DNA from: Lachnospiraceae bacterium
GTDB taxonomy: Bacteria; Bacillota; Clostridia; Lachnospirales; Lachnospiraceae
NCBI GenBank assembly: GCA_949383255.1
Contig: CASJPF010000009.1
Location: 1-64,000 of the forward strand
Reading direction: 5' to 3'
DNA: 64,000 nt
The notes below the pieces were generated by a model that worked only from the letters and a program-made list of their open reading frames with translations, was not told the origin of the DNA and did no database searches. This document shows, in pieces, positions 1-64,000 of the stretch. How positions within the stretch are numbered: position 1 is the first letter of the stretch; the number at the start of each line of letters is the position of its first letter. The position numbers and the translations under genes were made by a program.

Positions 1-98
1 GATGTAAGAGTTGGAAGTTGCAAATATTTGCTTAATCAGCAGACACTAATTATGATATTAGAAAAGCAGCAAAGTTATATAGATTAATAAAAATAAGA

Positions 99-995
99 AT
101 GAAACTTGTTGCGTGTTCAATATTTTCAAAATTAAGTTTTGATAATATATTGTGGTTAAACAGGAAAAGAGAATCAATTGATATTGACAATCCAAAAACA
201 TTTGATGATAAAATGTGGTACATGAAAAAACATTTTTACAGTTCTCTTGTGGAAAGGTGTGCGGATAAAGTTACAGTCAGAGATTATGTGAAGGAATGCG
301 GGTTAGAGAATATTTTGGTGCCAATATGTGGCATTTATGATAGTTTGGATAAAGTGGATTTTCAATCGCTGCCTGATGAATGTTATATTAAATGTAATCA
401 TTCATCGGGGTATAATTACTTATATCGCAAGAATATGACGGATGAAAAGTGGTTAAAAAAGTTGTTTCACCTATATCAACAATATAGTTATTATGCAGTG
501 AAACGGGAATGGTCATATAAGAATATCATACCTCGAATTGTTGTGGAAAAGAAACTCTCGAATAAAACAGGGGAGCCATTATTGGACTATAGATTGTTTT
601 GCTTTCATGGTATTTTAAAGCTTGTGATGGTCAATAAAGGGACTGCCACAAGTGAGGGTGAGCATGCCAGTGGAGTGCAACGTTCTTTCTATACACCTGA
701 TTTTCAGCAAATTCCTGAAATAACTATTTTGGGAGATAATCCATCATCGCTAGCTTTGAATAAGCCAAATGGATGGAGCAAAATGGTTGATATTGCACAG
801 ATTCTTTCAAAACCATTTGCTTTTTGCAGAGTGGATTTGTATAACATAGATGGGAAAGTTTATCTCAGTGAGATGACGTTTTTTCCAAATTCTGGTGTAA
901 ATCAATTTCAACCAGAAGAATGGGCATTAAGGCTTGGAGATTGGATTGATTTGGACAGATGTAGAAAGAACTTGGCATATGTCTATATAAAATAG
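99..995 (+). CDS. TupA-like ATP-grasp protein of surface glycan clusters
   Basis: 298 aa, soluble. Family resemblance is to the TupA-like ATP-grasp proteins found in capsule and teichuronopeptide clusters, which are thought to join an amino acid or similar group to a polysaccharide; the substrate is unknown. Recognisable blocks are the N-terminal NPKTFDDKMWYMK segment, KCNHSSGYN (about residue 98), PRIVVEKKL and DYRLFCFHG (nucleotide-binding core), and FCRVDLYNIDGKVYLSEMTF near the C-terminus, with the acidic metal ligands expected of ATP-grasp enzymes. No convincing ribosome binding site precedes the ATG, and the same frame stays open back to a stop at 33-35 with coding-looking residues but no usual start codon. 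The N-terminus may therefore be damaged or begin at a rare codon. The gene is more AT-rich than genes further right and is isolated from the next operon by about 0.7 kb. Confidence 0.7.
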   Translation: MKLVACSIFSKLSFDNILWLNRKRESIDIDNPKTFDDKMWYMKKHFYSSLVERCADKVTVRDYVKECGLENILVPICGIYDSLDKVDFQSLPDECYIKCNHSSGYNYLYRKNMTDEKWLKKLFHLYQQYSYYAVKREWSYKNIIPRIVVEKKLSNKTGEPLLDYRLFCFHGILKLVMVNKGTATSEGEHASGVQRSFYTPDFQQIPEITILGDNPSSLALNKPNGWSKMVDIAQILSKPFAFCRVDLYNIDGKVYLSEMTFFPNSGVNQFQPEEWALRLGDWIDLDRCRKNLAYVYIK

Positions 996-1680
996 AAAGA
1001 TAAAAATTCGTATTTGTAAAAGTGATACAAGTTTTCGTATGATATTTTAAACTGTCAAAAGTAGCATAACATATTATTGCAAAATTAAAAAAATTGTTGT
1101 AGACTAAATTATGGATATAAAATGTATGTGCAATTACCTAGTATAATGTATAATAATTAATTGATACATTGATTTATTTGATTATTCTTCTACTGTGTTG
1201 TTATCAATCATATAACCACCATTAAGTATTATTTTTTCGCCTTGTATAAGAGTATTCATATTTTGTCAAAGTATTAGAAATATTTTATTTGCTGTAAAAA
1301 TATGGAAATTATTTTCGAATGTGTACAAAAGGTTTTGCAAACTTATTCGAGTAGAGAAATTTAGAAATAAATGTGTTAATTATACTATAGATATTATAAA
1401 ACTCCTTATATAATGTTATTTGAGATTCAATCAATGGCGATTTCCTACTTTGACATATCTCAAAATAAAATGTATTATATAGGGAGTATTTTTTGATAGG
1501 GAGATTAAAATTGAGCGAATGTTTTATCTAAAGTTTAGGTTCTAAACACATAATTAAGAAAAGTTAAAAAATGTGTTTACAATTAATGTTTGGATAAAAT
1601 AAAGAATAGGATATGTTGAAGATAAAGTATTTTATACAAATTGGGAGAAGAACTATTCAAATAATTAAGAAGGAAAACTC
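996..1680. other. AT-rich intergenic region, no gene
   Basis: About 685 bases, strongly AT-rich and rich in stops in all frames. The only clear structure is the long inverted repeat at 1402-1486. No convincing promoter could be fixed for the operon starting at 1681, although several AT-rich -10-like words lie between 1560 and 1640. A short minus-strand reading frame (about 1168-1260) lacks a ribosome binding site and is not called. The low coding density suggests a scar between two imported blocks. Confidence 0.6.
1402..1486. repeat. Long imperfect inverted repeat, terminator-like
   Basis: The left arm 1402-1426 and right arm 1457-1486 pair almost throughout: CTCCTTATATAAT (1402-1414) with ATTATATAGGGAG (1474-1486) through one G-U pair, and TTTGAGAT (1419-1426) with ATCTCAAA (1457-1464). 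A 30-base centre separates the arms. A T-rich run follows directly on the + strand (1487-1494), so it could act as a terminator for transcription from the left. It could equally be a degenerate mobile repeat. Confidence 0.5.
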
Positions 1681-2688
1681 ATGAAAACAATAGAATTAAT
1701 CGTACCATGTTATAATGAAGAGAAGTGTATTGAATTATTTTACAATGCTGTCAGGGAGGTTTTTAGGAAGCTTCCTGATTTTGATTTTATTATTACCTAT
1801 GTTGATGATGGAAGCAGAGATCATACATTAAACGAAATTAAAAGGGTAGTGGAAATTGCAGGTCAAGGTTCAGTTCAATATATTGCCCTTTCAAGAAATT
1901 TTGGGAAAGAATCGGCAATTTATGCAGGGCTGAGCAAAAGTACAGGTGACTATGTGGCGCTTATCGATGCAGATTTACAGCATCCCCCAGAATTGTTAAT
2001 TCCAATGATTGATGCAATTGAAAAAGAAGGGTACGACAGGGCTACTGCAAGACGGGTATCCAGAAAAGGGGAACCTTTGGTACGAAGTGCTTTTTCAAAG
2101 GCGTTTTATTCGATTATCAATCATATTACTGTTCTAGATTTAATATCAGGAAGTACAGACTATTGCCTAATGAAAAGAACTGTGGTGGATTCTATTGTGT
2201 CTATGAGTGAACGAGAGCGTTTTACAAAGGGAATTTATTCATGGGTGGGATTTAAGAACAAATGGATAGAGTATGAAAATGTTGAGCGTGTTGCTGGGCG
2301 TACAAAGTGGAGCTTTTTAGGGTTATTGCGCTACGCGTACAATGGATTTATTGCATTTGCGACAACACCACTGCGTGGAGTTGTATATCTAGGAATATTG
2401 ATAACGATTGCTTCTTTTTGGTATGCTATTAAAATAGGGATAATGGCATTAAAAAACCCGTTGGCTCCTAGAACTGGATATAACAGCATTATGATTGTTC
2501 TATTATTTCTAGGTGGTGTAATTATCACAACGTTAGGAGTAATAGGAGAATATCTTGCACGGATATATATGGAGGTTAAGAATCGCCCTATCTATATTGA
2601 GCGGGAGACAAATATTAAGGGTGATAAAGAAAAGGAACAGCAGGCGTTGATAGCAGGCAATAATACAGACTCTGAGAAAGGATTGTAA
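1681..2688 (+). CDS. GtrB/DPM1-like GT2 polyprenyl-phosphate glycosyltransferase
   Basis: 335 aa. Family role: transfers a sugar from a nucleotide sugar to polyprenyl phosphate at the inner face of the membrane. N-terminal GT-A domain: IVPCYNEE at residues 8-15, YVDDGSRD at about 40, LSRNFGKESAI at about 77, and DADLQHPPE (the DXD-type metal site) at about 98. The C-terminal third has two hydrophobic helices (about 225-250 and 263-290) followed by the family signature GEYLARIYMEVKNRPIY. The sugar cannot be read from sequence. It opens the operon with the heptose genes and the GT-C-like proteins at 7522 and 9201, so a three-component glycosylation set is likely (inference). The start is supported by AGAAGGAAAA 4-13 bases upstream. 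Confidence 0.85.
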   Translation: MKTIELIVPCYNEEKCIELFYNAVREVFRKLPDFDFIITYVDDGSRDHTLNEIKRVVEIAGQGSVQYIALSRNFGKESAIYAGLSKSTGDYVALIDADLQHPPELLIPMIDAIEKEGYDRATARRVSRKGEPLVRSAFSKAFYSIINHITVLDLISGSTDYCLMKRTVVDSIVSMSERERFTKGIYSWVGFKNKWIEYENVERVAGRTKWSFLGLLRYAYNGFIAFATTPLRGVVYLGILITIASFWYAIKIGIMALKNPLAPRTGYNSIMIVLLFLGGVIITTLGVIGEYLARIYMEVKNRPIYIERETNIKGDKEKEQQALIAGNNTDSEKGL

Positions 2689-2692
2689 CTTT

Positions 2693-3697
2693 ATGATGGA
2701 GGACCGATTGAAAAACGCTGTCCAGAATGATTTTAATAAAAAACGAATTTTGGTACTTGGAGATTTAATGGTAGATGAATACATTCTGGGCAAAGTAGGA
2801 AGAATATCACCGGAGGCCCCAGTCCCTGTTTTAAACTATAGAGGAACACAGCGAAATGCAGGAGGAGCCTCTAATGTAGCGCTCAATATGCATGCTATGG
2901 GGGGAAAACTTGCTGTGGCAGGTGTAGCAGGGTTGGATGACAGCGGAATATGGCTTAGGGATTTTTTGAGAAATGCGTCTATTAATACGGAGGGAATTTT
3001 TGCAGATGAAAACCGCATGACAACGGTAAAGACACGGTTTGCAACAAAGGTGCAGCAGCTTTTGCGAGTGGATAGGGAAGATAGCAGTCCAATACAAGAG
3101 GCTGTCCGCACAAAAATTTTAGATTATATTGTATCTTATATTTCAGAGTGGGATGCAATCGTGCTTTCAGACTATTGCAAAGGTGTGTTAGAAGACGCAG
3201 AGTTTGTGAGAAAGATTATTCAGATCTGCAATGAAAACCAAGTGATTGTTACAATTGACTCAAAAAGTCGGCATATTGAAGCTTTTGAGAATGCAGATTT
3301 TGTAAAACCAAACAATTTGGAATTAGAAAATGCAGTGAATATAAAGATCGTGGATTTGGACTCCCTTGACAGGGCAGGAAAAGCGTATTTGGAGCGCTCT
3401 AAGGCAAAGTGTATTATTGTGACAAGAGGGGCTGAAGGAATCTCAATTTTTGAACACGGTAGAGACAGAAGAGATTATGCTTCTAAGGCAGTTCAAGTAT
3501 TTGATGTGACAGGTGCAGGGGATACGGTTATCAGCGCGGTTACATTGGGACTTGCAAGTGGTTTTACAATGGATAATGCGGTCATTTTAGCGAATATTGC
3601 GGCGGGGATTGTTATAGGAAAAAGGGGCACAGCCGTTGTCACAAGAGATGAGTTAATGGAGAGGCTAAATGAAAAGAAAGATTATAAATTTGGATGA
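2693..3697 (+). CDS. hldA: D-glycero-beta-D-manno-heptose-7-phosphate kinase (HldA / RfaE domain I)
   Basis: 334 aa, PfkB/ribokinase fold, matching the separate HldA kinase or the N-terminal half of fused HldE. It makes D-glycero-beta-D-manno-heptose 1,7-bisphosphate from the 7-phosphate with ATP. Visible features: GDLMVDEYILGKVGRISPEAPVPVL-type N-terminus (RISPEAPVPV is characteristic of RfaE kinases), NAGGASNVALN at about residue 55, SDYCKGVL at about 160, and the ribokinase signature VTGAGDT at about 272 with the catalytic Asp. The next gene, which encodes the adenylyltransferase half, starts inside its 3' end (29-base overlap), so the two functions fused in E. coli HldE are separate but translationally coupled here. 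Confidence 0.92.
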   Translation: MMEDRLKNAVQNDFNKKRILVLGDLMVDEYILGKVGRISPEAPVPVLNYRGTQRNAGGASNVALNMHAMGGKLAVAGVAGLDDSGIWLRDFLRNASINTEGIFADENRMTTVKTRFATKVQQLLRVDREDSSPIQEAVRTKILDYIVSYISEWDAIVLSDYCKGVLEDAEFVRKIIQICNENQVIVTIDSKSRHIEAFENADFVKPNNLELENAVNIKIVDLDSLDRAGKAYLERSKAKCIIVTRGAEGISIFEHGRDRRDYASKAVQVFDVTGAGDTVISAVTLGLASGFTMDNAVILANIAAGIVIGKRGTAVVTRDELMERLNEKKDYKFG

Positions 3698-4157
3698 ACT
3701 TGAAAAAGTAGTATTGGATGCAAAACAGCGTGGACAGGTTATCGTGTCTACAAGTGGATGCTTTGATATTCTTCATGCGGGGCATGTGACTTATTTGACC
3801 GAGGCAAAAGCAAAAGGAGATATTTTGGTGGTACTACTTAACTCGGACAGTTCCGTCAGGGCCTTAAAAGGCAGTACAAGGCCAATTGTACCGGAGAATG
3901 AGCGGGCAGTTGTTATCGCTGGACTTGAGAGTGTGGATTATGTGTGTATCTTTTCGGATAGGACCCCCTGTGGTATAATTGACAGAATACAGCCGGATAT
4001 TGTGGTGAAAGGCGGCGATTATGCAGGGATACAGATTCCAGAAATGGAACATACTGCTGCCTATGGAGGCAAGGTTGTTTACGTCAGTATGATGGATGGA
4101 TGCTCGACCACAAATATTGTGGAGAAAATAAAAAAAACAATGGAGGAGTCGTCATGA
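3669..4157 (+). CDS. hldC: D-glycero-beta-D-manno-heptose 1-phosphate adenylyltransferase (HldC / RfaE domain II)
   Basis: 162 aa, cytidylyltransferase-like fold. It converts heptose 1-phosphate and ATP to ADP-D-glycero-beta-D-manno-heptose. The nucleotide-binding motif CFDILHAGHVTYL (HxGH type) is at about residues 31-43, LLNSDSSVRALKG at about 57-70, RPIVPENERA at about 72-82, and VVKGGDY at about 115. All match RfaE2/HldC rather than GDP-forming HddC enzymes. It overlaps hldA by 29 bases and ends in an ATGA overlap with hldD. Confidence 0.92.
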   Translation: MKRKIINLDELEKVVLDAKQRGQVIVSTSGCFDILHAGHVTYLTEAKAKGDILVVLLNSDSSVRALKGSTRPIVPENERAVVIAGLESVDYVCIFSDRTPCGIIDRIQPDIVVKGGDYAGIQIPEMEHTAAYGGKVVYVSMMDGCSTTNIVEKIKKTMEESS

Positions 4158-5122
4158 GTATTATTGTAACTGGAGGGGCTGGTTTTATTGGAAGTTGTAT
4201 TGTACGAGCATTAAATGACCGCGGTTTGGAGGATATTATTATTGTCGATCATATTGCAGAGACAGATAAGTGGATGAATTTAAGAAATAAAAAATATGTT
4301 AAATATATTAACCGCGATGCGTTTTTGGAACAACTTCCAAAATACTCGGGTAGAGTATCGCATGTGATTCATATGGGAGCATGTTCCGCTACCACAGAAA
4401 AAAATTTTGATTTTCTATATAAAAATAATCTAGAGTATACACAGACATTATGGAATTTTTGTGTGGAGAACCAGATTTGTTTTCTCTATGCAAGCAGTGC
4501 TGCCACCTATGGCGATGGAGCGCAGGGATTTGATGACAGAACAGATATTAGTCAATTGCGCCCGCTAAATGGGTATGGGTACTCTAAACAATTGTTTGAT
4601 TTGTGGGTGGAAAAACAAGTATTAAAACCCAAACAGCATGTAGGGTTTAAATTTTTTAATGTCTATGGTCCGAATGAATACTTTAAAGGCTCAATGGCAA
4701 GTGTAATCTTTCATTCTTTTAATAAAATTACAGAAACAGGTGAGATGGGATTATTTAAATCTTATCATAATAAATATGCAGATGGCGGTCAATTGCGGGA
4801 TTTTGTGTATGTGAAGGATATTTGTAAGGTTATTTTGTTTATGATGGATCATCCTGAAATAAATGGGCTGTTTAATCTTGGAACAGGTAAGGCAAGAAGC
4901 TTTTATGACTTGGCTACAGCGACTTTTCGGGCGATGAAATTGGAGCCAAAGATAAAGTATATTGATATGCCAGAGACGTTGCGGCCCAAATACCAGTATT
5001 TTACGGAGGCGGTAATGGATAAGCTGCGCAGTGTGGGGTATCAAGAAGCATTTACTTCTCTTGAGGAAGGGGCAAGTGATTATGTGTGTAACTATCTGGC
5101 AAAAGGCTATGAAGTTTACTAA
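4154..5122 (+). CDS. hldD: ADP-L-glycero-D-manno-heptose 6-epimerase
   Basis: 322 aa from the ATG at 4154, chosen because GGAGG lies at 4142-4146 and the protein then starts directly at the Rossmann strand; an in-frame ATG at 4100 would add 18 residues lying inside hldC. Extended SDR fold: [10 protein letters not shown] near the N-terminus binds NAD(P), ASSAATYGDG and the active-site YGYSK (YxxxK) follow, then FFNVYGPNEY and GQLRDFVYVKD, which are typical of HldD. It inverts C6 of ADP-D-glycero-beta-D-manno-heptose to the L-glycero form, the last step of the pathway encoded here. Confidence 0.92.
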   Translation: MSIIVTGGAGFIGSCIVRALNDRGLEDIIIVDHIAETDKWMNLRNKKYVKYINRDAFLEQLPKYSGRVSHVIHMGACSATTEKNFDFLYKNNLEYTQTLWNFCVENQICFLYASSAATYGDGAQGFDDRTDISQLRPLNGYGYSKQLFDLWVEKQVLKPKQHVGFKFFNVYGPNEYFKGSMASVIFHSFNKITETGEMGLFKSYHNKYADGGQLRDFVYVKDICKVILFMMDHPEINGLFNLGTGKARSFYDLATATFRAMKLEPKIKYIDMPETLRPKYQYFTEAVMDKLRSVGYQEAFTSLEEGASDYVCNYLAKGYEVY

Positions 5123-5139
5123 ATTGGGGGCAGAGATAG

Positions 5140-5742
5140 ATGCGAAACTATATTAAAGAAAATATCCAAGAAAGTATTATGACAAAAGAAAAACTTTTGC
5201 GTGATGAGATGCTGATTGGAACGATAGAGCAAGTAGCGCAAGTCTGTATCAGTGCATATCAGAGCGGAAATAAGATTCTGATATGTGGGAATGGTGGAAG
5301 TGCGTCAGATGCACTGCATATGGTAGGAGAACTTGTAGGCAGATACCAGATGGAGCGCAGAGGCATTGCCGCAGTTGCGCTCAATGCAAATCCGACAGTG
5401 ATGACAGCGATTTCAAATGATTATACGTTTGAAAATATTTTTTCAAAGCAAGTTACAGCTTTGGGAAAAGAGGGCGATGTATTGTTTGGTATCTCAACGA
5501 GTGGAAATTCTGCAAATGTTATCAATGCCTTAGAGGAGGCAAAAAAACGGAATATATATACCATTGGAATGACAGGTTCTACAGGTGGAAAGATAAAAAG
5601 TATAGCAGATTATTTGCTTAATGTTCCTTCAGAGAATACGCCAAGGATTCAGGAAATGCATATTCTGTTGATTCATACACTTTGCGGATTGATAGAAAGA
5701 GGACTGCAAGAACAAGGATTTTGGGCGGAGGCTTTCGAGTGA
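5140..5742 (+). CDS. gmhA: Sedoheptulose 7-phosphate isomerase
   Basis: 200 aa, SIS domain. It converts sedoheptulose 7-phosphate to D-glycero-D-manno-heptose 7-phosphate, the first committed step. Phosphosugar-binding motif CGNGGSASDALHMVGELVGR at about residues 49-68, then GISTSGNSANV at about 121, and IQEMHILLIHTLCGLIE near the C-terminus, supplying the His/Glu residues of the zinc site in this family. A GGGGG-containing ribosome binding site lies just upstream. It follows hldD by 17 bases. Confidence 0.92.
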   Translation: MRNYIKENIQESIMTKEKLLRDEMLIGTIEQVAQVCISAYQSGNKILICGNGGSASDALHMVGELVGRYQMERRGIAAVALNANPTVMTAISNDYTFENIFSKQVTALGKEGDVLFGISTSGNSANVINALEEAKKRNIYTIGMTGSTGGKIKSIADYLLNVPSENTPRIQEMHILLIHTLCGLIERGLQEQGFWAEAFE

Positions 5743-5743
5743 T

Positions 5744-6937
5744 ATGGCATGGCGGAGTATATGGGATAAAGCCTACAGATGGATAAATATTTGGTTTACG
5801 CAGTTTCGAGTAGTAGGGCTTAGAAACCAAAGACCGAAACGTGATGCACAGGGAATTATTATTATAAAAATAGATGCAATTGGGGACTTTTTAATTTGGC
5901 TTGACAGTGCACAACAGTATAAAAAGTTGTATTCCGGGCAAAAGATTACTTTGGTATGCAATACTTTTTGTGTTGAAATAGCAAAAAACACAGGTTTTTT
6001 TGACGAAGTAATACCAATAGAGACCAAAAAATTTGAATTCAATGTCAAATATAAAAAAGAAATTTGGAGTCGTTTTTGTGACAGAGCGTTTCATACATTG
6101 TTACAAACTGCATATTCACGCACAGTTGATATGGACCTTCTTGCAAGAAACATTCCAGCAAAAGAAAAAATTGCTTTTGTGGCAGATGAATCCAGAGTGA
6201 ATCTAAGCAGATATATCACATTCCGGCATATTCGCAAAAAATTGGATGATAGTTACGACAGACTAATTCCGTCAGGAGGAAAGAATCTAATGGAGCTTGA
6301 GAGGAATGCCGTTTTTATTAGAGGGCTTGGATTTGATTTTCAGGCGGGGTATCCCTCCCTTCCACAAATATCTGTTCACCAGAACGTAATACCACAAAAG
6401 CCATATACCATTATTTTCCCTGGAGCAAGTTCTGGCAAAAAAATGTGGCCCATCAATCGCTATGCACAAGTAGGTGAATATATTATTAGGAAAAAAGAAA
6501 TGGATTTGTATTTGTGCGGAGGTCAGAACGAGGAATACCTATTTCACCAGTTTGTGGAGGCAATGCAACATAGGGAGCTTAAAGATAGAGTCCATAATTT
6601 ATTTGGAAAGACAACATTGTCTGAGCTTGCGGAAATTATTCGAAATGCAGAATTACTCATTGGAAATGATACAAGCGGTATTCATTTTGCAGCGGCTGTA
6701 AATACAAAAGGAATTTGTATTTTTGGAGAATTTGCATATGGCAGGTTTTTGCCATATCGCTGTGAGCGTGGCTGCAAGGAGCATAAGCCAATTGTTGTGT
6801 GTAGCGCAAAGAAAGATTGTGCAGGTTGTGCATATGGAAAAATTACGGCTGCTTGTAAAGAAAATCTACTAAAGACAGGAAGGTATCAGTGTGTAGATGA
6901 AGTGCAGGTAGATCAAGTAATTCGCGCGCTGTCATAG
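5744..6937 (+). CDS. GT9 family (ADP-heptose) glycosyltransferase
   Basis: 397 aa, GT-B fold of family GT9, whose characterised members transfer heptose from ADP-heptose. Visible motifs: IIIIKIDAIGDFLIWL at about residues 38-53 (family N-terminal signature), FPGASSGKKMWP at about 225 (donor-binding region, K/W pattern as in WaaC/WaaF), and LLIGNDTSGIHFAAAV at about 305 (D/H pair of GT9). The C-terminus has a Cys-rich stretch (CSAKKDCAGC) often seen in GT9 proteins. It sits between gmhA and gmhB, making ADP-heptose the probable donor. The acceptor is unknown; it cannot be lipid A core if the cell is Gram-positive. Confidence 0.85.
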   Translation: MAWRSIWDKAYRWINIWFTQFRVVGLRNQRPKRDAQGIIIIKIDAIGDFLIWLDSAQQYKKLYSGQKITLVCNTFCVEIAKNTGFFDEVIPIETKKFEFNVKYKKEIWSRFCDRAFHTLLQTAYSRTVDMDLLARNIPAKEKIAFVADESRVNLSRYITFRHIRKKLDDSYDRLIPSGGKNLMELERNAVFIRGLGFDFQAGYPSLPQISVHQNVIPQKPYTIIFPGASSGKKMWPINRYAQVGEYIIRKKEMDLYLCGGQNEEYLFHQFVEAMQHRELKDRVHNLFGKTTLSELAEIIRNAELLIGNDTSGIHFAAAVNTKGICIFGEFAYGRFLPYRCERGCKEHKPIVVCSAKKDCAGCAYGKITAACKENLLKTGRYQCVDEVQVDQVIRALS

Positions 6938-6963
6938 AGAAAGTAAAGTGAGAACATAGGAAT

Positions 6964-7500
6964 ATGAATAAAGCGGTTTTTTTAGATAGAGATGGTACGC
7001 TAAATGTAGAGGTTGACTATTTGCATGAGACAGATAAACTTGTGTTTATTGATGGTACATTTGAGGCATTAAGTTTGTTAAAATCGCATCATTATAAGTT
7101 AATTGTAATATCAAACCAATCAGGGATTGGCAGAGGATACTATAAGGAACAAGAGGTCGAACAGCTTCACCGTTATATGAATATGATTTTGAAAGAGCAT
7201 CATGCAGCAATTGATGCCTTTTATTATTGTCCTCATGTGGAACAAGATCGATGCTTGTGTAGAAAACCACTTACTGGGCTGATTGACCGTGCAGTGAACG
7301 AGTGGAATATCGATTTGGGACAATCTTATATGGTTGGGGATAAGGAATCGGATTTAATGACAGCACATAATGCTGGATGTGAGGGCGCATTGGTTTTGAG
7401 TGGTCATTATGTCTCCGAAATACTGCAAGAAAAGTATAAGAAATATTTATATAAAAATCTATGGGATTTTGCACAACAGATCTGTATGCATAAAGAATAA
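6964..7500 (+). CDS. gmhB: D-glycero-beta-D-manno-heptose 1,7-bisphosphate 7-phosphatase
   Basis: 178 aa, HAD superfamily. It removes the 7-phosphate to give heptose 1-phosphate. The catalytic motif FLDRDGTLN is at residues 5-13 (nucleophile and acid Asp), ISNQSGIGRG at about 50 is motif II, a Cys/His zinc-binding loop CPHVEQDRCLCRKP at about 89-102 is diagnostic of GmhB, and MVGDKESD at about 121 is motif IV. With hldA, hldC, hldD and gmhA it completes the pathway. Confidence 0.92.
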   Translation: MNKAVFLDRDGTLNVEVDYLHETDKLVFIDGTFEALSLLKSHHYKLIVISNQSGIGRGYYKEQEVEQLHRYMNMILKEHHAAIDAFYYCPHVEQDRCLCRKPLTGLIDRAVNEWNIDLGQSYMVGDKESDLMTAHNAGCEGALVLSGHYVSEILQEKYKKYLYKNLWDFAQQICMHKE

Positions 7501-7521
7501 GAAAATTTATTTGGAGGAAAG

Positions 7522-9195
7522 ATGCGCGAAAGAAAAGAAGACAACAACGTGTTAGTTGGATTGGCTGCATTGATTGGCTGCATAGCATTTATTTTAATTT
7601 ATGGGGTAACTGTACTAAATCCTGTCTATGATGATTGGCTTCTGGGACAAGGAGATTTAACACAGCATTACCTAGGCTGGTGTTTTTATCGGCGCTCAGA
7701 TTGGACAGTTCCTATTGGGCTTGCGAACAATCTTGCATATCCTTCTTATACTTCTGTGATCTTTACGGATTCTATTCCACTGTTAGCTGTATTGTTTAAA
7801 GTATTATCGCCTTTTTTACCGGAGACGTTTCAGTATTTTGGCTGGTGGGGAATCTTGAGTTTTGCATTACAAGGCTATTTTTCTGCTAAAATTTTGCAAG
7901 AATTTTTGTCGGAAAAGTTACAAATATTGATAGGCAGTATTTTTTTTATTGTATCACCGATTGTAATTGAGCGGATGTTTCGACATACAGCACTAGGGGG
8001 GCACTGGTTAATTCTTATAGCAATCTATTTGTTTATAAGACATAAGAAAGACTATCAAAACTGGATAAAAACCACGTTGTGTTGGGGTGGACTTGGAGCT
8101 CTTATTGCTGCAATACATTTATATTTTCTTCCAATGTGCGGCGCATTTTTGTGTGGGTATTTGCTATGCAGTATTTTAAGAGACAAAAAGATTTATTTGA
8201 ATCGCTTTTTGCCGGGGGGGTCGTTTGTTGGGGCGATTGGTTTGGTTACGTATTTATTGGGAGGATTTTCGACGCGTGCTACGTCTAGTGCAGATGGGCT
8301 TGGAGAATGCAGCTTTAACTTAAATGGGTTTTTTAATGAGAAGGGATACTCGCGTTTTTTTAATGCACTTCCAATGTATCATGAAAGCCAATATGAAGGT
8401 TTTGCTTATCTAGGATTTGGAATTTTTATTCTCGCTGCAATTGCGGTACTCTTTATGCTTGTGGAGACAGTGCGCAAACGGGGCAGATGGCTACAAGATT
8501 ATTTTGTAGAATTGTTGTCTGGTTCACTTATTTCAATAGGGCTTATTTTGTTTGCGGCATCGCCAATGGTGACTTGGAATAATAAATTGCTCTTTATTCT
8601 GACAGACAGTAGTACGCTGACAAATTACTGGAGTATTTTTCGTGCGACGGGAAGAGTTGTTTGGCCGGTGTGCTATCTAATCTACCTTGTTGTAATTGTT
8701 TGTAATGGGAAATTATGGAGCATTTTTTTCAAAAAGAGCACTGTGGCATCAGTGGTTACTACGTTGGTGCTTACAGGGTGTTGTTTTTTACAAATATTTG
8801 ATATTAGTGAGCGACTGGCGGGACAGCGAGAGTGGCTTGAAGAGAAAAGTGTCTACAAGTCCTCACTCCAAGATGAGGTTTGGGATTTGCTTGCAAAACA
8901 ACAAAATCTTGAACATTTTGTCTGGGTATCCAACAATTTTGAGAATAGGCAGATATTGGAGATGGCAAAGTGGGCATATGATAATAGGCTGACAATGAAT
9001 ATCTTTTATTTTGCAAGAGGAATTAGTGTGATAGAAGACACACAATATTGTCTTTCCAATCCAAATGATACCTATGTTTTTGTGTTTACACAGGAAGAGA
9101 TTACAGAATATCTGGATTGTGGACTAAATTTTTATAAGGCAGATGAATATATTGTTGGGACTACCTTTATGCTGGATCATGAGAGGTATGAGTAA
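7522..9195 (+). CDS. Polytopic membrane protein, DUF6311-like (predicted GT-C glycosyltransferase)
   Basis: 557 aa with about 11 hydrophobic segments. The extracytoplasmic loop after TM1 reads GDLTQHYLGWCFYRRSDW, the hallmark of DUF6311-like proteins of O-antigen and teichoic acid clusters, with an acidic residue in the first loop as in GT-C enzymes. The soluble C-terminal tail (from about 470) is probably outside the membrane. Inference: it uses a polyprenyl-phosphate sugar, such as the product of the GtrB-like enzyme at 1681, to decorate the polymer outside the cell. A strong GGAGG precedes the start. It carries G runs of 6 (7996-8001) and 7 (8214-8220). Confidence 0.65.
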   Translation: MRERKEDNNVLVGLAALIGCIAFILIYGVTVLNPVYDDWLLGQGDLTQHYLGWCFYRRSDWTVPIGLANNLAYPSYTSVIFTDSIPLLAVLFKVLSPFLPETFQYFGWWGILSFALQGYFSAKILQEFLSEKLQILIGSIFFIVSPIVIERMFRHTALGGHWLILIAIYLFIRHKKDYQNWIKTTLCWGGLGALIAAIHLYFLPMCGAFLCGYLLCSILRDKKIYLNRFLPGGSFVGAIGLVTYLLGGFSTRATSSADGLGECSFNLNGFFNEKGYSRFFNALPMYHESQYEGFAYLGFGIFILAAIAVLFMLVETVRKRGRWLQDYFVELLSGSLISIGLILFAASPMVTWNNKLLFILTDSSTLTNYWSIFRATGRVVWPVCYLIYLVVIVCNGKLWSIFFKKSTVASVVTTLVLTGCCFLQIFDISERLAGQREWLEEKSVYKSSLQDEVWDLLAKQQNLEHFVWVSNNFENRQILEMAKWAYDNRLTMNIFYFARGISVIEDTQYCLSNPNDTYVFVFTQEEITEYLDCGLNFYKADEYIVGTTFMLDHERYE

Positions 9196-9200
9196 GTGAG

Positions 9201-10781
9201 ATGAATGAGATGAGATTTGATATATTGGCACAATTCGGGAAAAAAATTCCAAAACATATCCAGATTTGTTTTGTTTCAGGTATGCTTGTAGGGTGGCTGA
9301 CGCACTTTTATATGGTTTCACATAAATTGGTGAACTGGGATGATGCGAACAATCTAAGCACACCAGGAAGCGGCGATTATCTTGGGCGGTGGTTTTTAAA
9401 GTATATTCATAAGCTTGGAAGTATTCACAGCATTCCAGCCGTTCACGGAGTTCTTCTTATTGCGTTTCTTGCACTATCAGCTTGTTTGGTATTGGAAATC
9501 CTTCAATTAAAAAGTGTTACTGCAGCAATTTTGGTTCCTGCACTTATGATAACCTTTCCAAGTGTTGTGAGTACAATGACATTTATGTTTATGGCGCACA
9601 CTTCAGGAATTGGCATTTTTATGGTGTGTTTGGCAGTGTATTTGCTGCGTCAATATCGATATGGCTGGCTGCCTTGTACTGCAATATTAGTTTGTGTTCT
9701 TGGTATCTATCAAAGTTATATTAGCTTTGCAATTACATTAATGTTAATGGGGATGATTGTAGATTTAATTCAGCACAAAAAATTTCCTGAAATGTTAAAA
9801 AAAGGCATTGTATGTGTCGTTGTTCTTGGGGGGGGGGTGTTAGTTTATATGAAACTTTCCCATATAATTTATCCCAATCTGGACAATGAAACATATGGTG
9901 GTGTTGGGAATATGGGGCAGATTGCCGTCAGTGAGATGCCACGGTTAATTGCAAGATGTTATAAACGTTTTCTGGAATATTTTTTGTGGAAGCCATTTGC
10001 TTTTGTAACTGCGACAGCACAGCGGATAAATCAAATTACATGTGGATTAGCAGTTGGATTATTTGTCATTGTAACAATACAGAGAAAATTATATCGGGAT
10101 ATTTTATCATTTTTGCTTTTGGTATTGTACTGTTTTTTTGTACCTTTGGCAGCAGCGTTTATTTATTTTATGGCACCAGAGGTCGATTATTCAATGCTTA
10201 TGTTGTACGCGTATGTGTTGGTTTTTGTGTTGGTTTTGGCATTGCTTGAATATTGTATTCAAGATTGGGAGAAAGCCTTCAGCCATACAATATGGCGGCA
10301 AGCAATACAGTGGGGGATTGTAATTATAACTGTTTTGACAATGGCTTTGAGTTGTTATTGTAATTATCTGCTAACCAATAAGGCATATTTGCGAACAGAT
10401 ATTGCGACGGAGCGCGTAAAGGCGTATTTCAATCGTGTAATTGTTATGGCAGAATCGCAAGAAGGTTTTCAGGCAGATGATAAAATTACAATTTTGGGGG
10501 AATTTTATTATAAAGATAATCCAAGTAGCGTAGAGATTGATATTTTTGATTCGGAAGATTTGCGAGAGCTGTCTGGATTGGCACTAGAGAATGGTTTAAT
10601 CACATCTGGCGTGCGGGACAACTTTATTCGTACTTTTCTTGGGTATGAAACGGCTGCACTTGATATGGAAGAAAAGTTGATGCTTATGGAGACAGATGTG
10701 TATCAGAAGATGAGCGTCTATCCGCAAAATGGGTGTGTGCAAAAAATTAATGATGTATGGGTTGTAAAAATGTGTGAATAA
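9201..10781 (+). CDS. GtrII-like polytopic membrane glycosyltransferase
   Basis: 526 aa, about 11 transmembrane segments and a hydrophilic C-terminal tail. Resembles the glucosyltransferase GtrII family: the first extracytoplasmic loop has NWDDANNLSTPGSGDYLGRWFLKYI, with an acidic DD pair followed by GRW, then IYQSYISFAI further on. Family members transfer glucose from polyprenyl-phosphate glucose to O-antigen units; the acceptor here is unknown. The last gene of the heptose operon, followed by a terminator. It contains a 10-G tract in frame (see separate entry) that could switch the gene off by slippage. Confidence 0.7.
   Translation: MNEMRFDILAQFGKKIPKHIQICFVSGMLVGWLTHFYMVSHKLVNWDDANNLSTPGSGDYLGRWFLKYIHKLGSIHSIPAVHGVLLIAFLALSACLVLEILQLKSVTAAILVPALMITFPSVVSTMTFMFMAHTSGIGIFMVCLAVYLLRQYRYGWLPCTAILVCVLGIYQSYISFAITLMLMGMIVDLIQHKKFPEMLKKGIVCVVVLGGGVLVYMKLSHIIYPNLDNETYGGVGNMGQIAVSEMPRLIARCYKRFLEYFLWKPFAFVTATAQRINQITCGLAVGLFVIVTIQRKLYRDILSFLLLVLYCFFVPLAAAFIYFMAPEVDYSMLMLYAYVLVFVLVLALLEYCIQDWEKAFSHTIWRQAIQWGIVIITVLTMALSCYCNYLLTNKAYLRTDIATERVKAYFNRVIVMAESQEGFQADDKITILGEFYYKDNPSSVEIDIFDSEDLRELSGLALENGLITSGVRDNFIRTFLGYETAALDMEEKLMLMETDVYQKMSVYPQNGCVQKINDVWVVKMCE
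9828..9837 (+). repeat. 10-G homopolymer inside the GtrII-like gene
   Basis: Ten consecutive G residues encode Gly-Gly-Gly and the first base of a Val codon (residues 210-213 of the GtrII-like protein). Runs this long are rare in a low-GC coding region and are known slippage sites in contingency genes of other bacteria. A gain or loss of one G would truncate the protein. The current length keeps the gene in frame. Confidence 0.8.
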
Positions 10782-10798
10782 TAAACAATAAGAGATGG

Positions 10799-10840
10799 AA
10801 TAATGCATCAGAAATGGAAAAACTGATGCATTATTTTTTT
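10799..10840 (+). terminator. Rho-independent terminator of the heptose operon
   Basis: Perfect 13-bp stem AATAATGCATCAG (10799-10811) / CTGATGCATTATT (10823-10835), 11-base loop, followed by a run of Ts to 10840. It lies 18 bases after the stop of the GtrII-like gene. Confidence 0.9.
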
Positions 10841-10925
10841 ACTCTATTTTTGCAAAAATGGAAAAAGATAATTATAAATAAAATATAAATTACTTAAAAG
10901 TTTTGTTAAAAAGAAGCTAAGTATG

Positions 10926-10954
10926 TTGTGATACGACTGTTTGGGATTTATACT
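10926..10954 (+). promoter_or_regulatory. Candidate sigma-A promoter for the CotH operon
   Basis: TTGTGA at 10926-10931, 17-base spacer, TATACT at 10949-10954, about 45 bases before the CotH start and just after the upstream terminator. Built from consensus only. Confidence 0.5.
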
Positions 10955-10997
10955 TTAGAGCGAGTTTGAGTGAATAAATAATAAGGGTGTAGTATAA

Positions 10998-12713
10998 ATG
11001 GAAATCCGTTTTAGAAATTATAGAAGAGCAAGTATCATTTTACTATTATTTTTGATAACAGTCGGAATTGGAATGTTGGATTTGATGGAAGATAAGTCTG
11101 TAAAAGCACAATATACAGAAACTTCCAAGGAAGAATTTGAGCTTTCTGTATGGCTTAAGAAAAATCTTTGTATGAAATGGTGGGAGGACACGCAAAACAG
11201 CACATACTTTCTCTTTTTGCCGGGAGCATTTGAGGGAAAAAAGTTAGAGCTAACATTTGGCGGTGCAGAGCATATTTTTATTGACGGAAAAAAAATAAAG
11301 AATGGTGGAAAGTATCGTTTTACACAAGGGCAACATACAGTTCATAGGAATGATTCGCAGGACAGTCCTGCTTATAAATTGGAAGTGTTATACACTTCTG
11401 AGATTCCTGCGCTTTTTCTGGAAACAGAGTCGGGAACCCTCGACCAACTACATGCGGCAAAAGACTATTCGGAGTCAGGAACCCTGTTGTTTTTAGATGG
11501 GAGAGGACATAAATATTATGAGGGTAATCTTGAGGAAATTCACTGTCGCGGCAATTCTTCTTTTGAGGATACCGATAAGAAATCGTATACTATAAAATTA
11601 GAAAACAAGATAGATTTGTTTCATATGGGTTCTGCAAAAAAGTGGATTCTAATTGCAAATGCTTTTGATAATACACTTCTTAGAAACACAACAGCCTTTT
11701 CAATGGCAAGGCTTTTAAATCTGGCATATACGCCAGATGCACAGTATGTAGATGTTTATATAAATGGCAATTTTGTTGGAAACTATTTGCTTACAGAAAA
11801 AATTGAAGTGGGAAAAGATAGGGTTTCTGTTCGGGATTTAAAAAAGGAAGTGAAAAGGCTAAACAATGATATGCCTCTTGAATCTACGGAGTTTTTTATG
11901 GAACCTCAGGGAAGGTTGTTTAGCACTAAAGGATATAGAATACCAAAAGAGCCGGAGGACATTTCTGGTGGGTATTTGCTAGAGCTTGATTCCAGCGACC
12001 GCTATGGACTCGAGGCGAGTGGATTTCTCACATCTCGAATGCAGCCAGTGGTATTTACAAGCCCGAAATATGCGTCTTATGAACAAGTGTCCTACATTGC
12101 CAATCGTTATCAGGATTTTGAAGATGCAATCTTTTCTGAAGATGGACATAGCCCATATACTGGGGCAGCATATAGTGACTATATTGATTTAGATTCTTTT
12201 GCGCGGAAATATCTTCTTGAAGAGTTTGTAAAAAATTTGGATGCTTCTTTTACCAGTCAATATTTCTATAAATATGATGACAGTATTAGCGATAAATTTT
12301 TTGCGGGACCTTGCTGGGATTATGACAAGTCCATTGCTGCATCTGGTATTACGGAATCTGGAATTAACTTGCATGATCCAGATGGATTATATGCCGCGTC
12401 GCAGGAGAAAGATTCTGATATTTGGTATGCCCTATATCAACATGAGGATTTTAGAAAAGAAGTGGCGAAGATATTTTTTCAAGAATTTGAACCGCAGCTT
12501 AGGCGTTGGGCAGAGGATATTCTTTATCAAAATAAGGAACTTATTGCAAAGTCAAATGACTGTAATATGATTCGCTGGGGTACCTTTTCGGAGGAGGAGA
12601 ATCTTACACAGAGGCAGGAACTGTATGAGGCAAAAGTACAGGAACTTTTGTTATTTATTGAGCAGCGTCTTGATTACTTAAAAGACGAGTGGGGGCAAAT
12701 ACAGTATGAGTGA
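10998..12713 (+). CDS. CotH kinase family protein, membrane-anchored
   Basis: 571 aa. One N-terminal hydrophobic segment (about residues 13-30) anchors it with the body outside. The core from about 170 has the CotH pattern: CRGNSSF at about 183, KKSYTIKLE, KKWILIANAFDNTLLRN at about 215-231, YVDVYINGNFVGNYLLTEKI at about 250-269, and the metal-binding CWDYDKS at about 440. Spore-coat CotH is an atypical protein kinase; the many non-spore homologues have unknown substrates. The stop codon of this gene overlaps the VTC-like gene by 8 bases, and DUF4956 follows, a recurrent trio in Firmicutes. A weak AAGGGTG binding site lies upstream. Function in this locus is unknown; extracellular phosphorylation is an inference. 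Confidence 0.8.
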   Translation: MEIRFRNYRRASIILLLFLITVGIGMLDLMEDKSVKAQYTETSKEEFELSVWLKKNLCMKWWEDTQNSTYFLFLPGAFEGKKLELTFGGAEHIFIDGKKIKNGGKYRFTQGQHTVHRNDSQDSPAYKLEVLYTSEIPALFLETESGTLDQLHAAKDYSESGTLLFLDGRGHKYYEGNLEEIHCRGNSSFEDTDKKSYTIKLENKIDLFHMGSAKKWILIANAFDNTLLRNTTAFSMARLLNLAYTPDAQYVDVYINGNFVGNYLLTEKIEVGKDRVSVRDLKKEVKRLNNDMPLESTEFFMEPQGRLFSTKGYRIPKEPEDISGGYLLELDSSDRYGLEASGFLTSRMQPVVFTSPKYASYEQVSYIANRYQDFEDAIFSEDGHSPYTGAAYSDYIDLDSFARKYLLEEFVKNLDASFTSQYFYKYDDSISDKFFAGPCWDYDKSIAASGITESGINLHDPDGLYAASQEKDSDIWYALYQHEDFRKEVAKIFFQEFEPQLRRWAEDILYQNKELIAKSNDCNMIRWGTFSEEENLTQRQELYEAKVQELLLFIEQRLDYLKDEWGQIQYE

Positions 12714-13407
12714 ATACCGACATGAATATAAATATATTTGTAGTGGACAGCAGTTAGCATTGATTGCAAATAAGATACAAGGATTGCTGGAATTTGATCC
12801 ATATGTTGGTGAAGATAGGCGATATAGAATAAGAAGTTTGTATTTTGATGATTATCAAGACAGATGTCTTTATGACAATATTAATGGAAATGATCCGCGT
12901 GAGAAATTTCGGCTGAGGATTTATAATTATAACAAAACTTACATTCGATTAGAACTAAAGAAAAAAGAGCATGGAAAAACAAAAAAACTTTCGTGCAGAA
13001 TTGATGAAGCACTGTGCAGAAAAATGATGCAGGGATTGATAGTGGATATGGATGCAGTGGATGCAGATGTGTATCGCAAGTTTTGCTTATGGCAGAATAC
13101 ACGGCTTCTAAGACCCAAAGTGATTGTGGAATATGACAGGATTCCTTTTATATATAGAGACGGCAATGTCAGAGTAACTTTTGATACAAATATCTGTTCT
13201 GCAAGTTGTGTAGAAGGATTTTTAGATGACAATATTGTCACAAGACCAGTGATGCCTTTAGGGGAACATATTTTGGAAGTTAAGTTTGACGAACTGATTC
13301 CAGATTTTATCTATGCGGCGGTCCAGACAGAACGGCTGTGTCAGACAACGTATTCTAAATATTATATGTGTAGAAAATACAGCATTGCAGGAGGAAATAC
13401 ACTATGA
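12706..13407 (+). CDS. VTC-domain (polyphosphate polymerase-like) protein
   Basis: 233 aa, soluble, tunnel-fold VTC domain. Characterised VTC proteins make polyphosphate from ATP. Signature blocks: YRHEYKYICS at the N-terminus, YRIRSLYFDD at about 44, REKFRLRIYN at about 65, IRLELKKKEHGKTKK at about 82 (basic tunnel residues), PKVIVEYDRIPFIY at about 136, VTFDTNIC, and HILEVKFDE at about 188. It overlaps the genes on both sides (8 bases with CotH, ATGA with DUF4956), so the three products are probably made together and may form a membrane complex. Confidence 0.8.
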   Translation: MSEYRHEYKYICSGQQLALIANKIQGLLEFDPYVGEDRRYRIRSLYFDDYQDRCLYDNINGNDPREKFRLRIYNYNKTYIRLELKKKEHGKTKKLSCRIDEALCRKMMQGLIVDMDAVDADVYRKFCLWQNTRLLRPKVIVEYDRIPFIYRDGNVRVTFDTNICSASCVEGFLDDNIVTRPVMPLGEHILEVKFDELIPDFIYAAVQTERLCQTTYSKYYMCRKYSIAGGNTL

Positions 13408-14078
13408 AGTTTAATGATGTTTTAAAAAAGTCCTTTGTTAATACATTTACGATGGCTGATTTATCCCTGTCGGAGATAATACTAATCTTTGTCATTACTT
13501 TGGTTTTCGCATTGTATATTTATTTTATCTATAAGATTTTTGCACGAAAAACTTTTTATAATAAAAGTTTTAATATCTCGCTTGCAGCGACAGCAATCAT
13601 TACAGCGGCTGTTATTATTACCATTCAGTCAAGTATTGTGGTTTCCCTTGGTATGGTAGGTGCATTGTCCATTGTTAGATTTCGGACTGCGGTAAAAGAT
13701 CCCTTGGACTTGGTTTTTATGTTCTGGGCATTAGCAATAGGAATTATATGTGGTGTAGGATTGTTTTATGTGGCTGGAATCTTGTCAATCGTTGTGACAG
13801 CAATGATTTTTGTGATGGATAAGTTTCCCACAGTTCAGGCACCTATGATATTGATGGTGCAGACCATGTATTGCGATATGGAGGAGGACATTAGCAAGAT
13901 TGTGTTAGAATACACAAAGTATTTTAAAGTAAAATCAAGAAATATTACGCCAGAGCGAACAAGTATTGTTATGGAGTTGCGAGTGAAGGACAGCGGCGGT
14001 CTTGTACAAAAATTAAGCAGCCTTGAGGGTGTATCTTATGTGTCTATGATTGACCATGATGGAGAAGTAACTTATTAG
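13404..14078 (+). CDS. DUF4956 membrane protein
   Basis: 224 aa. Four hydrophobic segments (about 22-45, 58-80, 83-105 and 110-135), with the conserved GMVGALSIVRFRTAVKDPLDLVFMFWALAIGI stretch of DUF4956 at about 78-110, followed by a cytoplasmic alpha/beta domain of about 85 residues. Biochemical function is unknown. It recurs beside VTC and CotH proteins, suggesting a partner channel or scaffold. Its start overlaps the VTC stop by 4 bases. Confidence 0.8.
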   Translation: MKFNDVLKKSFVNTFTMADLSLSEIILIFVITLVFALYIYFIYKIFARKTFYNKSFNISLAATAIITAAVIITIQSSIVVSLGMVGALSIVRFRTAVKDPLDLVFMFWALAIGIICGVGLFYVAGILSIVVTAMIFVMDKFPTVQAPMILMVQTMYCDMEEDISKIVLEYTKYFKVKSRNITPERTSIVMELRVKDSGGLVQKLSSLEGVSYVSMIDHDGEVTY

Positions 14079-14091
14079 TACAGTATTGCAG

Positions 14092-14164
14092 GCGTGCGAA
14101 TCTGTAATTTGTCAGCAGAGCTGACTTGCACGCCGCAGCAAGAATGCCGATGGCATTCTTGAAA
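14092..14164 (+). repeat. REP-like double-hairpin repeat, copy A1
   Basis: 73-base element about 92% identical to 50320-50392. First hairpin: GCGTGC (14092-14097) pairs with GCACGC, enclosing an inner GTCAG/CTGAC stem. Second hairpin: 10-bp stem CAAGAATGCC/GGCATTCTTG with loop GAT. In the other copy this loop is ATC, its reverse complement. Both copies lie directly after genes ending TAG followed by TACAG. No T-run follows, so it is not a standard terminator. Confidence 0.85.
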
Positions 14165-14174
14165 AAGAGTAGTG

Positions 14175-14357
14175 AAAAACCAAGCAGAAGGTATCTGTTA
14201 CAGTTCAGTCTAGGACTTTGCATTTACTGCAAAGTCCGTAAAACTGTGTAGTGGCAGAGATACATCAAGCCACCACGAAGTGGTTTTGCATGGCTTGATG
14301 TCTGTAACAGGAAGCCAAGGGCTGAACTGTTACAGGTATCTTTTTGCTTGGTTTTTT
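14175..14357 (+). terminator. Terminator of the CotH operon, split by a MITE
   Basis: AAAAACCAAGCA (14175-14186) pairs with TGCTTGGTTTTT (14345-14356), ending in a T run. Between the arms lies the 137-base MITE. Removing it with one copy of its 8-base duplication rebuilds a normal terminator with a loop of about 14 bases. With the insertion the arms are about 160 bases apart, but the self-complementary MITE may still bring them together. Confidence 0.7.
14197..14333. mobile_element. 137-bp MITE with 8-bp target duplication, copy B1
   Basis: Non-coding element with terminal inverted repeats GTTACAGTTCAG (14197-14208) and CTGAACTGTTAC (14322-14333). It is flanked by the 8-base direct repeat AGGTATCT (14189-14196 and 14334-14341). 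Internal hairpins: GGACTTTGCA/TGCAAAGTCC and ACATCAAGCCA/TGGCTTGATGT around CCACGAAGTGG. It shares long identical blocks with the inverted copy at 46579-46748. The GTAA-type end plus 8-base duplication resembles the IS66 family (established rule for IS66), so it may be mobilised by an IS66-type transposase elsewhere. Confidence 0.85.
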
Positions 14358-14362
14358 GCGTC

Positions 14363-14391
14363 TTGTGAAATGAGAGCAATTGGAGTATGAT
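14363..14391 (+). promoter_or_regulatory. Candidate sigma-A promoter for the GH78 lipoprotein
   Basis: TTGTGA at 14363-14368, 17-base spacer, TATGAT at 14386-14391. It is placed immediately after the split terminator and 44 bases before the gene. Confidence 0.5.
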
Positions 14392-14435
14392 AGAGAAGTG
14401 AAAATAAGAGTGTTGTTTTTGAAAGAGGAGAAAAG

Positions 14436-17400
14436 ATGCGTTTTAGAATACAAAAGATAATATTTTGTTTTGTAATTTTATTGACAGTTGTGTGGAGTGC
14501 AGGGTGTCATGACACAAAAGTTGCAGTTTGGAATAAAGAAGACGCGGGGAAAGTTACAGAAATAACAAACTTGACAGTAAACTATCAACAAAATCCAATT
14601 GGTATTGAAAATACACCGCAATTTGGCTGGCGCATGGAATCTGATGTAGAAGGGCAGTTGCAGACAGCATACAGAATCGTTGTAGCAAAGACAGCAAAGC
14701 AGTTGGAAGCGCAGGAGTATGTGTGGGATAGTGGCAAAAGAACTTCTGGCATATCTGTTGCTATTCCTTATGAGGGAGCAGATTTAATGTCGGAGACAAG
14801 CTATCGGTGGAAGGTGTATGTGTGGGACAAGGGTGGAGAGCAGTTAGAAAGCCATGAAGAAGCGTTTTTTGAAATGGGAGTGACCGATAAGGATTGGGAA
14901 GGGGCTTCTTGGATTGGGATTAGAAAAGAGCCAAATATAAAAGCAGTAACACATGTAGCGTATCAGATTACATATAATGTGAAATTGGGAAGGACATATT
15001 CGGGGTTTGTATGGGGAATGGATACAAATCAATATGGAGATTATTTTCGATGTGATTTTAATACGTTAGGAGAAGACATTGTTTTTTCTGTTGTAGAATT
15101 TTTGGAGGGGGAAGAATATTCGCAGTCAGTGAAATTAAATCAGGATTTTTCAGAAGTGTTTGGCAGTCTGGAGACCTTTATCGAAAAAGAACATTGCGTG
15201 GTGCTGGAGGTGAATGGTACAACACTACATGCTTATGTCGATGGAATACAGGTTATGGAAACAAGCATAAGAAAAGAGAAAGATGTTGAAAATATTGGTT
15301 TTTGGACTGACAGAGGACCATACTATGCTTATTATGACAATATTCGTATTGTAAATAAGAAGGACAATAGTATTGTTTATGAAGAAGGATTTAATAACAG
15401 TCAAAATAACATTTTTTCACCCTATTATATAAAAGTTTTAGATGGGTGGTGCGAAGTGTCTTCGGGATTTCTGCTCACGTCAGGAGTAGAAGAGCCAGCC
15501 CCAATGCTGCGACGTAATTTTATCTGTGAGAGTGCATCTAGTATTGTCACAGCAAGACTATATGCCACAGCGCTTGGAGATTATCGGATTTATCTGAATG
15601 GAAAAGATATTTGTGAGGAGTATTTGTCACCGGGGCGTTCGATTTACAGCAAAGAGACTTATTATAGAACTTATGATGTGATTTCGCTTTTAAAGGAACT
15701 AGGAGAAGAAAATGTAATTGGTGCAGTGCTTGGGCATGGAAGATATAATAAATCGAACACGCATGAGGGAGAAAATATTGCATTTCAGGCAAAGCTGGTG
15801 ATACAGTATGCAGATGGCAGCCGCCAAACCATAGTGACAGATCACACATGGCAAGCTTATGCAGATGGACCAATTAGAAATGATGATATGTTTCTAGGGG
15901 AGGTTTATGATGCCACAAAGGAACAGGCTGGTTGGAGCGAATCTGGATATAATGCCAGTCAATGGCAGCAAGTAGATGTATTTACAGAATATAATGGATT
16001 GGATAAAAAAGCCTGTGAGGCGCCCGCAGTAAAATGTCTTCAAAGAATTGCGCCAATTCAGATTACAGAGCCAATAAAGGGCACCTATGTATATGATTTT
16101 GGACAAAATTTTAATGGAAATTGTGAGATTACTTTTAGGGATACAACTGGAAAAGCGGGACAGGTGGTGACAATGCGCTATGCGGAAGCACTTAACGATG
16201 AGAAACTGTCCTGCAAGGATGATACCGTTGGAACAATTTGGACACAGAATCTATTTACGGCAGACAATACCGATTACTATATTATGAGTGGTGCCGGTGA
16301 GGAGACTTACACCCCAAGTCTTGTGTGCAGAGGGTTTCGCTATGTGCAGGTTTCTGGAATAGAAGAACCAATTGCGTCAGAAAATATCAGTGGTTTGGTT
16401 CTTAGCACAGACAATAAAAATACAGGTTCCTTTTTCTGCTCGGATGAGAAGGTAAACCGGTTGTATGAAAGTATTTATTGGACACAGCGCAGCAATTTCT
16501 TAGATGTTCCAACGGACTGCCCACAGCGGGATGAACGTTTTGGTTGGACAGGAGATGCACAGGTGTTTGCAAATACAGCGTCATACAATGCAGACATCTA
16601 TAATTATCTTCGGAAATATACAATGATGTTAATTGCAGGACAGGATGAAAACGGCGCATTTCCCGAAATTGCGCCAAGTGTTGGCATGAGCAGTGCAGCG
16701 AACGGTTGGAGTGACGCAGGTGTTATTTTGGTGTGGGAACTGTATCAACAATATGGAGATGCAGAATTAATTCGAGAGAATTTGGATGCGATGTGTAGAT
16801 ATGTTGACCATCTAGTGGATACAAGTGAGGATTATGTGCGCACAGAGCATCACTACAGCGACCACAATGCAATATCAGGGCTTGATGATGATATTGCAAA
16901 TACAGCGCAGTGTGCTTATGTGGCGAGGCTTTTGGCAAAAATGAGTGCTGATATTGGCGAGAACGAGATTGCCAACAAATATACAATGATTTACAATCAA
17001 TATAAAAGAGCATGGCAAGAACATTATATCAATGAAGATGGATCGATTGATTGCTGGCTACAATCGGCTTATACTCTTGGGCTTGCCTATGGTCTGTATC
17101 CAGATGAATTGGAGGAAAAAGGAGCAGCCTGCCTAAATAGTGCTGTGATAGCAAATGATAATCACCTAAATACAGGGTATATTGCCACGCAGTTTTTGTT
17201 GCCTGTGCTCTGCAAATATGGTTATATTGACACTGCATATCGCATTCTTCGTCAGGATACCTATCCATCATGGAATGATATGCTTGCATTAGACCAGACT
17301 ACGATTACAGAAGCGTGGAACGGTCGATATGACACAGAAGATGGGACATACGCAATTCACGGATCGCTCAATCATTTTGGACTTGGGACTGTAGGGCAGT

Positions 17401-17702
17401 GGTTCTATAGTGATGTGCTTGGTATTAAAAGAGATGAGACAAGTCCGGGATTTAAACATTTTTATTTGTGTCCATTGCCAGGTGGTGGGCTAACCTATGC
17501 AAAGGGAAGCTATGAATGTGTATATGGAACGATTGAGAGTAGTTGGGAAGTGAATGAAGATGAATTCGTATTTCGCTTTGTAATTCCAGCAAATACGACT
17601 GCGACAGTGACCTTACCAGATGCACAATATCAAAATATGGAGTTGGGATCCGGGACATATGAATATCATATTGCGTTGGGTGTTAAGACAGATATAAAAT
17701 AG
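14436..17702 (+). CDS. GH78 alpha-L-rhamnosidase, predicted surface lipoprotein
   Basis: 1088 aa. Lipoprotein signal: basic start, hydrophobic run, and lipobox SAGC with Cys24 as the lipidated residue. Domain order: N-terminal beta-sandwich (NLTVNYQQNPIGIENTPQFGW, the usual GH78 opening), an inserted laminin-G/concanavalin-like segment at about residues 170-320, the galactose-binding-like rhamnosidase N domain at about 370-530, an (alpha/alpha)6 catalytic barrel at about 660-1000 with the family signature DVPTDCPQRDERFGWTGDAQ, TTITEAWNGRY carrying the probable base, and a C-terminal beta domain. It cleaves terminal alpha-L-rhamnose. Lying in a glycan locus with dTDP-rhamnose genes, it may trim the cell's own polymer or scavenge foreign rhamnosides; neither is proven. 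Confidence 0.9.
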   Translation: MRFRIQKIIFCFVILLTVVWSAGCHDTKVAVWNKEDAGKVTEITNLTVNYQQNPIGIENTPQFGWRMESDVEGQLQTAYRIVVAKTAKQLEAQEYVWDSGKRTSGISVAIPYEGADLMSETSYRWKVYVWDKGGEQLESHEEAFFEMGVTDKDWEGASWIGIRKEPNIKAVTHVAYQITYNVKLGRTYSGFVWGMDTNQYGDYFRCDFNTLGEDIVFSVVEFLEGEEYSQSVKLNQDFSEVFGSLETFIEKEHCVVLEVNGTTLHAYVDGIQVMETSIRKEKDVENIGFWTDRGPYYAYYDNIRIVNKKDNSIVYEEGFNNSQNNIFSPYYIKVLDGWCEVSSGFLLTSGVEEPAPMLRRNFICESASSIVTARLYATALGDYRIYLNGKDICEEYLSPGRSIYSKETYYRTYDVISLLKELGEENVIGAVLGHGRYNKSNTHEGENIAFQAKLVIQYADGSRQTIVTDHTWQAYADGPIRNDDMFLGEVYDATKEQAGWSESGYNASQWQQVDVFTEYNGLDKKACEAPAVKCLQRIAPIQITEPIKGTYVYDFGQNFNGNCEITFRDTTGKAGQVVTMRYAEALNDEKLSCKDDTVGTIWTQNLFTADNTDYYIMSGAGEETYTPSLVCRGFRYVQVSGIEEPIASENISGLVLSTDNKNTGSFFCSDEKVNRLYESIYWTQRSNFLDVPTDCPQRDERFGWTGDAQVFANTASYNADIYNYLRKYTMMLIAGQDENGAFPEIAPSVGMSSAANGWSDAGVILVWELYQQYGDAELIRENLDAMCRYVDHLVDTSEDYVRTEHHYSDHNAISGLDDDIANTAQCAYVARLLAKMSADIGENEIANKYTMIYNQYKRAWQEHYINEDGSIDCWLQSAYTLGLAYGLYPDELEEKGAACLNSAVIANDNHLNTGYIATQFLLPVLCKYGYIDTAYRILRQDTYPSWNDMLALDQTTITEAWNGRYDTEDGTYAIHGSLNHFGLGTVGQWFYSDVLGIKRDETSPGFKHFYLCPLPGGGLTYAKGSYECVYGTIESSWEVNEDEFVFRFVIPANTTATVTLPDAQYQNMELGSGTYEYHIALGVKTDIK

Positions 17703-17734
17703 ATAAAATTATGAATGAAAGAGGGCAGAAATCA

Positions 17735-19828
17735 ATGCATCAGAGTAATATGATTTTTATTTTTATAATTGCATTTGCTTTGGCATCTGCGTTTGTTTGG
17801 AAAATTTTTCAACGCGACCAATCAAGGATAATTCGAGTGAGTTTTTTCTTTTTTCTAAGTATTTATTTTTTGCTTTCCGCAGTGAAATATTATCTAGGAA
17901 ATACAGAAAGCACTTTAATGGAAAGTTTTTGGGATATGGAATTTAGAACATATATTCACTATGGGATACCAATTGTGCTTTTTTGTATTATTGTGCTTGT
18001 GTTGTTATTAAAAGTAAAGTGGTGCTCTGATAAGCAATTAATGGATTTGTTCTGTGCAGTGATGTTTTTTGGATTAATATTGATATTTCTTATTAATAAT
18101 AGAATTAGCAATAGGGCATATCTTTTTCTTTTTATCGTCAGTGCAGGTTTGACAGTTGGATTGAAGGTTCTGATAAAAAAAGATTTGGTTTATTACCAGA
18201 GACAAGAATTTGGACAAGCAATTAAGGAAGCAGTTCCATTGATTGGGGCATGGGTTGTAATGCATTGTATTTTTCTTCCCAATGAATTATACCTTGGAAA
18301 TCCAAGTGAATTTACTGGAAAGTATTTTCCACTTCTGGCAATTACGATTATGAGTGCTTTGCTTGTAACAGTGTTTTTCATTTTTGGAGAATTATTTCTC
18401 CTTCCTAAAAACGCTGTACATGGAATGAATCTTTTTGTTATGAGTATTACATTAATGGGATATATACAAAATATTTTTTTGAATGGAAAGCTTGAGATAT
18501 TAGATGGCGATGTACAAGTGTGGTCTGCGTGGAAGTTAGTGGTAAATGGTTTTTTATGGATTGCAGCGATTATAGTATTGCTTGTGATATGCTTTAAAAA
18601 GAAGGCTGCTATAAAAGTAGGGAAAACAATTTGTATTTATATAATACTAATTCAGACAGTGACGTTAGGGTATCTAATAATTTCTACAGACAAGGCAGAT
18701 TCTGGTCAATCAGAGGCATTGACCGTTCACAATTCTCTTGCAGTTGCAAAGGATCAAAATGTTTTGGTATTTGTTTTGGACCGTTTTGATAGCGATTGGA
18801 TGGACACCCTTTATAAAGAAGATATGGAGTTTTGCAGTCCACTTTCGGATTTTACATTTTATAGAAATGCTACGTCACCGTTTGCAAATACAGCGGCAGG
18901 AATCCCATATTTGTTGACGGCAACAGAGTGGAAAGAGGAGTATGGGACAAATTATGCGCCAAATGCCTACCGTGACAGCACGCTTTTACAGGAAATTAAG
19001 CAACAAGGATTTGATGTGGGAATTTATACAAATGCCAGTTATGTCTCCAATCAGTTGTATGATAAAATTTCCAATTATAATGCGTCTGTAGAAAAAAAGT
19101 ATGATATTGGTACAACAATGACTACAATGTGGAAGTGTGCATTGTATCAGACAATGCCATTTATGTTAAAACACAATTATTCATATTGCACAGAGGATAT
19201 TGAAAGCATGGTGAAGGCACCACAAGTTTGGAATACAGAAAATGATTATCCATTTGCAGAAAATCTGTTAAAGAATGGGTTGACAATAGCAGATAACAAT
19301 ACAAAAGCCTTTCGCTTTTATCATATGCATGGCGCACATGAGCCATATACATTTTCTGAGGATATGAAATACGATAAAACAGGAAGAGAATCGGGATTGT
19401 ACTCACAAATTCGCGGAAGCCTAAAGATTGTGTATGCATATATCGACCAATTGAAGTTGTTAGGGAAATATGAGGAGGCAATGATTATTATTACTGCTGA
19501 CCACGGACAACAGACAGATTTTATAGAAGAAACAGGCAAACCAGAAAGAGTATCTTCTCCAGTAATCCTAGTAAAACAGCCATATATTGATCAAGAACAA
19601 TTACAGATAGAAGATGTTCCTGTCTCACAGGCGGAGATGATGGCATCTATGGTAAAAACAATGGGGATGGAGAGTAAAAAATACGGTTTAACGCTAGAAC
19701 AAGTTTCTAAAGAACCAGACAAAAAACGTACATTTTTAAAGCTGTATCCAGAGTATGTTAAGTATACAATAGACGGAGATGTGCATGATATAAATAGTTG
19801 GAGTGGTGAAATGCTTAATGAATCCTAA
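17735..19828 (+). CDS. Membrane protein with extracellular sulfatase/LtaS-fold domain (paralogue 1)
   Basis: 697 aa from ATG 17735, chosen because GAGGG sits 9 bases upstream; the in-frame ATG at 17711 has no binding site. About eight N-terminal helices (to about residue 320) precede an alkaline-phosphatase-superfamily domain: VLVFVLDRFDSD (metal Asp), FANTAAGIPYLLT (Thr at the nucleophile position, as in phospho-transferring LtaS/EptA enzymes rather than Cys/Ser sulfatases), RFYHMHGAHEPY and IIITADHGQQ (metal Asp/His). Inference: transfers a phosphoglycerol, phosphoethanolamine or phosphonate group to glycan outside the cell. It is a paralogue of the protein at 27527, sharing the ESFW-FxxxxHY membrane motif and a D-IN-WS tail. 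Confidence 0.75.
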   Translation: MHQSNMIFIFIIAFALASAFVWKIFQRDQSRIIRVSFFFFLSIYFLLSAVKYYLGNTESTLMESFWDMEFRTYIHYGIPIVLFCIIVLVLLLKVKWCSDKQLMDLFCAVMFFGLILIFLINNRISNRAYLFLFIVSAGLTVGLKVLIKKDLVYYQRQEFGQAIKEAVPLIGAWVVMHCIFLPNELYLGNPSEFTGKYFPLLAITIMSALLVTVFFIFGELFLLPKNAVHGMNLFVMSITLMGYIQNIFLNGKLEILDGDVQVWSAWKLVVNGFLWIAAIIVLLVICFKKKAAIKVGKTICIYIILIQTVTLGYLIISTDKADSGQSEALTVHNSLAVAKDQNVLVFVLDRFDSDWMDTLYKEDMEFCSPLSDFTFYRNATSPFANTAAGIPYLLTATEWKEEYGTNYAPNAYRDSTLLQEIKQQGFDVGIYTNASYVSNQLYDKISNYNASVEKKYDIGTTMTTMWKCALYQTMPFMLKHNYSYCTEDIESMVKAPQVWNTENDYPFAENLLKNGLTIADNNTKAFRFYHMHGAHEPYTFSEDMKYDKTGRESGLYSQIRGSLKIVYAYIDQLKLLGKYEEAMIIITADHGQQTDFIEETGKPERVSSPVILVKQPYIDQEQLQIEDVPVSQAEMMASMVKTMGMESKKYGLTLEQVSKEPDKKRTFLKLYPEYVKYTIDGDVHDINSWSGEMLNES

Positions 19829-19899
19829 ACTGGCGTTTAAAAGAACTGTTGAAGTAATAGTACAATTTTATAAAAAAATAATAACTTCTCGGGTTAACG

Positions 19900-19928
19900 T
19901 TGTTATTTACTGGAAATAATGGTATAAT
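19900..19928 (+). promoter_or_regulatory. Candidate sigma-A promoter for the AEP cassette
   Basis: TTGTTA at 19900-19905, 17-base spacer, perfect TATAAT at 19923-19928, about 50 bases before the next gene. The spacer includes the small palindrome TTATTT/AAATAA. Confidence 0.65.
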
Positions 19929-19976
19929 CTCTAGGATTTCATTAACATTAAAACATAGTAAGAAAGGGTATAGAAA

Positions 19977-20219
19977 ATGAAAAAGAGATGGAAAGTATTG
20001 AAATTTTTGTATTTTTTTGGTTGTTTTTTTATGTTGCTTGGCAATACGTCTTTTGCGTATATTGATCCTTCCGCAGTTACTTATGTGATACAGGCAGTTG
20101 CAGGAGTCGCAATTGCGGTAGGGGCAGCCTGCACTGTGTACAGGCATAAAATTATGAAGTTTATCCGAAATCAGAAAAAGAAACGTGCCAGAAAAAAGAA
20201 TCAATCCAGTGAAGAGTAG
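19977..20219 (+). CDS. Small secreted or membrane protein with a YIDP motif
   Basis: 80 aa. An N-terminal hydrophobic segment (residues 8-26) ends in a plausible signal-peptidase site (SFA), followed by YIDPSAVTYVIQAVAGVAIAVG (second hydrophobic helix) and a strongly basic tail (RNQKKKRARKKNQ). Short proteins with a YIDPxxx start to the mature region recur in glycan loci, but I know of no assigned function. A clean AGAAAGGG binding site and its own promoter make it a real gene. It is 24 bases before the YidC-TagF fusion, so it may be a partner of that protein (inference). Confidence 0.75.
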   Translation: MKKRWKVLKFLYFFGCFFMLLGNTSFAYIDPSAVTYVIQAVAGVAIAVGAACTVYRHKIMKFIRNQKKKRARKKNQSSEE

Positions 20220-20243
20220 AAAACAAAACGGAGAACAATATCA

Positions 20244-22193
20244 ATGATGAATTATATAATTGGCCTGATTGGTGATATTCTTGGATGGCTGATGTATTTT
20301 TGCTATCGTGTTTTACCAGATTACTTTATATCAATTATTGTCTTTACTTTTGGAACCAAGATCGTTCTCCTGCCAGTTTCCTTATGGGTGCAAAAAAATT
20401 CAATTAAGATGGTAAAAATGCAGCCGGAAATGAATTTTATTAAGGCAAAATATTATGGAAACAGCGAAAAGATTTCAGAGGAGCAGTATGAGTTATATAA
20501 GAGAGAGCATTATCAGCCGCTTGCAGATTTGATTCCGCTCGCGTTACAACTTATTCTTTTGATGGGGGTTATCGAGGTAATTAATCATCCAGAAGAATAC
20601 ATTTTTCGCGGAAAACCAGGAGTGCTTGACACAATGTTAGGCAGTTTAGATTTGTCGTCTGTACCAGTGGAAGTTGGGGGAATTGCATACTTAATTCCTT
20701 TGGTGGCGGCACTATCTGCATGGTTTATGTGCTTTATACAAAATAAAATTAATGTGTTACAGGCAGAGCAGGGAAAAATGAATCAGATGGGAACAATGAT
20801 ATTGTCGATTGGACTATCATTGTATCTTGGTTTTTTTGTCAAGACAGGAGTTGGAATTTACTGGACATTTAGTAATCTTTTTTCTGTTGTGCAACTCTAT
20901 TTTCTCAATTTCATTATGAATCCAAAAAAATATATTGACTATGATGCACTTGAGAGAAGCCGAGAGGAATTAAGAAGTGCCAGTGCTTTTGAGAAGAAAA
21001 ATAAAAAGAAGTTGTTTGAGAAAGACCCATATAAAAAGAAGGAAAAGGCAGATTACAAACGATTTTTTAAAGACTATGAGATGCAGCTTGTATTTTATTC
21101 AGAAAAAAATGGATTTTATAAATATTTTCAGAATATTATAGAAGTGTTGTTAGAAAAGTCAAATGTGGTAATTCATTATATCACAAGTGATCCAAATGAC
21201 AAAGTATTTGAGATGGAGAGCGACCGTTTTAAACCCTACTATATTGGCGAGAATAAGTTGATTGTTTTAATGATGAAACTTGAGGCAGATGTCGTTGTGA
21301 TGACAACACCTGATTTGGAGAATTTTCATATTAAGCGTTCTCTTGTTCGCAAGGACAATGAATATATCTATGTGCCACATGATGTGAACAGCCCTAATCT
21401 GACCTTTAGAAAAGAGGCACTTGATCACTTTGATACGATTTTTTCTTCTGGGTATCTTTGCACAAAAGAAATTAGAAAACGGGAAGAACTATATAAACTG
21501 CCAGAGAAAAAGATTATTGAGTGGGGCTCAAGCGTAATCGATAATATGATTGAAGCATATGCGTTGATGGATGAAAAAGAGAAGACTGTAAAAGAGATTT
21601 TGATTGCGCCTTCTTGGCAGAAGGGAAATATTTTGGTGTCTTGTATTGAGGAAATACTAGAACGGCTTCAAGGGCGGGGATACCGCATTATTGTCAGACC
21701 GCATCCTCAGTTTGTGCGCCATGAAGAGGAAAGATTGATTTGTCTGCAAGAAAAGTTTGATATGAACAATCGTGATGATATGGAATTACAAATGGATTTC
21801 TCGTCAAATAAGACAGTATATCAGGCAGATCTTGTAATTACGGATTGGTCTAGCATTGCATTTGAATACGCTTTTGCCACGCTAAAACCGGCATTGTTTA
21901 TCAATACACCAATGAAGATTATGAATGAGGATTATAAAGAGTTAGAGATTACTCCAATTGATATTGAACTTCGGGATAAAGTGGGAAAAAGTGTCGATAT
22001 GGACAAGCTTTCAACACTTCCGCAAGTGGTGGATGAGCTTTTGAGAAGTGATGCATTTTCAAAAGAGGCTCTGGAAAAGATTAGAGACAGCTATATTTAT
22101 CATGTTGGCAGTAGTGGAGAGATTGGGGCACAATATATTATGGATAGGCTGGCGTGGTACAAAAAGAAACATGAGGAGGAAGAGGATTATTAA
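20244..22193 (+). CDS. YidC/Oxa1-like membrane domain fused to TagF-like CDP-glycerol phosphotransferase domain
   Basis: 649 aa. Residues 1-230 resemble a YidC/Oxa1 insertase: about five helices, LPDYFISIIVFTFGTKIVLLPVSLWVQKNSIKMVKMQPEM, then PLADLIPLALQLILLMGVIE and GVGIYWTFSNLFSVVQLYFL. After a basic linker (about 235-275) comes a GT-B domain like CDP-glycerol:poly(glycerophosphate) glycerophosphotransferases: LVFYSEKNGFYKYF at about 278, YVPHDVNSPN at about 382, RPHPQF at about 488, and ITDWSSIAFEYAFATLKPALFI at about 533. The fusion is one continuous frame. It is immediately followed (0 bases) by the AEP transaminase, so the donor could be CDP-glycerol or CMP-AEP; the latter is inference. 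Confidence 0.8.
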   Translation: MMNYIIGLIGDILGWLMYFCYRVLPDYFISIIVFTFGTKIVLLPVSLWVQKNSIKMVKMQPEMNFIKAKYYGNSEKISEEQYELYKREHYQPLADLIPLALQLILLMGVIEVINHPEEYIFRGKPGVLDTMLGSLDLSSVPVEVGGIAYLIPLVAALSAWFMCFIQNKINVLQAEQGKMNQMGTMILSIGLSLYLGFFVKTGVGIYWTFSNLFSVVQLYFLNFIMNPKKYIDYDALERSREELRSASAFEKKNKKKLFEKDPYKKKEKADYKRFFKDYEMQLVFYSEKNGFYKYFQNIIEVLLEKSNVVIHYITSDPNDKVFEMESDRFKPYYIGENKLIVLMMKLEADVVVMTTPDLENFHIKRSLVRKDNEYIYVPHDVNSPNLTFRKEALDHFDTIFSSGYLCTKEIRKREELYKLPEKKIIEWGSSVIDNMIEAYALMDEKEKTVKEILIAPSWQKGNILVSCIEEILERLQGRGYRIIVRPHPQFVRHEEERLICLQEKFDMNNRDDMELQMDFSSNKTVYQADLVITDWSSIAFEYAFATLKPALFINTPMKIMNEDYKELEITPIDIELRDKVGKSVDMDKLSTLPQVVDELLRSDAFSKEALEKIRDSYIYHVGSSGEIGAQYIMDRLAWYKKKHEEEEDY

Positions 22194-23378
22194 ATGCAGG
22201 AAATGATAGAAAAGAAGAGTGAAAAAATTAAGAGAAATATTTTGTTAAATCCGGGACCAGCAACCACGACAGACTCTGTTAAAATGGCGCAGATTGTGCC
22301 TGACATCTGCCCGAGAGAGAAAGAATTTGCATCGATGATGAAAAAGATGCGTGATGATTTGGTGCGAATTGTACATGGAGATCCAAATAAGTATACAGCT
22401 GTATTGTTCTGTGGTTCAGGGACAATCAATATAGATATTTGTCTCAATTCTCTGCTGCCAGCAGAAAAGAAGATTTTGATTATAAATAACGGTGCTTACA
22501 GCACAAGGGCGGCAGAAATCTGTGCGTATTATAATCTGCCTTATATTGATTTAAAGTTTCCAGTGGATGAACTGCCAGATTTGGATAAGATAGAAGCGAT
22601 TTTAAAAGACAATCCTGATATTGCTCTTGTTCACACAACACATAATGAGACAGGAACTGGAATATTAAATCCAATTCGAGAGATTGGCGCGCTAGCACAT
22701 CGTTATGGAGCAGTGTTTACAGTGGATACAACATCTACTTATGCGATGAGACCGATTGATATAGAGAAGGAAAATATAGATTTTTGTATGGCATCTGCAC
22801 AGAAGGGACTTATGGCGATGACTGGCTTATCTTTTATTGTGGGAAATACAGAGATAATCCAAAAGTCCGCAGTGTATCCCAAACGGTCTTATTATTGCAA
22901 TTTATATTTGCAGTATCATTTTTTTGAGACGACTGGAGAGATGCATTTTACACCGCCTGTTCAGACGATCTATGCGACAAGACAAGCGCTGGATGAGTAT
23001 TTTGCTGAGGGAGAACAGGCAAAGTGGGAACGCCATCTAAGTGTCTTTGAGGCAATTCATGCTGGATTGGATAAACTTGGATTTCGAGATATTATAAAAA
23101 GAGAGTTGCAGGCAGGGCTAGTAGTGTCTGTAAAATATCCAGAGGATGCAAACTGGGATTTTGAGAAGATTCATGATTACTGTTATGAGCGGGGATTTAC
23201 AATCTATCCGGGAAAAATATCCACACAAGATACATTTCGACTCTGTGCATTAGGGGCAATCACAGCACAAGATATTGCTGATTTTTTTGTCGTATTTGAG
23301 CAGGCACTTAGGGAATATCATGTACAGATTCCTGTTTACTATAAAGAGGCTGACAGTCAAAGAAAGGCAGGATTATGA
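22194..23378 (+). CDS. 2-aminoethylphosphonate transaminase (PhnW-like)
   Basis: 394 aa, PLP-dependent fold-type I, class V. It interconverts phosphonoacetaldehyde plus alanine with AEP plus pyruvate; in this setting it runs towards AEP. Motifs: ILLNPGPATTTDSVK near the N-terminus (typical of AEP transaminases), FCGSGTINID at about 68, THNETGTG at about 145, VDTTSTYAM at about 173, and the PLP Lys in SAQKGLMAMTGLSF at about 199. The start codon abuts the stop of the fusion gene. It overlaps the PEP mutase gene by 4 bases. Confidence 0.88.
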   Translation: MQEMIEKKSEKIKRNILLNPGPATTTDSVKMAQIVPDICPREKEFASMMKKMRDDLVRIVHGDPNKYTAVLFCGSGTINIDICLNSLLPAEKKILIINNGAYSTRAAEICAYYNLPYIDLKFPVDELPDLDKIEAILKDNPDIALVHTTHNETGTGILNPIREIGALAHRYGAVFTVDTTSTYAMRPIDIEKENIDFCMASAQKGLMAMTGLSFIVGNTEIIQKSAVYPKRSYYCNLYLQYHFFETTGEMHFTPPVQTIYATRQALDEYFAEGEQAKWERHLSVFEAIHAGLDKLGFRDIIKRELQAGLVVSVKYPEDANWDFEKIHDYCYERGFTIYPGKISTQDTFRLCALGAITAQDIADFFVVFEQALREYHVQIPVYYKEADSQRKAGL

Positions 23379-24673
23379 TGAAGAAAGTATATACATGTTT
23401 CTGTACAGATGTGATACACGAAGGACATTTAAATCTTCTTCGTGAGGCAAAGAAATATGGAGAGGTAACGGTTGGAATTTTAAGTGATGCTGCAATGATT
23501 AAGTTTAATCGATTTCCAACCATCACTTTGGAGGAAAGAAAGCAGATTGTACGAAATACAGGGCTTGTCAGCGCTATTGTTATCCAAAATGAAATTATGT
23601 ATGACAAAGTGATTGCAGAGAAAAAACCAGATTTTGTGATTCATGGCGATAATTGGTGTGAAGGACCAGAGCGCGCAATTCGGAATAATGTTATAGAAAA
23701 CTTAAAGAAGTATGGTGGAGAACTAATTGAGATTGCTTATACTTATAATGAAAATGTTAAAAAGATAGATGATACGATTCGAGAAAGACTCGCTATGCCA
23801 GAGTATCGGAGGAAACGTCTTCGCCAATTGTTAAAATTGTGTCCAGTGGTAAAAACGATAGAGGTGCACAGTGGTCTGACTGGATTGATTGCAGAAAAGA
23901 CAGTTGTTGAACATAATGGAGAACTGGATCAGTTTGATGCAATGTGGCTGTCAAGCTTGTGCGACTCCACCGCAAAAGGGAAACCAGATATTGAACTTGT
24001 CGACATGTCATCGCGGATGCGCACAATTGATGATGTGATGGAAGTGACAACAAAGCCAATTATATTGGATGGAGATACAGGCGGGCTGGTGGAACATTTT
24101 GTATACAATGTTCGGACATTGGAGCGTATGGGAGTATCAGCCATTATTATTGAGGATAAAACAGGGCTTAAGAAAAATTCTCTGTTTGGAATAGAAGTGG
24201 ATCAGGTACAGGATTCTATAGAAAATTTTTGCAATAAGATACGTGCTGGTAAAAGAGCGCAGCGAACAGAAGAATTTATGATTATTGCGCGAATTGAAAG
24301 TTTAATTTTGGAAAAGGGACAGGAAGATGCTCTAAAGCGCGCTTTTGCGTATGTGGATGCCGGAGCAGATGCGATTATGATTCATTCCAGAAAAAAATCT
24401 CCTGATGAAATTTTTACATTCTGTGATACATTCCGCAAGACAAACCAGGATACGCCTATTGTGGTTGTTCCAACTTCATTTAATAGCGTAACAGAATCGG
24501 AACTTGCACAACATGGGGTTAATATTGTTATTTATGCAAATCAGTTGACAAGAAGTGCTTTTCCAGCAATGCAAAGTACAGCAATTGAGATTCTAAAAAA
24601 TCACAGAGCACTCGAAGTTGACACAAAATTAATGCCGTTTCAGGAGATTATCAGATTGATAGATGATCTATAA
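23375..24673 (+). CDS. Phosphoenolpyruvate mutase with N-terminal cytidylyltransferase-like domain
   Basis: 432 aa. Residues 1-135: nucleotidyltransferase-like domain with FCTDVIHEGHLNLL (HxGH motif). Residues 145-432: PEP mutase of the isocitrate lyase superfamily, with FDAMWLSSLCDS at about 190, LDGDTGG at about 230, and the catalytic loop EDKTGLKKNS at about 259 (EDKxxxKxNS distinguishes true PEP mutases), then IARIESLI and DAGADAIMIHSRKK. It forms the C-P bond by rearranging PEP to phosphonopyruvate. The added domain hints that AEP (or a precursor) is nucleotide-activated by the same polypeptide, but a separate nucleotidyltransferase follows. The family also exists as a single domain, so this is a real fusion. 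Confidence 0.92.
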   Translation: MMKKVYTCFCTDVIHEGHLNLLREAKKYGEVTVGILSDAAMIKFNRFPTITLEERKQIVRNTGLVSAIVIQNEIMYDKVIAEKKPDFVIHGDNWCEGPERAIRNNVIENLKKYGGELIEIAYTYNENVKKIDDTIRERLAMPEYRRKRLRQLLKLCPVVKTIEVHSGLTGLIAEKTVVEHNGELDQFDAMWLSSLCDSTAKGKPDIELVDMSSRMRTIDDVMEVTTKPIILDGDTGGLVEHFVYNVRTLERMGVSAIIIEDKTGLKKNSLFGIEVDQVQDSIENFCNKIRAGKRAQRTEEFMIIARIESLILEKGQEDALKRAFAYVDAGADAIMIHSRKKSPDEIFTFCDTFRKTNQDTPIVVVPTSFNSVTESELAQHGVNIVIYANQLTRSAFPAMQSTAIEILKNHRALEVDTKLMPFQEIIRLIDDL

Positions 24674-24695
24674 AAATAAAGATACGGAGATTTAT

Positions 24696-25427
24696 ATGGA
24701 AAAAGAGATTGGAATCATTATGGCAGCAGGGCTTGGCACTAGAATGCTTCCACTGACTTTAAAGAGACCAAAACCGCTCATAAAAGTGTTTGGAAAACCA
24801 ATGATTGAGACGGTTATTGAAGGGTTGCAAAGCAGGGGAGTAACAGAAATCTATATTATTGTTGGACATTTAAAAGAACAGTTTTCTTATCTATGCAGGA
24901 AGTATCAGGGAATACGCTTGTTGGAAAACCCGGATTATTTGGAAAAAAATAATATCTCTTCTATCTATGCTGTAAAGGATATACTAGGAAAGGCAGACTG
25001 CTTTATATGCGAAGCAGATCTGCTGGTTTCAGATTTAACGATATTTCATAAAACGCTGGATCGTTCGGGGTATTATGGAAAAATGGTAAAAGGATATTCA
25101 GATGATTGGATATTTGAATTAAAAAATGGGTATATTTCCAAGGTAGGAAAAGGCGGAACGGATACTTACAACATGGTTGGCATCTCATTTTTTAAGAAAG
25201 AGGATGCTGTGATTCTTGCAGATAAGATTGAGCAGGCGTATCTTCTGCAGGAAAATGCCAATGTATATTGGGATGAGGTCGTGGATTGGAATTTAGATTG
25301 TTTTCGGCTAAAAATATATCCAGTGGAAGAGGGACAGATTGTAGAAATAGACACAGTGGAAGAGCTAGTCGCACTGGATAAACAGGCATTGATAGCAAAT
25401 GCAGATACAGAGGAGGAGAATCAATGA
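24696..25427 (+). CDS. Sugar/phosphonate nucleotidyltransferase (LicC- or PntC-like)
   Basis: 243 aa from ATG 24696, which has GGAG 6 bases upstream; an in-frame ATG at 24663 would overlap the previous gene and lacks a site. Signature IIMAAGLGTRMLPLTLKRPKPLIKV at about residues 7-31 is the nucleotidyltransferase pyrophosphorylase motif; EADLLVS at about 107 carries metal-binding acids; YWDEVVD at about 190. Related enzymes activate phosphocholine (LicC) or AEP (PntC) with CTP. Position between PEP mutase and phosphonopyruvate decarboxylase makes CMP-AEP the best guess, not proven. ATGA overlap with the next gene. Confidence 0.78.
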   Translation: MEKEIGIIMAAGLGTRMLPLTLKRPKPLIKVFGKPMIETVIEGLQSRGVTEIYIIVGHLKEQFSYLCRKYQGIRLLENPDYLEKNNISSIYAVKDILGKADCFICEADLLVSDLTIFHKTLDRSGYYGKMVKGYSDDWIFELKNGYISKVGKGGTDTYNMVGISFFKKEDAVILADKIEQAYLLQENANVYWDEVVDWNLDCFRLKIYPVEEGQIVEIDTVEELVALDKQALIANADTEEENQ

Positions 25428-26554
25428 AGGCGCGTGTCTTTTTGCAGGAGTTAACGAAGATAGGAATCAATACTGTTGCAGGCGTTCCAGACTCCACATT
25501 AAAACAATTTTGTGATGCCATTATGTTAGACGCTGGCAAACAATTTAGACATTATGTGACTGCAAATGAAGGCGCAGCGGTTGGTCTTGCAACAGGAATT
25601 TATTTGGCGACAAAACAGCCTTGTTTGGTGTACCTTCAAAATTCAGGTCTTGGAAATATTATCAATCCGTTGGCATCAATTGCCAACTGCGAAGTGTATG
25701 GCATTCCAATGTTGTTTGTAGTTGGATGGCGTGGAGAACCAGGCAAAAAAGATGAGCCACAGCATGTATATCAGGGAAAAGTTACCGATACACTTTTGGA
25801 AGTGATGAATGTGTCCTATGCGGTGATTGACGAGACAACAACAAAAGAACAACTAAGTGCGATTTTTGAAGAAGCCCACCATGTTCTGTGTGATAACAGA
25901 CAATATGCAATTATTGTTAAGAAAGGGACTTTTGAAAAAGAACAAGAGTTTTTATGGAAAAATGGTTATAATCTTGTGCGTGAAGACGCACTAAGAGTAA
26001 TTCTTCAAAATGTTTATCAAAATTCTTATATTATATCGACAACAGGAAAAATATCGAGGGAGTTATATGAACAGTGTGAAGCACTGTATGGAAATCATGA
26101 TAGACTTTTTATGACAGTGGGAGGTATGGGACATGCCTCTATGATTGCATATGGAGTTGCGCAGGCGGATAAGGCAAGACGCATTGTGTGTGTTGATGGT
26201 GACGGCGCAGTAATGATGCATATGGGAGCATTGGCGTTTCTTGCAAAACAGTCGCCAAGTAATTTTCTGCATATTGTAATTAACAATGCTGCGCATGAGT
26301 CTGTTGGAGCGATACCCACAGGTTTTAGCGGGCAAACATATGCGCAGATTGCAAAATCCTGTGGATATAAGCATGTAGATACAGTTCGTACAGATTCTGA
26401 TCTGGAAAAGGCATTGCAGACAACAAGCAATAGACAGGAACTTTCGATGATTGAAGTGATGACTGCGCTTGATTCAAGAGCAGATCTTGGCAGACCCAAA
26501 GAGAGCGCACGAGAAAATGGGATTCATTTTATGGAGTCGTTGCAGAAAGAATAA
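25424..26554 (+). CDS. Phosphonopyruvate decarboxylase
   Basis: 376 aa, thiamine-diphosphate enzyme. It drives C-P bond formation by decarboxylating phosphonopyruvate to phosphonoacetaldehyde. N-terminal Pyr domain: GVPDSTLKQFCDA at about 20 and TANEGAAVGLATG at about 45, with the ThDP-activating Glu. C-terminal PP domain: GGMGHASMIAYGVAQ at about 233 and CVDGDGAVMMHMGAL at about 257, the GDG...N ThDP/metal motif (INNAAHESVG follows). Length and order fit Ppd/Fom2-type enzymes. Overlaps the preceding gene by 4 bases. Confidence 0.93.
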   Translation: MKARVFLQELTKIGINTVAGVPDSTLKQFCDAIMLDAGKQFRHYVTANEGAAVGLATGIYLATKQPCLVYLQNSGLGNIINPLASIANCEVYGIPMLFVVGWRGEPGKKDEPQHVYQGKVTDTLLEVMNVSYAVIDETTTKEQLSAIFEEAHHVLCDNRQYAIIVKKGTFEKEQEFLWKNGYNLVREDALRVILQNVYQNSYIISTTGKISRELYEQCEALYGNHDRLFMTVGGMGHASMIAYGVAQADKARRIVCVDGDGAVMMHMGALAFLAKQSPSNFLHIVINNAAHESVGAIPTGFSGQTYAQIAKSCGYKHVDTVRTDSDLEKALQTTSNRQELSMIEVMTALDSRADLGRPKESARENGIHFMESLQKE

Positions 26555-26580
26555 TACAAGTAAAATGGGAGGTCCTAAAA

Positions 26581-27516
26581 TTGAAGAAGATACGAGAGAA
26601 TTGGGTAGATGCAGCACGAGGATTGGCAATATATTCTGTAGTGCTGGGTCATAGTATTCAATATGGGACACCACAGAATTATGAATTTCGTGCAAATGAA
26701 GTATTTCAGTTAATCTATGGATGTCATATGCCGCTTTTTATGATACTTAGTGGATATTTGTTTTGGTATTCGCTAAATCGATATGATTTGATTCATGGTA
26801 TACTATCAAAGATAAAGGGAATTATGATACCATGTGCGGCGTGGGGATTTTTGACATGGATGTGTGATGTATTGTTAGGTGGATATTCCGATATAAGTTT
26901 GGGTGGATATTTACGCTATACAGCTTTTTCCAATTGGTTTTTGTGGGCAGTATTTTATTGTTCTTTATATGGTTTTATCACAAAATATCTATTTCGCAGT
27001 CATATTTTGGGATATATTGTTCTATTGTGCGTAAATTATATTATGCCTAATATTGGAAATTATTCAGGAACAAAGAGAATGCTGCCTTTTTTTATTATGG
27101 GAATATTGTTAAATCAATATAATCTTTTGGACAAAATAAAGGCAATTCCTAAAATATTATTGTTATTGTCACTTGGAGGACTTTATATTTTAACTTTAAG
27201 ACTAGGATGCATAGAATTGATTACAGGGACAATTGGGAGCGCATTGGTTATTGTAGGTTTTTATCGTCTAAGTGAGCGTTATCATTTTAGCGTTTTGCGC
27301 AGATTAGGCGAGGTGTCCATTAGTATTTATTTATCCACGGGAATTGTATTTTTCTTTTGGATTAAGGAATACTTTAGAATTTCAGATTCTTATCGGTATT
27401 TGATCAAGGCAACATATATCTTTTTAATGTCGATTGTATTGACAGGGTTGTCCTTTGTATTGAGTAAACTTTTGCAGAGAAATTCAGTTACAAACAAGCT
27501 ATTTATGGGGAGGTAG
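26581..27516 (+). CDS. Acyltransferase 3 family O-acyltransferase
   Basis: 311 aa, about ten transmembrane helices. It begins with TTG at 26581, supported by GGGAGG at about 26566; no better in-frame ATG is close. Signature RENWVDAARGLAIYSVVLGHSIQ at the N-terminus (the His is catalytic in this family) and MPLFMILSGYLFW at about 50. It transfers acetyl or another acyl group across the membrane to a glycan. It sits between the AEP genes and a sulfatase-fold protein, consistent with polymer decoration. Confidence 0.8.
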   Translation: MKKIRENWVDAARGLAIYSVVLGHSIQYGTPQNYEFRANEVFQLIYGCHMPLFMILSGYLFWYSLNRYDLIHGILSKIKGIMIPCAAWGFLTWMCDVLLGGYSDISLGGYLRYTAFSNWFLWAVFYCSLYGFITKYLFRSHILGYIVLLCVNYIMPNIGNYSGTKRMLPFFIMGILLNQYNLLDKIKAIPKILLLLSLGGLYILTLRLGCIELITGTIGSALVIVGFYRLSERYHFSVLRRLGEVSISIYLSTGIVFFFWIKEYFRISDSYRYLIKATYIFLMSIVLTGLSFVLSKLLQRNSVTNKLFMGR

Positions 27517-27526
27517 GAGGATTGAT

Positions 27527-29665
27527 ATGTTTTATAACTATGGAATCATTCTAATGATAGCAATATTCAGCTTGTTGTCTGCTGTAGAAATAGATTTTAT
27601 AAAGACAAAAAAATATTTTTTTTGGAAATGGTCATTTTATTTTTGTGTAAATTTATGGATACTATCTTTCGCAAAGTATTATTTGGGATATAGAAAGGAA
27701 AATCTAATAGAAAGTTTTTGGAATGCAAAATTTATTACTTTATTACACTACAGTGTTCCCTTGATTATAATAGCTGTTGCATTGCCAATTTTGCTGAAAT
27801 TATTATTGCGGGAGAACGATATAAAATTGATTTGTTATTTTGATTCTTCTTTCTTTCTCGCGTTTAGTTTTACATTTTTCTTTGTTCGTAAATTAAATAA
27901 TAAAACATTTTGCATTGCGTTTGTGCTGGCAGTAATGATTGTTATGTCGGCGGTCTTTTTAAAAAAGATAAAATCAGACTGCTTGATTGATTTAAGTAAG
28001 GATTCGATCAAACAGAAAGCAAGACAAATTCTGCCGATTTTGTTATACTATCTAATAACAGTGGTGATTTTCACACCAAATGAACTTTATCTAAATAATG
28101 CGAAGGATTTTCCTTTACCGTACTGGTATTTCTTTGGAAAATTGCTGCTGTCAGGAGTGATTGTAGTCTTGATGCTCATGGCAGGAATGATACTATATTT
28201 AAATAAGGAGCATCTCAATATATATTTAATTTTTATGTTTGCTTTTTTGACTGCAGGATATATTCAGGGTTTGTTTTTCAATGGAAGTATGGGGGTTTTG
28301 GATGGAACAGGAAACAATGTATATAGTAATACAAGCATAATCATTAATTTTATTGTATGGTTTGTTTTGATTGGTATATTTGTATTTCTTGCATGGAAAA
28401 AACATGCATTTTTTGAGAAATTAATGAGAACTGTAAGCATTTGGATTATATTGATTCAGATAGTAACGCTTGGAACACTCTTTATTACTGCTGAGGAAAT
28501 TTCATCAAAAGATGAGATGATATTGATGACAGATGGGATGCTTGATGTTGGAGAAAAGGATAATATTGTTATTTTTGTCTTAGATAAATTTGATGGAATT
28601 TATGTTGATGAAATACTGGAGGAGGATAAAAACTTTTTTCAGCCTTTAAATGATTTTGTGTTTTATAAAAATGCAGCAAGTACATTTAATCCAACATATG
28701 ATAGTATTCCGTTCCTACTTACTGGATCTGCGTTTGATGAAGACAGTCACATAGATTATGTACAATACGCATATGATAACACAAATTTATTGACGGATAT
28801 TCGCGATGCAGGATATGATATTGGTGTATACACAGATAAACGATATGTCGCAGAGCAAATGAAAGATATAATATCCAATTATGAAGAAGGCATACAAAGG
28901 ACATGTAGTATGATAGATTTGTTTTCACTGATGAAACAGTGTTCTATGTATAAGATGGCTCCTCTTGCAGTGAAATATTATTATATTTATGATACAAGTG
29001 ATATTGCGTTGTTGACTGTAAATGATAAAATAGTAAATATAGAAGATGATTTACCTTTTTATCATAGGCTGGTAAGAGAAGGGGTGAGTGTCTCTAAGGA
29101 AGACAAAAAGAGTACATTTCGGTTTATTCATATGCATGGTGGACATCCACCCTATACAATGACGGAGGATTTTCAACACATTGAATATGATGCTAGGAGG
29201 GATGAACATTGGGGAAGTGGCGTTTCACAGCGAAAAGGTGCTATGAAAATTGTATATGAATATATAGCGCAACTAAAAAAGCTGGGAAAATATGAGGATG
29301 CATTGATTGTCATTACTTCGGATCATGGCATAACAGAAAAACTATATAACTCTGATGGAAATATGATAGATACTTCTTATCCTATTTTGTTTGTTAAAGA
29401 GCCATATGATTCGCATGAGAATATGGTTACAAGCAGCGCTCCAGTATGTCATCAAGATTTAATTGCAACTATTAGAAAAAACATTGGAGTTATTGCTACA
29501 GACAAAGGACTAGCTGAGATTGGAGCCAATGAAAAAAGAGTACGTTATATGTACGTTTCAACTCCAGATGTACTTGAAAAGTATGAAATTGATGGAGAGA
29601 TTGATAAAATAAATCATTGGAGTCTCCTGTACAAAAAACAAAAAGAATTGGAAACTACACATTAG
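27527..29665 (+). CDS. Membrane protein with extracellular sulfatase/LtaS-fold domain (paralogue 2)
   Basis: 712 aa, same architecture as 17735-19828: about eight helices, then an alkaline-phosphatase-superfamily domain with IVIFVLDKFDG, STFNPTYDSIPFLLTG (Thr at the nucleophile position), RFIHMHGGHPPY and IVITSDHGITE. A strong AGGAGG precedes the ATG. Two diverged copies bracket the AEP cassette, suggesting related transfer reactions on two donors or acceptors (inference). The end overlaps only the optional upstream start of the next gene. Confidence 0.75.
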   Translation: MFYNYGIILMIAIFSLLSAVEIDFIKTKKYFFWKWSFYFCVNLWILSFAKYYLGYRKENLIESFWNAKFITLLHYSVPLIIIAVALPILLKLLLRENDIKLICYFDSSFFLAFSFTFFFVRKLNNKTFCIAFVLAVMIVMSAVFLKKIKSDCLIDLSKDSIKQKARQILPILLYYLITVVIFTPNELYLNNAKDFPLPYWYFFGKLLLSGVIVVLMLMAGMILYLNKEHLNIYLIFMFAFLTAGYIQGLFFNGSMGVLDGTGNNVYSNTSIIINFIVWFVLIGIFVFLAWKKHAFFEKLMRTVSIWIILIQIVTLGTLFITAEEISSKDEMILMTDGMLDVGEKDNIVIFVLDKFDGIYVDEILEEDKNFFQPLNDFVFYKNAASTFNPTYDSIPFLLTGSAFDEDSHIDYVQYAYDNTNLLTDIRDAGYDIGVYTDKRYVAEQMKDIISNYEEGIQRTCSMIDLFSLMKQCSMYKMAPLAVKYYYIYDTSDIALLTVNDKIVNIEDDLPFYHRLVREGVSVSKEDKKSTFRFIHMHGGHPPYTMTEDFQHIEYDARRDEHWGSGVSQRKGAMKIVYEYIAQLKKLGKYEDALIVITSDHGITEKLYNSDGNMIDTSYPILFVKEPYDSHENMVTSSAPVCHQDLIATIRKNIGVIATDKGLAEIGANEKRVRYMYVSTPDVLEKYEIDGEIDKINHWSLLYKKQKELETTH

Positions 29666-29706
29666 CGGACAACGCTGTGTATCGTGTATGGAAGGATGTA
29701 ACGAGA

Positions 29707-30693
29707 ATGGATTGCAGTAGACAAAAAGGTATACTCTATATTGTAATTCCTTGTTTTAATGAAGAGGAAGCACTGGTATCATCTTCATTAAAACTTTTGG
29801 ATAAACTGCATCAACTGGTAAGAAGTGGAATGATTTCCAATCAAAGCAAAATTGTGTTTGTGGATGATGGTTCCGCGGATAAAACATGGGAAATTATTCA
29901 GGAATTATATAATAACAATGAAGAGATTATTGGACTTCGTTTTGCACATAACAGAGGGCATCAGAATGCAATTCTGGCTGGAATGATGTATTCTGTAAAA
30001 TACTGTGATTTTACAATAACCATAGATGCAGATTTACAGCAGGATATTAATGCTATGGAGGATTTTATTCAGGCATATATGGAGGGCAACGAAGTTGTGT
30101 ACGGTGTGCGTAATTCCAGAGATACAGATGGATTTTTTAAAAAACTGTCGGCTACATTATTTTATAAAACCATGAGAATAATGGATTGTAATATCTATGA
30201 AAACTCGGCGGATTATAGGCTTATGAGCAAAAAAGCTTTGAAAGCACTGTCAGAGTATAATGAAGTGAATCTGTTTCTGCGAGGAATTATACCAGATATT
30301 GGATTAAAGTCCTCGGTTGTACATTTTGAAGTATTTCCACGAATGCAAGGAGAATCGAAATATTCTTTGTCAAAAATGTTTACATTGGCAGTGGATGGAA
30401 TCACTTCTTTTAGTATTAAGCCAATTCGCATGGTCTTTATGATGGGAATATTGGCATTGCTAGTAGGATTTTTTATGATTATACACATTGTATATGAGCA
30501 TTATTTTGGGTATACAGTCAGTGGTTGGTCCTCTATACTAATGTCAATATGGGTACTTGGTGGGGCTGTATTATTATCGCTTGGCATTATAGGAGAGTAT
30601 GTGGGCAGGAATTATCTGGAAACAAAGCATCGCCCCAGATATTATTTCTGGGAGATTCTTTCGAGAGATGAGAGGGGAGAGGACAGTGAGTGA
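29707..30693 (+). CDS. GtrB/DPM1-like GT2 polyprenyl-phosphate glycosyltransferase
   Basis: 328 aa from ATG 29707 with GAAGGA upstream; ATG 29617 would overlap the previous gene by 49 bases and adds unrelated residues. GT-A motifs: IVIPCFNEEEA at about 15, FVDDGSADKTW at about 54, FAHNRGHQNAI, and TIDADLQQDIN at about 110. Two C-terminal helices and the GEYVGRNYLETKHRPRY signature. Supplies a lipid-linked sugar for extracytoplasmic transferases; the sugar is unknown. Confidence 0.85.
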   Translation: MDCSRQKGILYIVIPCFNEEEALVSSSLKLLDKLHQLVRSGMISNQSKIVFVDDGSADKTWEIIQELYNNNEEIIGLRFAHNRGHQNAILAGMMYSVKYCDFTITIDADLQQDINAMEDFIQAYMEGNEVVYGVRNSRDTDGFFKKLSATLFYKTMRIMDCNIYENSADYRLMSKKALKALSEYNEVNLFLRGIIPDIGLKSSVVHFEVFPRMQGESKYSLSKMFTLAVDGITSFSIKPIRMVFMMGILALLVGFFMIIHIVYEHYFGYTVSGWSSILMSIWVLGGAVLLSLGIIGEYVGRNYLETKHRPRYYFWEILSRDERGEDSE

Positions 30694-31831
30694 AAGCATA
30701 TCATATGATAAAATAATCATTGGTGCTGGCTTGTATGGTCTTTATTCTGCCTATTTTTGTGCAAAGCGCGGGGAACATGTTTTGGTTTTGGAGTGTGATG
30801 ACGGTCCCTTTCGGCGCGCGACTTACATTAATCAAGCAAGAGTGCATCAAGGGTATCACTATCCCCGTTCTCTTTCCACTGCTATGAAGTCTGCGGGTTA
30901 TTTTGCGCGGTTTAATGAGGATTATAGTTTTTGCATTAACCGAGCGTTTCAGAAGGTGTATGCTACGTCGAGCGAATACTCATGGTCTGACGGGGCACAG
31001 TTTCAGAAGTTTTGCGAGGCGGCACAGATTCCATGTGAAGCGTTGCGCCCGGAAAAATTTTTTCGGGAGGGTATGTGTGATGGGGCATTTTTGACAAGAG
31101 AATACACATATGATGCCATGATTTTAAGAGATTTTTTTATGGAGCAGTTGGCAACAGTAGGTAGTCTGGCGCAAATCCATTTTGGTGTTAAAATTGAACG
31201 GATTGAAAAGACACAAGATGCATATGAACTGTATGTCAAAGAAGAACAGAGAACAATAAAATATAAGACGGGATTTGTACTCAATGCCACCTATGCCTCC
31301 ACAAACCAGATTCTTAATATGCTTGGATTTGATAAGTTTGGTATTAAGTATGAATTGTGTGAGATTATACTTTGTGAGGTCAACGACAAATTAAAAGAGT
31401 ATGGGTTTACAGTGATGGATGGACCTTTTTTCTCAATTATGCCATTTGGGAAAACTGGTATGCATTCGCTTACTTCCGTGACATTTACGCCGCATGCGAC
31501 AAGCTATGATGCAGTTCCGCAGTTTCCTTGTCAGGCGGATAGTGGCGGATATTGCAGTGGCACGTATCTTGGCAATTGCAATGACTGTAAAGCAAGACCA
31601 CAGACGGCATTTCCCTATATGGCAAATCTGGCGCGAAAATATTTGCGGGAAGAGTATGCATTTGCGTACAAAGAATCCCTGTTTTCTATGAAGCCGATTC
31701 TTATGAGCTCAGAGATTGATGATTCGAGACCGACTGTTGTGCGCATTTTTTCTGAAAATCCCACGTTTGTGGGTGTGTTGTCGGGAAAGATTAACACGGT
31801 GTATGATTTGGATGAAATTTTGACTGCCTAA
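30686..31831 (+). CDS. FAD-dependent oxidoreductase (DAO-type) of a glycan cluster
   Basis: 381 aa from GTG 30686, with GGGGAGAGG 7-12 bases upstream and an 8-base overlap with the previous gene; longer in-frame starts exist at 30668 (ATG) and 30599 (ATG). Rossmann FAD motif IIIGAGLYGLYSAYFCAKRG near the N-terminus, ECDDGPFRRATYINQARVHQGYHYP (typical of the glycine/D-amino-acid oxidase class), and VRIFSENPTFVGVLSGK at the C-terminus. It carries an unusual Cys pair (LGNCNDCK, about residue 293). Substrate unknown; neighbours suggest oxidation of a sugar or amino-sugar. GC content rises from about here onward relative to the AEP block. Confidence 0.7.
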   Translation: MSESISYDKIIIGAGLYGLYSAYFCAKRGEHVLVLECDDGPFRRATYINQARVHQGYHYPRSLSTAMKSAGYFARFNEDYSFCINRAFQKVYATSSEYSWSDGAQFQKFCEAAQIPCEALRPEKFFREGMCDGAFLTREYTYDAMILRDFFMEQLATVGSLAQIHFGVKIERIEKTQDAYELYVKEEQRTIKYKTGFVLNATYASTNQILNMLGFDKFGIKYELCEIILCEVNDKLKEYGFTVMDGPFFSIMPFGKTGMHSLTSVTFTPHATSYDAVPQFPCQADSGGYCSGTYLGNCNDCKARPQTAFPYMANLARKYLREEYAFAYKESLFSMKPILMSSEIDDSRPTVVRIFSENPTFVGVLSGKINTVYDLDEILTA

Positions 31832-31891
31832 ATAAGTTTGTCACTGTGAAGGTTGAGACACAATAAAAATAAAGTAAGGAAATGAGAGTAC

Positions 31892-32824
31892 ATGACAAGT
31901 AAAGAAAAAAATTTTATGTCTGCTGTAATCTACGTGCATAATGATGCAGAACGAATTGGAGATTTTTTACAGACTGTGTTACAGGTTTTGGAAGATAATT
32001 TTGAACATTCAGAAGTCATTTGTGTCAACGATTACTCACAGGACAATAGCACAGATGTAATGAAAACAATTGGTAGGAAGACCAAAAGTGCTACGATTAC
32101 TGTTCTGAATATGAGTTATTTTCACGGGAAAGAAATTGCGATGAATGCGGGAATGGATCTGGCGATTGGTGATTTCGTGTTGGAGTTTGATACTTGTCTG
32201 TTGGATTTTGAGCCGGCTGAAATTATGAAAGTCTACCGAAAATCTTTGGAGGGATTTGATATTGTGAGCGCCTCGCCCAATCAAAGACAGCGGTTCACTT
32301 CCGGACTTTTTTATAAAATATTTAACCGGTTTACCAATTTTTCCTATCAACTGGGCACAGAACGGTTCCGGGTGCTAAGCCGACGGGTAATCAATCGAAT
32401 TAGCAGTATGAACAAATCTGTGCCATATAGGAAGGCGGTGTATGCAAACTGTGGATTAAAAACTGCGAATATAAGATATAGTGTTACGCGAAGGCAGGTG
32501 ATAAAACCAGATCCAGCTGAGCGCAAATATCGCACAGAGCTTGCGGTGAACAGTATGATTCTATTTACAGGGCTGGGGTATCGGTTTTCTGTTACAATGA
32601 CCGTAATTATGATGTTTGTCGCTGTGTTTGTCGCTGTATACTCAGCAGTTATATACTTGTTTAGCACACCAGTTGCCGGCTGGACAACAACAATATTTTT
32701 TATGTCGTTTGCCTTTTTTGGACTGTTTGGGATTTTGACAGTGATTATAAAGTATCTTCAAATATTAGTCGATTTAATATTTAAACGAAGAAAATACAGT
32801 TTTGAGAGTATAGAAAAGTTATAG
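31892..32824 (+). CDS. GT2 polyprenyl-phosphate glycosyltransferase, divergent GtrB-like
   Basis: 310 aa. Reduced GT-A motifs: VIYVHNDAERI at about 10, CVNDYSQDNST at about 43 (the usual VDDGS is VNDYS), MSYFHGKEIAMNAGMDLAIGDFVLEFDTC at about 70-100 (the DXD site is replaced by FDTC). Two C-terminal helices at about 230-255 and 262-290. The divergent metal site suggests an altered donor or partial loss of activity. AAGGAAATGAGAG precedes the start. Confidence 0.7.
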   Translation: MTSKEKNFMSAVIYVHNDAERIGDFLQTVLQVLEDNFEHSEVICVNDYSQDNSTDVMKTIGRKTKSATITVLNMSYFHGKEIAMNAGMDLAIGDFVLEFDTCLLDFEPAEIMKVYRKSLEGFDIVSASPNQRQRFTSGLFYKIFNRFTNFSYQLGTERFRVLSRRVINRISSMNKSVPYRKAVYANCGLKTANIRYSVTRRQVIKPDPAERKYRTELAVNSMILFTGLGYRFSVTMTVIMMFVAVFVAVYSAVIYLFSTPVAGWTTTIFFMSFAFFGLFGILTVIIKYLQILVDLIFKRRKYSFESIEKL

Positions 32825-32835
32825 GAGGAACGGAT

Positions 32836-33816
32836 ATGGTAGCATTGGTAGGTTACACTGGGTTTGTAGGAAGCAATCTTTATTCGAGGGCGAGGAATCG
32901 CATTAAGGGCGTGTACAATTCACAGAATATAGAGAAAGCGTATGGTCTTGAGCCAGAGGTGCTTATTTATGCAGGTGTGCGTGCAGAAAAATATCTTGCA
33001 AACAATGCTCCAGATCAGGATTTGGAACAGATTCTGGAAGCGGAGAAGAATATAAAAGCAATTAATCCACAGCGTCTTGTGCTGATTTCTACCATAGATG
33101 TTTACAGCAATCCTGTGGGTGTGGATGAGAAGGATTCTCCGCTGTCTAATGGAAAGGGCGGAAGGGAAGACCATTTTCAGCCATATGGACTAAATCGCTA
33201 TTATTTGGAAAAGTGGGTGCGAAAAAATTATCCAAATGCGTTAATTGTCAGACTGCCAGCGCTCTATGGATATAATATTAAGAAAAATTTTATTTATGAT
33301 TATATGAATGTAATTCCATCTATGTTGAAGAAGGAAAAGTACCTTGAATTAAAAGTTTTGGAGAAGGCGGAGGATGCGATTCGTTTAGAAGACTGCTATG
33401 AGGTGGCCCAAAATGGATTCTATCGCTGTGTAAAGCTTGACCGTGAGCGAAGGGAGCTTTTAAAGAAAAAGTTTAAGAAGCTAGGATTTACAGCACTTCA
33501 TTTTACGGATAGTCGCAGCACATTTCAATTCTATTCGCTGGGGCGTTTGTGGGAGGATATTCAGACTGCATTGAATGAAAATATGCTGTATTTTAATGTT
33601 GCGACAGAGCCTGTTTCCGCTGCGGAAGTGTATAAAGCATTGACTGGACAGGTATTTAAGAATGAGCTAAAAGGTACGCCTGCAAAATATGATTTCAGAA
33701 CTACATATGCAGCAAAGTTTGGCGGCAGAGATGGATACCTCTGTAACAAAGAGGCAGTTCTGACAGATATTAAAATGTTTGTGAATCATATGATTCAAGA
33801 GGGTGAACAGAGATGA
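32836..33816 (+). CDS. NAD-dependent epimerase/dehydratase-like SDR protein
   Basis: 326 aa, extended SDR. N-terminal VALVGYTGFVGSN binds NAD(P); ISTIDVY at about 93 matches the conserved S/T strand. The active-site motif reads YGLNR (about residue 115) where YxxxK is usual, so the catalytic Lys is replaced by Arg. This may alter or abolish dehydrogenase chemistry. Strong AGGAGG start. Coupled by a 4-base overlap to the TIM-barrel gene. Substrate unknown; probably part of a sugar-modification set with 30686 and 33813. Confidence 0.65.
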   Translation: MVALVGYTGFVGSNLYSRARNRIKGVYNSQNIEKAYGLEPEVLIYAGVRAEKYLANNAPDQDLEQILEAEKNIKAINPQRLVLISTIDVYSNPVGVDEKDSPLSNGKGGREDHFQPYGLNRYYLEKWVRKNYPNALIVRLPALYGYNIKKNFIYDYMNVIPSMLKKEKYLELKVLEKAEDAIRLEDCYEVAQNGFYRCVKLDRERRELLKKKFKKLGFTALHFTDSRSTFQFYSLGRLWEDIQTALNENMLYFNVATEPVSAAEVYKALTGQVFKNELKGTPAKYDFRTTYAAKFGGRDGYLCNKEAVLTDIKMFVNHMIQEGEQR

Positions 33817-34634
33817 AGCTTTCCATTTCCAATATTGCGTGGACAACAGAAGAGGATGAAAAAGTATATGCGCTAATGCGCAGATATGGGTATTGTGGAT
33901 TGGAGATTGCGCCAACGCGTTTTTTTGCGTCAGAACCATATCATAATATGGAAGCGGTTCAAAGATGGCGACAGGAGTGCTTTGCCAAAGAAGGTTTTGT
34001 AATTTCTTCCATGCAATCTATTTGGTATGGCAGAACAGAGGTGCTCTTTGCTGATACTGCCCAACGCGAAACGCTTTTGGCATATACACAGAAAGCGGTT
34101 GATTTTGCAGAGGCAGTGCAGTGTGCAAACCTTGTGTTTGGGAGTCCCAGAAACAGAGTGCTTCCTGACCCTTCTGACAGACAGCTTTGGCGGCAAGGGG
34201 TACAATTTTTTCAGAGAATTGGTGATTATGCGCACAAGAAACAGACTGCGATTGCAATGGAAGCCAACCCACCAATTTATAATACCAACTATATCAATAC
34301 AACGAAGGAAGCCATCGCATTGATAGAGGAAGTTGGATCAAAAGGGTTTCTTCTTAATTTGGATCTTGGCACAATGATTGAGATGAGAGAGCCTGTGGAG
34401 GTGCTCGAGGGACATGAGCAACAGATTCATCATGTCCATATCAGCGAACCTTTTTTGAAGCCAATTGTTATGGACAGTAGTAGAAGGCAATTTCACAGGG
34501 AGATAGCTGCCTTTTTGCAAGAACATGAGTATCAAGGTTATGTGTCTGTGGAGATGGGAAAGACAGAGGAAGGTATCGACCGAATTGCTTTGCTTGAAGA
34601 GGTTCTAGCATATGGAAGGGAGATCTTTGGATGA
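33813..34634 (+). CDS. Xylose-isomerase-like TIM-barrel sugar isomerase/epimerase
   Basis: 273 aa of the AP-endonuclease 2 superfamily. LSISNIAW opening, GLEIAPTRFF at about 28, MEANPPIYNTN at about 149 (Glu of the metal site), LNLDLGTMIE at about 178, HHVHISEPF at about 204 (His/Asp region) and YVSVEMGKT at about 244 (C-terminal Glu). These acids and His match the metal centre of the fold. Substrate unknown. It overlaps the genes on both sides by 4 bases. Confidence 0.75.
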   Translation: MKLSISNIAWTTEEDEKVYALMRRYGYCGLEIAPTRFFASEPYHNMEAVQRWRQECFAKEGFVISSMQSIWYGRTEVLFADTAQRETLLAYTQKAVDFAEAVQCANLVFGSPRNRVLPDPSDRQLWRQGVQFFQRIGDYAHKKQTAIAMEANPPIYNTNYINTTKEAIALIEEVGSKGFLLNLDLGTMIEMREPVEVLEGHEQQIHHVHISEPFLKPIVMDSSRRQFHREIAAFLQEHEYQGYVSVEMGKTEEGIDRIALLEEVLAYGREIFG

Positions 34635-35428
34635 TGGATGATAAAAGAACAGGAGTTCCGCTTTTTGTATGTGAGGAGTATGTTCCAAAAACAAAGGACT
34701 ATGTGGTGTTGATCCCTGTTATCAATGAGGGAGAACGCATCTTAAAAGAGCTTTATCGCGCATATAAGCATCATATTGCAGACTATGCAGACCTTGTAAT
34801 CTGCGATGGGGGATCAACAGATGGCAGCATGGAAAAACGAAAGTTAAAAAAGCTTCAGGTAAATACATTGCTCGTCAAAAACGATATTGGAAAGCAGGGA
34901 GCACAGCTACGCATGGGAATTTACTGGGCGCTTGAGAGAGGTTATAAAGGTGTAATTACAATTGATGGGAATAATAAAGACAGCATTGAGGATATTCCAC
35001 GATTTATTCAAAAGCTTGAGGAGGGATATGACTTTGTGCAAGGGTCTCGGTTTATTAGCGGAGGAAGAGCCATCAATACCCCTCTAATTAGAAATATTGC
35101 AGTGCGTTTAATTCATGCGCCAATTATTTCTCTGACTGCTGGGCAGCATTTTACAGACACAACAAATGCTTATCGAGCATACTCTGCGCGGTATTTGCAA
35201 GATGAGCGTGTGGCGCCGTTGCGGGAAGTATTTATGAGTTACGAACTTCTCGCATATTTGTCTGTCAGAGCGACACAGCTTGGTTACAGAGCATGTGAGA
35301 TTCCTGTGACACGCGCTTATCCCAAAAAGGGAAAAACACCTACAAAGATTCATTTCTGGAAAGGAAATACGGAGCTTTTAAAGATTTTGTTTCAAAACTT
35401 ACGAGGAGAATATAATCCAAAATCCTGA
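34631..35428 (+). CDS. GT2 glycosyltransferase, dolichyl-phosphate-mannose-synthase-like, no membrane anchor
   Basis: 265 aa. VVLIPVINEGERI at about 24, ICDGGSTDGSM at about 56, KNDIGKQGAQLRMG at about 80, TIDGNNKDS at about 112 (DXD replaced by DGN). No C-terminal helices, unlike the GtrB-like enzymes. Two adjacent ATGs (34631 and 34634) are possible. Last gene of the string that begins near 19977; the next gene has its own promoter. Confidence 0.8.
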   Translation: MMDDKRTGVPLFVCEEYVPKTKDYVVLIPVINEGERILKELYRAYKHHIADYADLVICDGGSTDGSMEKRKLKKLQVNTLLVKNDIGKQGAQLRMGIYWALERGYKGVITIDGNNKDSIEDIPRFIQKLEEGYDFVQGSRFISGGRAINTPLIRNIAVRLIHAPIISLTAGQHFTDTTNAYRAYSARYLQDERVAPLREVFMSYELLAYLSVRATQLGYRACEIPVTRAYPKKGKTPTKIHFWKGNTELLKILFQNLRGEYNPKS

Positions 35429-35446
35429 CAAAAATAGGAGTACAGC

Positions 35447-35476
35447 TTTACAGCATCTTATGGAACATGGTATAAT
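35447..35476 (+). promoter_or_regulatory. Candidate sigma-A promoter for the initiating transferase operon
   Basis: TTTACA at 35447-35452, 18-base spacer, perfect TATAAT at 35471-35476, 38 bases before the next start codon. Confidence 0.6.
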
Positions 35477-35514
35477 AAATGGATTGCAGATTGTTTTGAG
35501 ATAGAGGGAGCAAA

Positions 35515-36939
35515 ATGGAGAACATTAGAAGAAAAAACAAAATGATAGAGACATACAGTATCCTTTTGATAGATATTTTAAGTGTTGTCATTTCTTATGC
35601 ACTGTCTCTATTTATTCGTTTTCGCCTGATTCACTATGAAAATTATCCTAGGCAGTTCCATTTGATGGTGGGGACATATATTGTGGTTTTGTGCCTGCTC
35701 TACAATATGTTTCTCGATGCGAACAGAAATTTTTTTACTAGAGGCTATTATCAGGAGTTTTACTACACTGTGCGATATACACTGATTCTGGTGGTGGGAC
35801 TGGTGGTAGTGCTTTATTTTACACAGCAGTCCTATGCGTTTTCTCGGTCTGTATATGGGATTTTTGCCATTTTAAATACGCTGTTCACATATGCTGCGCA
35901 CATGGTTTTTAAAAAAATTTTGTGGAAGTATTATAGAAAGAGCACCAGCGCAGAAAAGATGCTTGTTATCACAAGGGATTTGATGGCGGAGGAAGTAATC
36001 GGCAATCTAATAAAAGGAAAAGAATGGTATTATGATATTACGGCGGCGGTCGTATATGATGTGAATCGAATGGGGAAGTCAATCAAAGCAGTTCCTATTG
36101 TTGCGGCAAAGGAGAATCTGTACGAAACAGTTGTACAGATGGCGGTAGATGAAGTGTTTATCTGTCTTCCAGAAGTGCCAGTGACTGAAATTCGCGATAT
36201 GGTGCAGCGGTTTGAGGAGATGGGGTTGACTTGCCATTACAATGTAGATTTGTTTCGCCGCGCCAATCCTAATACTTATGTGCAGCAGATGGCAGGTTAC
36301 AGTGTCATATCATTTGCATTAAAGACAATGGATTCCAGAAGGATGTTAATTAAGCGTCTAATTGATATTTTGGGAGCGCTTGTGGGACTTTTTCTCACAG
36401 CGTTTATAACGCCGTTTGTGGCGCTTGCAGTAAAGATGGACTCGCCAGGTCCTGTATTTTTTTCGCAGACGCGCATTGGGAAAAATGGACGGCGTTTTAA
36501 AATATGGAAATTTCGCTCAATGTATATTGACGCAGAGGAACGAAAGAAAGAATTGCAGGCGCAAAACGAGATGAATGGTCTAATGTTTAAAATGGAAGAT
36601 GACCCACGTGTCACAAAGGTGGGGCGTTTTTTGCGCAGGACAAGCATAGATGAGACGCCGCAATTTCTCAATATTTTGGTGGGGAATATGAGTTTGGTTG
36701 GCACGCGGCCACCAACAGAAGATGAATTTGAACAATACAGTGGTTATTATAGGAGGCGTATGAGCATTACGCCCGGGTTGACGGGACTGTGGCAGGTTAG
36801 TGGGAGAAGTGATATTCAGGATTTTGAAGAGATTGTAAAGATGGATCTTGAATATATTGACAACTGGTCACTGGGGCTGGATATTAAGATTTTGTTTATG
36901 ACAGTGTTTACTGTTCTGGGAAGAAAGGGTTCAAAGTAG
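35515..36939 (+). CDS. Initiating polyprenyl-phosphate hexose-1-phosphate transferase (WbaP/CpsE-like)
   Basis: 474 aa. Four or five N-terminal helices, a central CoA-binding-like Rossmann region (about 150-250), one long hydrophobic helix (about 281-303) and the bacterial sugar transferase domain: KIWKFRSMYIDAEERK at about 326, DPRVTKVGRFLRRTSIDETPQFLNIL at about 363, LVGTRPPTEDEF at about 397, and ITPGLTGLWQVSGRSD at about 423. It loads the first sugar phosphate onto undecaprenyl phosphate. The sugar (glucose, galactose or N-acetyl-hexosamine type) cannot be read. Paired with the GT26 gene 8 bases later, which would add the second sugar. Confidence 0.92.
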   Translation: MENIRRKNKMIETYSILLIDILSVVISYALSLFIRFRLIHYENYPRQFHLMVGTYIVVLCLLYNMFLDANRNFFTRGYYQEFYYTVRYTLILVVGLVVVLYFTQQSYAFSRSVYGIFAILNTLFTYAAHMVFKKILWKYYRKSTSAEKMLVITRDLMAEEVIGNLIKGKEWYYDITAAVVYDVNRMGKSIKAVPIVAAKENLYETVVQMAVDEVFICLPEVPVTEIRDMVQRFEEMGLTCHYNVDLFRRANPNTYVQQMAGYSVISFALKTMDSRRMLIKRLIDILGALVGLFLTAFITPFVALAVKMDSPGPVFFSQTRIGKNGRRFKIWKFRSMYIDAEERKKELQAQNEMNGLMFKMEDDPRVTKVGRFLRRTSIDETPQFLNILVGNMSLVGTRPPTEDEFEQYSGYYRRRMSITPGLTGLWQVSGRSDIQDFEEIVKMDLEYIDNWSLGLDIKILFMTVFTVLGRKGSK

Positions 36940-36947
36940 AGAAGAAA

Positions 36948-37697
36948 ATGACAAAGTTGCGGTATTGTGAGATATTAGGGACAAGAATTAATGTGACAAA
37001 TATGCAGGACACACTTTCTTATATTGACAAGCATTTGAATGCATTGCGGGGGAAGTATATCTGTGTTTCCAATGTGCATACAACGGTGATGTCATACGAA
37101 AATAAAAAATATCGTACAATACAGAACAGTGCAGCGATGGCGTTGCCTGACGGAGCGCCGCTTTCCCGTTATAGCAGACGAATGGGATTTCGAGATGCAA
37201 AACGCGTTACGGGACCAGATTTAATGGTAGAATTGTTTCGGATTTCTCGCAAGAAGGGGTACAGACATTTTTTTTATGGCGCGACGCAGCAGACGCTTGA
37301 CGCAATGAAAAGTGCGCTTGAGAGAGACTATCCGGGAATTGCGATTGCCGGAATGTACGCGCCGCCGTTTCGACCGCTTACAGAGAAGGAAGATGCTGAA
37401 ATCATACAAAGAATCAATGATGCGGCGCCTGATTTTGTGTGGATTGGATTGGGTGCTCCCAAGCAGGAAGAGTGGATGTATGCGCATAGAGGAAAGCTTT
37501 GCGCAGTATCGCTTGGCGTGGGGGCAGGCTTTGATTATCTGGCAGGAAATATTAAGCGTGCCCCGCGCATAATGCAGAAGCTTTGCTTAGAATGGCTCTA
37601 CAGGCTATTGCAAGACCCAAAACGGCTGTGGAAGCGGTATGTGACCACCAATGCGCGATTTATCTGGTATTTATTTCAGATGCAACGGCATTCTTGA
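36948..37697 (+). CDS. WecG/TagA/CpsF family GT26 glycosyltransferase
   Basis: 249 aa. Family members add the second residue (for example ManNAc) to lipid-linked GlcNAc in teichoic acid and ECA synthesis. VSNVHTTVMSYEN at about 40, ALPDGAPLSRYSRRMG at about 63 (catalytic Asp), GPDLMVELF, and IGLGAPKQEEWM at about 163 are conserved. A short C-terminal basic segment mediates membrane contact in TagA (known for the family). The ribosome binding site is weak. Confidence 0.9.
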   Translation: MTKLRYCEILGTRINVTNMQDTLSYIDKHLNALRGKYICVSNVHTTVMSYENKKYRTIQNSAAMALPDGAPLSRYSRRMGFRDAKRVTGPDLMVELFRISRKKGYRHFFYGATQQTLDAMKSALERDYPGIAIAGMYAPPFRPLTEKEDAEIIQRINDAAPDFVWIGLGAPKQEEWMYAHRGKLCAVSLGVGAGFDYLAGNIKRAPRIMQKLCLEWLYRLLQDPKRLWKRYVTTNARFIWYLFQMQRHS

Positions 37698-37722
37698 ATC
37701 AGAGAAAGGGCAGCAAAAAAAG

Positions 37723-38634
37723 ATGACAGATAAGATTTGGTTTCATGCAGATGATTATGGAGTGACAATCGAACAATCCAAGCGCATTTTGGACTGCTGG
37801 CAGAATGGCGCATTAAACAGTGTCAGTGTGTTGCCCAATACCCCTGTTTTAAAAGAATCGCTTAAACTCTTGGATCGGGCTGACCCGAAAGGAACAAAGA
37901 TTCGGCGTGTTCTCCATTTGAATTTTGTGGAGGGAAAACCGCTTGCAGGGACGAAAAATGTGCCAGATTTGGTGGATAAGACTGGTTATTTTGACAAAAG
38001 TTTTCTACAATTTTTTCGGTGGAATTATTTGAAAAAAGGCGCAAAGAGAGAGGCGCTTACCAGGCAGATTCAATTGGAGATTGCAGCGCAGGTGCGCGCT
38101 GTGACAAAAAAGAATGATTTTAGGATAACAGCGATTGACTCTCACCAACATTATCATATGATACCGATTGTGTTTGACAGTCTGATAAAAGTGTTGTCAA
38201 GGAAAGAGTTTGAACAGCTTAAAATTGATTATATCCGAATCCCTGTCGATCCAGTCATGCCAATATTACACAGTGTGCGTATGTGCAGTGGTGTGCCGCC
38301 AATTAACTGGGTGAAATGGTGTATTCTAAAGATATACGCGAGACGAACTAGAAAAATACTGTGTGGCAAAAGGATAAAAGTGCCGGTTTTTTTTGGTATT
38401 TTCTATACTTGTGAGATGAAAAAGGAGGTTGTGGAGGCATTGCTTCCGGCATACAAGGCTTATGCGGACAAAAAGGAACAGGAGTTGGAATTGATGTTTC
38501 ACCCTGGAAACCTTACAGATTACGGTGAGCTATTGGATAAGAGGAGCAGAGAACTTGCAGCGTTTTATCTGTCTGACAACAGACAGCATGAGGCGAAATG
38601 TTTAAAGAGGATGAAGGAGATTATGAAAAAATGA
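37723..38634 (+). CDS. ChbG/YdjC-like carbohydrate deacetylase
   Basis: 303 aa from ATG 37723, which gives the usual short N-terminus before the metal site; an in-frame ATG at 37651 would add residues overlapping the GT26 gene. WFHADDYGVT at about 5 (Asp pair), LHLNFVEGKPL at about 65 (His), and SHQHYHMIP at about 139 (HxH) form the metal centre of YdjC deacetylases. It would remove N-acetyl groups from an amino sugar, perhaps making the polymer zwitterionic (inference). Ends in an ATGA overlap with the next gene. Confidence 0.8.
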   Translation: MTDKIWFHADDYGVTIEQSKRILDCWQNGALNSVSVLPNTPVLKESLKLLDRADPKGTKIRRVLHLNFVEGKPLAGTKNVPDLVDKTGYFDKSFLQFFRWNYLKKGAKREALTRQIQLEIAAQVRAVTKKNDFRITAIDSHQHYHMIPIVFDSLIKVLSRKEFEQLKIDYIRIPVDPVMPILHSVRMCSGVPPINWVKWCILKIYARRTRKILCGKRIKVPVFFGIFYTCEMKKEVVEALLPAYKAYADKKEQELELMFHPGNLTDYGELLDKRSRELAAFYLSDNRQHEAKCLKRMKEIMKK

Positions 38635-39782
38635 CAAAGAAAAATAGAAATACGCGACGAACGGCAATTTTGATGGCTGTAGTGACTTCCATGTCACTTG
38701 TGGGCTGTAAGGGGGCGTCAGATAATACAATTGTGATTCAGGAAGAAGAAACATCGCCAGGATGTGTTCCAGGTTGTATCTGTTATGAAACCACTCTTGC
38801 AGAGACAGGGACATTGCCAGCATCAACTGTCGCGGAGACAGGACAGGAACAGACTGAAACGGAACAAGAAACTTCTATTGTGCAGACTTCGGAATCAGAA
38901 TCTGAAACAACAGAATCTTCCGCAACGGAGCTGTCGTCGGAGGAAGGTCCAAAAGAAGTCAGTCAACTTTCAGAGGGAGAGATTGCAGCAAGAAAAGAGC
39001 AGCAGGCAAATTTTGTGGAGGCGAGAGAGGCTTTATATAGTCTTCCAAATTCTAGGGAAAAGACAGAGAAAATTAATCAGATGGACAGGCAGATTTTAGC
39101 CAACAATGCCTATGATTTTAGTGGTCGCAACGTGGTATTTATCGGCGATAGTATTACAGAGGGAATTGAGGGCGCAGTGGATGATGAGGGGAATTTTATC
39201 AGCTATGTCAATTATGCAGATTCCTATTTGCATTTTCAGAGAGCACTCAATCACGGTGGCGGCGGTAGAATGTTTACCCCTTATGCGGATGATGCGTTGT
39301 CTCTGGCAATGAATTTTGGCAATATCACAAATAATGAATCGGATATTATTGTTGTGTTTGCGGGAGTGAACGATTATTTAAGCACGCCTGAAAACAAGCG
39401 CTACGGCGATATTAATGACACAGTCAGCACTGCGGGGTACTGCGGTTCTGTGCGGTATTTTATGAAACAGCTCAAAGAGTACTATGGAGATAAAGACGTA
39501 TTTTTTGTGACAATGTACAATATTTCAAAGACAGTCACTTGTACTTACTCTGACGCGGCGGAGCCATTGACGCTAAATGATTATCTTGATGTACAGCGAA
39601 AGCTTGCAAGTGAGTTTGGATTTCATATAATTGAATTGTATAACATTGGATTTATGGACTGTTCCGACCCGGGAACATCTGATTATTATTTAGCCGATGG
39701 TCTTCACCCAAAGGATAATGGGAATATTGTTTTGGGAGAGCATATCGCAGCGGAGCTTTCTCTTTATTTTGGGCAAAAATAG
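38631..39782 (+). CDS. SGNH/GDSL hydrolase lipoprotein
   Basis: 383 aa from ATG 38631; ATG 38598 lies inside the upstream gene. Lipoprotein signal with lipobox LVGC (Cys at about 27). A low-complexity Thr/Glu/Ser spacer (about 45-110) precedes the esterase domain: FIGDSITEG at about 170 (nucleophile Ser), GGGGR (oxyanion Gly), VVFAGVND at about 243 (Asn), and DGLHPKDNG at about 356 (Asp/His). A surface O-acetyl or other ester hydrolase of the glycan, opposing acyltransferases such as 26581 (inference). Confidence 0.85.
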   Translation: MTKKNRNTRRTAILMAVVTSMSLVGCKGASDNTIVIQEEETSPGCVPGCICYETTLAETGTLPASTVAETGQEQTETEQETSIVQTSESESETTESSATELSSEEGPKEVSQLSEGEIAARKEQQANFVEAREALYSLPNSREKTEKINQMDRQILANNAYDFSGRNVVFIGDSITEGIEGAVDDEGNFISYVNYADSYLHFQRALNHGGGGRMFTPYADDALSLAMNFGNITNNESDIIVVFAGVNDYLSTPENKRYGDINDTVSTAGYCGSVRYFMKQLKEYYGDKDVFFVTMYNISKTVTCTYSDAAEPLTLNDYLDVQRKLASEFGFHIIELYNIGFMDCSDPGTSDYYLADGLHPKDNGNIVLGEHIAAELSLYFGQK

Positions 39783-39875
39783 CGAGATAGACAGCGGATG
39801 CATACGAAAGTATAAAAACGGGAACGATACAACTGTAGAAATATTAAGGAACTACAAAGAATCAGGAGAATACAT

Positions 39876-40922
39876 TTGGTGGAAATTGTTCGATGGGGAA
39901 TATTGCTGGCTCTTGTTCTGCCAGTGCCGTTTTTTCTGGGATTAATACCTGTAATGCATATGAATCGCTTGCAAAAGACACCCGCAATGACTTATGTCTG
40001 CGGGTGGTTTGTGAGCTTTTTTCTGTTTGAGCTGACTGCGGTTCCATTTATCTTGTTAGAGCAGAGTTTTACTGTGCTGGTAATTGTATATACTGGAATT
40101 GTTGCGGTTGTGATGGTGTTTTCTTTATGGAAAGGACATAGACTTTGGAAAGTTTATTTTGAGCAGATTCGTCAAATTCGAGAAATGCCTAAATATGTAA
40201 AATTAGGGTGGATTGTTTTTTTTCTGATTGTGCTGTTTCAGATTGGATATGCAGTACTGTACGAGTATTATGATGGAGATGATGCATATTATATTGCGAC
40301 AGCGGTGCTTACAGATGCATTTGACACAATGTATCTGCGGGACACCTATACTGGTTATATCTATCCGCTTGACACAAGACATGCTTTTTCGCCAACGCCT
40401 ATTTATCAGGCGTGGTTGTCGAGACTGAGCGGCATTGCACCTGCGGCGGTTGCGCACAGTGTCTTGGCACCTGTATGGCTTGTTTTTTTGTACTGTATTT
40501 ATGGACAGATTGGCAGCAGACTTTTGTGGAACAAAAAAAATTACAAACCACTTTTTATGATATTGCTTGCAGTATGGTTCCTGTACGGAAATATTTCGCT
40601 GTATACCACCGAAACGTTTGCGATGACTAGAACATGGCAAGGAAAAGGATTGATGGCGGGTATGGTTATTCCCGCACTGTTTTTGTGTTTGCTTTATTTA
40701 GCGCAGGAAACAACCAGTCAGGGAATGTGGATGTTTTTTATCTGTGTGTGTGTGTCAGGAGTTTTTGCCACAAGCACCTCTTTTATGATTGTGCCAACAA
40801 TTACTGGATTGGCGGCAGTTTTAATTGGTATCCGAAAGAAGTGTTTTAAATTTGCAGTGGAACTTTTTTTGTGTTGCGCGCCCTGTCTGCTGTTGGCAGT
40901 ATGTTACTTTATTATAAAATAG
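39876..40922 (+). CDS. Polytopic membrane protein, DUF6077-like, N-terminal part (GT-C-like)
   Basis: 348 aa, about nine helices, starting at TTG 39876 (AGGAG about 9 bases upstream; GTG 39879 possible). The first large loop has YEYYDGDDAYYIATAVLTDAFDTMYLRDTYTG, an acidic motif like that of GT-C enzymes and of DUF6077 proteins in glycan loci. It ends abruptly after a hydrophobic helix. The next gene resembles the missing C-terminal half, so this may be a split or broken gene; both halves keep their own starts. Function uncertain. Confidence 0.6.
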   Translation: MVEIVRWGILLALVLPVPFFLGLIPVMHMNRLQKTPAMTYVCGWFVSFFLFELTAVPFILLEQSFTVLVIVYTGIVAVVMVFSLWKGHRLWKVYFEQIRQIREMPKYVKLGWIVFFLIVLFQIGYAVLYEYYDGDDAYYIATAVLTDAFDTMYLRDTYTGYIYPLDTRHAFSPTPIYQAWLSRLSGIAPAAVAHSVLAPVWLVFLYCIYGQIGSRLLWNKKNYKPLFMILLAVWFLYGNISLYTTETFAMTRTWQGKGLMAGMVIPALFLCLLYLAQETTSQGMWMFFICVCVSGVFATSTSFMIVPTITGLAAVLIGIRKKCFKFAVELFLCCAPCLLLAVCYFIIK

Positions 40923-40977
40923 GGGTTGCTGTTTACAAAATCGTAACAAGCAGGGATTGTCAAACGGGAGATAGAAG

Positions 40978-41811
40978 ATGTTGGAAAAGTTGATTGAAGT
41001 GATGAAAGCACTTTTTGAAGATGTGCTTTTGTATAATAATGATAGTTTTCTAATACCGCTCTTTCTAATTGCCCTATTGTTCCTGTGGGTGACAGAGAAG
41101 GACAAAAAAGTGCGCGTTGTCTTGCTGTACCTCGTGGCAGCGCTCGGCGTGGTCTTTCTGTGCCCACTCTATGCATGGATTGGAATGAAGATTGATGCGG
41201 ATATTTATTATCGTGTTTTGTGGTCGTTGCCAATGGGGATTTTGGTTTGCTACAGTGTAATAAAACTGATGACGCGCTTTCGCACGGTTTTTGCAAAGGC
41301 ATTGATTTTTATAATGGCGGTGTTGGTGATTATGCTCAATGGGGATTTGGTGTACACAAAGTCAATGCATGTTAAGGCGGGAAATGCGTACCATATTCCG
41401 CAGATTGTAATTGATGTGGCAGATGCACTTAAGCTGGAAAATTATCGCCCAATTGCGGTGCTTCCGGCAGAGTTACTGCCCTTTTTGCGACAGTATACAG
41501 CGGATATTTTTACGCCTTATGGCAGAAATATTTTAGAGCCGGCATGGACTTTTCAAAATGAATTGTATGACGCAATGGAAGGGGACCGCAATGCATATGA
41601 TGTGGCAGAAGTAGCCAGATGTGCGCGCAATCATCAGTGCGCGTTTGTCGTGCTGTCATCTGGAAAACAAATGCATGGCAGTATGGAGGAAGAGGGATAT
41701 TTTCTGTTTCGATTTGTACAGGGATATTTTATTTATATGGATTATAATTATTATTGGGTATTTAAGGAGCAGGGACTTTTGGATGCAGATGTAATTGAAG
41801 CAGGGGGATAA
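40978..41811 (+). CDS. Membrane protein, possible C-terminal half of a DUF6077-like protein
   Basis: 277 aa. Four helices (about 25-42, 48-65, 75-95, 100-118), with DADIYYRVLWSLPMG at about 75 resembling the YWRxFWLLP motif of long GT-C-like glycan proteins, then a soluble domain of about 150 residues. GGGAG lies 8 bases upstream. It is in a different frame from the preceding gene (55-base gap with stops in both frames), so if the two were once one gene more than a single-base change separates them. Confidence 0.6.
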   Translation: MLEKLIEVMKALFEDVLLYNNDSFLIPLFLIALLFLWVTEKDKKVRVVLLYLVAALGVVFLCPLYAWIGMKIDADIYYRVLWSLPMGILVCYSVIKLMTRFRTVFAKALIFIMAVLVIMLNGDLVYTKSMHVKAGNAYHIPQIVIDVADALKLENYRPIAVLPAELLPFLRQYTADIFTPYGRNILEPAWTFQNELYDAMEGDRNAYDVAEVARCARNHQCAFVVLSSGKQMHGSMEEEGYFLFRFVQGYFIYMDYNYYWVFKEQGLLDADVIEAGG

Positions 41812-41816
41812 ACAGA

Positions 41817-42176
41817 ATGCAGTCATTAAAAAATATCATACTATTGCAGGCGGTGATTGTAATTTATACAATTTCGAGTGTGATGTCCAAAGAGGCTTCT
41901 AGGAGCGAGGGAAATCCAACGCGGTTTTTGTTTTTCTTTGGAATGGAGTTTGTTATTTTGGCAGTCTATGCGGTGCTTTGGCAGCAGATGATCAAGCGGT
42001 TTGAGCTGTCTGTTGCCTATGCAAATCGTTCTATGGCAGTTGTGTGGTCAATGGTGTGGGCAGTTATTTTTTTTCACAATACAATAACATTGCAAAATAT
42101 TGCAGGTGTGTTGTTGGTAGTGATTGGAACCATTCTTGTAAATTCTGAAAATGCAAAGGAGAAGATAGATGATTAG
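41817..42176 (+). CDS. SMR/EamA-like small membrane protein, flippase subunit 1
   Basis: 119 aa, four helices: QAVIVIYTISSVMSKEASR, FLFFFGMEFVILAVYAVLW, AYANRSMAVVWSMVWAVIFFH and NIAGVLLVVIGTILVNS. Size and topology match small multidrug resistance/ArnE-type proteins. Good AGGGGG site. The stop overlaps the next gene by 8 bases, and the second gene has the same fold: a heteromeric pair that may flip polyprenyl-phosphate sugars (as ArnE/ArnF, inference). Confidence 0.75.
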   Translation: MQSLKNIILLQAVIVIYTISSVMSKEASRSEGNPTRFLFFFGMEFVILAVYAVLWQQMIKRFELSVAYANRSMAVVWSMVWAVIFFHNTITLQNIAGVLLVVIGTILVNSENAKEKIDD

Positions 42177-42507
42177 TAGATTTGCGATTGCTATGTTTCT
42201 GTCAGTGGCAATTGCTTCTGTCTCGCAGGTTCTTTTAAAAATAAGCGCTGAAAAGCATTATAAAACATGGGTGAGAGAGTATCTGAATCCATATGTGGCT
42301 GGTGGTTATGGTTTGCTTTTGGTTTCTATGCTCCTGACAGTGTATGCATATCGTGGCATGGATTATAAAAATGGACCAATTATTGAATCACTAGGCAATG
42401 TGTTTGTGTTGGTGCTGGGATATTTTGTGTTTGGCGAGAAGATTAGCATCAGAAAATTTACAGGAATTGCGTGTATTATGGCAGGGATTATTACGTTTAA
42501 TCTATAG
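42169..42507 (+). CDS. SMR/EamA-like small membrane protein, flippase subunit 2
   Basis: 112 aa, four helices; AIASVSQVLLKISAEKHY near the N-terminus and GPIIESLGNVFVLVLGYFVFGEKISIRKFTGIACIMAGI at the C-terminus match the second half of an EamA/SMR protein (the FGEKIS helix break is typical). AAGGAG upstream. It forms a pair with the previous gene. Likely partners are the GtrB-like synthases and the GT-C-like proteins at 39876 and 40978. Confidence 0.78.
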   Translation: MISRFAIAMFLSVAIASVSQVLLKISAEKHYKTWVREYLNPYVAGGYGLLLVSMLLTVYAYRGMDYKNGPIIESLGNVFVLVLGYFVFGEKISIRKFTGIACIMAGIITFNL

Positions 42508-42523
42508 GATATTTGTTGTAATG

Positions 42524-42854
42524 TAATGTTATTGTTCATGGGGATGCAAGAGTAGTGAAAAGTGTGCGCCAAATGGATGCCCTTTATCTATTTGTGTGCA
42601 AAAAGGTTGTTGTTTACGCCAGCAATGCTTAAAATTCTGCGAAAAACTGATATAAGGAGAAACATCTTAAAAATGTTTTTTTATGGACCTTTCAAGCCTT
42701 TTCACAGGAAGTTTTAGCTAAAATTTTGGTTATACCCCTTCGATTTTGAGGGAGTGTAACCAAAAAATGCATAAAAAATATAAAAGGTGCTAATAAACTC
42801 AGTGTTTATCAGGGCTGCTTAACGAACTCGCATTGGGCGTGAACAATAACATTA
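42524..42854. repeat. Intergenic element bounded by 15-bp perfect inverted repeats
   Basis: No gene in 42508-42982. TAATGTTATTGTTCA (42524-42538) is exactly complementary to 42840-42854. Inside lies a hairpin GGTTA...TAACC around CCCT/AGGG (about 42729-42762) and an A/T-rich hairpin with a T run (about 42660-42682) that could terminate the preceding operon. About 330 bases with no coding capacity; a miniature mobile element is plausible, but I see no clear target duplication. Confidence 0.5.
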
Positions 42855-42901
42855 ATAATAACGCTGTAATAAATTTACATTTCAATTTCCATAAAAAGAT
42901 A

Positions 42902-42930
42902 TTGAGCAAAGTTCTATGTTTTGTTATAAT
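42902..42930 (+). promoter_or_regulatory. Candidate sigma-A promoter for the large GH25 gene
   Basis: TTGAGC at 42902-42907, 17-base spacer, perfect TATAAT at 42925-42930; start codon 52 bases later with AAGGAG at 42972-42977. Confidence 0.65.
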
Positions 42931-42982
42931 TATTACGCAAATGTTACAGAATAATGGAAGGCTGATGATTTAAGGAGTTGTT

Positions 42983-45900
42983 ATGAAAAAAAAGAAAAAA
43001 ATGAGATTACAGAATATGGACAGAAGAAGACCAACAAAGTACGCTGACATTGATACAGAAGATTTTTACAGGGAAGATATAGAATCAGAACAAGAGCATT
43101 TTGATACAGATGAGGATGACGACGAATACATTGTTGCGTATTCCAGTGAAGATAGGACTATTGGTACATACAGACAGGAGGAGATGCAGGAGTATGCTGA
43201 TGAGTATGCATCAGAGCTGGAAAATGAGGAGTATGAGGAATTTGAGACTTATGAGCCCGAAGAATATGACTCCAAGGAGTATGAGGAATTTGAAGAATAT
43301 GAAGAATCCGAAGAATATGACTCCGAGGGGTATGAGGAACTTGAGACTTATGAGTCCGAAGAATATGACTCCGAAGAGTACGAGGCCCCCAAGACTTATG
43401 AATCTGAAGAATATGATTCTGAGGAGTTTGAAGAATATGAAGAACCCGAAGAGTATGAGTTCGAAAAATATGACTCTGAAGAGTATGAGGCCCCCAAGAC
43501 TTGTGAGTCCGAAGAATATGACTCCGAGGAGTATGAAGAACCCGAAGAATATGACTCCGAGGAGTATGGGGAGTCGCAATCTTATGAGTCAGAGAAGTAT
43601 AAATTAGAAGAGGCAGAATCACAATTTAACACGAAAGAAATCAATATTGATTTGTACGAAGCTGATGATTATGCGGAGGACACAGAAAGTTATTATGAAC
43701 ATTCTGAGGAGGATTATGATGAGGATACATATGAGTATTATGACGACGAGGATTATGACGAGGACTCTTTTGACATAGCATTTGGTGCATATAATGACAG
43801 CTATCAAAATGATATTGCAACGTTTGATACCAAAGAGAAAATAAGTTTTTTGCAGAGGGTAAAATTGCGAATGCACCATCTGACAGTTTTTGATGCTGTC
43901 CTTGCTTGTACAGGTGTTGTTGTGTTGGTGGCTGCGGTTGTGATTTTCAGTATGTTTATTCAGTCCAATCAGCTAAACAAGCAGATTGAAGCGTTGGCGC
44001 CTTTGGGGGATGAATTAAAGAACTTAGGAATTGTGGGTGATGATGGTTTGCTTGCCATGTCAAACGCTGCGCTTTCTGGCATGTTTGCAGAAGAAGAGAC
44101 AAGTTCAGAGGAGATTTCTTCGATTGAAGTGGTTGCGGAACCAGAGACTGCCAAAGTGAATGTGAGTTTTGTGTCAGTGGAGAAAGATCTAAAAATACGG
44201 TTTACAGATGCCAATACAGGAGAGCTGATTACTGGGACACCCTTTGAGGTGACATTGACAAATGCAAAAGGAAAACAGCTTGTGTTGACAGATGACGATA
44301 TGGACGGAATGATTTATGCACAGAATATCAATGCAGGCGTGTTTGATGCGATTGTGACCTCGACAGAAAAATATAAATTCCCAGCAATTGCGCAGCATGT
44401 AACAGTGAAGGATAAGGTTGAGTATGTTGTAATTAATGTGCAAGATGAGGTGAAGACAGAGAAGCAGATTGATGTGGCGGTGGAGGATACGCAAAAAAAT
44501 GACGCAGCAGCGGAGGCAGAAGTACTCAAAGATACGGTGGAGTGGGTGGAATCTACAAAGACTCCTGTGAGTGGTTCAGAGAGTTATCTTCTTGTGGATA
44601 AAAATACCATTGCAGATCCATCACAAGTTTCAAGATTGGCAGCAAGAATGCTCTTTGACACGCTCAATGTATCGTTAGATCAGTCAGAGGCAGTAATGAC
44701 AACAGGGGCTGTACTTGAGCTGAAAGGAACAAAATTTACAGATGCACAAGAGGGAGATATTGCATATCAGTATAAGACAGAATGGAAAAGCTCTGATGAA
44801 AGTGTTGCGTCTGTCAGTGATGGTAAGGTAACAGCAAAGGCAGAAGGAACAGCAATTATTACATACACAGTTACCAAAAAGACAATTACAACCACATATG
44901 AGCCCAAGGAGCCAGTGGAAGAGACGTTGGAAATTACCCTTGAAGATTATGAGAGTCTAAACGATAAGCAGAAGGAAAAGTGCACACCAATTAAAGATGA
45001 CGCGGATCAGACAATTGGATATATCTATCAAAAAGTAACAGAACCAGAAAAAAAGACAGACGAGACAACGGAAACTGCAAGTGCTGAGTGTAAGATAACT
45101 GTCGAGGCAGTAAAAATTGCATCAGGAAGTTTGGAAATTGTAAAGAGTGCGGACAGCTGCACTGTCGGGGAAACATTGACTGTAAAGCCGTCAAAATTGG
45201 TGTACACTAAACAGGATGGAAGCACAGAGACGATCACAGAAAAGTTTCCAGCGATTACATGGAACAGTGGAGATCCTTCCATTGCCACGGTTGACACAGA
45301 AGGTGTTGTGACAGGTATTCAAGAAGGAAAAGTGCAGATTACAGGAACTGTCGGAATCCAGGGTGCTGATGGGACGGAGCTAAAAATTAGCAGCAATGTG
45401 GAAATTCGTATTACCAGTGGAGATAAAAAGGTGCTTACAATTGCGCTTGATCGGACAAAAGATGTTACCTTGCCAGTAGGAGGAACAACAACACTTGTGG
45501 CAACGGTTTCCAATTACAAGTCGGATGCGGGTGTGACATGGGAAAGTTCTGATACAAATGTGGCGACAGTTGATGAAAAAGGAGTGGTTACTGCAATCGC
45601 GGCAGGAAGTGTGACAATTACTGCAATTACAAAGGAGCAAGATGCAGATGGCAATTCGCTAAAAGCAACTTGTGTCGTCACAGTTCATTCCAATGTAGAA
45701 GCAGATACAACAACAAAACTAAAAGATAAGAATGGAAATCAAATTTATATTAAAAATACTGATGGCAGTTATAGGGAAGCAGTCTATGCGGACTATTTTA
45801 ACAGCGAGGAGTTTTATATTATATCGCAGCCACAATATATCTATACAGGTTGGCAGACAATAGACGGTAAGACGTATTATTTTGACAAAACTGGTAATGT

Positions 45901-46573
45901 TGTGACTGGGACACAGATTATTCAGGGTGTGACTTATAATTTTGGTGCAGATGGAGCAATTGCAACTTCGGTGAATGGCTCTACGTTTGGCATTGATGTG
46001 TCTAGACATAATGGGAAGATTGATTGGAATGCAGTTAAAGCGTCAGGTGTAGATTATGTTATTATTCGCTGTGGATATAGAGGTTCTGCTACAGGAGTTC
46101 TAATTGAGGACCAATCTTTTCGGACAAATATTAAGGGGGCTACAGCAGCCGGCTTAAAAGTTGGCGTGTATGTGTTCTCGCAGGCAATCAATGAGGTTGA
46201 GGCGGTCAAAGAGGCATCTTTGGCGGTAAGCCTTGTAAAAGGCTATAATCTTACTTATCCAATTTTTATTGATACAGAGTCCAGCGGCGGCAGGGCAGAC
46301 AAAATTGATAGAGCGACGCGAACCGCAGTTGTCAATGCCTTTTGCCAGACTGTTGCAAGTGCCGGATATAAGCCGGGAATTTATGCATCAAAAACATGGT
46401 TTGAGGACAAACTAAATATGGGTGCGATTGGAAATTATAAGATTTGGCTTGCACAGTATTCTACTGCGCCTACTTATAGTGGCAGATACGATATGTGGCA
46501 GTATTCTAGCAAAGGTAAAATTAGCGGAATTAGTACAAAAGTAGATTTAAACTATAGTTACTTAGGGTATTAG
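42983..46573 (+). CDS. Membrane-anchored GH25 lysozyme-like protein with acidic tyrosine-rich cytoplasmic region
   Basis: 1196 aa. Residues 1-295: basic start, then an acidic repeat region (about 83-210) of EEYDSEEYE-like units and a second D/E/Y-rich stretch (about 215-265). A single helix at about 300-325 puts the rest outside. Then a prealbumin-like domain (about 390-495), three Ig-like Big_2 domains (about 565-635, 713-800, 814-895), a cell-wall-binding repeat (GWQTIDGKTYYFDKTGN, about 950-1000) and a C-terminal GH25 domain from about 1002, with FGIDVSRHNG (catalytic Asp) and IFIDTESSG (catalytic Glu). It cuts peptidoglycan glycan strands or a related wall glycan. The acidic part faces the cytoplasm and is highly unusual for a lysozyme. 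The stop codon lies inside the target duplication of a MITE. Confidence 0.9.
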   Translation: MKKKKKMRLQNMDRRRPTKYADIDTEDFYREDIESEQEHFDTDEDDDEYIVAYSSEDRTIGTYRQEEMQEYADEYASELENEEYEEFETYEPEEYDSKEYEEFEEYEESEEYDSEGYEELETYESEEYDSEEYEAPKTYESEEYDSEEFEEYEEPEEYEFEKYDSEEYEAPKTCESEEYDSEEYEEPEEYDSEEYGESQSYESEKYKLEEAESQFNTKEINIDLYEADDYAEDTESYYEHSEEDYDEDTYEYYDDEDYDEDSFDIAFGAYNDSYQNDIATFDTKEKISFLQRVKLRMHHLTVFDAVLACTGVVVLVAAVVIFSMFIQSNQLNKQIEALAPLGDELKNLGIVGDDGLLAMSNAALSGMFAEEETSSEEISSIEVVAEPETAKVNVSFVSVEKDLKIRFTDANTGELITGTPFEVTLTNAKGKQLVLTDDDMDGMIYAQNINAGVFDAIVTSTEKYKFPAIAQHVTVKDKVEYVVINVQDEVKTEKQIDVAVEDTQKNDAAAEAEVLKDTVEWVESTKTPVSGSESYLLVDKNTIADPSQVSRLAARMLFDTLNVSLDQSEAVMTTGAVLELKGTKFTDAQEGDIAYQYKTEWKSSDESVASVSDGKVTAKAEGTAIITYTVTKKTITTTYEPKEPVEETLEITLEDYESLNDKQKEKCTPIKDDADQTIGYIYQKVTEPEKKTDETTETASAECKITVEAVKIASGSLEIVKSADSCTVGETLTVKPSKLVYTKQDGSTETITEKFPAITWNSGDPSIATVDTEGVVTGIQEGKVQITGTVGIQGADGTELKISSNVEIRITSGDKKVLTIALDRTKDVTLPVGGTTTLVATVSNYKSDAGVTWESSDTNVATVDEKGVVTAIAAGSVTITAITKEQDADGNSLKATCVVTVHSNVEADTTTKLKDKNGNQIYIKNTDGSYREAVYADYFNSEEFYIISQPQYIYTGWQTIDGKTYYFDKTGNVVTGTQIIQGVTYNFGADGAIATSVNGSTFGIDVSRHNGKIDWNAVKASGVDYVIIRCGYRGSATGVLIEDQSFRTNIKGATAAGLKVGVYVFSQAINEVEAVKEASLAVSLVKGYNLTYPIFIDTESSGGRADKIDRATRTAVVNAFCQTVASAGYKPGIYASKTWFEDKLNMGAIGNYKIWLAQYSTAPTYSGRYDMWQYSSKGKISGISTKVDLNYSYLGY
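43229..43612 (+). repeat. Tandem degenerate repeats encoding acidic Tyr/Ser region
   Basis: Degenerate units of about 30-36 bases built on GAAGAATATGACTCCGAGGAG encode EEYDSEEYE-type peptides with alternating APKTYES, ELETYES and EPEEYDS variants. Such tandem repeats usually vary in number between strains by recombination. All three forward frames and the reverse strand stay open across it because the repeat lacks stops; these are not genes. Confidence 0.8.
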
Positions 46574-46578
46574 AATTA

Positions 46579-46748
46579 GTAACAGTTCAGCCTTCGGCTT
46601 CCTGTTACGTGCATCAAGCCATGCAAAACCACTTCGTGGTGTCAAAGCCACGTACCGTGCCTTGATGCTTCTCAATCGCAACATTGTTTTACGTGGCTTA
46701 TAAAGCCATAATTTGCAGTAAATGCAAAGTCCTAGACTGAACTGTAAC
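46579..46748. mobile_element. 170-bp MITE with 8-bp target duplication, copy B2
   Basis: Inverted relative to 14197-14333. Ends GTAACAGTTCAG (46579-46590) and CTGAACTGTAAC (46737-46748), flanked by TAGAATTA at 46571-46578 and 46749-46756. The first three bases of the left duplication are the TAG stop of the GH25 gene, so insertion left the protein intact. On the minus strand its first 37 bases, a 30-base inner block and the last 14 bases are identical to copy B1; the middle differs in length. It lies just upstream of the rfbB promoter. Confidence 0.88.
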
Positions 46749-46769
46749 TAGAATTACTTTTCATTAGAC

Positions 46770-46798
46770 TTGCATTATTTCCAATTTTAGGATAAAAT
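46770..46798 (+). promoter_or_regulatory. Promoter of the rfbBA region
   Basis: TTGCAT at 46770-46775, 17-base spacer, TAAAAT at 46793-46798. The first part, TTGCAnnATTTCCAA, is shared with the promoter at 61771, suggesting a common control element. Confidence 0.65.
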
Positions 46799-46835
46799 AG
46801 CAAAAAAGATAGTTGCTTATGGAGGTAAATTTTTG

Positions 46836-47912
46836 ATGAGAACTTATTTGGTGACTGGCGGTGCGGGGTTTATTGGATCCAATTATATTCATTATATGTT
46901 TCGCAAATACGACAATGCAATTCGGATTATCAATGTAGATGCCCTGACCTATGCTGGAAATCTTGAGAATTTAAAAGAGATTGAAAACAGAGAGAACTAT
47001 ACATTTATCAAGGCGGATATCACAGATAAGGAAGCGATTGCAAAGATTTTTGTGGAGAATGATATTGACAGAGTGGTTCATTTTGCAGCGGAAAGTCATG
47101 TGGACAGAAGCATTAAGAATCCAGAAGTTTTTGTTCAAACAAATGTTCTTGGAACTGCAGTGATGCTTAACTGTGCAAAAGCAGCGTGGGAGCTTCCAGA
47201 TGGTAGTTTCCGAGAAGGGAAAAAGTTTTTGCATGTTTCGACAGATGAAGTTTATGGTTCTTTGGAGGAAGATGGCGGGTATTTTTATGAGACAACTCCC
47301 TATGCGCCGCACAGTCCTTACTCTGCGAGCAAGGCAGCCTCGGACATGCTTGTGCGTTCCTATATGGACACCTATCAGTTTCCGGCAAATATTACCAATT
47401 GTTCTAATAATTATGGACCCTATCAGTTCCCAGAGAAATTTATTCCGCTGGTCATTAACAATGCACTTCAAGGAAAGAAGCTTCCTGTGTATGGAGATGG
47501 CAGAAATGTGCGTGACTGGCTCTATGTCGAGGACCACGCCAAGGCGATTGATATGGTGCAAGAGCAGGGCAAGCTGTTTGAAACCTATAATATCGGCGGA
47601 CACAATGAGAAGCAAAATATAGAGATTATCCATATTATTCTTGAGACATTGCAGGAGCAGCTTGCAGAGGATGATCCGCGAAAGCAATTGGTATCTGATA
47701 ACCTAATCACCTATGTGGAAGACCGAAAAGGACATGATAGGCGTTATGCAATTGCACCGGATAAGATTAAGGCGGAGATTGGATGGGAGCCGGAGACAAT
47801 GTTTAAAGATGGTATTCGCCAGACAATTAAATGGTACTTTGAGCATAAGGATTGGATGAAAAATGCGACAAGTGGCGATTATCAGAAATATTATCAAGAA
47901 ATGTACAAGTAA
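46836..47912 (+). CDS. rfbB: dTDP-glucose 4,6-dehydratase
   Basis: 358 aa from ATG 46836, 10 bases after GGAGG (TTG 46833 also possible). Second step of dTDP-L-rhamnose synthesis: dTDP-glucose to dTDP-4-keto-6-deoxyglucose. [17 protein letters not shown] near the N-terminus binds [15 protein letters not shown] at about 87, STDEVYGSL at about 137 (Asp/Glu catalytic pair), YSASKAASD at about 167 (YxxxK), [15 protein letters not shown] and [14 protein letters not shown]. All are RmlB hallmarks. Confidence 0.95.
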
Positions 47913-47932
47913 ATTTGGCTGAGCAGAGTGCA

Positions 47933-48027
47933 GGGAACGTCAATACCACAGCGGGTATGGCGTTCCCACTTTGGCGTAAAATATTCTCTCAAAGTCTTTT
48001 GTATCAACGTTGTTTTGAGAGAATATT
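47933..48027. repeat. Two strong hairpins between rfbB and rfbA
   Basis: Hairpin 1: GGGAACG (47933-47939) with CGTTCCC (47961-47967), plus inner ATACC/GGTAT. Hairpin 2: perfect 14-bp AATATTCTCTCAAA (47980-47993) with TTTGAGAGAATATT (48014-48027), 20-base loop, ending about 10 bases before the rfbA ribosome binding site. No T-run follows, so transcript processing, stability or attenuation is more likely than termination. Confidence 0.55.
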
Positions 48028-48052
48028 AAATGATACAGGAGGTTATTTTAAG

Positions 48053-48922
48053 ATGAAAGGAATAATATTAGCGGGCGGTTCTGGCACAAGGCTTTATCCT
48101 TTGACTAAGGCCATTTCAAAACAGATTATGCCAGTCTACGACAAACCGATGATTTATTATCCACTGTCGACTTTGATGCTTGCAGGAATTCGGGATATTT
48201 TAATTATCTCGACACCACGGGACCTTCCGGTGTTCCAAGAATTGTTTGGAACAGGGGACCAGCTTGGACTTCATATGGAGTATGCAATTCAGGAACAGCC
48301 GCGGGGACTTGCGGATGCGTTTATTATTGGGGCTGATTTTATTGGCGCGGATTCTGTGGCGCTAGTGTTGGGAGACAACATTTTCTATGGGCAAAGTTTC
48401 TCTAAGCTATTGCAGCGTGTTGCGGCAAAAAAGAGTGGTGCTACAATTTTTGGATACTATGTGCGTGACCCGCGGGAATATGGCGTGGTGGAGTTTGATG
48501 AGGATGGAAAAGCGATATCAATTGAGGAAAAGCCAGAGCATCCTAGAAGTAATTATGCGGTGCCCGGACTTTATTTTTATGACAATGATGTTGTGGAGAT
48601 TGCTAGAAATGTAAAGCCATCTGCGCGCGGAGAGATAGAGATTACAAGCATCAATAATGAATATCTGAAGCGGGGAGCGCTTACAGTGGAGACAATGGGG
48701 CGCGGTTTTGCATGGCTTGACACAGGAAATCACGACTCTCTTTTGGATGCGGCAGATTTTGTCTGCGCATTCCAAAAACGACAGGGACTCTATATTTCCT
48801 GTATTGAAGAGATTGCATATAAAAGGGGTTTCATCACTAAAGAACAGCTTTTGCAGCTTGCACAACCACTGATGAAGACAGATTATGGAAAGTATCTTGT
48901 AGAGGTTGCAAATGGACTCTAA
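48053..48922 (+). CDS. rfbA: Glucose-1-phosphate thymidylyltransferase
   Basis: 289 aa from ATG 48053 with AGGAGG 10 bases upstream; a longer frame from 47852 runs through intergenic hairpins and is not used. It makes dTDP-glucose from dTTP and glucose 1-phosphate. [20 protein letters not shown] at about 5-24 (nucleotide binding), [25 protein letters not shown] at about 105 (metal Asp), [20 protein letters not shown] at about 160, and [18 protein letters not shown] at about 218 are all RmlA signatures. It overlaps the next gene. Confidence 0.95.
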
Positions 48923-50219
48923 GGGAAAAAGGATAGGGATACTGCTCGTACTGTGCACCCTGTTGCTTGCTATGGCGGCAGTGGCGCTTGTCAATTACAA
49001 TAAACTTGTAGGACATGGTTCTGGAACGGTGGCGAACAACAGTACGAATAGTAATCCCAAACAGATTATAGAGGAGGACGGAAAGGTACACGGCGCGGAT
49101 TTGTCAGCATTTATGAGAGACAATGATTTTTTTGATGTCGAGGTGCCAAAAGGATCGAATCAAACTACATATGATGAGATGAACGAAAACGGCGAAACAG
49201 TACGAAATCTAACGCTTTTGGCAAGTTCTGTAGAGCGCGATATTCGAGTGAAGATTGTCGATGACAATGGAGAGACTGTGATAGGACAACCGTTTTCTGT
49301 GGAGGTCGCGGACACAGGGGTATATATTGATGAGGACAAAGATGGTATTATACGCATATCAGATATTAAACCTGGAGAGTATAAGGTTTCTTTGGAAGAA
49401 CAGCCAGGATTTAAGGTGCCTGCTGCACCAGTGAGTGTTCGGGTTCGGTCAATGGTATCCTATACAGTGATTGATGATATAGAGTATTTTGTGCACTCTG
49501 AAGCGGAGGTTGATATCTTAAAGGAGGACACAAAAGAAAAGAAGATTGACAGTGAAGATGAGGATGATACGCAGTATACAGCGCTTCTGGATGTAGAGGA
49601 GGAGCAAGGAAACGCAGTTCAATTAGGAATTGATGTCTCAAAGTGGAATGGTGAGATTGACTGGGAGGTTGTGAAAGCCGAAGGAGTTGATTTTGCAATT
49701 ATACGATGTGGATACAGAGGTTCTTCTTCAGGATGGCTCATTGAGGACCCATTTTTTTACCGAAATTTGACAGAGGCAAAAAAAGTGGGCATAAAGGTTG
49801 GGCTATACTTTTTTACACAGGCGACAAATCAGGTGGAGGCAGTTGAGGAGGCTAGTATGGTTGTAACACTTCTGGGCGAGACAACTTTGGATTATCCAGT
49901 TTTTATTGATACAGAAGGGGCAGGCGGAAATGGCAGAGCAGACAATTTGGATGCGGCGACAAGAACTGCAGTGGTCAATGCATTCTGTCAGACCATTCAA
50001 AATGCAGGGCTTGACGCAGGTGTGTATGCAAGCCGCAACTGGTATCTAAATAATCTCTATGTGGAGGAGATGAATGCGCCAAATATTTGGCTTGCAGAGT
50101 ACAGACAGACGCCTTTGTATGAGGGGCGTTATGATATGTGGCAGTATACTTCAAGCGGTGCAGTTGCTGGTATAGAGGGAAGAGTTGACTTGAATATTAG
50201 TTATCTGGGTGTAAACTAG
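48912..50219 (+). CDS. Membrane-anchored GH25 lysozyme-like protein
   Basis: 435 aa from ATG 48912 (AGAGG 6 bases upstream; TTG 48906 possible), overlapping rfbA by 11 bases. One N-terminal helix (about 9-28), a linker, a prealbumin-like domain (about 105-200) homologous to that of the 42983 protein, an acidic linker, and GH25 from about 238: GIDVSKWNG (catalytic Asp), FIDTEGAGG (catalytic Glu), [10 protein letters not shown]. It lacks the acidic N-terminal region, the Big_2 domains and the wall repeat, so it is a short paralogue. Together they probably remodel the wall where the polymer is attached (inference). Confidence 0.88.
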
Positions 50220-50319
50220 TACAGCGTTTTCTTAACCCTCGTATACTAAGTGCTTGATATTTGCGTCAGTGCAAGGCGGAGGAAGGAGGCAATGCGGTGG
50301 CATTGTCGACTGACGACAT

Positions 50320-50392
50320 GCGTGCGAATCCGTAATTTGTCAGCAGAGCTGACGCGCACGCCGCAGCAAGAATGCCATCGGCATTCTTGAAA
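50320..50392 (+). repeat. REP-like double-hairpin repeat, copy A2
   Basis: Six differences in 73 bases from 14092-14164. GCGTGCG/CGCACGC outer stem around GTCAG/CTGAC, then CAAGAATGCC/GGCATTCTTG with loop ATC (GAT in the other copy). Upstream, 50220-50319 forms further hairpins (CGTCAGT/ACTGACG enclosing CAATGC/GCATTG), making this copy about 173 bases long. Both copies start with TACAG straight after a TAG stop. Confidence 0.85.
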
Positions 50393-50417
50393 TAATTAGA
50401 AAGGAAAATGAAAAATC

Positions 50418-50984
50418 ATGGGAAAGATTACAGTAGAGGAATGTGTTGCAGATGGGATGGTCATAGAAGGATTGAAAGTGATTACACCACAAGTATTTGG
50501 CGACAACAGAGGATATTTTATGGAGACCTACAACTATAATGATTTTAAGGCGGCGGGTATCGATCAGGTTTTTGTGCAGGACAACCAGTCTGCTTCCAGA
50601 AAAGGAGTGCTTCGGGGACTGCATTTTCAGAAGAAGTTCCCGCAGGATAAGCTTGTACGCGCTGTCAGAGGAGAAGTGTTTGATGTTGTAGTTGATTTGC
50701 GGGAAGGGTCAAAAACCTTTGGAAAATGGTATGGAGTCTATTTATCGGAGGAGAATAAGAAACAGTTTTTTGTTCCAAAGAATTTTGCACATGGCTTTTT
50801 GGTGCTTTCAGACTATGCGGAGTTTTGTTATAAATGTACTGATTTTTATCACCCAAATGACGAGGGTGGTTTGTTATGGAATGATCCAGATATTGGGATT
50901 CAATGGCCGATTCCAGAAGGAATGGAGCTGACAATCCTAGAGAGAGATCAGAACTGGGGTGGCATAAAGGAATTTAAGAGATGA
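50418..50984 (+). CDS. rfbC: dTDP-4-dehydrorhamnose 3,5-epimerase
   Basis: 188 aa, cupin fold. VITPQVFGDNRGYFMETYN at about 20-38, FVQDNQSASRKGVLRGLHFQ at about 53-72 (catalytic His in GLHFQ), VVDLREGSKTFGKWYGVYLS, and FVPKNFAHGFLVLSD at about 115 with the second His are RmlC signatures. Third step of dTDP-L-rhamnose synthesis. No rfbD (reductase) is visible in this window. ATGA overlap with the exporter gene. Confidence 0.94.
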   Translation: MGKITVEECVADGMVIEGLKVITPQVFGDNRGYFMETYNYNDFKAAGIDQVFVQDNQSASRKGVLRGLHFQKKFPQDKLVRAVRGEVFDVVVDLREGSKTFGKWYGVYLSEENKKQFFVPKNFAHGFLVLSDYAEFCYKCTDFYHPNDEGGLLWNDPDIGIQWPIPEGMELTILERDQNWGGIKEFKR

Positions 50985-51982
50985 GAAAAGAATTGTCCAA
51001 GACCGCTGTCAAACTATATGTGACCCTTGCTGCAGCAGTGCTTGCGGCTGTGATTTTAATTCATCACAATCCGCTGGCAGACCCGCAGGAAGAGATGATT
51101 AAAAAGGTGATGGCTTGCTTCATTATTGTCAGTGCGATGGTGATTTTTTATCGGTTTTATGACAGATTGATCACACTTCCAGTAGAACTATGGCAGTCGC
51201 GCAAGCTAATCTGGAAGCTTGCAAAAAATGATTTTAAAAACCGTTATGCGGGGTCGTATCTGGGGCGTGTGTGGGCGTTTACGCAGCCTGTAGTTACAGT
51301 ATTGTTGTACTGGTTTGTGTTCGGACATGTTATGGGACAAGACAAGAAGGAGATTCTTAATGTCGGTGTGGAGGCGCCTTATGTATTGTGGCTTACAGCA
51401 GGACTTGTGCCGTGGTTTTACTTTAGTGAGGCGATTAACAACGGTACAACTTCGCTGTTGGAGTACAGTTATCTGGTTAAGAAGGTTGTGTTTAAAATCA
51501 GCATTATTCCAATTGTAAAGCTGATAGCGGCGTCATTTGTCCACTTGTTTTTTGTTGCGTTTATGTTGCTTGTGTATTTTGTGTATGGATATAGACCATC
51601 TATCTGCCTGTTACAACTTTTGTATTATAGTTTCTGCATGTTTATGTTTGTGTTGGCACTTAGCTATTCAACCTGCGCGATTGTTATTTTTTTCCGGGAT
51701 TTGACACAGATTATTAATATTTTATTGCAGGTTGGTATGTGGGCGACTCCAATTTTATGGAATATTGCCCTGCTGGATAACAGTCCCATTCTTCAAAAGA
51801 TTATGAAGATAAATCCAGTATTTTATATTGTGAATGGCTATCGGGATGCAATGTTTGCAGAGAAGTGGTTTTGGCAGGATTTTTATTCGACTGCTTACTT
51901 TTGGATTGTGACAGTGGTCTTTTTTGGTATTGGAGCATTAATATTCCGAAGGTTAAAAGTGCACTTTGCAGATGTACTGTAA
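50981..51982 (+). CDS. ABC-2 type polysaccharide exporter permease (Wzm/TagG-like)
   Basis: 333 aa. Two extra N-terminal helices (about 11-28, 41-58) precede the usual six-helix ABC-2 permease: LAKNDFKNRYAGSYLGRVWAFTQPVVTVLLYWFVFG at about 81-116 is the amphipathic start and first helix. It exports a lipid-linked polymer with the ATPase encoded next (start 13 bases later). The extra helices are unusual. Linked to the WTA-type priming enzymes 14 kb upstream. Confidence 0.92.
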   Translation: MRKELSKTAVKLYVTLAAAVLAAVILIHHNPLADPQEEMIKKVMACFIIVSAMVIFYRFYDRLITLPVELWQSRKLIWKLAKNDFKNRYAGSYLGRVWAFTQPVVTVLLYWFVFGHVMGQDKKEILNVGVEAPYVLWLTAGLVPWFYFSEAINNGTTSLLEYSYLVKKVVFKISIIPIVKLIAASFVHLFFVAFMLLVYFVYGYRPSICLLQLLYYSFCMFMFVLALSYSTCAIVIFFRDLTQIINILLQVGMWATPILWNIALLDNSPILQKIMKINPVFYIVNGYRDAMFAEKWFWQDFYSTAYFWIVTVVFFGIGALIFRRLKVHFADVL

Positions 51983-51995
51983 GCGAGGGGGAAAT

Positions 51996-53372
51996 ATGGA
52001 AGAAAAAAAAGAGGAAACAATGCATGTTGCAATTGCAGTGGAGAATGTCTGCAAGGTTTACCGTCTCTATGATAAGCCAACGGACCGATTAAAAGAAGCA
52101 CTTAAATTAACCAGAAAGCAGAAGTATCATGAATCTTATGCGTTGTCGAACGTAAGCTTTGATGTTCGGCAGGGAGAGTGTGTTGGTATTATTGGAACAA
52201 ACGGTTCTGGAAAATCGACAATTTTAAAGATTATTACTGGGGTGTTAAATCCGTCAAGCGGTTCGGTCACTGTGAATGGGCGGATTTCTGCGCTTTTGGA
52301 GTTGGGCGCAGGATTTAATCAGGAGTATTCTGGCATTGAAAATATTTATTTAAATGGTACTATGAATGGTTTTTCTGAGGAAGAAATTAAGGCGAGAATG
52401 CAGGATATCCTTGATTTTGCAGATATTGGTGACTATGTTTATCAGCCGGTAAAGACTTATTCGAGTGGAATGTTTGTGCGCCTTGCGTTTTCAGTGGCTA
52501 TCAATATTGACCCAGAAATTTTAATTGTTGATGAAGCGCTTTCTGTTGGCGATGTGTTTTTTCAGGCAAAGTGTTATCACAAGTTTGAAGAATTCAAAAG
52601 AATGGGAAAGACGATTATGATTGTCAGCCATGATTTAAGCAGCATTGCCAAGTATTGTGACAGAGTAATTTTGCTCAATCAGGGAGTGAAGCTTGGCGAG
52701 GGTTCACCCAAAGAGATGATAGACGATTTTAAGCGTGTTTTGGTAGGACAGTATGAGCTGCCTGAATCAAAATCAGAGCAAAGTCTAGTAAATGATGCGG
52801 AAGTACAGGAGGCAGTTCAGTCGCAAGCTGCTGCGCAAAAACGTGCAAGACAACAGTCAGATGGCAGGGAGACAAAGACGCTTGAGTATGGCACACAGGA
52901 GGCAGTCATTGAGGAAATTTATTTGACAGATGACCGCGGAACACAGACCAATGCTATTATTAAAGGACTTTCTTTTAGCATCTGTATGCGCGTAAGATTT
53001 CAGCAAGATTTGCCAGCGCCGATTTTTGCCTTTTCAATTAAGACAGCCAAGGGTACTGAAATTACAGGAACGAATACTATGTTTGAAAAGGCATTTTTGG
53101 AGCCGGTGAAGGCAGGGGCGGTAAAGGATATTCGTTTCACACAGAAAATGTCACTGCAAGGTGGTGAGTATTTAATTTCATTTGGTGTTACAGGATACGA
53201 GGGAAATGATTTTAAGGTGTATCACAGACTCTATGACGCGTTGGATGTGACAGTAGTGTCCGACAAAAATACAGTGGGATACTATGACATGGATTCCAAA
53301 GTGGTGGTCAGAGATGCGCATGAGAAAAGCGATTTGGGGGATAACATTATAAAGTACACAAAGATACAGTGA
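51996..53372 (+). CDS. ABC exporter ATPase with C-terminal glycan-binding-like domain (Wzt/TagH-like)
   Basis: 458 aa from ATG 51996 (GAGGGGGA upstream). N-terminal ABC: GTNGSGKST Walker A at about 67, YSSGMFVRLAFS signature at about 153, ILIVDEALSVGD Walker B at about 175, SHDL switch. After a linker (about 265-300) comes a beta-rich domain of about 140 residues like the Wzt C-terminal domain, which in E. coli O9a binds the chain-end modification and gates export. Its presence here, next to a candidate chain-capping enzyme, is meaningful (inference). Confidence 0.92.
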   Translation: MEEKKEETMHVAIAVENVCKVYRLYDKPTDRLKEALKLTRKQKYHESYALSNVSFDVRQGECVGIIGTNGSGKSTILKIITGVLNPSSGSVTVNGRISALLELGAGFNQEYSGIENIYLNGTMNGFSEEEIKARMQDILDFADIGDYVYQPVKTYSSGMFVRLAFSVAINIDPEILIVDEALSVGDVFFQAKCYHKFEEFKRMGKTIMIVSHDLSSIAKYCDRVILLNQGVKLGEGSPKEMIDDFKRVLVGQYELPESKSEQSLVNDAEVQEAVQSQAAAQKRARQQSDGRETKTLEYGTQEAVIEEIYLTDDRGTQTNAIIKGLSFSICMRVRFQQDLPAPIFAFSIKTAKGTEITGTNTMFEKAFLEPVKAGAVKDIRFTQKMSLQGGEYLISFGVTGYEGNDFKVYHRLYDALDVTVVSDKNTVGYYDMDSKVVVRDAHEKSDLGDNIIKYTKIQ

Positions 53373-53393
53373 ACAGGAGCAGGTGGAGGCAGT

Positions 53394-55487
53394 ATGGCAG
53401 AGAAAATGCGGATAAGGCAGGAAAAAATCGGCGGTGTAATTATGGATTACACCTATTATGCGGGGCAGGATTTGTATTCAGACGGCGCAGTGGAAGATGA
53501 GATGTTGGATATTGCAATGAACAATTCGCCAGAACAATTTTTGCAGATTATTGAGGAGAAGAAAAGCTGGCCGATTTTTTATCATTTCTCGCCGCTGCGC
53601 ACAAATATTATTGACTGGATACCATTCAAAAAAACGGACAAGGTACTTGAGATTGGAGCTGGATGCGGGGCAATTACCAGTGTGCTGGTTCAGCGTGTTG
53701 GTAGCGTCACTTGTGTGGATTTATCCAAGAAACGCAGTTTGGTCAATGCATATCGCAACTGTGATGCACAGAATCTTACAATTGTAGTTGGTAATTTTCA
53801 AGAGATTGAGCCGCATTTGGATACCGATTATGACTATGTACTACTGATTGGTGTTTTTGAGTATGGGCAGGCATACATCGGTGGGGCATCTCCTTACGAA
53901 GATTTTATGCGGATTTGTAACCGCCACAGGAAGCAGGAGGGACGTCTTGTCATTGCGATTGAAAATAAATTTGGATTAAAATATTGGGCAGGCTGCCGAG
54001 AAGACCATTTAGGGACTTATTTTTCAGGACTAGAAGGGTATCGCGAAGGTGGTTCCGCGAGAACGTTTACCAGAAATGGACTAGAAAAAATATTGAATAA
54101 AGTTGGAATAAAAGAATATAAGTTTTATTATCCTTATCCAGACTATAAGTTTGTGACTGCCATTTATTCCGATGCTTATCTTCCCAAAAAAGGGGAGTTA
54201 AGCAACAATCTTAGAAATTTTGACAGGGAGCGCGTGCTTTTATTTGATGAGAAACAGGTGTTTGATGAGATTTTAGACGAGAATGCATTTCCGCTGTTTT
54301 CCAATTCGTATTTATTGGTAGTTGGCAGTGCACCGAATGTAATTTACACCAAGTTTTCTAATGACAGGGCTGCAAAATGGGCAGTCCGCACATCAATTGT
54401 CAAGGAGCAGTCAGGATTGCTTCATGTGGAGAAGTTGCCAGACACGGAGGCGGCATATAAGCACTTAAAGAATACCAAACAAGCATATGAACAATTGTCA
54501 ATGCGCTATGAGGGGACAAAAATTAAAATCAATGCTTGCACTGCGATTGGGGAGGACCTTAGAAATGGACTCTCTTTTGTGTACTGCAATGGAAGGACAC
54601 TAGAATCCTTGCTTGACGAGTGCTTAATGCGGGCGGATGTCGCAGGATTTAAGGCGTTGATTGAAGAGTATCTGTATTGGTTACGCTACAAAGAAGACAC
54701 GTTCGCAGTCAGCAACTTTGACTTTATTTTTCCCAATATTCTTGTGGACGGGGAGACATGGCATGTCATTGACTATGAGTGGACATTTGACAAACATATT
54801 GATTCAAATGACATTGCTTTCCGGGCATTTTACAATTATATGCTTGGCGGAGAGATGCGCAGAGCGTGCAAGGACCTTCTTATGAATGATATTTTGGGAT
54901 TTTCTGATGCACAAATAACAGAGGCGGCTATGGAGGAACAGGAGTTTCAGCTTCGGATTACACAGCGCCGCGCCTCGGCAGAACGAATGCGGGAACTGAT
55001 TGGAAATCAGGCATATGCTCTGGAAGGAATGGTGCAGTATTGTCGTCATGCGGATCTTAAGTATGTGGTACAGATTTTTATAGACTATGGTGAGGGATTT
55101 AGCGAGGAAAATTCCCAAAAACTACGAAATTGTTATCTTCTAGGAAGACATATGAAATTGGAGTTTGATATTCCAGAAGGCGCAGTAAAGTTTCGGATTG
55201 ATCCTTGCTCGTTTCCCTGTGTTGTAGAGGTTCTTAAAGTTCAGGTGGGAGATAGAGTTTATGCCATAGAGGAGATTGTGGCGAATGGCTGTTGGCAGGA
55301 ATGCGGTGTGGTTGTGTTTGATCATGAAGATCCGAATCTGGCGTTTGATGTGGAAGGAGGCAGGCACCTTATCGCAGAGTTAGACGTTCTGGAACTGCCA
55401 CCACAGTTTGCAGAACAGATTGTGCAGGATGCAACAAAGAAGGGATTTCTTTCTAGGACAAAGGCGTTTTTTAAGCCAAAGAAATAA
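53394..55487 (+). CDS. SAM methyltransferase with kinase-like region, WbdD-like layout
   Basis: 697 aa, GGAGG start. Residues about 60-290: class I SAM methyltransferase, VLEIGAGCGAITSVL (motif I) at about 84, VTCVDLSKK, YVLLIGVFEY. Residues about 300-500 resemble an aminoglycoside-phosphotransferase or protein-kinase fold: NFDFIFPNILVDGETWHVIDYEWTF at about 443-467 aligns with the catalytic-loop D/N and the metal Asp of HxDxxxxN...D kinases (the HxD His is changed). The C-terminus (about 500-697) is different from the coiled coil of WbdD. WbdD caps polymannose with methyl phosphate; whether this one does is unproven. Position right after the ATPase with a binding domain supports a chain-end role. 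Confidence 0.7.
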   Translation: MAEKMRIRQEKIGGVIMDYTYYAGQDLYSDGAVEDEMLDIAMNNSPEQFLQIIEEKKSWPIFYHFSPLRTNIIDWIPFKKTDKVLEIGAGCGAITSVLVQRVGSVTCVDLSKKRSLVNAYRNCDAQNLTIVVGNFQEIEPHLDTDYDYVLLIGVFEYGQAYIGGASPYEDFMRICNRHRKQEGRLVIAIENKFGLKYWAGCREDHLGTYFSGLEGYREGGSARTFTRNGLEKILNKVGIKEYKFYYPYPDYKFVTAIYSDAYLPKKGELSNNLRNFDRERVLLFDEKQVFDEILDENAFPLFSNSYLLVVGSAPNVIYTKFSNDRAAKWAVRTSIVKEQSGLLHVEKLPDTEAAYKHLKNTKQAYEQLSMRYEGTKIKINACTAIGEDLRNGLSFVYCNGRTLESLLDECLMRADVAGFKALIEEYLYWLRYKEDTFAVSNFDFIFPNILVDGETWHVIDYEWTFDKHIDSNDIAFRAFYNYMLGGEMRRACKDLLMNDILGFSDAQITEAAMEEQEFQLRITQRRASAERMRELIGNQAYALEGMVQYCRHADLKYVVQIFIDYGEGFSEENSQKLRNCYLLGRHMKLEFDIPEGAVKFRIDPCSFPCVVEVLKVQVGDRVYAIEEIVANGCWQECGVVVFDHEDPNLAFDVEGGRHLIAELDVLELPPQFAEQIVQDATKKGFLSRTKAFFKPKK

Positions 55488-55524
55488 CAAAAGTATACTC
55501 TGAGATGGGGGATAGAGGATAGGA

Positions 55525-57582
55525 ATGTTGGGAAAGATAAAAGGTGCTATACAGGACAGATTGTATCAGAATTGCATTGAGGAGTATGAGAGAGACTTGC
55601 GCTGTCAGACCGATCCTTATCTGGTGTGGGTTCAAGAGAATGAGCAAAATGCTTCTAAAAGAGGGGGAGCAGAGCGATATCCCGAACTTGGTCTTGTCTA
55701 TATGGAGGATTGTGGCAGTCGCTTCTCTTTGTCTGACATAAACAAAAAGTATCTTTTGTTTGTCTCACGGGAAGGCAGAATGGCAATAAATGCGATACAT
55801 GAAATTGTGGAGTATTTTGAATCTCGTCAGGATACAGATATAATTTATCCGGATGAAGATGTGTGGATGTTAGATCAAAGCAGATCACAGAATGTTCTGA
55901 AAGATGACGGGGGTGCGCATCGGGTTTTTCCGTGGACAAAGCCAGTGTGGTCACCGGATACCTTGTTTTCATTCTTCTATTTTGGACACATCTTTGCAGT
56001 TCGCAGGGAGGCTTTCTTGTCGCTTGTGTGGCTTGGAGATACGGATTATCGTAGAAATATTTATGACTTTGTCTTGAAGGCATCGGAACAAGGCAATTGT
56101 CCAAATCATATTGAGAAGATACTTTTTCATGCATATGAGCGGGGAACTAGCAGGGAAGCGATTGAGGACACACTGATGCACAGAACGGATTTTATTGGTG
56201 TGGGTGATGCCTATGACGATATTCGCGTACAGGCAATGACACGGCGCAACCTTGCAGGAAGAATGGTAGTAGATACAAAAACCGGAATCTCCTATCCAGT
56301 TTATGAGGTGCCAGACAAGCCGCTTGTCAGTATTGTTATTCCCTCGAAGGATAACCCAACAGTGCTGCAACAGTGCATTCGCTCTATTTATGCACATACA
56401 GATTATCCCAATTTTGAGTTGATTGTGGTTGACAATGGCAGTCGGGAGGAAGTGCGCGCCGCACTTGAACATTTTCAGGAGGAGTGTTTTTTTCACTATT
56501 TGTATTTGCCAATGGACTTTAATTTTTCACGAATGTGTAACTTGGGAGTGAAAGAGGCAAAAGGAACATACATTCTTCTGTTCAATGATGATATGGAGGT
56601 AATTGAGAACACATGGCTGACGCGAATGGTTGGGCAGGCATCGCTGCGACATGTCGGTGCAGTAGGCGCAAAACTTTTATATCCAAACTCAACCAAAATA
56701 CAGCATGTGGGGATTACCAATACCATATCGGGTCCCGGACATAAACTAAAACTCCTTGATGACAGCCTGTCTTACTATTATGGTAGAAATCGCTTTGTCT
56801 ATGATATGATTGGTGTTACAGCAGCCTGCCTTTTAATACGAAAGGACTGTTTTCTTGCTATGGGAGGATTGTATGAGGGGCTTGCTGTGGCGTACAATGA
56901 TGTCGATTTATGTTTCCGCCTGTGGGACAGAGGGTTATACAATGTCCAACGCAACGATGTTGTGTTGTATCATCATGAATCGCTCAGCCGCGGAGATGAC
57001 TTAAAAGATGAGAAAAAATTGAAACGCTTGACAGCAGAGAAAGATATACTTTATGAGCGACACCCCAATCTTTACCGAAAAGATCCTTTTATTGGAACGC
57101 TGTTAAACAGTGGTGATTCGGAGTACAGTTGCCGCTGGCTAGAAGGGTATGAGCGTTCGGATGCCATTGCTGTAGGAGATGTTCCCATAGCAGGGAAAAA
57201 GCTTCCGCCACAGGAAAAGATGAATCAAGCAATTATGATTGCCTTGGAAGATTGTGGGCGGGAAGGTCATGCAAAAAAGGCATACTATCTTATTAAAGGT
57301 TGGGCGTATATACCAGGCGTAGACAATGCACGCTACCGCTATAAAATCCTTTTTGTCAATAATGCAGGCAATGTGTGGGAACTTCCTGTACAGAAGCGTT
57401 ATCGCAAAGACGTGGCGGCAATTTTGCCAGACGAAACCAATGTAGAATTGACTGGATTTTGTAGCTGGATTTTTGAGGGCGCGCTGCCGCCAGATACGTA
57501 TGAACTGTGGATGACTGCAAAAGATGGCTGTTCGAGACAGAGACTATATCGAAGGATGGAGAAAAAGCTGGCAATCGAATGA
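55525..57582 (+). CDS. Large two-domain GT2 glycosyltransferase 1
   Basis: 685 aa, cytoplasmic. N-terminal part (1-255) is a degenerate GT2-like region (YLLFVSREGRMAINA, YPDEDVWML). Canonical GT2 domain from about 265: LVSIVIPSKDNPTVLQQCI, VVDNGSREEV at about 293, LFNDDMEVI at about 351 (DXD-like NDD), HVGAVGAKLLYPNSTKIQHVGI, VTAACLLIRKDCF, VAYNDVDLCFRLWDRG. Similar to rhamnosyl- and galactofuranosyl-type transferases of rhamnan loci. The C-terminal about 110 residues form a beta-rich tail. Homologous to the next gene. Confidence 0.82.
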   Translation: MLGKIKGAIQDRLYQNCIEEYERDLRCQTDPYLVWVQENEQNASKRGGAERYPELGLVYMEDCGSRFSLSDINKKYLLFVSREGRMAINAIHEIVEYFESRQDTDIIYPDEDVWMLDQSRSQNVLKDDGGAHRVFPWTKPVWSPDTLFSFFYFGHIFAVRREAFLSLVWLGDTDYRRNIYDFVLKASEQGNCPNHIEKILFHAYERGTSREAIEDTLMHRTDFIGVGDAYDDIRVQAMTRRNLAGRMVVDTKTGISYPVYEVPDKPLVSIVIPSKDNPTVLQQCIRSIYAHTDYPNFELIVVDNGSREEVRAALEHFQEECFFHYLYLPMDFNFSRMCNLGVKEAKGTYILLFNDDMEVIENTWLTRMVGQASLRHVGAVGAKLLYPNSTKIQHVGITNTISGPGHKLKLLDDSLSYYYGRNRFVYDMIGVTAACLLIRKDCFLAMGGLYEGLAVAYNDVDLCFRLWDRGLYNVQRNDVVLYHHESLSRGDDLKDEKKLKRLTAEKDILYERHPNLYRKDPFIGTLLNSGDSEYSCRWLEGYERSDAIAVGDVPIAGKKLPPQEKMNQAIMIALEDCGREGHAKKAYYLIKGWAYIPGVDNARYRYKILFVNNAGNVWELPVQKRYRKDVAAILPDETNVELTGFCSWIFEGALPPDTYELWMTAKDGCSRQRLYRRMEKKLAIE

Positions 57583-59723
57583 AAGAAAAAACATTACAAT
57601 ATCAGAAAGAACTTTTTGCACAGAAGACACCATATCTGCAATGGTTAAGACAGCAAAAGACACAAGATACAGATACAATGGTTGTTTCGGGGAAGCAGAT
57701 AAACAAGCTTCCCTTTTCTTCGTGTATGGATTGTATAAAATGCTTTGGTGAAATTAAGGCGGAGCAAATCTATCTGTTTGTAAGAGAGGGCGGGACACTG
57801 ACAGCATATGCAGAACAGAAAATCGCAGCGCATTTTCTTACATCTGAGGAGAATGACAGAACACTGTTTGTCTATGCAGATGAAGATTATACAGGAAGCT
57901 TGCAAGCGCTTTACGGTATAGAGGAACAGTGTTTTGATGTTGCGGTCACAATGCCTTATCAATACTGTATGGAAAAGGGAGAAACGTACTACAGAGGACT
58001 CCCTTGGTTTAAACCGGATTTTTCACCGGATACGCTCGCTTCTTTTTTCTATCTTGGCAGCGTGTTTGCGATTCGCGGAGATGTGATTTTAAAGATAATT
58101 GGTCAATATCAGAATGAAATTGATATTTATGAACTTGTCTATTGGATTTTTCAGGAGGCGTTAGAACGACATCAGTCGGGAAAAAATACTGGAATTATCC
58201 ATATATCAGAGGTATTGTACACCAATGGCTATCAAAGGCAAGCACAGCAAATAGAGTGTTCCCAAAAAATTCAAAAGCTGTATCAAAAGGAGCCAAAAAA
58301 GGAAAAAGTATCTATTATTATTTTAAGCAAAGACCATGCAGAATTATTAAAAAAATGTTTGGAGACATTGATTCAGTACACAGAATATGAAAATTATGAA
58401 GTGATTGTTGTGGATAATGGCAGCAGTCCAGAACAAAAACAGCGGATATTGAACAGAATAGATGCACACAATAACACAGATAAAAAACATAAGATTTTCT
58501 ATTATTATCAGAGACAGGAATTTAATTTTTCTGCACTGTGCAATATTGGCGCGCAGTATGCAAATGGTCGTTATCTACTTTTTATGAATGATGATGTGCA
58601 AGTAATGGGGACTGCGGAAGGTAGAAAATGGCTAGACAAAATGATGGTATATGCCGCAAAGCCTTATGTGGGCGCTGTGGGGGCAAAATTGTATTATCCA
58701 AGTTCTTTAGAGGAGGATTGTGATAGAATCCAACATGTGGGAATTACCAATATGGGGATTGGACCTGCACATAAATTAAATGGTAGAAAAGATACAGGCT
58801 GTATCTATTATGGGCGCAACACACAAAATTATAATATGTTGGCGGTTACGGCTGCCTGTATGCTGATAAAAAAACATGTGTTTGATGCGGTCGGTGGATT
58901 TGATGCATCTTTTCCAGTAGCGTACAATGATGTAGAGCTTTGTTTTCGGTTATACCAGCAGGGATATTTTTCGGTGCAAGTTAATGAGGCAGTACTGATT
59001 CACCATGAATCTCTTAGTCGGGGATATGATTTTTCTCCAGAAAAACAGCGGCGACTGCAAGAGGAAAAGGAACGTTTATATAAAAAATATCCTTTATTTT
59101 GCGCCGCAGACCCTTTTTATAGCCCGCATTTGGTACAGTGGAAAAAAGATATAGATTATAATGTCAATTATTTATATGCGTGTGATAAAATGGCGGAGCT
59201 TGTGCTTTTAACTGGGCAGATGGAAAAGCATAAGAGTGGAAAAGGGATAAGTAAAATAATACAGAGAGAATATTTTCGGGAACAGCTCTATCAAAAAAAT
59301 ACCACAGTTGGAAAAGTGTATGACCATATCACAGGCAGGCATCGTTTTATACTTCAAATAGATGGTGTGGAGCAGAATGATATAGAAGTGAAAATAACTG
59401 GTTGGTGTGTAAAACGCAATCAGGATAACGCAGGCATTTCTCGAACAATTTGGCTTGTTGAGGAGACAAAAAAACTTGGCACTGGAACAATCTATGCGTT
59501 TGATTTGCCGCCAAAATTGCGCGAAGATGTGGCAGAATTGTTTGCAAGGGACAAAAATACAGAACATGTGGCGCTCTCAGGTATAAATCTATTGTTTGCA
59601 AAACAAGGTTTGCGCTCTGGAAAATATCGAATAGGAGTTCTTGTTGATAAGAAACATATGCTATATATACAAGACCAAGCAGGAAGTTTGGTGTTTGTAA
59701 AAGTTGAAAAAGATTCACAGTAG
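57579..59723 (+). CDS. Large two-domain GT2 glycosyltransferase 2
   Basis: 714 aa from ATG 57579, overlapping the previous stop by 4 bases (57507 in-frame ATG lies deeper inside that gene). Same plan as the previous protein: degenerate N-terminal GT-like half (YLFVREGGTLTAYAE, YADEDYTG), GT2 core with VSIIILSKDHAELLKKC at about 243, VVDNGSSPEQK, FMNDDVQVM at about 334, VGAVGAKLYYP, AVTAACMLI, VAYNDVELCFRLYQQG, and a C-terminal beta-rich tail. A tandem duplicate that has diverged, probably adding another residue of the repeat. Confidence 0.82.
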   Translation: MKEKTLQYQKELFAQKTPYLQWLRQQKTQDTDTMVVSGKQINKLPFSSCMDCIKCFGEIKAEQIYLFVREGGTLTAYAEQKIAAHFLTSEENDRTLFVYADEDYTGSLQALYGIEEQCFDVAVTMPYQYCMEKGETYYRGLPWFKPDFSPDTLASFFYLGSVFAIRGDVILKIIGQYQNEIDIYELVYWIFQEALERHQSGKNTGIIHISEVLYTNGYQRQAQQIECSQKIQKLYQKEPKKEKVSIIILSKDHAELLKKCLETLIQYTEYENYEVIVVDNGSSPEQKQRILNRIDAHNNTDKKHKIFYYYQRQEFNFSALCNIGAQYANGRYLLFMNDDVQVMGTAEGRKWLDKMMVYAAKPYVGAVGAKLYYPSSLEEDCDRIQHVGITNMGIGPAHKLNGRKDTGCIYYGRNTQNYNMLAVTAACMLIKKHVFDAVGGFDASFPVAYNDVELCFRLYQQGYFSVQVNEAVLIHHESLSRGYDFSPEKQRRLQEEKERLYKKYPLFCAADPFYSPHLVQWKKDIDYNVNYLYACDKMAELVLLTGQMEKHKSGKGISKIIQREYFREQLYQKNTTVGKVYDHITGRHRFILQIDGVEQNDIEVKITGWCVKRNQDNAGISRTIWLVEETKKLGTGTIYAFDLPPKLREDVAELFARDKNTEHVALSGINLLFAKQGLRSGKYRIGVLVDKKHMLYIQDQAGSLVFVKVEKDSQ

Positions 59724-59739
59724 AAAGGTGTGGGGCAAA

Positions 59740-61746
59740 ATGGCAAAGGATATGATTGACATACATCAGAATAAGGAAGTGCAAGATGTGCAATTCTATA
59801 AGCAGGCATATGAGCAGGAGAAGGCGCGCGCAGCGTCTCTTGCAGGCAGGCTTGCAGATGCCAGAAATGAGGCGGACAGCCTGCAATTTCAATTGGACCG
59901 CATCAAAAAGAATCCGCTGTGGAAGGCATCAAAGCCTTTGCGCCAGACAATGCACTGGGGACTTCGCAATTATCGGCGTCTGCGGAATCTAGGCGGACCC
60001 AAAGGAATTGCCAGAAAATTAAAACAAAAGCGCATTGAGGCGGAGGCAAAGAAGCTTCATGGAACCGCAAGTTTCCCAACGCCGGAGGAGGCAGAGCGGC
60101 AAAAAAACACTGTGTTTGACCAGATGGTAAAAATTAGTATTTTGGTGCCACTATGGAATAATCAGCGGGAGTTCCAGATAGAGATGCTTGACTCCGTGAT
60201 GAACCAGACGTATCAGAACTGGGAACTTTGTCTAGCAGATGGTTCTGACGAGACACACAGTTATATTGCAGAGATCTGCAAAGAATATGCCGCGCGCGCA
60301 AACGGCAGAATTATTTACCATAAATTAGAGAAAAATGATGGCATTGCTGGAAATACAAACGAGTGCTTAAAACTTGCCACTGGCACTTATCTTGGTCTGC
60401 TTGACCAAGATGATGTTTTGCATCCTTGTGCGCTTTACGAGTATGTGAAGGCAATTAATGAACTGGAAGCGGATTATATTTATTGTGACGAGACTACGTT
60501 TAAGGGAAACAGCATTGACAATATGATTACATTGCATTTTAAGCCAGATTTTGCACCAGATAATCTGCGCGCAAACAATTATATTTGTCATTTTAGCGTG
60601 TTTTCGCGGGAGCTTCTGGAAGGAACTGAGCTTTTCCGGAGTGGTTTTGATGGGAGTCAGGACCACGATATGATTCTGCGGCTGACCGCAAATGCAAAAA
60701 AAGTGGTACATGTGCCAAAATTGCTGTATTACTGGCGTTCGCATAAAACAAGTGTGGCGAGTGATATCAATGCAAAACCCTATGCGATAGCGGCGGCAAA
60801 AGGGGCAGTGGCAGACCATTTAACACGCTGCGGATTTAAAAATTTTGAAATTAAAAGCACCCGTGCGTTTGACACAATCTTTGAGATTAAGTATGAGATT
60901 CGCAGTGAGGACAAAATTTCGATTTTAATTCTAAACAAGGATCACGTGGAGGACTTAAAACGTTGTATTGACTCGATTAAAGAACGAAGCACTTACAGCA
61001 ATTATGAGATTATTATAATAGAGAATAACAGTGAAAAGAAAACTGTTTTTGACTATTATGACACCATTAAAAAACAGAAAAACATAACAATTGTTACGTA
61101 TACAGGCGCGTTTAACTACGCAAAGATCAATAATTTTGGCGCTGGCTATGCGACAGGAAAATATCTCTTGTTATTAAATAATGATACGCAGGTAATTTCT
61201 ATGAATTGGATGGAGTCTATGTTGATGTACGCCCAGCGCCCTGACGTGGGAGCCGTCGGCGCAAAGCTTTATTATGGCGATCGAACAATTCAACATGCAG
61301 GGGTAGTGATTGGACTTGGCGCACATAGAACGGCAGGGCACACACACTATAAAATCAACTATGACAATCTTGGTTATATGGGGCGACTGTGTTATGCACA
61401 GAATGTATCCGCAGTGACTGGTGCATGTTTGATGGTTAGAAAGAGCCTTTATGATGCACTTGGCGGACTCGATGAAGCGTTTGCGGTGGCTCTTAATGAT
61501 GTGGATTTCTGTCTGCGTGTCAGAGAGAAAGGGTATTTGAATGTCTTCACTCCATTTGCAGAGCTGTATCATTTTGAGTCCGCTTCGCGCGGCAGCGATG
61601 TTGTGGATGCAAAAAAGGCAGAGCGCTACGAGAAGGAGTCGGTGCTGTTTCGGGAGCGGTGGAAGGAGCTTTTGGCAAAAGGGGATCCTTATTACAATCC
61701 AAACTTTTCTTTGGACCGCAGCGATTATTCTTTAAGAATAAATTAA
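59740..61746 (+). CDS. Large GT2 glycosyltransferase with two full GT2 domains
   Basis: 668 aa from ATG 59740, preferred over ATG 59704 (which overlaps the previous gene). N-terminal coiled-coil (about 10-60). GT2 domain A from about 129: ISILVPLWNNQREFQIEML, CLADGSDETH, LDQDDVLHP at about 220, CHFSVFSRELL. GT2 domain B from about 391: ISILILNKDHVEDLKRC, IIENNSEKK, LLNNDTQVIS at about 472, VGAVGAKLYYGDRTIQHAGV, VTGACLMVRKS, VALNDVDFCLRVREKG. The domains could make two different linkages processively, as in rhamnan polymerases (inference). Confidence 0.82.
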   Translation: MAKDMIDIHQNKEVQDVQFYKQAYEQEKARAASLAGRLADARNEADSLQFQLDRIKKNPLWKASKPLRQTMHWGLRNYRRLRNLGGPKGIARKLKQKRIEAEAKKLHGTASFPTPEEAERQKNTVFDQMVKISILVPLWNNQREFQIEMLDSVMNQTYQNWELCLADGSDETHSYIAEICKEYAARANGRIIYHKLEKNDGIAGNTNECLKLATGTYLGLLDQDDVLHPCALYEYVKAINELEADYIYCDETTFKGNSIDNMITLHFKPDFAPDNLRANNYICHFSVFSRELLEGTELFRSGFDGSQDHDMILRLTANAKKVVHVPKLLYYWRSHKTSVASDINAKPYAIAAAKGAVADHLTRCGFKNFEIKSTRAFDTIFEIKYEIRSEDKISILILNKDHVEDLKRCIDSIKERSTYSNYEIIIIENNSEKKTVFDYYDTIKKQKNITIVTYTGAFNYAKINNFGAGYATGKYLLLLNNDTQVISMNWMESMLMYAQRPDVGAVGAKLYYGDRTIQHAGVVIGLGAHRTAGHTHYKINYDNLGYMGRLCYAQNVSAVTGACLMVRKSLYDALGGLDEAFAVALNDVDFCLRVREKGYLNVFTPFAELYHFESASRGSDVVDAKKAERYEKESVLFRERWKELLAKGDPYYNPNFSLDRSDYSLRIN

Positions 61747-61770
61747 ATTTTGGATAATTCTCATAGAATC

Positions 61771-61799
61771 TTGCAAAATTTCCAAATTTTTGGTTTAAT
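61771..61799 (+). promoter_or_regulatory. Promoter of the phosphoglucomutase gene
   Basis: TTGCAA at 61771-61776, 17-base spacer, TTTAAT at 61794-61799. Shares TTGCAnnATTTCCAA with the rfbB promoter at 46770. Confidence 0.65.
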
Positions 61800-61864
61800 A
61801 TAAATGGAATGTAGTGCAAACTGACAACGCACTGATTTTAATGAATTTATGTGGAGGTAGCAGT

Positions 61865-63592
61865 ATGAGTTTTATGGATGAATTTAACTTCTGGCTCAAT
61901 GATGATTACTTTGACCAGGCAACAAAGGACGAGCTCTTAAAGATTAAGGACAATGAGAGCGAAATTGAGGACCGTTTTTACAGGGAGCTTGAGTTTGGTA
62001 CTGGTGGACTTAGAGGTGTAATTGGCGCAGGTACAAACCGCATGAACATTTACACAGTAAGAAAGACATCACAGGGTCTGGCAAACTATATCATCAAAGC
62101 AAATGGGCAGGAGAAGGGGATTGCCATCGCATACGATTCACGTTTTATGTCTCCCGAGTTTGCTGATGAGGCAGCGCTGTGCATGGCAGCAAATGGGATT
62201 AAGGCATATGTGTTTGAGTCGCTGAGACCGACACCAGAGCTTTCTTTTGCTTTGAGGACACTTGGCTGCATCTCTGGTATTGTTATCACAGCAAGCCACA
62301 ATCCGCCAGAGTACAACGGCTACAAGGTATACTGGGAAGATGGCGCACAGATTACGGCACCCAAAGACAAAGACATTATTAATGAAGTGAAGGCTGTAAC
62401 CGATTATCATACGGTCAAGACAATGGATAAACAGGAGGCGATCAATGCTGGTTTGTATCAGGTAATTGGCAAGGAAATTGATGACGCATACATGGTGGAA
62501 TTAAAGAAACAGATTATTCATCCAGATGTGATTCAGGCGGTTGCAGATGACATTAAGATTGTATATACACCACTGTGTGGAACTGGAAACAAGCCAGTGA
62601 GAAGAATCCTTTCAGAACTTGGTTTTAAGAATGTATATGTTGTGCCAGAGCAGGAAAATCCGGATCCCAAGTTTACAACATTGGACTATCCAAATCCAGA
62701 AGATCCAAAGGCATTTACATATGCCTTAAAGCTTGCAAAAGAGAAGAATGCAGATATTGTGCTTGCGACAGACCCAGATGCAGACAGACTAGGCATCTAT
62801 GCGCTTGATACAAAGAGCGGAGAGTACAAGGCGTTTACAGGCAATATGTCGGGTATGTTGATTGCAGAATATATTCTAAGAGAACGCAGAGCTACAGGAA
62901 CAATGCCTGAAAATCCTGCACTTGTCACAACGATTGTGACAACAAATATGACAGCGCCTATCACAAAAGCGTATGATGTAAAGTTGATTGAGGTGCTCAC
63001 AGGATTTAAGTTTATTGGTGAGCAGATTAAGTTGTTTGAGCAGACTGGATCTAACAATTATGTGTTTGGTCTTGAGGAGAGCTATGGATGTCTTGCAGGA
63101 ACACATGCGAGAGATAAAGATGCGGTTGTCGCGGTAATGTGTCTGTGTGAAGTTGCTGCATGGTGCAAGAAGAATGGCAAGACGCTTTATGATATGATGC
63201 TTGAGATTTATGAAAAGTATGGTTACTACAAAGAGACACAATATGCAATCACAATGAAAGGTATTGATGGCTCAAAGCAGATTGCGGCACTGATGGACAA
63301 ATTCCGTAACAATCCGCCTAGAAAATTTGGCGAGTTGGAAGTTGTGCGTGTAAGAGACTATGAGAACGATGTTATCACAGAGCTTGAGAGCGGCAAAACC
63401 TATCCAACAGGGCTGCCAAAGTCCAATGTACTTTATTTTGACCTTACAAATGATTCTTGGTGCTGTGCAAGACCTTCTGGTACAGAACCCAAGATTAAGT
63501 TTTACATGGGTGTTAAGGGAACAAGCTTAGAGGATGCCCAGAAAAAGGTAGAAGACTTGACGAATGAGGTTAAGGCTGTTATCGAAGAATAA
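61865..63592 (+). CDS. Alpha-phosphoglucomutase/phosphomannomutase
   Basis: 575 aa from ATG 61865, with GGAGG at 61853-61857; the in-frame ATG at 61814 lacks a site. Long-form alpha-D-phosphohexomutase of Firmicutes (PgcA-like). TGGLRGVIGAGTNRMN at about 40, VITASHNPPEYNGYKVYW at about 142 (phosphoserine loop with catalytic Ser), ATDPDADRLG at about 304 (metal Asp triad), GLEESYG at about 402 (sugar-binding Glu-x-Ser), and CARPSGTEPKIKFY at about 534. It makes glucose 1-phosphate, the substrate of rfbA, so it links central metabolism to the dTDP-rhamnose branch. Confidence 0.93.
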   Translation: MSFMDEFNFWLNDDYFDQATKDELLKIKDNESEIEDRFYRELEFGTGGLRGVIGAGTNRMNIYTVRKTSQGLANYIIKANGQEKGIAIAYDSRFMSPEFADEAALCMAANGIKAYVFESLRPTPELSFALRTLGCISGIVITASHNPPEYNGYKVYWEDGAQITAPKDKDIINEVKAVTDYHTVKTMDKQEAINAGLYQVIGKEIDDAYMVELKKQIIHPDVIQAVADDIKIVYTPLCGTGNKPVRRILSELGFKNVYVVPEQENPDPKFTTLDYPNPEDPKAFTYALKLAKEKNADIVLATDPDADRLGIYALDTKSGEYKAFTGNMSGMLIAEYILRERRATGTMPENPALVTTIVTTNMTAPITKAYDVKLIEVLTGFKFIGEQIKLFEQTGSNNYVFGLEESYGCLAGTHARDKDAVVAVMCLCEVAAWCKKNGKTLYDMMLEIYEKYGYYKETQYAITMKGIDGSKQIAALMDKFRNNPPRKFGELEVVRVRDYENDVITELESGKTYPTGLPKSNVLYFDLTNDSWCCARPSGTEPKIKFYMGVKGTSLEDAQKKVEDLTNEVKAVIEE

Positions 63593-63611
63593 AGAATAAG
63601 CGGCAAGTTAG

Positions 63612-63651
63612 ATGAAACCGGACGCTGCGGGCGGCAGTTGTCTGGTTTCAT
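63612..63651 (+). terminator. Probable terminator after phosphoglucomutase
   Basis: ATGAAACCGGAC (63612-63623) pairs with GTCTGGTTTCAT (63640-63651) through one G-U pair, with CTGC/GCAG inside the loop. The T run after it is short (TTTCG), so efficiency is uncertain. Confidence 0.6.
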
Positions 63652-63680
63652 TTCGTGAGAAGAGTGGAGTGTTAACCGAT

Positions 63681-64000
63681 ATGAATAGATTGCTGGCGCA
63701 GATTATGAAATTTGGTGTGGTGGGCGTAGCTTGTTTTTTGATTGACTATGTGATTGGGATTGTGGTGTTGAATATTATCTTGAAACTGAGCGGTGAACAG
63801 TATTTTGAACTTGCCTCTATGGCGGGTTCCGCGCTGGGATTTACAGTTTCTGTAATTATAAATTATATCTTGAGTTTTAAGTTTGTGTTTGAGCGCAAGG
63901 AAGACCTCAACCGTAAGGCTGAGTTTGTTGTCTTTATTGTGTTGAGCGTGATTGGGTTGGGGCTGAATCAGTTTATTATCTGGGTATGTGTGGGACCGCT
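63681..64000 (+). CDS. GtrA-like membrane protein, truncated by window end
   Basis: At least 106 aa, continuing past the window. Start ATG 63681 with GTGGAG about 12 bases upstream. Begins MNRLLAQIMKFGVVGVACFLIDYVIG, followed by SALGFTVSVIINYILSFKFVFERKED and another helix, the GtrA-like four-helix pattern (RFxxVG, NYxLSrxFVF). GtrA proteins are thought to flip polyprenyl-phosphate sugars or regulate GtrB enzymes. It follows phosphoglucomutase after a probable terminator. Confidence 0.85.
   Translation, partial: MNRLLAQIMKFGVVGVACFLIDYVIGIVVLNIILKLSGEQYFELASMAGSALGFTVSVIINYILSFKFVFERKEDLNRKAEFVVFIVLSVIGLGLNQFIIWVCVGP

Follow-up and report, generated by a model that had tools for sequence, protein, structure and literature searches.

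The window, the whole stretch of 64,000 nucleotides analysed here, lies on contig C9 of a Lachnospiraceae draft genome and carries a tight operon of heptose genes, HldA, HldC, HldD, GmhA, GT9 and GmhB, at 2693–7500; these and all features given below are on the + strand. Joined with the genes for a GT2, a DUF6311 protein and a GtrII protein, the operon spans 1681–10781. It opens with a GT2 of the polyprenyl-phosphate glycosyltransferase type (1681–2688; PF00535, 103.1 bits), with PgfS and ArnC-like as nearest models and 292.7 of the 500 bits required by NF047588 in NCBIfam. This GT2 ends 4 bases ahead of hldA and is also present in a second heptose locus of the same draft genome (contig C25) and in the locus of Lachnospiraceae bacterium IMSAGC_011. 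HldA (2693–3697; TIGR02198, 333.6 bits, cut-off 345; structure 4e84, E = 3e-48) keeps the GAGD motif and is followed by the heptose 1-phosphate nucleotidyltransferase HldC (3669–4157; TIGR02199, 188.2 bits, cut-off 181.5; 5x9q, E = 9e-32). The ADP-glyceromanno-heptose 6-epimerase HldD (4154–5122; TIGR02197, 412.1 bits, cut-off 274.6; 4ej0, 6e-74; 1eq2, 2e-73) most likely starts at the ATG at 4154 rather than at 4100 as given by the ORF tool, because a ribosome-binding-site-like GGAGG, read directly at 4142–4146, sits 7 bases ahead and this start and the end of hldC share 4 bases. The sedoheptulose 7-phosphate isomerase GmhA (5140–5742; TIGR00441, 219 bits, cut-off 209.45; 2xbl, E = 2e-56), a GT9 glycosyltransferase of a long, Clostridia-type form as judged from an alignment of 8 sequences and a tree (5744–6937; PF01075, 82.7 bits, cut-off 22), and the heptose 1,7-bisphosphate 7-phosphatase GmhB (6964–7500; NF006506, 185.1 bits, cut-off 178; 3l8e, E = 5e-32) complete the set. 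The earlier note on this DNA had claimed that one operon encodes the five pathway activities together with a GT9, and that HldA and HldC are distinct genes that overlap; the former is borne out by the matches of each of the six genes to families and structures, which also rule out chance ORFs, and the latter by an overlap of 29 bases.

Four of the five pathway enzymes (HldC, HldD, GmhA and GmhB) exceed curated NCBIfam cut-offs, while HldA falls about 11 bits short of TIGR02198, by far its best single-domain family. The residues Y141, K145 and K178 of HldD, which correspond to the active-site Tyr, Lys and Lys known from E. coli work, do not vary across 11 sequences and have counterparts in 1eq2; HldC contains the HxGH motif, and GmhB keeps, relative to 3l8e, the CPH..CLC motif, which we take to be its zinc ligands. 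Structure searches had been proposed in the earlier note as a check and gave the matches above; active-site loss in HldD or HldC, which it had named as a counter-argument, was not seen. The gene set for ADP-heptose is complete and apparently intact. The claim that the genes point to the ADP route, and not to that of GDP-heptose, is also supported: the kinase is of the PfkB type and the transferase of the CTP_transf_like, i.e., cytidylyltransferase, type in Pfam, which rules out a GDP-route heptose operon, and neither HddA (GHMP kinase) nor HddC (NTP_transferase) was found among the operon genes. The predicted ADP-L,D form fits this locus, with its HldD and ADP-route HldA and HldC, and does not extend to the C25 locus, where hldD is missing, so that this locus by itself would go no further than ADP-D,D-heptose.

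A drift of the kinase, nucleotidyltransferase or epimerase to another heptose or nucleotide (CDP- or UDP-heptose) is very improbable. The low HldA score and the identity of HldC to rows outside its species group, at most 62%, would fit such a drift, against which stand the HldC, HldD, GmhA and GmhB scores. One commentary links the arginine at position 5 of the STTR5 motif, (F/L)XXGRSTT, to CTP/UTP use (PMC11573728); according to another, the motif is not strictly required for CTP or UTP use (PMC11461863), which leaves some room for the drift. The HldC of the window reads MMDGCSTT, and the arginine is Cys here as well as in C25 and IMSAGC_011, which speaks against the drift.

The neighbouring genes belong to a glycan cluster. 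A membrane protein of the DUF6311 family (7522–9195; PF19830, 129.8 bits), which may be GT-C-like, begins 21 bases past gmhB, and a GtrII-type membrane glucosyltransferase (9201–10781; PF14264, 214.2 bits) follows after 5 bases. Genes for CotH kinase, VTC-domain and DUF4956 proteins (10998–14078; Pfam) remain linked to the module in each of the three locus copies (window, C25 and IMSAGC_011). Farther on lie a priming sugar transferase (Bac_transf) with a WecG/TagA transferase (35515–37697; PF02397, 227.2 bits; PF03808, 207.3 bits) and a TagGH or Wzm-Wzt-type polysaccharide ABC exporter with a Wzt C-terminal domain (50981–53372; PF01061, PF00005 and PF14524). Alternatively, the enzymes might provide the activated heptose that goes into a small-molecule product such as septacidin or hygromycin B of Streptomyces, a Gram-positive genus for which a review records ADP-heptose use (PMC10221265). 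Given the polysaccharide-gene neighbours and a GT9 inside the operon, we regard this as highly improbable.

Neither LpxC nor Omp85 was found in the draft genome (86% complete; contamination 6.85%) by searches that were positive in 4 and 7, respectively, of 14 named control genomes; single absences are soft since the genome is 86% complete. Lipid A genes in the host, another counter-argument raised in the earlier note, did not turn up in this draft; the 16S check of the host that the note had proposed found no 16S in the draft genome. The host shows no outer-membrane sign in its draft genome and is related to gut Lachnospiraceae, and it is by these relatives that we would place it in the gut. 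Among the other genomes of its family with HldD or HldC (14, 68–99% complete) none has a detected LpxC, and a lipopolysaccharide origin was rejected on these absences in host and kin. In two other families of the phylum (f39 and f69, which we take to be Negativicutes), LpxC is present in 11 of 11 genomes with HldD. Among the best 80 of 565 relatives, a list that may lack records closely similar to the window, it occurs in none of 6 Clostridia versus both of 2 diderms. On the genomic evidence the pathway is separate here from lipopolysaccharide.

The contig or the pathway could still derive from a diderm, lipopolysaccharide-bearing organism, by contamination of the bin or recent import of a core operon, and the contamination value gives this some weight. 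It is largely refuted, and we consider it very unlikely. The composition of C9 is like that of the main contigs (r = 0.955–0.979), a measure that separates near kin weakly, as IMSAGC_011 gives r = 0.925; visual inspection of C9 suggests genes for GlmS, ClpX and TrpRS. IMSAGC_011, whose genome shows no LpxC, has the same operon: the gene order from GT2 to DUF4956 is identical with 79–91% protein identity, a recurrence that also argues against chance. As to a common cell for C9 and C25, a run of housekeeping genes of 10.4 kb on C9 recurs in the bin only as fragments of up to ~430 bases at 67–75%, but contigs C89 and C100 pair at 83–86%, the pattern expected of two co-binned relatives. The C25 pieces give r = 0.838–0.947, a range that does not decide the matter.

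The trees point both ways on a diderm source. HldA of the window clusters with that of Anaerovibrio (100/100) and with HldC-adjacent HldAs of f39 (97/92), not with other clostridial HldAs, which would fit an import, whereas HldD and GT9 are of the Clostridia type; the operon is therefore a mosaic. In the HldD tree, 17 Clostridia rows and two diderm rows nested among them form a supported group (98/97), apart from the HldDs of f39 and f69 (100/100). For the HldA and HldD trees, 18 Gram-negative loci were hand-picked from the best 80 of 565 relatives, with rows of at least 70% coverage (for HldD also 40% identity). HldD is rare in the family of the host (11 of 397 genomes), and a fused HldA-HldC frame of 477–510 aa occurs in 12 of 15 HldC-positive family genomes, so that separate genes are the minority form; these go together with the diderm-related HldA.

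The GT9 stays below the equivalog cut-offs of NCBIfam for the lipopolysaccharide heptosyltransferases HepI, HepII and HepIII (71.8/185.3, 63.4/134.6 and 52.9/170.2 bits) and matches 1psw, an ADP-heptose LPS heptosyltransferase II, over residues 217–330 only (E = 1e-5). In a quick tree with several long branches meeting, 18 of 20 Clostridia rows and the GT9 of an Anaerovibrio glycan locus group together (SH-aLRT 94). Its 59 rows come from 68 matches, with L128 and L130 (5 rows overlapping L120), L052:3605, L169, L171 (Clostridia) and L044 (E above 1e-14) left out; dropping L128 and L130 also removed a 381-aa core GT9 of Anaerovibrio not contained in L120. The C-terminal cysteines 359, 362, 371 and 383 are spaced C-x2-C-x8-C-x11-C. 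A loose form of this four-Cys pattern occurs in 14 of 23 Clostridia rows versus 5 of 45 others, the 14 including three near-copies (window, C25 and IMSAGC_011) and the 45 including duplicate loci. The net charge ahead of the GD motif is positive in 15 of 15 sequences; an amphipathic N-terminal helix was not evident in these 15, the helical moment being reached by 46 to 316 of 500 shuffles, and several first residues in this test are stop-to-stop ends, not chosen start codons.

Taken together, we read the operon as one that would make ADP-L,D-heptose for a GT9 heptosylating a wall polysaccharide or other envelope acceptor, and the host probably uses heptose for part of its cell surface. To the more specific reading, a heptose-containing wall polysaccharide built by the operon and the cluster exporter in a cell without lipopolysaccharide, we assign a probability of roughly 0.6. 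Here, the GT9 would transfer heptose in the cytosol onto a lipid-linked glycan precursor, the TagGH-type exporter would carry the glycan out, and the GT-C enzymes DUF6311 and GtrII, fed by the GT2, would decorate it outside. Gene set, operon layout, active-site motifs, synteny and the lack of LpxC and Omp85 matches are read from the sequence; we infer the enzymatic products, the use of ADP-heptose by the GT9 and, most of all, the acceptor. A TagGH-type pair also lies beside the heptose genes in HldD loci of Oscillibacter and Anaerovibrio.

As the earlier note had stated, the heptose genes do lie within a glycan cluster here; GT2, exporter, priming transferase and WecG/TagA genes are part of it. 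This context is not general, since related modules sit among housekeeping genes in two further genomes of the family, G305 and G358, whose GT9s (50% and 45% identity) come closest to that of the window beyond its species group. Both have a free-standing GmhA-GmhB-GT9-HldE(-HldD) cluster, lying in G305 between dnaJ/dnaK/grpE/hrcA and lon/clpX/clpP and in G358 next to uvrA/uvrB; no glycosyltransferase, flippase or exporter was found among the other ORFs of at least 150 aa in these stretches (12 in L165, 11 in L167). The acceptor may hence not be a polymer encoded here. TagG/TagH occurs in one (L168) and a WbaP match in one (L163) of 14 loci of the family mapped with window proteins, a sample in which identified neighbours are a minority. 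These clusters, the cysteine spacing that resembles the iron finger of TibC and the excess of the loose pattern in Clostridia would fit a self-contained GT9 module whose acceptor is some common glycolipid or protein of the envelope encoded outside the cluster, so that its place in a glycan cluster would be linkage. We hold this to be a possible but clearly less probable account. In the window, C25 and IMSAGC_011 alike, GT2, DUF6311 and GtrII accompany the module within a cluster of glycan genes, the protein-heptosyltransferase model TIGR04414 gives only 20.9 of 200 bits, and many other GT9s share four C-terminal cysteines at shorter spacing.

ADP-heptose is best known from Gram-negative lipopolysaccharide; it is sensed by the human immune system as a ligand of the host kinase ALPK1, whose activation by the product of this pathway is plausible. 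Other heptoses occur in the polysaccharides of Eubacterium saburreum, on which no match was found in the open-licence literature. In the same literature, among the papers listed, no title or abstract start dealt with a locus for ADP-heptose in any member of the Lachnospiraceae or of the Clostridia at large. The pathway has already been published outside Gram-negatives (PMC11573728; PMC10221265); the latter, a 2023 review, treats Gram-positive Streptomyces producers as exceptions, and in a 2025 study the effect of ADP-heptose is linked with Gram-negative bacteria of the gut (PMC12137129). Clostridia with a full pathway and without lipid A genes, a small minority, would make the general treatment of ADP-heptose as a Gram-negative signal a testable assumption. 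They would also provide a heptose system independent of lipid A, whose natural hldD-plus and hldD-minus versions could be compared. Tentatively, lipopolysaccharide-free Clostridia might have heptosylation machinery of their own, a self-contained and mobile module, GmhA-GmhB-HldA/HldC(HldE)-GT9(-HldD), whose GT9 forms a subfamily apart and whose acceptor is a conserved glycolipid or protein of the envelope, and in which loss or retention of hldD would switch between D,D- and L,D-heptose; its carriers would be potential producers of ALPK1 agonists.

Several known systems invite comparison. GDP-D-glycero-alpha-D-manno-heptose occurs in Gram-positive S-layer glycans; heptose in a Gram-positive surface glycan would be common to both, while the S-layer pathway uses another nucleotide and anomer, with HddA/HddC instead of the HldA/HldC type. 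The BAHT protein heptosyltransferases, TibC and Aah, are also GT9-like with four cysteines at C-x2-C and C-x11-C spacing; relative to the iron finger of TibC (Cys 339/342/358/370), the middle loop is shorter in the window GT9. The natural ligand of TibC is reported to be ADP-D,D-heptose (PMC4358343), whereas the window operon has HldD. The HldA/HldC/GT9/HldD operons of f39 and f69 come closer in that f39 also has separate HldA and HldC, its HldC-adjacent HldA being sister to the HldA set of the window; they differ in coming from LpxC-positive genomes and in HldDs of their own clade, 41–45% identical to that of the window. The HldE-fusion loci of other Lachnospiraceae and Clostridia share a related HldD (57–74%, 10 family genomes), mostly a Clostridia-type GT9 and the lack of a detected LpxC, and differ in the fusion and in HldAs of other tree groups. 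With Gram-negative inner-core heptose assembly the window shares the five activities and a GT9, here together in a single operon, and the active-site motifs; it differs in that no gene for lipid A was found in its genome, that its HldA and HldC are separate, and that HldD and GT9 belong to groups other than those of the core enzymes sampled.

The earlier note had placed HldA, HldC, HldD, GmhA, a GT9 transferase and GmhB in one operon, and all six were found on one strand in this order, between a GT2 gene and genes for DUF6311 and GtrII proteins (window 1681-10781, forward strand). The window covers bases 1-64,000 of contig C9, which comprises 109,641 bases of a 4.38 Mb draft genome in 169 contigs, which is 86.4% complete and 6.85% contaminated. 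Gene spacings from GT2 to GtrII are operon-like: hldA begins 4 bases after GT2, hldA and hldC overlap by 29 bases and hldC and hldD by 4, and the following gaps are 17 (hldD to gmhA), 1 (gmhA to GT9), 26 (GT9 to gmhB), 21 (gmhB to DUF6311) and 5 bases (DUF6311 to GtrII). The hldD start at 4154 is preceded by GGAGG at 4142-4146. Each heptose-gene assignment is backed by both family models and solved structures; HldA scores 11 bits under the curated cut-off of its family model. The GT9 protein is a member of its family, yet matched no named lipopolysaccharide heptosyltransferase model.

Active-site loss in HldD or HldC, which the same note named as grounds for refutation, was not observed. The catalytic residues of HldD, a Tyr-xxx-Lys pair and a second Lys, are kept (Y141, K145 and K178, unchanged across 11 sequences), as are HxGH in HldC, GAGD in HldA and the DxD and zinc-ligand motifs in GmhB. 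The motif (F/L)XXGRSTT in HldC-type enzymes is described in one commentary as a mark of nucleotide promiscuity (PMC11573728). The window HldC carries MMDGCSTT at this position, which makes ADP the likeliest nucleotide as judged from sequence; another commentary holds that promiscuity is possible without strict need for the motif (PMC11461863).

Searches of the draft genome for 16S, LpxC (lipid A synthesis) and Omp85 (outer membrane) returned none. Applied to 14 named control genomes, the identical LpxC and Omp85 searches gave hits in 4 and 7, respectively. Absence of LpxC and Omp85 from an 86% complete draft is weak by itself; the family-wide LpxC pattern agrees with it. No LpxC was found in any of the 14 further genomes of the own family that carry HldD or HldC. 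Among eight genomes of HldD relatives, it was not found in the six Clostridia and is present in Anaerovibrio and a Synergistaceae MAG. All 11 HldD-positive genomes of two other families of the phylum (f39 and f69) have LpxC, and these families were therefore taken as Negativicutes.

These 11 and our genome are the only HldD carriers in the phylum sample (12/398). Of 397 genomes in the own family, 11 have an HldD above the cut-off and 15 an HldC match with an E-value of 1e-30 or lower, our genome being counted in both sets. No HldD over the cut-off was found in HldC-positive G172, G336, G358 and G383 (99, 99, 91 and 88% complete). HldA and HldC are fused in one frame in 12 of the 15, and separate in our genome, G365 and G383. 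Among the best 80 of 565 loci in the named-genome scan, Lachnospiraceae bacterium IMSAGC_011 has the closest HldD (91%, L054) and shows an unchanged gene order from GT2 to DUF4956. Next are Anaerovibrio slackiae (73%) and Oscillibacter ruminantium (70%), ahead of three records from Clostridiaceae or Lachnospiraceae at 66%. On the basis of these relatives the own family (f1) is taken as Lachnospiraceae.

Judged by gene trees, the operon has a mosaic make-up. The HldD tree places 17 Clostridia rows, Anaerovibrio and a Synergistaceae row in one supported set (98/97) and the 11 f39/f69 proteins in another (100/100). The nesting of Anaerovibrio among Clostridia makes transfer of hldD from the Clostridia side into this diderm possible. 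Its HldD locus holds WbaP-, GT9-, GmhA-, HldA-, TagG- and TagH-like genes, with no match to HldC or GmhB, and lies on a different contig from that genome's three-GT9 cluster. The HldA tree unites the window, a second module of the draft genome (contig C25), IMSAGC_011, G365 and Anaerovibrio (100/100) as sister to eight f39 proteins (97/92), and puts 18 other Clostridia HldAs at three other places (14, 2 and 2 rows). In the GT9 tree, a quick one with several long branches, 18 of 20 Clostridia rows cluster with the GT9 of the Anaerovibrio glycan locus (SH-aLRT 94). Eight f39 loci (L172-L179) each have two HldA-like kinase genes, one adjoining HldC and one adjoining HldD, which fall in separate clades.

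The C25 module (L011, L133, L134) reads GT2-HldA-HldC-GmhA-GT9-GmhB-DUF6311-GtrII-CotH-VTC-DUF4956, without hldD; the draft genome has a single HldD over the cut-off. Heptose genes of the window, C25 and IMSAGC_011 copies show 75-84% DNA likeness. C25 and the window are 79-86% identical over nine shared genes and only 69% in DUF6311 and GtrII, and match at three more places outside the module (79-88%, 796-1035 bases); genes 5' of the C25 GT2 match IMSAGC_011 counterparts at 86-91%. At the junction, the hldC end continues straight into the stretch preceding the gmhA start, both frames being open. Since the other two copies have hldD, its loss from C25 is the simpler reading of these sequences. 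If C25 belongs to the same cell, the window HldD could serve both modules; should it instead stem from a relative binned with our genome, the product in that strain would be ADP-D,D-heptose. The CotH kinase, VTC-domain and DUF4956 genes (window 10998-14078, forward strand) stay together beside the operon in all three copies.

What the heptose is attached to may be approached from the surroundings. The operon lies among genes for a priming sugar transferase, a WecG/TagA transferase, several GT2s, a TagGH-type exporter with a Wzt C-terminal domain, RmlA, RmlB and RmlC (read by eye) and aminoethylphosphonate synthesis, and the heptose is therefore favoured as a component of a wall polysaccharide. 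The aminoethylphosphonate cassette (22194-26554, forward strand) encodes a class V transaminase, a PEP mutase with an N-terminal cytidylyltransferase domain, an NTP transferase and a TPP decarboxylase; in L042, another heptose locus, NTP transferase, cytidylyltransferase and PEP mutase domains are joined in one frame. Immediately 5' of the cassette, a 649-residue forward frame (20244-22193) combines a YidC/Oxa1-type membrane insertase domain (PF02096, residues 27-222) with a TagF/TagB-like glycerophosphotransferase domain (PF04464, residues 415-552). A literature search on a link between YidC and 2-aminoethylphosphonate gave a single hit, a Streptomyces genome paper. Further on, forward-strand proteins of 1196 (42983-46573) and 437 residues (48906-50219) have similar C-terminal domains, lysozyme-like by eye, the former with a long N-terminal stretch of acidic E/D/Y repeats.

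Against the wall-polysaccharide reading, the GT9 acceptor may be something common to these cells, as suggested by G305 and G358, whose heptose genes and GT9 (50 and 45% identical to the window GT9) form short free-standing clusters amid genes of other kinds (L165 and L167). The former is flanked by dnaJ, HSP70, grpE, hrcA, kinase, phosphatase, M3 peptidase, lon, clpX and clpP genes and the latter by uvrA, uvrB, arabinofuranosidase, transporter and other genes; no glycosyltransferase, flippase or polysaccharide exporter was found among the 12 and 11 non-heptose ORFs of at least 150 residues in these two 20-kb stretches.

One report describes ADP-D,D-heptose and ADP-L,D-heptose alike as potent agonists (PMC10948575), and either locus could thus be relevant to ALPK1, provided that the sugar nucleotide is synthesised and released. 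Compared with the iron finger of the protein heptosyltransferase TibC, the window GT9 (Cys at 359, 362, 371 and 383) has equal first and last spacings (C-x2-C and C-x11-C) and a shorter middle loop; as it reaches only 20.9 of 200 bits against TIGR04414, the pattern is taken as a lead and does not place the protein in a family. Among the open-licence papers listed, none dealt with an ADP-heptose locus in Clostridia; the pathway itself is known, and the novelty is therefore that of a known pathway in variant form and an unusual setting.
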